IMG/VR virus record: IMGVR_UViG_3300031759_001473
Location: 1 to 23,899 of that record
DNA from: a virus
Reading direction: 5' to 3' (one strand)
Length of the DNA stretch: 23,899 bases
Part shown: positions 1 to 23,899 of the stretch, piece after piece
How positions within the stretch are numbered: the first letter of the stretch is position 1
Layout: every line of letters begins with the position of its first letter
Translations under genes and position numbers: made by a program
The notes under the pieces: model-generated
Database searches by the model: none
Told to the model about the DNA's origin: nothing
The model's input: the letters and a program-made list of their open reading frames with translations, nothing else

Positions 1-3000
1 GTTAATAGCAACAGGTTGTGTGCCAGAATCACTACCATTTATTGATATATTACCCCATCTACGATTGTAACTCCCAGTTACATTACCTAATGTAACTAAT
101 TGTAGATTACTTGATATTGCAATAATTGTAGCGTTGCCTGTGGCATTTGCCTGAGTAACGTAATTACCAACACTAGCAGATACATTGCCACTTAAAGTTA
201 ATATTGCAGAACTATAGACATTTGATGTTGCCTGATATGCCTGCCCATTATAACTTACAATAGAACTATTTGCTATAGTAATATTTGGTTGCCATACGAT
301 AACATTGCTGGAATATGTTGTGCGATCAAATACCAGTGTGGTGTTTATATTTCGTACTGTGTTATAGCTCTGATTTACAAACTGAGTATATGTACTTGTT
401 GATGTAACTGTGGTATTTAAATTTGCAAAGTCACTGAAAATATATTGGTTGCTTGCAAAGGTACCATTAACATCAATTAAGGTTATAATATTTCCGGTAC
501 TTGCGGTTTGCACAGTACCATAAGCACCTGTATTTGGTTGAGTAATGATATTACCTACATACACAGTAACATTTGTATTAGCAGTCAATGTAGTTGTTGG
601 TAGGCTTTCAATATAATATTTGTTCTTTAATACTGTATAACCCGCAGCACCAGTACCAGTTCCGTTAATTAGAATCTGTGGTTGGCTAGTATACCCGTGT
701 CCTGGATCAATAACTTCAAAGCCACTTATAGTATTATTAGTATAATTTACTGTGGCTATAATACTTGCTCCGGTACCGCCCCCGCCAGAAACTGTAACTA
801 CTGGTGGGCTAGTGTATCCAGATATTGTATAATTTGATGTTGTAATCGATACATTCGATGCTAGATTACTACCGTTACGATAGATATAAGTATTTCCTGA
901 ATAAGTGTTTGATGCAAATGTTCCGGTAATATTTGTTAAATGTATTACCGAATCTGCTATAGTTGAAGCATAGACAGTACCGGTTGCGCCGCTAATTGGT
1001 TGAGTTATCGTGTCTCCGGCAATTGCAGTTACGTTATTAAACAACGATAAAGTTGTCACTAATACATTGGCCGTAATTCCAGGATTTGTTAGAATTACTT
1101 TACTAATACCGTATGTGTGGTTATTATACCATTGATTATACTGTGGTAATGTACTTAGATTAGTTCCATCAGAGCTCAATGTTCCATTTGGACTACGATA
1201 TGCGTATGCATTTGCAGATGTTCCGGACTCGATATTGATATAAGTCGCAGGAATATCAAAATCTGTAGTGTCGCCATAGTACTCATCAGTACCTGCATAA
1301 TCTATTAGATATTCTCGGATACTGGTTCTATAAGGCTTTACCTCATTAATATAATTCTCATAATAATTTTGGTTATCAGGAATATAATTTGGTGGCTGAT
1401 TCAATTTTCTTAGTTGATGGAAGATGCTAATGAAACTTGTCTTAAATACCCAATCAACTGATGGTTGTTCTGTTAGGATATAATTAATCATAACAAAGAA
1501 TAACTCATTGAAATTTACCTGCAGATTATCAATAAAAATATTGTTTTGTATCGCATTAAAGATAATACGTATTTCATTTGTTGCAACATTTGAAGTGTAT
1601 AACTTGCTGCTTAGTTGTATGGTACCATTTTGTATGCCCACTAGGCTTTGTGTAGAATCTGTATTTACTCGATAAATTACAAATTGATTGTTACCATTAT
1701 TCAATACTTTGATTGTGTCCCCGACGGTTAAAGTCAGTGCAGATACATCAGTAACTGTGTTTACTACATGCGTAGGTAATACCGTAGAATCATATGAAGA
1801 ATCATACCAATCCGCAAAACTCCAATAGAATGGAGTATAATAGCGTTGTATTTGTGTTGCTATCCAGGTATTTGCAATTAAAACATAAGTTACCCATAAC
1901 CCATTTTCAGTTTCATCATTCAATACCAATACAGTATAGCCCATTGGTTTTGTAGATTTATCTATATACGATAATTCTGCATGGGTATCTACTTGTAAAT
2001 CATATGTTGTAGATGCTGGTAATGGGGCAGACTCATATAACGGTGTAATATTATATTCTTCCACAATTGGATTTTGAATTAATATTCCGTTAACATATTC
2101 TACAAAATTCTTTAAAGCTGTTAATCTATTGACAAACAATGTTTGATTTGGGTTTACTCCCAAACCAATACTAGTCTGCGGAGATAGGCCTGCATTCGGG
2201 ACTGCGGCACCATTGGCATCTATTCCGCTTAGGCTATCAACCATCTTGTTAATGATTCTAGTAGGAATTATACTACCGCCGTTACCTTCTTGGACTAATT
2301 GATATTCACTGTGTAGAATATTTGTATTCTTTAAGGTATCATAATCAGCATGAAGTGTAGTAGTGTTTCCAGTCAAATAATCACTGACCCCGTACAAACT
2401 GATAGTATCGCCACGCACTACTGCTGCATAAGGAATACTCTGAGCTTGTGGATTCTCTATCAAACTTGCAATTGTTGCTACAGTATTTTTATGAGTAGAT
2501 TTAATATCTAAACTAGTTTTTCCAGAAACCCAATAATAGTACTTGCTTGTTACTAATTTTGTAACAGGATTAATTTTACTTTCGACTACATAAGCACTAT
2601 TGTCCGGATATAATGGTGTTCCAGAGCCAGTATATGCGCTGGGAGGCATATCGCTTTCAACCCATTCGCATACTTGAATCTTACTTCCCGGGAATGTGCG
2701 TCCCCAATTATTTGTACGGTAAGATAAATCTCCTCGCTCATAATCTAAATAACGAACAGAATCAATATTCCACCAAGTCTGCGTCACTTGCTCAGGTCCC
2801 CAATGGAAATCTAGACTGTTTGCTAAATTAGGTGTACTGTCCACCCCACCAACTGTATTATAAACCGCAGGATCATAGGCTGTAATATAATCCAAATCTT
2901 CAGCGGCAGCGCCAAGAATTTTACCCTTTGCTGGATCAATGTAATCCAAATTGGTTAATAAAGTGTTATTAGAATTATTATACAAGTATAATCTACTGAT

Positions 3001-6000
3001 ACTGTCTATATCAACTTTTGGTTGTTGACTTTCAACTATATCCCAACCCACATTGCCACTGAAATTATTATAGGTATAATAAGTTCCGGCATTACTAATC
3101 GGCACATATGCCCCACTTAGAGGATCTATTGTTAAACTATTACTATCTCCAGGAGCACCGACTAGCATAGTGTTACCATTCATAGCAACGCTATATCCAA
3201 ACTGATCGTTTGTGCTAAGACTGCTATTGCGCAGGCGCTGAACTAATACATACTGATCCAATGTTGATGTTGTAAACGATCCATTTACTAAACCATATAT
3301 GTATACTGTTCCTGAACCTGCAATAGTATCTGCAAAACTAGTTGATCCATAGTCAAATAGTGTGGCATCCGAATCAAAAGTCACTGCATTGTATGCTCCG
3401 CCACCAACAGCACCAATTACTAATGAAGAACTATCAGGGCTTGATATAATTTGGCTTCCGAATTGAGTCACTTGATCAGTTTCTGGATGCAATAATGATT
3501 GCACACTGGTATGTACTGATATACCTAAATTTGCCAACGCATTGCTAGGTCCAGAACTTAATATTAGTTTCTGATACGGCGTAGCAACATTACTATTAAT
3601 TGTCAATGCCCCATATCCTTGGGCAATTGCAGAAACACCAGGTATGCCCGCCGAATTAATAGTTGCTGCTAGATTAGCTACAGTATTTGATGTAAATGTA
3701 ATATCAAAACCGTTAATACGCATACTGTCACCAGGAACAATTATTGGGTTTGTGTTACTGGTAATGGTACCATAACTTGCTCCTTGATTTACAAATCTAT
3801 AAACAATTCCGCTATAGTAACCGGGTGCGCTATATCCAGGGCTTGCTACATACACATCTGCATTGTTTCCAGCAAGATATGTTGTCAATCCAAATGCTGC
3901 ACCACTAGTAGGTGTAGGCGCAGTTAATTGCTCCAACTGTTGAATGGTGTTTGTATCTATAGTGATCAAAGATCCAATAACAGGTGTTGTGCTAAAAGAA
4001 ACTGCGTTTGAATTTGTTGTAAAACCAGTAGTTATTACATTACCGTTTAATGTTACTTTTAAGGTACTTGTGTTTATAGGATATTGAGTAAGGTATACTG
4101 AACCGTTGGCAATAAATGATTCTACACTACGATCATATACATAAACTGCGCCGGCAGCGTTAATTCCATTTACTGATTGGTACGGAGATCCAATTACGAC
4201 TTGTCGACCATCCGTAGTGGTTTTAATTGTGTGTCCAAACTGTGCATAAGCACTGCTGCCAACGGTAATCGTGTTAGTGTAACTATAATAACTTGTGGTG
4301 TTTGCATGGTAAACATAAACATTACCTGCATTAGGTGCACTTACATATAACCAGGTACCATCGGCACTTGCACTTACACTTGATCCAAACGCATCACCGG
4401 TATTACTACCCCAAGGGCTTGTCAATGTTTGATTCCAAGGGAAACTTATATTACCGTCAAATTTATGAATATGCACTCGACCATAATCAGTAGAACCATT
4501 ACCAGGATCACCAACATATAATAAATTGCCCGCAGTGTCTAAACTACTACCAAATTTACTTACGTTATTTCCTGGATGAGCACCGATATTAGCAACCTGC
4601 GTGAACGTGTAGTTGTTTGATACGTTTGCAACAAAGGCAATTACATTGCCATTGCCAAGTGTTGGTATTCCGGCCACTGCGAATGTTCCGCTGGTATTGA
4701 TAGCCACCACTTTACCAAAACCACCATTACCAACATAAGTATTTGCGGTTAGCTTCATGCTTGGATTTAAGAAACTTACATTGCCGACCCAAGGAGTTGA
4801 TTTATTGTAAACTGCCCATCCGCCAGTTATATCATCATTATCAACCCAAAGTTTGTCATTGTCCAACCATCCCTGTGGCGGGGTTATACTATTTAAATCT
4901 GTAGGTGCTTTAATTCTAGAACTTTGTAGATGGAATATAGATCCAGATCCAGTGATTTTCATTGCAGATTTTAGTTGATCGCCACGTTGACCATAGAATA
5001 CTACATTAAAATTATATGGATCAGTTACCGAATAAACTTGATAAAATCCATCTATTCTTACATCAAAGCCTTTGATTAAAACTAAATCGCCATAAACAAA
5101 ACTGTGTTGGCTATTAGTTGCCACAGTACCTATATTATCAACGCTATAACTTACATTAGTCACGCTTAAGTTAGTTTCTGTAACTCGATATACATTCCAA
5201 TTATTTGTTGCATCTTTAGCGCACCAAATTGTAGTCCCAATACCCATTGATTGGATATTAGCATTTAGTTGTGCGTAATATCCAGTGTCAAATATCGTAG
5301 TTGACACATCGTTTATATCTACATAGCCTGCAGTCTGTATGTCATTTTTATAATTACTGGTATTTGATCTGTTCAAATATATATTTGGCTGGAATCCAGA
5401 GCTTGCTATATATACGTTACTTGGATATATGCCAACTATATTGTTACTGCTTGTGGTGGCATTATTAGCTAATAATGTAAATGTAAACGGATCTCCGTTA
5501 AACGTGCTTTCGGTCAATACAACTTCAACATATTGATTATTGTTTAACGCACCGTATTCACCAACACGCATTGCCCATTCTTCATACAAACTTATATTAC
5601 TACTGATTCCGTTAAAACCTGCTGCAGTAAATGCTGTAATAGCGTTCTTTGTACCTTTTTCTCGGATAAAGCCTTGATAAAACTTTGCCTGTGTGACTTC
5701 ATCAATACCAAAGTTTGTTAAATAATCGCGTGGTTGGAATCCAATGGTGCTATCACTATACAAGTGGAAATCACCCAATGTTTCTGGGTTGTCAATATCA
5801 TTAAATCTATTAAACTTCTCGGCATTGTAACTAAAGTTTGGTAACAGTCCTGTCTTTAATTCTGAACTTGTCAATTGCGCCCAATAATTGGGGTTGAATG
5901 TAGTAGAGCCAACCACATCTTGAATTGCCGTGTATTTGTTACTCTTATAGCTGACCAAACTGCCCATGGCATAATCAGTGCCCTGTTGCCAAGCATCAAC

Positions 6001-9000
6001 GCTGGTGCTATTAAACATAAATCCAGGAGGATTCATTGCCCCGGTCCATGAGCCTGTTTTCTTACCAACAAGTTTAAGTCTGTACTGTCTATTACCTAGT
6101 TCCGGAACGTATATAATATCGTTAAAGACATCAATGTTATCAAAAATTATTACATGTTCGTATTCAACAATGTCCAATTTCACTAAACTTAAAGTTTGAC
6201 CGCTATTGGCAGTCACAGTAAACGTGTTACCATTTACAGTACTGGCCCTTGTAACTGACATTTGGTTATACTTGACAAAATTGTAATTTGTATCAAGAAT
6301 TCTACTTTGATTTGGTTGATTCTGTATTTTATCCACTACTCCAGAAGTGGTAGTTAAATTTAGTTTATTCAATATCGGACTTAATACTAGAACACTGCCC
6401 GCAGTCCATCCTTGTTGAGCCCATGTTAAAAATTCTTTTATACTTAATAAGAAATCTCGTTGTACTCCTAGATCAGGATCGACATCAGTTAATTGTATTC
6501 CAATTCCTCGCAAATATCGTTGATAACTTACTAAAAAATCAACTACCTGTTGGCGATTGGCAAATTCAAATCCATATGGTACTGCTACTTTGTACTTTTG
6601 ATAATCGTTGTAAACTACTCCAGCATCATTTAATACTGAAATAGTATAGGAATTATTATTTGCTAGACTTGGGATTATAGTAAAATATGGTGAGTCGAAA
6701 TCAAATCCGCTTACAGTAAATCCGCTGGCAGTTTTTTCAATCACAACTCCACTATATGTGATGGTATTCGTTGGGGTAGATTTATATAACTCAATCGTAT
6801 AACTCTCGTTAGGTATCACTACCCCGTTGTTTGTACTTGTTGGGCTACTTTGTTCTGCGACTACTTCAATAAAACTTTGATCAGTATACGCTGCCATCTT
6901 GTAGGCTAATTGTACTGTCACATTATCTAAATATTCGTATAGCTTTGTTCCGGGATCAATTCCTTGGTTACGTAAGTATTCTGCTATCCAGTTAACATAT
7001 CCTGCGGCTCTATAAGTAGTTGTTCCGTTTGATGTCCCGTTAACAGTAATTGCTGCTGGAGAGATACGTTGAAGCGAATCACTTAGAACGTATTGATTTA
7101 ACTTGGTATTTTTATAATAGCGGCCAATATCTATTAGACTACCGAAATAAAATGCTGGATGACTTAGTGCCAATGCCTGTTGCATTGCAAAGGCAAAATC
7201 ACTGCTACGACGCCATACTGTTTCGACAGGGCCGCAATCACCAATTTTAAAAGTACCGCTGGCATTACTGTTACTAGCACTTTTTACTGCGAAATCGTTA
7301 GGTGGGCGTAATGCGCCGGTATCATCTACAGGAATTAAATTTAATAAATCAGGGCGCACAAAACGTGCATCTGTATATGAATCACCGTTATTCCAAACAT
7401 AGCCTGCAGCTAGATCATTCCATAATACTAAATTACCGCCAGTATACGGTGCCGGACCATAACGGGTTTCCCACCATGATGGTTGTTCAGTAAAGCCCAG
7501 CATCTCCCAAGGATTTGTGTGTGGACGATCAGTATCATAAAAATACTTAAATATACCACGCCAATAGCCTAACAATGGTTCCCCGTCAATTGAGTCTACT
7601 AATTTATTGTAGTTCCAAGTAAAAGCATTGCCATTTACAAAATAACTATTAGTAATATAATCAACTCTATTACCACCAACCCATTGTAAAAAACTATCGG
7701 TTAATAGCTGGGTGAACTCTTGATTACTATAATCACTATCCCTAAACTTTCCGGGCATATAATCATAGATGTCAAATACATTTTTTGTGTAATCAACTTT
7801 AATATTATTGTAGATGCGTTTTTCAAACTCTAATAATAACTGATCACGGTAATCGCCCCAAGCAGGCGTAATACTACCATCATGACCCTGAATTACATTA
7901 ATTGGGTTTTGATATGTTGTATCTAAATAGATACTTGGTGTAAATTTAGGATACAACCCCAACTTGGTTGGTGTTTCTGGAATATAATTACCATCGGTAT
8001 TTGAATATTCGTTTATAGTAATTACGTCACCGACTGTCAGCGGAGCTGTTATTGTAACTCCCGAACGGGTAGCATCAAATGTATAATCTTGTCCCTTGAC
8101 CAATTGAACGTTATTTTGATAAACTAGCACAGCATTGTTGCTTAGAGTAGTGTCACTAAAAATATTCGATATTTCATAGTCTACTATCTCAGTACTTAAT
8201 ACTGTGTATGTTATGGTATTTTTAATGCTACCGTATGGTACCATATCGCTATAGTACCAAGCAAAACTTTTATTTTTTACTGCATTAATTTGTAATAATA
8301 ATGTGTCAAGTAATACTGGAATATTACTAAAATCTAATCCTGTAGTTCTAGTACTTAATTCTATAATTTTATTTTTAATTTTGCTATATTCATAGCGAGC
8401 CAAATCTAAACTTTTTATAAAATTTGTATCTGAATCGACTAAAAATAACTCGCTATACATCACTGGGCTTGCATGTTGCAATATACTTCCGCCCTGTGCT
8501 TTGATCTGCACATCACGCAGATTACTAACTCCTGGAACTACCCCACTGATTTGGTTGCTATTACCCACCATTGTTGTTAAATGGTTGCGCAATTGCCCTA
8601 ATGTTAGAGTTGAAAAATTAGCATTGGCACTGTTAAAATCCAAATTCTTTGGGATTTCGTAATAACCCTGTTGGCTTATTTGACTACTATTATAAATTAA
8701 TATATCAATTTGATCACCAGCAACCAGCGATGAATCTGTTATATGTGCGTAACTAAGTACCCCGGTAGGTGTTACAATCGAGTAATTCTTAGATTCTATA
8801 CTGTTAATGTATACTCTAAAGTAGGGGGTTGATGCCTCAGTAGATGCCGGAATATCAATCTTAAAATACGGATTATTACCGTCATATATTCCGCTTATAA
8901 TTTGAAACTGTTTAGACTTTTCTGTATTAGTAGTCCAAGTATTTCTTAAATTATAATCAGTTAGACTTGTATTTTGTTGTAGTGTACCAACATTGTTGAT

Positions 9001-11289
9001 TGCAACGCCAACTACATCTAATTGTGTACTATTATCATGATAATCAAACGTATCAGTATCAAAGTTATTAGTGAATTGAATATCACCAATTTGGTTAAAG
9101 TTTCTATAACTTAATGGGAAACCCAGCACTGGGTCAGATGCGCCTGATCCCTGCTTATATGAAAATATTGGAGTCCCGACAAATGTACTATTTGAATATG
9201 TGCTTAGACTTACATCATTACTATCAATAACATCAAACATTGGTGCTTGATTTATGCCAGTTTTTTGTTGCCCTTTGTGCCAATTTGCGCCATCGTACCA
9301 GTATTCAATTCCTTTGTTAGGTCCCTGTAATACTACCAAATTATTATTTGGGCTTATTACATAATCAGTTGCTGGTACCAAATTAATCACATTTGCAGAG
9401 AGTGCTGGAATGTAAACGATATTAATTTCAAAAATTTGATTTCTTACTGTAGGATCAAAGTCATTGGCAAATATAACTCGCATACCCTGCGTTAGAGCAG
9501 GAGTTGCAGCATAACTTACACCATTAACAGTTGCTGCCGGAATGTTGTAACCAGCAGTTTGCAGTTCTATTGTGGTTCGGGCATCTGTAATTGTAAAATC
9601 TATTAGATCCACAGGTGCTTTGGCTACTCGACCAAAGTTATATAATTGTAAATCTGCTTCAAATTCAATAATAGGACGGGTCGCACGTAGAGCTTGGTTT
9701 AATATTGGTGTGGTATTATTGTATTGTGCTGTTGCATTTATAATATCAATATGAAACCATCTATTACTTCTTGTCCAAGGATTTAAATCACTACTGGCTC
9801 GATTAATTGTAAGATAGTCTAAATTAGCGATGCCATTAGCCGCGTATGCTTCGGGAGTTTGAAAAGTTGATACGTCTAATAATTTTATAGAGTCACCAAC
9901 ACCTTCTATATAATATGTATTACCTGCATAACTACTTGGAACTGCACTAGAGTCAAACGTTACTTTTAATCCGTTACTGAATATAACACCGTTTGGACTT
10001 TGATAATTTTTTGCTCCAATGATATCTGTGTCGACATTTACTGTAGTATCAGTTACCACTAACAATTCTAGTTGGCCTGCATAAGATGCATCGACACCAT
10101 CTTGGTAATAAATTACTGGTAATGGTGCAGTAATGTCTGGCATTGGTTTAAACACATTATAGATTAGATAATCAGAATCTAAATAATAACTATACTCTGC
10201 ACGACTAACGCCAGATTTAACAAAAACTTTCTGCCCCGCAGTGATTGTAAATGCCTGAGCTAACGGATTTAATGTTACTATAGGATCAGCATCATTGCTT
10301 AATGTTATTTGCCAAGCATTTAATCTATTTGCAACAGGAACAATCTGTGAATTAGCTGTCCAAAATATAGCATCAAGATCTCCGTTAACAAAAATTAACG
10401 ATTTTAAATTTATTTGGTTGGATGAGCTTACCCCATCAAATCCGCCCTCACTAGTAGCAACTATAGTGCTTAATCGTTGCCCTTGCACTTGACTATAATG
10501 AAGTTGCGTACTTAAATCAACAACACCAGCTAGGTGCATACGTACATAATTGTCTTGTGCAGTGGGTTGTGGTACGTTAAAAGTTATAGTGCCAACGTCA
10601 GCACCATTATTAGTTACACCGAGTACATTTCTACTGCTTAGATTTGTCTGATTTAATTTTAGACCAGATACCCCAGGACTTGACTGTATCCAGAATGGAT
10701 ATCCGGGTTGGTTCACAATGAATGTGTACGTGCCACCATAGGCTAATCTAATTGTGGGATTATCAACACCGTTGGCAGTCGAGAACATGTAGCTACCAGT
10801 ATTTGGATTACGTGTTACTGTGAATGTTTCTTGGGTAGGAACTTGTGCACCAAATACTGAAATAGCATCGGGGCCATCTTCTAACCAATAATATTGTGCA
10901 AAGTTCACAAATTTGTCAAAATCAAACAAGCCATCAAAACTATAAGATTCATTAGCAAACATTCTAGTTTGATTATCAGTCAATCCGCCGTAATGATTAA
11001 CTTGATTAATCAAATCAATATAACTACTAAAAAAATCAATGTTGTCGGTAGTTTTGTTTTTAACAACAACACTAGGCTCAAGTTGATAGTTTTGTCTTAA
11101 AGTCGTAGGTTCGGGAACATAATTATCTGTGCTTTTAAATGTAGGAGCAAACTTACGGCCAATGTAACCATTAATATTTCTCAAATCAGGTTGAGTTACT
11201 AATTGGTCCAGTGTGGCATTTAAAAACTTTTGATTTGTGTCTGTTCTAAAAACTTCTGGTAGGAAGTTGCTGGTTTTTATTTGTGCCAT
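1..11289 (-). CDS. Giant baseplate-associated virion protein, partial (C-terminus beyond window)
   Basis: An ATG at 11289 opens a frame that I read codon by codon to position 1 without meeting a stop, giving at least 3,763 residues; the 3' end lies outside the window. The start lies one base after the gp6 stop (TAA-T-ATG), so the two genes are probably translationally coupled. The protein is rich in Asn, Thr, Ser and Tyr and mostly beta-like, unlike a helical tape measure. Visible blocks are an N-terminal head (MAQIKTSNFLPEVF), PWTRSNRWFH at 504-513, YWYDG...NQAP at 663-683, HDGS at about 1136, DRPH..PWEM at 1254-1263, GDCGPVETVWRRS near 1370, a carbohydrate-binding-like module at 1764-1805, a seven-fold FG-GAP propeller at about 2185-2745, EVKPYRTSIREYL at 3316-3328, and short beta repeats after about 3420. 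From memory, similar giant structural proteins occur in marine T4-like phages. It sits where T4 has gene 7; a role as outer wedge or host-contact protein is inferred. Confidence 0.85.
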   Translation of the reverse strand, partial: MAQIKTSNFLPEVFRTDTNQKFLNATLDQLVTQPDLRNINGYIGRKFAPTFKSTDNYVPEPTTLRQNYQLEPSVVVKNKTTDNIDFFSSYIDLINQVNHYGGLTDNQTRMFANESYSFDGLFDFDKFVNFAQYYWLEDGPDAISVFGAQVPTQETFTVTRNPNTGSYMFSTANGVDNPTIRLAYGGTYTFIVNQPGYPFWIQSSPGVSGLKLNQTNLSSRNVLGVTNNGADVGTITFNVPQPTAQDNYVRMHLAGVVDLSTQLHYSQVQGQRLSTIVATSEGGFDGVSSSNQINLKSLIFVNGDLDAIFWTANSQIVPVANRLNAWQITLSNDADPIVTLNPLAQAFTITAGQKVFVKSGVSRAEYSYYLDSDYLIYNVFKPMPDITAPLPVIYYQDGVDASYAGQLELLVVTDTTVNVDTDIIGAKNYQSPNGVIFSNGLKVTFDSSAVPSSYAGNTYYIEGVGDSIKLLDVSTFQTPEAYAANGIANLDYLTINRASSDLNPWTRSNRWFHIDIINATAQYNNTTPILNQALRATRPIIEFEADLQLYNFGRVAKAPVDLIDFTITDARTTIELQTAGYNIPAATVNGVSYAATPALTQGMRVIFANDFDPTVRNQIFEINIVYIPALSANVINLVPATDYVISPNNNLVVLQGPNKGIEYWYDGANWHKGQQKTGINQAPMFDVIDSNDVSLSTYSNSTFVGTPIFSYKQGSGASDPVLGFPLSYRNFNQIGDIQFTNNFDTDTFDYHDNSTQLDVVGVAINNVGTLQQNTSLTDYNLRNTWTTNTEKSKQFQIISGIYDGNNPYFKIDIPASTEASTPYFRVYINSIESKNYSIVTPTGVLSYAHITDSSLVAGDQIDILIYNSSQISQQGYYEIPKNLDFNSANANFSTLTLGQLRNHLTTMVGNSNQISGVVPGVSNLRDVQIKAQGGSILQHASPVMYSELFLVDSDTNFIKSLDLARYEYSKIKNKIIELSTRTTGLDFSNIPVLLDTLLLQINAVKNKSFAWYYSDMVPYGSIKNTITYTVLSTEIVDYEISNIFSDTTLSNNAVLVYQNNVQLVKGQDYTFDATRSGVTITAPLTVGDVITINEYSNTDGNYIPETPTKLGLYPKFTPSIYLDTTYQNPINVIQGHDGSITPAWGDYRDQLLLEFEKRIYNNIKVDYTKNVFDIYDYMPGKFRDSDYSNQEFTQLLTDSFLQWVGGNRVDYITNSYFVNGNAFTWNYNKLVDSIDGEPLLGYWRGIFKYFYDTDRPHTNPWEMLGFTEQPSWWETRYGPAPYTGGNLVLWNDLAAGYVWNNGDSYTDARFVRPDLLNLIPVDDTGALRPPNDFAVKSASNSNASGTFKIGDCGPVETVWRRSSDFAFAMQQALALSHPAFYFGSLIDIGRYYKNTKLNQYVLSDSLQRISPAAITVNGTSNGTTTYRAAGYVNWIAEYLRNQGIDPGTKLYEYLDNVTVQLAYKMAAYTDQSFIEVVAEQSSPTSTNNGVVIPNESYTIELYKSTPTNTITYSGVVIEKTASGFTVSGFDFDSPYFTIIPSLANNNSYTISVLNDAGVVYNDYQKYKVAVPYGFEFANRQQVVDFLVSYQRYLRGIGIQLTDVDPDLGVQRDFLLSIKEFLTWAQQGWTAGSVLVLSPILNKLNLTTTSGVVDKIQNQPNQSRILDTNYNFVKYNQMSVTRASTVNGNTFTVTANSGQTLSLVKLDIVEYEHVIIFDNIDVFNDIIYVPELGNRQYRLKLVGKKTGSWTGAMNPPGFMFNSTSVDAWQQGTDYAMGSLVSYKSNKYTAIQDVVGSTTFNPNYWAQLTSSELKTGLLPNFSYNAEKFNRFNDIDNPETLGDFHLYSDSTIGFQPRDYLTNFGIDEVTQAKFYQGFIREKGTKNAITAFTAAGFNGISSNISLYEEWAMRVGEYGALNNNQYVEVVLTESTFNGDPFTFTLLANNATTSSNNIVGIYPSNVYIASSGFQPNIYLNRSNTSNYKNDIQTAGYVDINDVSTTIFDTGYYAQLNANIQSMGIGTTIWCAKDATNNWNVYRVTETNLSVTNVSYSVDNIGTVATNSQHSFVYGDLVLIKGFDVRIDGFYQVYSVTDPYNFNVVFYGQRGDQLKSAMKITGSGSIFHLQSSRIKAPTDLNSITPPQGWLDNDKLWVDNDDITGGWAVYNKSTPWVGNVSFLNPSMKLTANTYVGNGGFGKVVAINTSGTFAVAGIPTLGNGNVIAFVANVSNNYTFTQVANIGAHPGNNVSKFGSSLDTAGNLLYVGDPGNGSTDYGRVHIHKFDGNISFPWNQTLTSPWGSNTGDAFGSSVSASADGTWLYVSAPNAGNVYVYHANTTSYYSYTNTITVGSSAYAQFGHTIKTTTDGRQVVIGSPYQSVNGINAAGAVYVYDRSVESFIANGSVYLTQYPINTSTLKVTLNGNVITTGFTTNSNAVSFSTTPVIGSLITIDTNTIQQLEQLTAPTPTSGAAFGLTTYLAGNNADVYVASPGYSAPGYYSGIVYRFVNQGASYGTITSNTNPIIVPGDSMRINGFDITFTSNTVANLAATINSAGIPGVSAIAQGYGALTINSNVATPYQKLILSSGPSNALANLGISVHTSVQSLLHPETDQVTQFGSQIISSPDSSSLVIGAVGGGAYNAVTFDSDATLFDYGSTSFADTIAGSGTVYIYGLVNGSFTTSTLDQYVLVQRLRNSSLSTNDQFGYSVAMNGNTMLVGAPGDSNSLTIDPLSGAYVPISNAGTYYTYNNFSGNVGWDIVESQQPKVDIDSISRLYLYNNSNNTLLTNLDYIDPAKGKILGAAAEDLDYITAYDPAVYNTVGGVDSTPNLANSLDFHWGPEQVTQTWWNIDSVRYLDYERGDLSYRTNNWGRTFPGSKIQVCEWVESDMPPSAYTGSGTPLYPDNSAYVVESKINPVTKLVTSKYYYWVSGKTSLDIKSTHKNTVATIASLIENPQAQSIPYAAVVRGDTISLYGVSDYLTGNTTTLHADYDTLKNTNILHSEYQLVQEGNGGSIIPTRIINKMVDSLSGIDANGAAVPNAGLSPQTSIGLGVNPNQTLFVNRLTALKNFVEYVNGILIQNPIVEEYNITPLYESAPLPASTTYDLQVDTHAELSYIDKSTKPMGYTVLVLNDETENGLWVTYVLIANTWIATQIQRYYTPFYWSFADWYDSSYDSTVLPTHVVNTVTDVSALTLTVGDTIKVLNNGNNQFVIYRVNTDSTQSLVGIQNGTIQLSSKLYTSNVATNEIRIIFNAIQNNIFIDNLQVNFNELFFVMINYILTEQPSVDWVFKTSFISIFHQLRKLNQPPNYIPDNQNYYENYINEVKPYRTSIREYLIDYAGTDEYYGDTTDFDIPATYINIESGTSANAYAYRSPNGTLSSDGTNLSTLPQYNQWYNNHTYGISKVILTNPGITANVLVTTLSLFNNVTAIAGDTITQPISGATGTVYASTIADSVIHLTNITGTFASNTYSGNTYIYRNGSNLASNVSITTSNYTISGYTSPPVVTVSGGGGTGASIIATVNYTNNTISGFEVIDPGHGYTSQPQILINGTGTGAAGYTVLKNKYYIESLPTTTLTANTNVTVYVGNIITQPNTGAYGTVQTASTGNIITLIDVNGTFASNQYIFSDFANLNTTVTSTSTYTQFVNQSYNTVRNINTTLVFDRTTYSSNVIVWQPNITIANSSIVSYNGQAYQATSNVYSSAILTLSGNVSASVGNYVTQANATGNATIIAISSNLQLVTLGNVTGSYNRRWGNISINGSDSGTQPVAIN
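61..1040 (-). repeat. Short beta-strand repeats in the distal part of the giant protein
   Basis: Three copies of a roughly 36-residue module are encoded at 910-1020 (AGDTITQPISGATGTV...ITGTFAS), 451-558 (VGNIITQPNTGAYGTV...VNGTFAS) and 67-171 (VGNYVTQANATGNATI...VTGSY). The shared pattern is GD/GN-x-I/V-TQ, a Gly-rich turn, then a beta hairpin ending in N-V/I-x-G-T/S-F/Y. Between the first two lie two copies of a GYTS-x-P motif followed by a Gly/Thr-rich turn, at 766-825 and 646-708. The copies have diverged, so this is a protein-level repeat and not a recent DNA duplication. Such modules are common in phage fibre and adhesin proteins. More copies may lie beyond the left edge. Confidence 0.6.
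3061..4740 (-). repeat. Seven FG-GAP repeats: predicted beta-propeller inside the giant protein
   Basis: Seven FG motifs, each followed by a short beta segment, a Gly-rich turn and usually a V/I-Y-x-Y/F strand, start at residues 2191, 2246, 2301, 2351, 2466, 2610 and 2697. Examples are FGSSVSASADGTWLYVSAP, FGHTIKTTTDGRQVVIGSP and FGYSVAMNGNTMLVGAPGD. Copies 1-4 are spaced 50-55 residues apart; copies 4-5 and 5-6 are separated by extra inserts. This is the pattern of FG-GAP blades (integrin alpha type, FG-GAP_2-like), and seven is the usual number for a closed propeller. A binding role at the baseplate surface is inferred. Confidence 0.75.
5876..6000 (-). other. Carbohydrate-binding-like module (CBM5/12 type) in the giant protein
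   Basis: Residues 1764-1805 read AWQQGTDYAMGSLVSYKSNK, then YTAI, and close with F-N-P-N-Y-W-A-Q-L. The order AW-x(4-5)-Y-x-x-G-x-x-V-x-Y-x-x-x-x-Y-x-A and a closing W matches the short chitin/cellulose-binding modules of CBM5/12 type. A second, weaker copy of the same pattern (VWQPNITIANSSIVSYNGQA) lies at about 187-300. Sugar binding is inferred from the pattern alone. Confidence 0.45.
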
Positions 11290-11290
11290 A

Positions 11291-14200
11291 TTAAATTACG
11301 ATTCCTAATCCTGCGAGGGTTTGATTAATTTGTGCCGCGGTAATTGCACTTATGATTTGTACATTATTTGCGGTTGCTGCACTTACCATGATTTCATTTG
11401 GGTTTGCATTAATTTGTAGCAGACTTCCAAAGGCAATATTTGTATTGCTGGGTACTATGATAATGCTTGCTACATTTGGTGCTAATACATTATGCAAGTA
11501 TGTACTTAATTCACTAAAATAGAAAGTATCACCGAAGCTCCAATTGCTAGGATCAAAAAATTGATTAATCGCTGCAATAGTACTACTTATTATATCAGTA
11601 TCACTTACGTTTACATTAGGATTTTTAACAATCTTAAATGTTGCCTGCAGATTACTATCTGCTTTATCGCCAAATAAAGGTTTGTAAACTCCCGAATTAT
11701 AAACAATGGTGTCACTTAAAGCCTTATAATTTTCAAGACTAGTTGAGCCAGTGCCGTATAAAGTTTTTAAATCATCATTTGACGGTGGGGTTGGCTCTGT
11801 TAAAGTTCCAGTAGTATCTTGAATCCAAGCAAGATAATCTTGACTGTATTGGGTAGTTAGAATATACAAGTCCATAATATTATTGGGGCTTGGGTCTATT
11901 CTACGATCATTAGGACTACTATGTCTATATTGGAAATAGAGTTGTTGTCTGCCTGTTTCAGCAATATAGTTTGTTAGCGGGCTACTTAATATTCTTGTAG
12001 TTGAGCTTCCGTTTGTAGTCACCGTCAATTGATAAAAATTGTTTTCACTAGTTGCGTAAAATATTTGCCCGTTTACATATAATGTTAGCGCTGCATTGAT
12101 CGCACTTTGTGTGGCATAGCTTGTCACTACTGTGGTATTATCTACAGGTATAGTTGTGATAAAGTTATCAGTGTCTGTTACCTCTGTGAAGAATACATAT
12201 TTTTTGTTTGGATTTACTGTGGGTGCAACAATATTAGTAAACAAATCTGGATTATCTGGAGTACCACTGTTATTTGTGTCCGGAAATGTCAATAAAATTT
12301 CTGTATTATTGACATAACCATCAAGACCTATTACAGAATCGTGTATATACCAAGTACTGTCTTGTCCGATTGGAGTTGAGCTATCAGCCTGGGTATTTGT
12401 TTTTAATACTGTAATTTGATCAGTGATTGTTAGTCCAGTTTTACTGTCAAACACTTTAACTTCTGGATCAAAATAAAATCTTGTTTCGCCAACACTTTGG
12501 AATACGTATTGAAGCCCTCGATGAACTATATTATAGTTTATGCCGTTGTATGTAAGTGCCACAAGCCAACTTGAATCTAATCCAGTACCAGCGGTACTAC
12601 CTTGATTAGTAAGACTGAATGCACCGAGATTTAAATCTTGTGGTAATATAATTTGCCAAGATTGTTTTGATACATTATAACTTAATCCAATGTTTTGATA
12701 ACTTTGCAGTAATCTAATCATCTGTGATGTAAATGATGATCCAGGTAAATCATTTTTAAACACTGGAATAATTGTATCAACTACTGCACCTGTGGGGATA
12801 TTAACGCTTAATTGTATTGGGAACCCGGCATTTGAGCTTACTACGGACGCCCATAGGTATGTATTCTCATTTGGGTATGTACTTGTGCCTGTTTGGATAG
12901 TATTCTGCGCATCAAAAAATTTACCAGCGCCTGCGTTAAATCTTATCAATGAACCAGTTGTGATATATTGTAAATTACTACTTACCCCAAATCCAATTTG
13001 ATAAGGTGTTACATAACTTGTTGTTGGATAAAAATATCCTGTACTACTATTACTTGATGCGCTAGATTGTCCCCAATAGGTTGATGTTGTTGGTGTATAT
13101 CTTGGAAAGTTTGCATAGTAGTAATGCAACATGTCTTTACTAGCTATCAATGGTTGTACAGTATTATAGATTACATTATATAAATCTGTGGGTGTATTAA
13201 AGCTAAAAGTATTGCTAGTTGTAGGAGTTTGGGTATATATTATTCCGTCATCACAGAATATATTTGTGCTGGAGTATTTGCCAGTGACATCTAATACATC
13301 TAAATATCTACTAATTCCGCTACTGCTACGATTAACTGCTTTTACTTTTAAAATACTACCAAAGTTTGTGTACGGGAATAGATTGTAATCTTCTCCGGTA
13401 ATCATACGATTTTGTGTGTAGTATTGTGCCGGTGCTTTTGTGCGAATATCGTCTATACTTTCACGAGTCTGACTGTTATTAACTGTGTAATATAGACTTG
13501 CGCTAATTGTAAGAGTTTCCACTTTATTGTTACGACTTACGTAATTTAAGGGAATAGTAATATTCTGCATTTCATCGGGTGTTACTTTATATTGCAGTCC
13601 GTTACTAGTTCTATAGTAAAGTCTATATACACCCTGCGGAATATTTGCAAAACTGCCATCACCAAATACTAAATCAATTTGATCATTAGTCTTTGAGTTT
13701 ATTTGATATAGGTTTCTATTTGTGCTTTGATTATAGATGATGTTTATACCGGCGATTGCAGGCACTGCACTCCATTCTGTAGTAGGATTGCCTTTTACAT
13801 CTAATTCGTATAGCCATACGTCTGTGTTATTAATATTATTATAGTTTACATTTACAACACGATTAGGTAAACTTTGTTGCAAATTAAAATCTTGTGTGGC
13901 CAAAGATCCCTGTTTAAAATAAACAAAAAATCCAGTATTATTACTACCGTTTCCTAAATTATCATTGCGATAAAGAATATTAAATTTGCCCGAAGGAGTA
14001 GGATTAGGTTCGTATATGTAATTTTGATTTACTGTAGTAGCACTAACTGCTTCAAAATTAACTTGGTTACCCTCTACTAGAGCGTTAAAACTATACTTGG
14101 GCAACACTCCGGGAACTAGATTAATACTGTACTCATCAGTCTGAATCCCATTAATTGATTGGCTTGCCCCTGGTTTTCCGATTGCTTGATTGGTGATGAT

Positions 14201-14689
14201 TGACGCATTTAAAATCGTAGTCATCTGCTCTTGCCAATCAGGGTTGGCGGTGTCATTCCACGAAATTAGTAAATTGCTTAGGTTTAGCCCGTTACTGTCA
14301 AATAGATTTTCGGTAGTTTTTACACTATCTATTTTTAAAAACCCGCTGGCAGTGATATTACGTTTGGGATTATAGCTGATTAATCGAGCAAGTTTTAGAA
14401 TACTATCACGACGTTCTGCAGTGTCAAAGAAGTTTTCGCGGGCATTCATATCGCCACGGAAAGCCAAACTTTGACCTAAAAATGCGATTAAATCTATTAG
14501 AGCAACGTATTCACTACTCTCTGTAAAGTCATTAAAATCTTCAGGGTAGTATGTACGCAAGTAGTCAATCATGGTCTTGCGTAGAGTTTCAAAGTCGTAG
14601 CTTTGGAAATCAGCTTGTTTGAATGTTTGGTAAACCTGTGTCCAATCCTGATTTACTAATAAATTTGTCTGACGAGTAGTTATTGACAT
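11291..14689 (-). CDS. gp6: Baseplate wedge protein gp6 (baseplate J-like), enlarged
   Basis: The product has 1,132 residues, against about 660 for T4 gp6. In T4, gp6 dimers form the ring that joins the wedges around the hub and control baseplate opening. The N-terminal 120 residues (YVALIDLIAFLGQSLAFRGD, ARENFFDTAERRDS) are typical of gp6. A baseplate-J core follows at about 335-460, with an FGDG motif at 342-345 and the segment SIDDIRTKAPAQYYTQNRMI. The last 110 residues (FFDPSNWSFGDTFYFSELS) also match the gp6 C-terminus. The extra length lies in the middle, roughly 480-1020, and is beta-rich. The gene lies between gp25 and the giant gene, as in the T4 order 25-6-7. The ATG at 14689 follows a 52-base gap holding a late-promoter-like box; the stop is one base from the next ATG. 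Confidence 0.92.
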   Translation of the reverse strand: MSITTRQTNLLVNQDWTQVYQTFKQADFQSYDFETLRKTMIDYLRTYYPEDFNDFTESSEYVALIDLIAFLGQSLAFRGDMNARENFFDTAERRDSILKLARLISYNPKRNITASGFLKIDSVKTTENLFDSNGLNLSNLLISWNDTANPDWQEQMTTILNASIITNQAIGKPGASQSINGIQTDEYSINLVPGVLPKYSFNALVEGNQVNFEAVSATTVNQNYIYEPNPTPSGKFNILYRNDNLGNGSNNTGFFVYFKQGSLATQDFNLQQSLPNRVVNVNYNNINNTDVWLYELDVKGNPTTEWSAVPAIAGINIIYNQSTNRNLYQINSKTNDQIDLVFGDGSFANIPQGVYRLYYRTSNGLQYKVTPDEMQNITIPLNYVSRNNKVETLTISASLYYTVNNSQTRESIDDIRTKAPAQYYTQNRMITGEDYNLFPYTNFGSILKVKAVNRSSSGISRYLDVLDVTGKYSSTNIFCDDGIIYTQTPTTSNTFSFNTPTDLYNVIYNTVQPLIASKDMLHYYYANFPRYTPTTSTYWGQSSASSNSSTGYFYPTTSYVTPYQIGFGVSSNLQYITTGSLIRFNAGAGKFFDAQNTIQTGTSTYPNENTYLWASVVSSNAGFPIQLSVNIPTGAVVDTIIPVFKNDLPGSSFTSQMIRLLQSYQNIGLSYNVSKQSWQIILPQDLNLGAFSLTNQGSTAGTGLDSSWLVALTYNGINYNIVHRGLQYVFQSVGETRFYFDPEVKVFDSKTGLTITDQITVLKTNTQADSSTPIGQDSTWYIHDSVIGLDGYVNNTEILLTFPDTNNSGTPDNPDLFTNIVAPTVNPNKKYVFFTEVTDTDNFITTIPVDNTTVVTSYATQSAINAALTLYVNGQIFYATSENNFYQLTVTTNGSSTTRILSSPLTNYIAETGRQQLYFQYRHSSPNDRRIDPSPNNIMDLYILTTQYSQDYLAWIQDTTGTLTEPTPPSNDDLKTLYGTGSTSLENYKALSDTIVYNSGVYKPLFGDKADSNLQATFKIVKNPNVNVSDTDIISSTIAAINQFFDPSNWSFGDTFYFSELSTYLHNVLAPNVASIIIVPSNTNIAFGSLLQINANPNEIMVSAATANNVQIISAITAAQINQTLAGLGIVI

Positions 14690-14710
14690 CTAAATATATC
14701 CGTTATCATA

Positions 14711-14718
14711 TATTTATT
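14711..14718 (-). promoter_or_regulatory. Candidate T4-type late promoter for gp6
   Basis: On the minus strand the box reads AATAAATA, seven of eight matches to the T4 late consensus TATAAATA. If transcription starts about six bases downstream, the leader to the gp6 ATG would be about 15 bases, close to the leader predicted from the exact late box at 22176-22183. It lies in the longest gap of the baseplate operon. The surrounding DNA is very AT-rich, so a chance match is possible. Confidence 0.4.
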
Positions 14719-14719
14719 T

Positions 14720-14743
14720 AAAAAATAAACTACGTAGTTTATT
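14720..14743 (-). terminator. Palindrome plus T run at the gp25 stop: possible weak terminator or RNA-end hairpin
   Basis: Positions 14724-14743 form a perfect 20-base palindrome centred on TACGTA. It overlaps the gp25 stop codon at 14742-14744. In minus-strand RNA it could fold as an 8-bp stem with an ACGU loop, followed by a run of U (14725-14720). The layout is that of an intrinsic terminator, but the stem has only two G-C pairs, so full termination is doubtful. It may instead mark an RNA processing or protein-binding site. Confidence 0.35.
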
Positions 14744-15128
14744 AGTAAGGGCCACCAGCAGTTAGACTGCTCGAATTCGCATCAAATTGTAGGCTAAGAA
14801 CTGTAGATTGATTTGTAGGGATAAAGACTAAATCAAGTTCGATTTGAATACCATAATCCTGGCCTGTGATTGTTATATTTTGGAGTCCGATTCGTGGATC
14901 ATATGCCACAATATTTTTAACGTCATCAATTATTAGCTGATTCGCATGTTCATCCAATGGCTCAAACAACATGCTCCATATAATGCTACCAAAATTTGGT
15001 TGCATCAGTTTCTCGCCTTTTCGTACGTTGAAGTGATTAATCAAATCCTGTTTGACTAAATTGACATCAGTCGCACGAAATTTTTTACTGCGATTTACTG
15101 TGCTAAACCCTTTGTATAATGTTACCAT
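14742..15128 (-). CDS. gp25: Baseplate wedge protein gp25
   Basis: The product has 128 residues, close to T4 gp25 (132). The family (GPW/gp25) forms the inner baseplate wedge and contacts the sheath, where it primes sheath assembly. Visible family features are VNLVKQDLINHFNVRKGEKL at about 23-42, then MQPNFGSIIWSMLFEPLDEH, which is the usual P-x-F-G-x-x-I-x-x-L-F-E-P core, and a closing beta sheet (DYGIQIELDLVFIP). The ATG at 15128 lies eight bases after the gp5 stop. Only a distant GGAG precedes it, so translation may depend on the upstream gene. Order and size agree with T4. Confidence 0.95.
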   Translation of the reverse strand: MVTLYKGFSTVNRSKKFRATDVNLVKQDLINHFNVRKGEKLMQPNFGSIIWSMLFEPLDEHANQLIIDDVKNIVAYDPRIGLQNITITGQDYGIQIELDLVFIPTNQSTVLSLQFDANSSSLTAGGPY

Positions 15129-15136
15129 AATAGTAT

Positions 15137-18100
15137 TTATTGCTCCGAGTTAGCCAATTGTATGTGTACTGCATCAGGCTTGCTGAATGTGCCGCCCCAA
15201 CGCAATCCGTATTGTGCAAGGTCGACAGTTCTAGCGATTAGCGGGCATTGACTACTATCAATTGCCACACCACTGTTGTGTGGGCTGCCTGTACCTCCCG
15301 CACTAGCTGGTTTCGCAGGGGTTGTTATGCCCCCGGCAGTTGGATTATTTGGTCCACCACCAGCTGCTAGCCATTTCTGATAGATTGCTTCTTGATCAGC
15401 TGGACTACGGTATGCACTGGTAATAGTTATTTTTGCTCCGGTACTGGTTTTAAAATCCTGTGCCATAGTTAATATTGCATTTTTAAATGTACCATTAAGT
15501 TGATCAAAATTACTTCTAGTTCCGGTACCATTTCCTTGGAATGTAAACACATCATCAGGATTAATCCCTGTTGTATTATCACCACCAAGACTCGCAACTC
15601 CGGTGGTAGTTGCAGCACCGCCTGCAGACAACACATCAATGGCGTATCTACCCTGATTATAATAGTCGGAACCATTGCGCCCGTATGCATCTTCCAATAA
15701 ACCCTGCTTGCGCCATTCTAATGCAGAATCTACACTTCTAAATTGATGTGCAACAAATAGCATGCCTGCTGCCATACAAATATCATCACTAGTGGTTATT
15801 CCACCATTACTCAGTAATGCGGTATAGTTGTCAGTGAACTCATTAAATTGTATAGTGTCTTGAACATTAGGGTTACTAAAGAAGTCATCTTGGCTTTGTA
15901 TACCGTCTTTACCAGTCCAACTTTCACTGTTACTCAGAGTCGATGTGCCGTATTGGTTTATAGCATCTGGCTTAATGTATCCGGCATCGGCTAGGTATTG
16001 TGCATCAACTTGATACTTGCCAATCCTAGTAGAATCATCACTGACCATACTGTAATTAAATTGACTTTCAAAATATCCTAATTCAGCCATTAGTGCTTTT
16101 ACCTGTTGTTGGGTAAACTTGGGCGAACTAGTACCAATACCTCCTGGAGGGTTAAAAGTTGTTGATTTCTTTAGGAACTCTGCAGGACAAGTATTGCCAA
16201 CAACTTGCGTTCCGGCGGCATTAGTGATACCATCGTCTCCAGTTTGTGCTGGACTATTTCCCGATTCTTCGGTGCGTACAGGATTACCTGATCCGTCAGT
16301 TACAGTAGATCCGTTACTTGTAGTTAATACTCCGCCTGATTGTTGGCCAGCATTTGCCAATGCCTGTTTTACTGTAGCCTGATGCGTTGCAATCTGCGTT
16401 GCCACCATATCTACAGTAATATACCCAACGGCATGTCCTGGATCAAATGCAGGATTTGCATTATATTGTGGACTGCCACCAGGCCATATCACGAAACTTC
16501 CGGGCTTGCCCACTGCTGCAGGCCATAAAATAGTCAAGTAAATATCCACTAGGCGTGGACTTGGTGCTTTGCCATTTAGATTATTAAATTGAAAATACTT
16601 AGTAACGTATTGACATTGTGTGGCTCGATCCATTGCCCGCAATGCATCAGTAGTAGTACCAATGCTGGTTGCAGCTGCTTTACCGAATTGGATAAGTCCA
16701 GTATAGCCCAAGCTATTAGTAATTGCCGGATCCATTGTACCACCGGTTTCTAAATGCATACATGCCAACATGTCTATATAACTTAGGTTTAATGTATTTG
16801 CAGATAGTTGCACGGCGTTAATAAAATCTGTATCTGTGGTCCAAGGAGTCGGTCTTCCTTTATCAAGATTATTACCATTAGGTGGAGGTAACGTATTATT
16901 AATCGCGCCACCGCCCATCTTAGGAGTACATACACTACTGCCAACTTCTTTAGTCAACGGAGCCGGCGTTCCAGTTCTTACCCAAGGCTCATGACTTGGT
17001 AGTATAGTAACTACGCTATCAACTGCCTGTGGTACACTACTCCAAAGTTTAGTTAAACTACTGTCGTATGTAGTGTCTGCAAGTTTATTCTTGGGAATGA
17101 CTGGGCATGAAATACTATTTCCGCCACTGCCACCGTTTAGATCAAGAGTACTACCATCAATCTTCATTGCGGACGCGGAACTCATGTTGAGTTTGCCATC
17201 ACTGCTGACAATAACTTGACCACCGCCCATGCTCATCTTGGCACCGTATATCAGCGTACTGTCTGCACCACCAATTTTAATCTGTCCGCTGGTCATAGTT
17301 GTTGCCGTTGCGCTATCCATATTGATACTGCCGCCGGCCTGCATGTTGATATCATTGTCGGCATGTAGATTTAGTGTACCTTCGGTGCGTATACTTAAAT
17401 CACCACCTGTATAAACTTTAATACCAGTATCATCTATCTCTACCCAGCTGGTACCATTCTTATGAGCAATGTACATTGTACTTTGATCATCGTTCATTAG
17501 TATTTGATGTCCACCAGCTGTTCGTAATCTTATTAATTGATCAACACCATTCGCATCACCATCGTCCATGACAAAAGTGTGCCCACCTTTACGACTGGGT
17601 ACTGCAAATTGATCCGGAGGTATTGTGCCACTGGCTACTTTAGTTGCATAGTCTGGATCATCAGCAGGATCTTTTGTCAATGCTCGACCTGGAGTACTGA
17701 TACCAAAAACATGGCTCGGGGTTTCTCTTTGACTGCTACTACTTATTGCCCCACGAACTTTATCTCGATCCAACCCCTGCTGGAATAATATATTTGCTTG
17801 GAATTCATGTATTGGTTTGGCATTATTATAAAATACGCTGTCGAAATAGTTTTCAACATTCTCGTTAAACTCTGCCACAGGCAAATATTGCGGGGGTACA
17901 TGATTTTCAGGAAGAATACTGGCTTTAATGTCAGCACTGGCACTGTTACGATCAACAAAATTGCCCGCGGCCATTGCCGGTACCATCCATTGACTTATTC
18001 CGGGGCTAATACAAGCAAACCAATAACCCCTACCAGGTTGTCCGTTTACGAATGTACATAATACTTGACTACCTATATCAGGGGGAGTCATCCACATACC

Positions 18101-18382
18101 GTATGTGTGGTGTACGTCGGCAAATTTATTATTAATATCGCCTGCTTGTGCAAAGGTAGTCCCAAAATAAGGACTAGCATAATTTACCTTACGCCAATTA
18201 TGTTCACTATTTTCATCTCCCCCAAAGTCAGGAATCCACACACGCAGTCTACCGTTTCTTGCAGGTGCAAGATTGTCCTTGACTATGCCTACATAAGTTC
18301 CGGTGTCGTTTTTAACCCCGGCAACCGATTCTCGGTCAAAGTTCTTTGCTATTTTTTTGCCTACTACGCCATCTTGTGCCAT
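15137..18382 (-). CDS. gp5: gp5-type baseplate spike with two lysozyme-like domains and an M15-type peptidase domain
   Basis: The product has 1,081 residues, against 575 for T4 gp5, the cell-puncturing spike. Residues about 25-135 form the gp5/VgrG OB-fold (YVGIVKDNLAPARNGRLRVW; WFACISPG). Residues about 262-425 are the triple-stranded beta-helix region, with repeats such as GGHQILMNDDQSTMYI and GTLNLHADNDINMQAGGSIN. A transglycosylase-like domain follows at about 510-680, with CMHLETGG and GYTGLIQF; the candidate catalytic Glu is E545. A second lysozyme-like domain spans about 740-920, with YFESQFNYS (candidate E772) and GKYQ at 788-791. Residues about 955-1081 carry SPHNSGVAID (1033-1042) and VHIQ (1072-1075), the S-x-H-x-x-G-x-A-x-D and late-His signature of M15/VanY zinc peptidases. 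In T4 the single lysozyme lies between OB-fold and helix; here all three enzymes follow the helix. Activity is inferred from motifs. Confidence 0.9.
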   Translation of the reverse strand: MAQDGVVGKKIAKNFDRESVAGVKNDTGTYVGIVKDNLAPARNGRLRVWIPDFGGDENSEHNWRKVNYASPYFGTTFAQAGDINNKFADVHHTYGMWMTPPDIGSQVLCTFVNGQPGRGYWFACISPGISQWMVPAMAAGNFVDRNSASADIKASILPENHVPPQYLPVAEFNENVENYFDSVFYNNAKPIHEFQANILFQQGLDRDKVRGAISSSSQRETPSHVFGISTPGRALTKDPADDPDYATKVASGTIPPDQFAVPSRKGGHTFVMDDGDANGVDQLIRLRTAGGHQILMNDDQSTMYIAHKNGTSWVEIDDTGIKVYTGGDLSIRTEGTLNLHADNDINMQAGGSINMDSATATTMTSGQIKIGGADSTLIYGAKMSMGGGQVIVSSDGKLNMSSASAMKIDGSTLDLNGGSGGNSISCPVIPKNKLADTTYDSSLTKLWSSVPQAVDSVVTILPSHEPWVRTGTPAPLTKEVGSSVCTPKMGGGAINNTLPPPNGNNLDKGRPTPWTTDTDFINAVQLSANTLNLSYIDMLACMHLETGGTMDPAITNSLGYTGLIQFGKAAATSIGTTTDALRAMDRATQCQYVTKYFQFNNLNGKAPSPRLVDIYLTILWPAAVGKPGSFVIWPGGSPQYNANPAFDPGHAVGYITVDMVATQIATHQATVKQALANAGQQSGGVLTTSNGSTVTDGSGNPVRTEESGNSPAQTGDDGITNAAGTQVVGNTCPAEFLKKSTTFNPPGGIGTSSPKFTQQQVKALMAELGYFESQFNYSMVSDDSTRIGKYQVDAQYLADAGYIKPDAINQYGTSTLSNSESWTGKDGIQSQDDFFSNPNVQDTIQFNEFTDNYTALLSNGGITTSDDICMAAGMLFVAHQFRSVDSALEWRKQGLLEDAYGRNGSDYYNQGRYAIDVLSAGGAATTTGVASLGGDNTTGINPDDVFTFQGNGTGTRSNFDQLNGTFKNAILTMAQDFKTSTGAKITITSAYRSPADQEAIYQKWLAAGGGPNNPTAGGITTPAKPASAGGTGSPHNSGVAIDSSQCPLIARTVDLAQYGLRWGGTFSKPDAVHIQLANSEQ

Positions 18383-18394
18383 TTGTTATTCCAT

Positions 18395-20977
18395 TTATAC
18401 TATTGTGCTACCATCGCTGAATGCGTTATTACCTATATCAACTGTAGTTCCATTTTGTGCAATCTTTTGTAAATTTGTTGTGTCGGTTGAGGTATCGGCA
18501 GCCGGTATTTGTTCATAGGGATCTATTACAGATTGTCTTTGTACTTCGCTGACATTGTCGTCATTAGTAGGCCCCTGCTCTTGGCTGACTTCTTCTGGAT
18601 CCGGAGAAGAATCAATACTACTGCCGGTTACTTTTGAACTGTCTAATTTATCTGATTTCTGTGTTGACGGATTTCTAGTCACATCAGTTGATTGATTATC
18701 CCAGCCCTTGCTTACTTGTCCGGAGTTTGGTTGATTTGGATAGCGTACTAATTCCAACGTCTGTGTAAATTTACCACCCCTAAACTCACTATCAACTTTA
18801 ATTACTTTATAATATCCACTAAAATAACTTACTGTATACTTACTGTCTTTTCTTAGTAGTCCAGTATTTTCATCTATATCAACTGGAGTTTTGAATGTAA
18901 CGTTACAGAAGATTTCGCCATTATCCATGGCAATACTACCGCCACTAGGTAGATATTGATTTTTGTATGTTAATTTTAAAAATCCCGGATTATAAAATAT
19001 GTCGTCTTGTTTGATAAATTCTGGATCGCCCAATATTTGTAGTTTTAAATTTATCATATCACCTTGGGCATTGGTATAAAAACTTTGTATAACATTACCG
19101 GCATTTTGTGCTGCGCTACGAGTCTCGGATCCGCCAGCCATAGTTCCATGATCACCACTTCGTAATTTATATTGATTGGGTTGTATATCGTTTACTTGTT
19201 TTGACAATTTACCAGTATCTTTGTCTTGGTCATCTTTTGCAGATATATTTAATGCAGTAGTGTTACCTTTATTGACTTGTAATGCTGTAAAATACAACGC
19301 ATTAAAGTCTATGTCAAAACTTATAACTTCTGTGTTATGACCAGTATAGATATATTGATAATCTTTTACTGATCCAGGCGGGGTCGTTACTGGTGCTGCG
19401 GGATGTCTACTATTGTGATAGGTATACGGTTGTATGTAATAGGTTATAATCTTACCCCATTCATTTCGAGTTTTGTCAAACTTTGTAAGTTTAACTTGCG
19501 GTACTACTCGATACCAGTTCACAGGTTGCCCTTGTTTTAAATCACTTAACTGTTGTGCAGTAATTTGTGTGGTATTGGGATTTTTATTTTGAATCGCTGG
19601 ATCATTTAATTGTGATAAAATATAGTCACTGTTTTGCATCACCATGTCAATAATTGACATTATTTGAGTTCCGGCATTTAATGAGAATACAGAAGTTGAT
19701 AAATCAGGACCAGTTTTAGTAGAATCTTTTGCGGTAGTAGATGGGGTATTGTCTGCACTATTCTTTTTAGGATCTACTATACTAGACTCACTAATTTTAC
19801 TGTCAATAACAAAATTAATTTGATCTGCATAATCCATATTGCCATCAGCGGCTTCTTTAATGTTCCAATAATTGTATGCAGCTGCAAAACTGGCAGTAGA
19901 TATTGATGCAGGTGGCGGTGGGGGAACTGCCGCGGTACCAGTAGTATCTTCACTACCCCATGCATTTGCATCTAATTCTCTTTTTCTTTGTTCATCGGGG
20001 CTATTAAATTTATTATAAGTAGCAGTTTGTTCTCTTACTGAATCTACGGCATTCACCTCCTCAGTGGTAAGGGTACTTAGAAAATATTCTCCGACTGTTT
20101 TTGCAGTTACTGTAAAATTTGATTTGATAGCCTGAACCGATGTAAAATTTGCTTGATAATGAAATGGTACTGCTTGTATTACGTATTCTGCTCCTTTTAC
20201 ACTGGCTTTAATTTTAAAGTTGGTAATTTTAATAGGGATCCATTTAGATTGATTAGCAATTATAGTAGGATTGCCTGCATCATCCATCCCGTAAAAAGCA
20301 ATTTCTAATAGGTAAGGCATATCAAGATAATTTTTGCCTGTTAATTCTGCATTGTTGATATCCAAAATCCTATTCAACAATGTCATTCCATAGGGTTCAA
20401 TTATAGTGAAATTAATTTCTATAGCATTACTTGATCGTGTTTCTGTGTTAGGCACAATCAGTGTGGTCATTTTTAAATTATCAAAATAAAAATCATCTTT
20501 GAAATTTGCATCCCTTATACTACTGTATCTATTTGCCTCACTGATAAGATTTTTACTAATGGTAAAATTATTTGGTGTATTGACCATTGTATTATAATCA
20601 GCTGCAGTCAGTATATGCAGACTTAGATTATAGGTATAGGAAGCGTAACTACTTAATGGGTTGGGTTGCGGAGAAACTTCTGTGTATCCGTTGACCTGTA
20701 CCTGTGTATCTGCTACTGATTTTGCTTCATCTGCAGAATTATATCCAGCATAAGATCCACGCCCAGCACCGGCACCAGTTGGCGGTAATGGGGTAGTTGT
20801 TTCAGTCTGAGGTGCTCTAGATAAATTAGCAATGTCTTGTGCAGGTAATGGAACAGATCCTGAATTAGTACCAGTATTCTGTGTTACTGGATTGACGATT
20901 GTGGTTTGATTAGCCACAGCATCTGCAGCAGTGCTATTCGATCTTACTAGATCTCGTTGTGCTTGAGTTAACGGCAT
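18395..20977 (-). CDS. Large baseplate hub protein, gp27-type candidate
   Basis: The product has 860 residues. It lies just upstream of the spike gene, with gp53 before it, which suggests it is the hub ring that holds the spike (gp27 role; T4 gp27 has 391 residues). The first 105 residues are low in complexity and rich in Ser, Thr, Pro and Gln. A folded region starts at about 110 (YASYTYNLSLHILTAADYN) and continues with DDFYFDNLKMTTLIV, INFTIIEPYGMTLLNRI and MPYLLEIAFYGMDDAGN. A Pro run at 352-356 marks a linker. A later folded block holds YNPGFLKLTYKNQYLP and YFSGYYKVIKVDSEFRGGKF, similar to terminal segments of hub proteins in marine T4-like phages as I recall them. The last 90 residues are acidic and probably disordered. 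It starts three bases after the gp53 stop. The hub assignment rests mainly on position; structural baseplate protein is safer. Confidence 0.7.
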   Translation of the reverse strand: MPLTQAQRDLVRSNSTAADAVANQTTIVNPVTQNTGTNSGSVPLPAQDIANLSRAPQTETTTPLPPTGAGAGRGSYAGYNSADEAKSVADTQVQVNGYTEVSPQPNPLSSYASYTYNLSLHILTAADYNTMVNTPNNFTISKNLISEANRYSSIRDANFKDDFYFDNLKMTTLIVPNTETRSSNAIEINFTIIEPYGMTLLNRILDINNAELTGKNYLDMPYLLEIAFYGMDDAGNPTIIANQSKWIPIKITNFKIKASVKGAEYVIQAVPFHYQANFTSVQAIKSNFTVTAKTVGEYFLSTLTTEEVNAVDSVREQTATYNKFNSPDEQRKRELDANAWGSEDTTGTAAVPPPPPASISTASFAAAYNYWNIKEAADGNMDYADQINFVIDSKISESSIVDPKKNSADNTPSTTAKDSTKTGPDLSTSVFSLNAGTQIMSIIDMVMQNSDYILSQLNDPAIQNKNPNTTQITAQQLSDLKQGQPVNWYRVVPQVKLTKFDKTRNEWGKIITYYIQPYTYHNSRHPAAPVTTPPGSVKDYQYIYTGHNTEVISFDIDFNALYFTALQVNKGNTTALNISAKDDQDKDTGKLSKQVNDIQPNQYKLRSGDHGTMAGGSETRSAAQNAGNVIQSFYTNAQGDMINLKLQILGDPEFIKQDDIFYNPGFLKLTYKNQYLPSGGSIAMDNGEIFCNVTFKTPVDIDENTGLLRKDSKYTVSYFSGYYKVIKVDSEFRGGKFTQTLELVRYPNQPNSGQVSKGWDNQSTDVTRNPSTQKSDKLDSSKVTGSSIDSSPDPEEVSQEQGPTNDDNVSEVQRQSVIDPYEQIPAADTSTDTTNLQKIAQNGTTVDIGNNAFSDGSTIV

Positions 20978-20980
20978 TGA

Positions 20981-21289
20981 TTAAATACCTAAGTTAGTAA
21001 CAAGTGTAGTCTTTTTAGGAATAAAAATTGTTACGCCTGCTTGAAAATCAAATATCGGATCATCTAGGCTATTGGGGTTACGTGCTTTGAATACCCACCA
21101 TAAACCACTATCACCATATAAATCATATGCTAACAAATCGGGACGATATTGGTAAGTCCCGTTAATGGTAAACGATACATCATCTGGTTGTTTATCAATT
21201 GATCTATTAACTAAAAGATCTAAAAACTGCCCACCAAAAGTATTTGTGTTATAGTATGGACTAGATTTGCTATAAGTTACTGTAGTCAT
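20981..21289 (-). CDS. gp53: Baseplate wedge protein gp53
   Basis: The product has 102 residues, shorter than T4 gp53 (196). In T4, gp53 clamps the inner wedge proteins and allows wedges to join around the hub. The family core is clear: YQYRPDLLAYDLYGDSGLWW at about 47-66, then VFKARNPNSLDDPI and a C-terminal LysM-like strand (TIFIPKK). It lacks the extra length of the T4 protein but matches the short versions in marine T4-like phages. Its ATG overlaps the upstream stop by one base (TAATG), and a GGAGGA lies eight bases before it within the last codons of the upstream gene, so translation is both coupled and well initiated. Confidence 0.9.
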   Translation of the reverse strand: MTTVTYSKSSPYYNTNTFGGQFLDLLVNRSIDKQPDDVSFTINGTYQYRPDLLAYDLYGDSGLWWVFKARNPNSLDDPIFDFQAGVTIFIPKKTTLVTNLGI

Positions 21290-22155
21290 TATAGGAATCC
21301 TCCGTTACCGCTTAATAATTTGCCTTGACTAAATGCTGTTAGGGACATGTTATTATGTACATTGCGTCTGCTATAAATGGGTTGGACTGTTACTGTTAAT
21401 TGGCTAGTTGTCGGAAGTCGCACTAACTGTGTATTTCCATTAGTCGAGCTTTGATCTGTATATGGAATTTCTACATAATCTACATCAGCTGGCATGGTGT
21501 GTTGAAAACTTGTCACAACACAACTTACGTGCGGAAAATATAATTCGCCGTAGCCATCCAAGAAAACAATTGGTGGGGGATTTCCGGCTAAACTATCGTT
21601 CGCCCCAAAAAACATTTTAGTACAACTTCTAAAATAGTATATTGCAGCCAACAAGTATAGTCCATCATCTCTATTCTGGACTGCGAAATCACCGGTTATA
21701 GTAATTGCCGACACATCAGAGCCTTCATAAAAATAATTTTTGTAGTTACTGTGTGTTAATGCTTGTTCTTGATATCGAGCATTATGTGTGACTGTTACAC
21801 TAGGGGTATAAGGAAATACAACACCATTGGTTCTTTTTAATATTTCCATTAATTGATTGTTTTGATCTTTATAAAACAAACTACTACCAGCTGGTAATCC
21901 AATTTTCACACGCCAATCATTATTATACAAGTTAGTGGGGTTAGTGGGTGAGTTTGGGAAAAACTGTGTGGATATTCCGGGCGGAGTTGATTTATTAAAC
22001 AACGAACTTATTCCACCATCCAATAACCCAGCAATTTGTTTTCGAATTCCTGACGGATCTACTATGTTTAATGCGGTGTCCAGAATTCCCCCACCGGATG
22101 TAAGTCCCGGGGATGCGGTTGGATCGTTTGCACCAGCGTCTGGTAGTAATGCCAT
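21289..22155 (-). CDS. Baseplate tail-tube protein, gp48/gp54 type
   Basis: The product has 288 residues; T4 gp48 has 364 and gp54 has 320. These two related proteins sit between the baseplate hub and the tail tube and start tube growth. After a Gly/Pro-rich N-terminal 70 residues comes WRVKIGLP (81-88), then GVVFPYTPSVTVTHNARYQE (111-130), LTHSNYKNYFYEGSD (133-147) and ITITGDFAVQN, a pattern shared with tube-type proteins, and DVDYVEIPY at 224-232. I cannot tell gp48 from gp54 by eye, and only one of the pair is present here. It is the first gene of the leftward operon. The ATG at 22155 has an AGGA at 22163-22166 and an exact late box just upstream. Confidence 0.85.
   Translation of the reverse strand: MALLPDAGANDPTASPGLTSGGGILDTALNIVDPSGIRKQIAGLLDGGISSLFNKSTPPGISTQFFPNSPTNPTNLYNNDWRVKIGLPAGSSLFYKDQNNQLMEILKRTNGVVFPYTPSVTVTHNARYQEQALTHSNYKNYFYEGSDVSAITITGDFAVQNRDDGLYLLAAIYYFRSCTKMFFGANDSLAGNPPPIVFLDGYGELYFPHVSCVVTSFQHTMPADVDYVEIPYTDQSSTNGNTQLVRLPTTSQLTVTVQPIYSRRNVHNNMSLTAFSQGKLLSGNGGFL
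21298..21303 (-). promoter_or_regulatory. Strong Shine-Dalgarno for gp53 inside the upstream gene
   Basis: The minus strand reads GGAGGA, eight bases before the gp53 ATG. The same bases encode the Gly-Gly near the C-terminus of the upstream tube protein. With the TAATG overlap, this fixes the gp53 start. Confidence 0.8.
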
Positions 22156-22175
22156 TATTATTTCCTAGTATATTG

Positions 22176-22183
22176 TATTTATA
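22176..22183 (-). promoter_or_regulatory. T4-type late promoter for the baseplate operon
   Basis: The minus strand reads TATAAATA, an exact match to the T4 late promoter consensus recognised by gp55-loaded RNA polymerase. The expected start, about six bases downstream, would leave a leader of about 15 bases that contains AGGA before the ATG at 22155. It is the only exact late box seen in the leftward spacers, so it probably drives the whole operon. Confidence 0.8.
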
Positions 22184-22214
22184 AACAGAATTATCTGCTA
22201 CTATTATAAAAGAC

Positions 22215-22244
22215 TTGACAACTCTACGATAAATATGTTAGTAT
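22215..22244 (+). promoter_or_regulatory. Sigma70-like promoter with extended -10 for the late sigma gene
   Basis: A perfect TTGACA (-35) lies at 22215-22220. Eighteen bases on is TAGTAT (22239-22244), four of six matches to TATAAT, preceded by TG one base earlier (TGTTAGTAT), which makes an extended -10. This would let host polymerase transcribe the sigma gene before late transcription. A rival reading is the late-like GATAAATA at 22228-22235, seven of eight matches. Confidence 0.6.
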
Positions 22245-22252
22245 ACGCTAAC
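22237..22252 (+). repeat. Inverted repeat over the -10 of the late sigma promoter: possible operator
   Basis: GTTAG at 22237-22241 and CTAAC at 22248-22252 form a 16-base imperfect palindrome with a 6-base centre. It overlaps the proposed -10 element and extends to the likely start site, a usual place for a repressor. Five-base arms can occur by chance. Confidence 0.35.
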
Positions 22253-22256
22253 TAAT

Positions 22257-22263
22257 AAGGAAG
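22257..22263 (+). promoter_or_regulatory. Shine-Dalgarno that selects a GTG start for gp55
   Basis: AAGGAAG lies five bases before GTG at 22269. No in-frame ATG exists until residue 35, which lacks a comparable site, so the GTG is the best start. Confidence 0.75.
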
Positions 22264-22268
22264 CAAAG

Positions 22269-23150
22269 GTGAAACATAATTACCTCAACAACAAAGACAT
22301 ATTAAAAGAAATCCACAAAAGTAAATCCACGTACTGCACGTTTACCAAACCAGAATATGCAGATTATGATATGATTTTACCGGATATCAGCAAAATAAAC
22401 AAAAAGAACATCTTAGAAGCAAGAAAATTACGTGCCGAGAGACTGACCAAGCTAGCCTATGACGCAAGTATTGCCGAAGGAATCAAGAAGAAATTAGATG
22501 AATTTGAGATAAAACTCAAAGATGTTCCGGCTACAGATGTAGTGTTTAGAGTAATGACTTGGGATCATATTCCCGTAGATGATGCCAAAACCAAAAAAGC
22601 ACGTATGAATGCCCTAGAGATTGAAGACGACGAAGATCCTTTAATTACAGAATACGATGAAATGGATTTGACGCATACCAAATATGTCAAAGTTAACTTC
22701 CCGCCATTTCAGCATTATATGGTTGATGAAGACAATAACCCTGTACTAGTGGGTAAAAGTCACTGGAAGGGCGATTTTGAAACTGGTGAGTTCGATAAGA
22801 TGCACGGTAACATGACTAAGAAATTAGCTCATATGTTTATGAAATTGTGCGAACGCTATGCTACCCGTAGTAATTGGCGTGGGTACACTTATAACGATGA
22901 GATGCGCAGTCAAGCATTGTTACAATTGACTTACATAGGATTACGTTTTGATGAATCAAAATCAGCTAATCCTTTTGCTTATTATACTGCAGCCGTCACA
23001 AACTCATTTACTAGAGTATTGAATATAGAAAAACGTAATCAAAATATACGTGATGACATTTTAGAGATGTCGGGTCTTAATCCCTCTTACACTCGTCAGG
23101 GCATGAGTGGTGGATATAGTAGTGGAGGGGGGCACGAATCAGACGAATAG
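22269..23150 (+). CDS. gp55: Late-transcription sigma factor, gp55 type
   Basis: The product has 293 residues, against 185 for T4 gp55, which joins host core RNA polymerase and recognises TATAAATA late promoters. The conserved region is at about 183-262: a helix with MKLCERYATRSNWRGYTYND, EMRSQALLQLTYIGLRFDES and KSANPFAYYTAAVTNSFTRV, followed by a basic stretch (LNIEKRNQNIRDDIL). This is the gp55/sigma region 2-like signature. The extra length is N-terminal, including an acidic segment (EIEDDEDPLITEYDEMD, about 117-133) and KVNFPPFQHY. The C-terminus is Gly/Ser-rich and ends HESDE; I see no hydrophobic clamp-binding motif like that at the end of T4 gp55. Start is a GTG with a good ribosome site. 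It is divergent from the baseplate operon and followed directly by a late box. Confidence 0.9.
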   Translation: MKHNYLNNKDILKEIHKSKSTYCTFTKPEYADYDMILPDISKINKKNILEARKLRAERLTKLAYDASIAEGIKKKLDEFEIKLKDVPATDVVFRVMTWDHIPVDDAKTKKARMNALEIEDDEDPLITEYDEMDLTHTKYVKVNFPPFQHYMVDEDNNPVLVGKSHWKGDFETGEFDKMHGNMTKKLAHMFMKLCERYATRSNWRGYTYNDEMRSQALLQLTYIGLRFDESKSANPFAYYTAAVTNSFTRVLNIEKRNQNIRDDILEMSGLNPSYTRQGMSGGYSSGGGHESDE

Positions 23151-23158
23151 TATAAATA
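23151..23158 (+). promoter_or_regulatory. T4-type late promoter for the homing endonuclease
   Basis: TATAAATA follows the gp55 stop codon (TAG, 23148-23150) without a gap. It is an exact late consensus. A start near 23164 would give a leader of about 57 bases before the endonuclease ATG. It lets the endonuclease be expressed late, apart from gp55. Confidence 0.75.
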
Positions 23159-23163
23159 TAAGT

Positions 23164-23213
23164 GTAGTTCGCGGGCGTCCACTCCCCAACTACTCTAATA
23201 CTTTATAGGAGTA
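23164..23213 (+). promoter_or_regulatory. Structured leader with two mutually exclusive hairpins before the endonuclease
   Basis: GTAGTT (23164-23169) can pair with AACTAC (23188-23193) around a GC-rich loop that includes a GGG and a CCCC. TACTC (23191-23195) can pair with GAGTA (23209-23213), which covers part of the Shine-Dalgarno AGGAG (23207-23211). The two stems share TAC at 23191-23193, so only one can form at a time. The loop is much richer in G and C than the surrounding DNA. A role in limiting translation is inferred; the stems are short. Confidence 0.4.
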
Positions 23214-23220
23214 CCAGCAA

Positions 23221-23892
23221 ATGTATTTACACTACTATGTCTATGCTTATTTGAGAAAAAACGGAACCCCGTACTATATCGGCAAAGGTAAAGGTAACCG
23301 AGCATATGACGATCATGTCACACATCGTCCACCAAAAGATAAATCACGAATTGTTTTCTTAGAAACTGGGTTATCCGAACTTGGATCGCTAGCAATTGAA
23401 CGAAGATATATTCGTTGGTATGGACGAAAGGATATTGGTACTGGTATATTGCATAATAAAACCGATGGCGGAGATGGCTTAACTGCTGCGTCTATTGAGA
23501 CTCGAAAAAAGATATCTATTAGTAGGACTGGAAAATGTGTTGGCGAAGGAAATCCTTTTTATAATAAAAAGCATTCTAAAGAAACATTAGAAATAATGAG
23601 TTTAAAAAAGAAAGGGAAACGCACTGGTCCTTTTTCTGAAGAGAGATGTAAAAATATCTCTAATAGTTTAAAAGGAAAGCCAAAATCAGCAGAATGGTCA
23701 GCGGTTGCAAAAAAGAATAGAACTAACCGGCCTTGGTCCGAGGCTCGTAAAAATGCAGGCAGAAAAGTAATGACTCCATATGGGGTTTTTAATTCTATGT
23801 CCGAAGCCGAACGAGAACTAGGCCTTGGGCATAATGTTATATCTTATAGAGTCAAGACTCAACCAGACACTTATTATATTATTAAGAAATAA
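23221..23892 (+). CDS. Free-standing GIY-YIG homing endonuclease with NUMOD-type repeats
   Basis: The product has 223 residues. The GIY-YIG nuclease domain fills residues about 5-90: [20 protein letters not shown] carries the family's two tyrosine motifs, R27 follows, and E60 in [15 protein letters not shown] is the likely metal-binding Glu; the domain closes with [14 protein letters not shown]3-like DNA-binding repeats follow: [15 protein letters not shown] (108-122), [18 protein letters not shown] (136-153) and another start at [10 protein letters not shown]. The last 40 residues ([20 protein letters not shown], then ISYRV) resemble a NUMOD1-type helix-turn-helix. Such enzymes cut an allele lacking the gene and spread by repair, as T4 seg genes do. 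The target is probably next to the insertion. It is complete, with AGGAG (23207-23211) nine bases before ATG. Confidence 0.9.
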
Positions 23893-23899
23893 TTTGGTA

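Follow-up and report, generated by a model that had tools for sequence, protein, structure and literature searches.

A giant protein of the PHROG_10938 virion structural family in the gene 7 position of a T4-like baseplate operon

Directly after a gp6-like wedge gene, the DNA analyzed here carries a reading frame that, as a sequence-only reading had correctly noted, is more than three times the size of T4 gp7 (1,032 aa). The window, by which we mean the whole stretch of DNA that was analyzed, comes from IMG/VR (IMGVR_UViG_3300031759_001473) and is a fragment 23,899 bases long. The question posed by this locus, which we consider to be of moderate interest, is whether an otherwise conserved (gp6)2-gp7 wedge contains a hidden gp7, or whether gp7 has been replaced.

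The frame is read on the minus strand from the ATG at 11289 to base 1, a run of 3,763 codons without a stop, and exits the window at its left end. As the sequence-only reading had it, the giant begins one base past gp6 (1..11289 against 11291..14689, both on the minus strand). When extended leftward through a second IMG/VR contig (L002), which shows 0 differences from the window over 14,835 bases, the frame ends at a stop after 4,201 codons. The stop or frameshift that the sequence-only reading had allowed for is found nowhere within the frame; L002 is identical, and the homologs are intact. At the base composition of the window, 3,763 codons without a stop would arise by chance with a probability of ~10^-123. 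Comparison with the giant gene of locus L003 gives a dN of 0.21 and a dS of ~3.4 (saturated), which indicates strong purifying selection. Homologs were sought in IMG/VR by two scans, the first yielding 40 loci and the second, a motif scan, at least 596 confirmed places, from which 80 were kept. A complete and intact single-ORF homolog of 3,326–5,099 aa is present in 76 related loci, a count that includes loci of cultured phages as well as a few contigs that are duplicates, and four further records contain frames without a stop that are 6,194–6,311 aa in open-frame length. Because of these 76 loci and the strong purifying selection, together with the identical independent contig, there is virtually no chance that the frame is an assembly artifact or a pseudogene read-through, an explanation already refuted and favored by the unusual length and nothing else. 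The long frame is genuine, and its product has 4,201 residues. In two related loci the gene takes different forms: at L018 (10001–24628) it is one ORF of 4,875 aa, and at L019 (10001–24628) a stop at 23266 leaves the C-terminal ~430 residues in an ORF of their own, which reflects either a genuine split of the gene or an error in the sequencing.

The giant matches the PHROG_10938 profile, annotated as "virion structural protein", with E = 0 and 1,049.5 bits in four stretches across the core. Membership was judged on three features, and all are found here: the core profile match, a place directly after a gp6-type wedge gene, and a single chain of more than 3,300 aa. Judged by its sequence, the giant belongs to this known family and is not new in kind. 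The earlier statement that its function is not established holds for the details, but this family has already been recognized and annotated. The annotated relatives come from jumbo phages or from records in the jumbo-phage group, and comprise Atu_ph07, Phosso, PA5oct and its relatives, SCTP-2, Vibrio phage 2.275.O, RaK2/K64-1, GAP32, CBB, 121Q/PBECO4, and Erwinia, Serratia, Salmonella and Xanthomonas relatives. Like the window's protein, the PHROG_10938 giants of RaK2 (gp465/ORF070w, 3,326 aa), CBB (CBB_236, 3,340 aa, the homolog at locus L045), PA5oct (gp355, 3,857 aa) and Atu_ph07 (gp180, 4,449 aa) lie after gp6, and they share its core at ~25–31% identity. The window's branch differs from them in its extra cupredoxin-like and FG-GAP inserts and in coming from uncultured phages; we found no cultured close relative of this branch, and a near-identity DNA search among annotated phages gave no match to the window. 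In K64-1, the place of the giant is occupied by many separate hypothetical proteins in NC_027399.1 and by one protein in AB897757.1, and the discrepancy in NC_027399.1 is probably an annotation problem.

Members of the family have been found in virions. Mass spectrometry of CBB virions detected CBB_236 through 21 peptides that cover 7.72% of it (PMC5259590), and a coverage of ~8% is too low to prove one intact chain. The record of PA5oct gp355 carries an ESI-MS/MS note. In phAPEC6, gp245 (381.88 kDa, 17 peptides) appears in the virion table and adjoins the gp244 baseplate wedge protein (PMC7247149); we infer from its size, the gene order and close kinship to 121Q that gp245 is a PHROG_10938 protein. 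From the virions of these relatives, the family is known to be part of the virion; the same would hold for the window's protein through its family, which supports the virion structural role first proposed. In the literature consulted, the PHROG_10938 giant is placed in no jumbo-phage baseplate by a structure or by immuno-EM.

The surrounding genes support the assignment to the gene 7 position of a T4-like baseplate operon, that is, the slot right after gp6. The segment 1..11289 holds the first 3,763 of the 4,201 codons of the giant gene, and continuing along the same minus strand are the genes for a gp6-like baseplate wedge protein of 1,132 aa (11291..14689; phrog_10646, 3.7e-294; phrog_219, 1.1e-22), a gp25-like wedge protein (14742..15128; PF04965, 6.2e-10; phrog_43), a gp5-like hub protein with an OB domain (15137..18382), a virion structural protein of 860 aa (18395..20977; phrog_11190), a gp53-like wedge protein (20981..21289; phrog_7145, 1.7e-27; PF11246, 2.4e-4), and a virion structural protein of 288 aa (21289..22155; phrog_12050). 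The C-terminus of the hub protein resembles a VanY/M15 D-Ala-D-Ala carboxypeptidase and stands in place of the T4-type lysozyme. A gp55-like late sigma factor is encoded on the plus strand (22269..23150; phrog_12791, 9.6e-81), and its gene is adjoined by a homing-endonuclease-like ORF bearing NUMOD3/NUMOD1 (23221..23892, plus strand). Apart from local insertions, the window, PA5oct, RaK2 and CBB share one gene order, namely gp55, structural, gp53, structural, gp5, gp25, gp6, giant, and of this order Atu_ph07 and Phosso retain gp25, gp6, giant. In Salicola phage SCTP-2, the gene directly before the giant (L053, 6633–15923) is also giant and encodes 3,096 aa; a blastp comparison of this protein with the gp6 proteins tested gave no match, and gp25 lies ~90 kb away. 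Downstream of the giant are fiber-like genes and, a short distance away, an ORF of ~200 residues, which is seen in L003 (23398–24039), PA5oct, Atu_ph07, Phosso, SCTP-2 and Vibrio 2.275. These downstream ORFs are alike by size and place, and could be candidates for an obligate partner of the giant.

Alignment with divergent members divides the giant into a conserved core of ~2,350 residues, with ~100 near-invariant positions, and variable inserts in between. The proposal that modules are inserted between conserved blocks is borne out by this alignment, and the four sequence blocks named at the outset are conserved and all lie within the core. Its five segments, all on the minus strand, are residues 1–150 (10840..11289), residues 401–1050 with the WTRSNRWFH and YWYDG blocks (8140..10089), residues 1101–1750 with the DRPHTNPWEMLGF block and the highest conservation (6040..7989), residues 1805–2050 with FYQGFIREKGT (5140..5877), and residues 2751–3390 with EVKPYRTSIREYL (1120..3039). 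Even in distant jumbo phages, W505/N509/W511, W670, P1256/P1260/W1261 and K3318/P3319 are near-invariant. Also conserved are the N-terminal ~60 residues, whose low pLDDT when predicted in isolation suggests that they may acquire their fold only in contact with a partner.

The inserts, also on the minus strand, are of several kinds. Residues 151–400 (10090..10839) are beta-rich, give weak cupredoxin-like Foldseek matches, and are missing from RaK2, CBB and Vibrio 2.275. Residues 1766–1803 (5881..5994) form a CBM_5_12 chitin-binding-like module (Pfam, 9.8e-6; Foldseek match to 1ed7, TMt 0.73) that Pfam recognizes in 7 of 10 relatives; this module was the only part matched when the PDB was searched by sequence with the single protein and with core profiles. 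Residues 2051–2750 (3040..5139) make up an FG-GAP repeat insert (Pfam FG-GAP_2, 1e-15), with motifs at residues 2246 and 2351 in a poorly conserved surrounding region. Finally, a variable C-terminal region with GGGGTGA/GxGYT beta repeats starts in 1..1119 and runs on to residue 4201 in L002. The repeat, found at residues ~3500–3560 of the L002 giant and in L056, is shared by several structural proteins of cyanophages and jumbo phages, and triggers false gp8 signals in family searches.

The giant occupies the same slot as the T4 gp7 wedge subunit, between gp6 and the downstream peripheral or fiber genes, but it is four times longer and resembles gp7 in neither profile nor fold. With HMMER, the giant has no significant match to gp7 (phrog_964), and when the whole family, or pieces of its core, are compared with gp7 by HHalign, the probabilities are 0.1–1.6%; the profile comparison proposed at the outset thus shows no gp7 relationship. 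Overlapping structure predictions gave the same outcome. AlphaFold2 models of residues 1–1200 and 1100–2050 have mean pLDDT values of 86.9 and 83.3. Neither has a Foldseek match in the PDB at E <= 0.001, and the 50 best matches listed include no gp7; the models cover residues 1–2050 of 4,201, and the method can miss small shared domains when queries are long and multi-domain. Against predicted viral proteins, the named strong matches are Atu_ph07, of the same family, or uncharacterized phage proteins. The weak matches of the two models in the Foldseek searches include fiber and spike parts (CBA120 TSP4 and the A-1(L) tail fiber). The T4 gp7 profile also finds no match in the 11 large relatives examined, which include six full cultured-phage records, whereas the gp25 control is recovered in all 11. 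In these 11 records, gp8 (phrog_977) gives nothing convincing, with one weak 28-position match in Atu_ph07, and gp10 (phrog_958) matches lie elsewhere in the relatives, mostly as short N-terminal pieces, plus a PA5oct fiber. The suggestion that several wedge or fiber proteins are replaced in function by one chain is not established, and no recognizable gp8 or gp10 core domain was found in the giant.

Three apparent likenesses were examined. Cyanophage-gp8 (phrog_438) matches inside the giants fall only at profile positions ~186–300, and we read them as shared beta repeats and not as gp8 proper. An N-terminal likeness of LPEIFR to FPAIYRE, seen by eye, was rejected by a positional HMM test. The likeness of FYQGFIREKGT to FYSTKG, also seen by eye, is in register but falls within the null with a broadened gp7-core profile (score of 17.8; shuffled mean of 16.8, maximum of 26.1), a profile slightly diluted by a P-HM1 row that was cut at the wrong YYQSKG site. 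Position would favor gp7, whereas sequence and the predicted structure of residues 1–2050 appear to speak against it.

Giant chains are also found directly after gp6 in cyanomyophages, where they range from 1,942 to 6,076 aa and several are named gp7 or VrlC. They include Syn9 gp101 (6,076 aa), the P-HM1 "gp7 baseplate wedge initiator" (4,446 aa), the ACG-2014h "VrlC" (3,533 aa), and the giants of S-CAM7 (~4,300 aa), ACG-2014f (~4,200 aa), B23 (2,845 aa) and S-H34 (~1,940 aa). VrlC appears to substitute for gp7 in cyano- and pelagimyophages (PMC7029224). As in the window, a single giant chain comes right after gp25-gp6; however, no core homology is detectable between the two groups, and a small T4 gp7-like motif, FYSTKG..SYKFLFKLLY, is detectable only in the cyanophage proteins. 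Syn9 does share the GGGGTGA/GxGYT beta repeats (gp101, gp103 and gp104), a weak criterion given that such repeats occur in other phage proteins. At the other extreme, the minimal gp7 counterpart of Vibrio phage XM1, gp17, has 242 aa and holds the spikes in place by means of its flexible segments (PMC10457771). Seventeen times shorter than the giant and compared with it by role alone, it would be analogous as a gp6-type dimer partner that carries spikes. Since XM1 gp17 anchors spikes, a fiber-carrying protein in the gp7 slot has precedent. Therefore, taken together with the cyanomyophage giants, growth of the gp7 slot by added modules is a recurring theme, and the window's giant adds another example, from a lineage in which the core cannot be recognized as gp7.

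These comparisons bear on whether the giant is a true gp7 ortholog that has diverged past sequence recognition and been enlarged by inserts as in the cyanomyophages. It sits in the same genomic slot, the cyanophage giants annotated as gp7 or VrlC hold the gp7 motif, and FYQGFIREKGT (residue 1870) is the site at which profile comparison repeatedly puts that motif. However, the match is not significant (P = 0.03–0.2), the score lies inside the shuffled null with the broader profile, and the gp7 N-terminal motif LPxF(I/V)xxE is not found at the N-terminus of the giant. We therefore regard orthology to gp7 as possible but doubtful.

The reading that we prefer, with a probability of roughly 0.6, is that the giant is a wedge scaffold of the RaK2/PA5oct/Atu_ph07 lineage that sits in the slot of gp7 and carries fiber-docking or sugar-binding modules. 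We favor it because the operon order is conserved, relatives contain the protein in their virions by mass spectrometry, and gp7 is found in none of the 11 relatives, and also because fiber-like genes lie downstream and the core is interrupted by lineage-variable inserts. One chain of ~4,200 residues would most likely lie at the baseplate periphery beside the gp6/gp25/gp53 wedge, with the core of ~2,350 residues docking on that wedge. The core would take on the job of gp7, most likely as a bridge from the gp6 dimer to peripheral parts and fibers. The cupredoxin-like, chitin-binding-like, FG-GAP and GGGGTGA-repeat inserts would then project outward, where their most likely functions are fiber docking or weak binding of surface sugars.

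The same modules could belong to a peripheral fiber, whisker or spike-anchoring protein, with the role of gp7 filled by another protein. The carbohydrate-binding-like and FG-GAP modules, the fiber and spike parts among the weak Foldseek matches, and the tail whiskers present on CBB-like phages (PMC5259590) are in line with this. We nevertheless consider it unlikely, given that the gene stays closely linked to gp6/gp25 even in highly divergent phages and that the large core, with its near-invariant residues, is unlike typical fibers; moreover, no alternative gp7 candidate was found. It is very unlikely that the giant is a polyprotein cut after synthesis into several baseplate proteins. Its size and the separate C-terminal ORF at L019, which suggests that parts can be separable, are compatible with cleavage, but a Pfam search found no protease domain and the RaK2 paper reports no signs of processing for the proteins that it discusses, among which the giant is not singled out.

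Within the wedge-scaffold reading, a bolder and more tentative version is that the core is a scaffold that has no relation to gp7 and a fold absent from the PDB, and that replaced gp7 and perhaps gp8/gp10 in a large aquatic jumbo-phage lineage and reaches more than 6,000 residues by way of surface-binding modules. The adsorption organelles of jumbo phages are among the most elaborate known, and the RaK2-like protein in the gp7 slot has been annotated merely as "structural". The family is common, as the number of places confirmed from one motif shows, and the boundaries between core and inserts offer testable pieces for cryo-EM model building.

Follow-up and report, generated by a model that had tools for sequence, protein, structure and literature searches.

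A predicted seven-bladed, integrin-like FG-GAP_2 propeller in a hairpin of a giant virion protein encoded in the baseplate operon of a large T4-like phage

The propeller of integrin alpha chains is built from seven four-stranded blades, in which strand A is preceded by an FG dipeptide and strand B leads into a GAP-like turn; the A-B loops of its last blades carry calcium sites of the form D-x-[DN]-x-[DN]-G. In four-stranded propellers, the A-B and C-D loops lie on a common face, and the I domain of integrins, placed between blades 2 and 3, occupies a D-A loop of the opposite face. In phages, a propeller reportedly forms the platform of the phi11 receptor-binding protein in the virion. Propellers have likewise been described in the T7 and SU10 nozzles and in the phAss-1 virion, and the phAss-1 propeller is reported to show no detectable sequence similarity to those of T7 and SU10 (PMC10607447). 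For FG-GAP repeats in particular, a study of the prasinovirus MntV1 proposes a role in attachment and suggests that this may be the first virus confirmed to carry them (PMC11467894).

The Pfam repeat family FG-GAP_2 (PF14312) was also found in several isolated phages, in proteins other than the one described here, with six matches in S-TIM5, nine in C48C1, two in Atu_ph07 and 42 in Phosso, whereas it occurs nowhere in the records of PA5oct, SCTP-2, RaK2, Vibrio 2.275.O, GAP32 and XbC2. In cyanophage S-TIM5, the repeats make up almost the whole of a 407-aa annotated virion protein (YP_007006169; contig L139, 5851-7074; six matched repeats, 1.3e-79). Most of the Phosso matches fall into two ORFs of 3702 and 3182 aa at 48-69 kb of PV764938.1 (partly contig L140), which are apparently chains of several propellers, located near an S8 peptidase gene. 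Database entries already label some phage proteins “FG-GAP repeat.” Searches of the openly licensed full-text literature revealed no description of an FG-GAP propeller in a phage baseplate: those for FG-GAP with phage, bacteriophage or cyanophage returned no title on phage virion proteins (the cyanophage title concerned vesicles), and one for beta-propellers in jumbo-phage baseplates uncovered no such case either.

The propeller described here is encoded in a 23,899-nt stretch of viral DNA (IMG/VR record IMGVR_UViG_3300031759_001473, here called the window). Positions 1-11289 of its minus strand carry a giant gene whose ORF (11289 to 1, 3763 aa) is open at the window edge. A second contig (L010) matches all 3763 residues exactly and yields 4201 aa from the same Met, as well as downstream genes that include tail-fibre-like proteins. 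The giant protein matches the virion structural protein profile phrog_10938 over four stretches (E 0, 1049.5 bits), a family that PHROGs classes as “head and packaging,” not baseplate, and the record of its PA5oct homologue carries an ESI-MS/MS note, i.e., detection by mass spectrometry. Upstream of it on the same strand lie genes for a gp6-like baseplate wedge protein (11291-14689; phrog_10646, 979.9 bits), a gp25-like baseplate wedge protein (14742-15128; PF04965, 6.2e-10, and phrog_43), a gp5-like hub/tail lysozyme with a C-terminal VanY-type domain (15137-18382; Pfam and PHROGs), a virion structural protein (18395-20977; phrog_11190), a gp53-like protein (20981-21289; phrog_7145, baseplate wedge subunit, the name being taken from its position and the Vibrio 2.275.O record) and a further virion structural protein (21289-22155; phrog_12050). 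In the hub protein, the terminal VanY-type carboxypeptidase domain matches at 1.1e-5 and a middle stretch matches hub/peptidase families. On the plus strand, and in the direction opposite to the baseplate genes, follows a late sigma factor gene (22269-23150; phrog_12791) whose product we take to be gp55-like, a name also used in the GAP32 record; it is adjoined by a homing-endonuclease-like gene (23221-23892, plus strand; phrog_314).

This gene order is that of cultured jumbo phages, which together with the gp25-, gp6-, gp53- and hub-like neighbors bears out the baseplate-operon setting that had been proposed for the locus. The phrog_10938 match, the mass-spectrometry note and the gene order lead to the conclusion that the giant protein is a virion protein encoded in the baseplate operon; the gene order also suggests that it is located in the baseplate itself. 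Homologous scaffolds are present in the phrog_10938 proteins of the jumbo myoviruses PA5oct, RaK2, GAP32, XbC2, Atu_ph07, Phosso, SCTP-2 and Vibrio 2.275.O, in which, as in the window, the gene directly follows the one in the gp6 position. In T4, the wedge protein encoded after gp6 is gp7. The position of the giant gene agrees with an identity as gp7, but sequence and fold searches gave it no support: profile searches of the PDB yielded no match at E <= 1 for the N-terminal part and a single chance match, none naming T4 gp7, for the scaffold downstream of the propeller. An AlphaFold2 (AF2) model of this downstream scaffold (pLDDT 79, pTM 0.49) had no Foldseek match at E <= 0.001, and its best VIA match was Geobacillus virus E2 ORF18 (Z 5.7 over 52 residues). 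Elsewhere in the giant protein, residues 1766-1803 (window 5881-5994, minus strand) match CBM_5_12 just below threshold (25.9 bits, cut-off 26.2), as do 10 of 33 outgroup regions, and the C-terminal part (window 1-1000, minus strand) contains, as judged by eye, stretches of the type YTSxPxVxVSGGGGTGA, which recur in the Atu_ph07 counterpart of the propeller slot.

The original prediction of a seven-bladed propeller was based on seven FG motifs, and all of them were found exactly where it had placed them in the giant minus-strand ORF, at residues 2191, 2246, 2301, 2351, 2466, 2610 and 2697 (window nt 4719 to 3199). Bare FG dipeptides are statistically weak, however, and their number is only mildly unusual: seven were observed in residues 2150-2760 compared with 2.7 expected, seven was reached in 277 of 20,000 shuffled versions of the region, and 199 of 3,000 shuffled whole proteins contained seven in some 611-aa stretch. 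The count by itself would be compatible with FG motifs spaced by chance in a beta-rich fibre protein that holds no propeller. We consider this explanation exceedingly improbable, as the FG-GAP_2 profile matches, the predicted fold with its integrin alignment and the seven blades kept in relatives are independent of the FG count and place the propeller above chance. FG-GAP_2 matched with 1e-15 and 58.1 bits in the whole protein and with 5.4e-19 and 68.6 bits in the region, above the curated cut-off of 23 bits; three stretches pass it alone, and the family was found in all eight members of the first alignment. The classical FG-GAP family (PF01839) has no match anywhere in the window, in contrast to FG-GAP_2.

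An AF2 model of the propeller, built from a 22-sequence alignment, reached a pLDDT of 77.9 and a pTM of 0.82, with low confidence for model residues 1-25, 484-504 and 594-613, the closing strand included. DSSP assigns seven groups of four strands, and each repeat has its FG immediately ahead of strand A and its GAP-like turn behind strand B, as in integrins. Foldseek gave its highest ranks to integrins, among which WD-type propellers were interspersed (best E 1.3e-8), and VIA-align, run over 968 of Foldseek's chains, ranked integrin alphaM first (7usl_A; Z 36.8, 2.7 A, 347 residues, model range 15-593), with alphaL (5e6r_A) at Z 36.2; integrin alpha chains make up the whole list of 50 PDB entries (Z 32.8-36.8). 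Among predicted viral structures, the top match (E 8.5e-31) came from an uncultured Caudovirales phage. Eukaryotic giant viruses contributed most of the matches that came next, and stand-alone proteins of phage Atu_ph07 and cyanophage S-TIM5 ranked further below. Profile match and predicted fold, the two tests set beforehand, both agree with the proposed seven-bladed integrin-like propeller. As modeled, residues ~2163-2740 (window 3070-4803, minus strand) form a closed seven-bladed FG-GAP_2 disc of the integrin alpha type, interrupted by inserted domains.

The likeness to integrins is structural. Integrin alpha chains share 17-20% identity with the window propeller, and no sequence similarity to integrins above noise was detected (integrin alpha-L, E 1.4; 0.32 with a profile). 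In contrast to integrins, the calcium motif D-x-[DN]-x-[DN]-G is absent from the window propeller, as it is from 103 of 107 relatives. The placement of inserted domains differs as well, since those of the window lie in C-D loops and the integrin I domain uses a D-A loop of the opposite face.

On the minus strand of the window, the model places blade 1 at 4582-4710 (model residues 44-86), blade 2 at 4420-4545 (99-140), blade 3 at 4264-4377 (155-192), blade 4 at 3925-4227 (205-305), blade 5 at 3490-3882 (320-450), blade 6 at 3232-3462 (460-536) and blade 7 at 3034-3189 (551-602), the last strand of blade 7 being of low confidence. Two domains interrupt the modeled disc, insert 1 in the C-D loop of blade 4 (nt 3970-4110) and insert 2 in that of blade 5 (nt 3514-3786). 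Neither has a convincing Pfam match. Insert 2 had by eye resembled a flagellin-IN-like domain, but no Pfam match was obtained for it, and Flagellin_IN matched one of 66 relatives at 0.0083.

In the aligned propeller slots of 77 dereplicated relatives, at least half of each blade is occupied in all 77, the one exception being blade 5 with 76 of 77. Recurrent extra domains in these slots cluster in the C-D loops of blades 2-5, insertion points present in fewer than four of the 77 members having been left out of the listing; in the C-D loop of blade 3, 51 of 77 relatives carry at least 25 extra residues after model residue 180. Because C-D loops share a face with A-B loops, this placement gathers the accessory domains on one face of the predicted disc. 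A dockerin-like stretch, its resemblance judged by eye, was seen in the blade 2 C-D loop in the slots of L036 and L038 (also L037): DINNSGTLSPLDA, DVNNSGTVSPLDA. Conservation differs little between the loop classes (AB 0.45, BC 0.49, CD 0.52, DA 0.48), and no ligand face could be named from face-wise loop conservation in the 77 slots.

The propeller region is flanked by the two arms of a hairpin. The incoming arm, WAVYNKSTPW (residues 2158-2167; window 4789-4818, minus strand), contains a W-x-V-Y anchor that is conserved in relatives with and without a propeller, and the returning arm is GWDIVESQQPKVD (window 3010-3048, minus strand). The junction reads W-x-V-Y inward and (R)xQ/E-x-x-V/I-D outward. 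In several outgroups, the hairpin is closed by a short turn, such as RWAVYYFNSGKWNLDYKEQDVID in SCTP-2 and IWVDNVNNLWTVFNYDGVDLTAFRQQTPLID in L142, where the window has ~570 aa; in RaK2 and GAP32, the W-x-V-Y hairpin motif is not clearly visible. BLASTP with the full protein against the eight jumbo-phage homologues shows a scaffold conserved as far as residue ~2047 and once more from 2749 onward, the exact ends varying by alignment. Between these conserved blocks the window has 690-820 residues, compared with just over 100 in GAP32, XbC2 and RaK2, 173 in Vibrio 2.275.O, 328 in PA5oct, 380 in SCTP-2 and ~1530 residues of other content in Atu_ph07 and Phosso. None of the eight jumbo-phage proteins checked has a propeller match, unlike the window. 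A LamG domain suspected by eye in the SCTP-2 slot had no Pfam match at E <= 5. Carrier slots without extra domains measure 391-440 aa, the size of seven 58-residue blades. By sequence comparison, the propeller is inserted in a hairpin loop of an otherwise conserved scaffold. The stand-alone S-TIM5 gene and the separate FG-GAP genes described for MntV1, a eukaryotic algal virus, differ from the window in this respect, where the propeller is embedded in a phage protein of ~4200 aa and bears large inserted domains (PMC11467894 for MntV1).

The distribution of the propeller was followed with a profile of the downstream scaffold, which found relatives in at least 581 of 600 candidate stretches of viral contigs. 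The best 80 of these 581 were taken, and two further scans centered on isolates contributed the best 80 of 296 and 40 of 40, so that percentages of carriers are not population estimates. FG-GAP_2 was detected by Pfam (E <= 0.01) in 66 of 66 dereplicated near-group slots (drawn from the best 80 of 581), in 25 of 29 slot regions of the sister set plus L255, and in none of 33 outgroup regions, seven isolates among them. These Pfam counts are the independent ones, because the propeller profile (A6) was trained on carriers; L106, one of the 66 Pfam-positive members, was nevertheless missed by the A2 profile. Removal of near-copies and of eight short or weak ORFs reduced 250 scaffold ORFs to the 134 rows of a quick IQ-TREE scaffold tree with SH-aLRT support only and a midpoint root. 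One group of 101 rows (support 99), which contains no isolate, takes in all 94 rows scoring at least 100 bits with the propeller profile, whereas none of the 33 rows outside reaches this score; three labels mapped on the tree need 10 changes, compared with 53.5 in shuffles. The propeller is near-fixed in this one environmental phage group and absent at that site from the outgroups sampled. We read this as a single gain, or very few gains, together with some loss or divergence, and take L255 as one loss or a misplacement on the tree. The slot of L255 looks nearly empty; upstream of it lies an esterase-like stretch, with a GDSL lipase match (L255:6655-8973, 1.3e-10), and L255 is the only member with both the GDS and the D-x-x-H motif of this lipase type. 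One scan of genome contigs, reaching close relatives only, revealed no cellular relatives of the propeller. In tblastn searches of phage records, the window propeller and that of L041 had no match, and a propeller without extra domains (L132) matched seven records weakly.

The original prediction had also suggested that the propeller is a head binding a host receptor or glycan, a role that is putative. In 15 close relatives, the mean pairwise identity of the propeller (0.605) is about that of most of the scaffold (0.61-0.68), with lower values for residues 2041-2162 (0.52) and the C-terminal part (0.52-0.565, 31-34% gaps), and no binding site, pocket, ligand, enzyme signature or catalytic motif was identified in the propeller. 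Among 88 members, the distances of propeller and scaffold correlate (Spearman 0.62) just as those of scaffold and upstream neighbor do (0.62). Together with the conservation in close relatives, this argues for inheritance with the scaffold rather than for a swapped, hypervariable tip; no trace was seen of the exchange of modules that a host-range domain would be expected to show. A fast-evolving host-range head is not supported among close relatives, although the larger distances are partly consistent with it: over the 88 members, the median identity of the propeller is 0.325 compared with 0.467 for the downstream scaffold, and this faster divergence points the other way.

The reading we favor, at about even confidence, is that the disc, plugged into a hairpin of a giant protein that large T4-like myoviruses encode in their baseplate operon, serves as an adhesion platform on the virion surface. 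In this model, the disc would stand off the scaffold on its own hairpin, its C-D face would present the accessory domains, and it would make an early, probably reversible contact with the host envelope or a surface glycan. A platform with a fairly constant ligand is likelier than the main, fast-changing determinant of host range. The fold, the insertion, the accessory distribution, the clustering of domains in C-D loops and the virion location count for this reading, and the lack of an identified ligand, of hypervariability and of module swapping, the “head and packaging” class and inserts without Pfam match count against it.

Its main and serious rival, which we hold to be somewhat less probable, is an internal docking platform for a tail fibre or a neighboring wedge that makes no direct contact with the host. 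Many propellers are protein-interaction discs, and the near-fixation of the propeller across the whole carrier group, its scaffold-like conservation in close relatives, its co-inheritance with the scaffold and the tail-fibre-like genes directly downstream would all suit such a role. However, the site holds either a short hairpin or different content in the outgroup scaffolds, so that the docking partner would need to be specific to the carrier group, and the highly variable extra domains of the C-D loops are better suited to an exposed face. Far less probable is a propeller enzyme of the sialidase, lactonase or lyase type trimming a host surface polymer. It is suggested by weak Pfam matches in relatives (Lactonase in 2 of 66, Kelch_3 in 1 of 66) and by one sister-set slot region that matches the endosialidase beta-barrel (PF12195, 3e-4), whereas the matches of the window propeller at E <= 1 include no catalytic family, and the integrin alpha chains that make up all 50 listed fold matches are non-enzymes.

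We tentatively propose, with less than even confidence, that a large branch of giant T4-like phages, uncultured so far, acquired an integrin-type propeller in one or very few events and may use it as a modular adhesion hub, with binding domains in its C-D loops, on a hairpin of the baseplate wedge. The host-contact parts of giant phages mostly lack annotation, and a candidate domain in a protein of ~4200 residues now has a structural name, an exact insertion point and a phylogenetic range. Scaffolds with and without the propeller provide a clean natural comparison for testing the role of the disc. FG-GAP propellers, described as perhaps new to viruses in the MntV1 report (PMC11467894), are by these predictions a standard component of one giant virion protein across a wide range of environmental phages.
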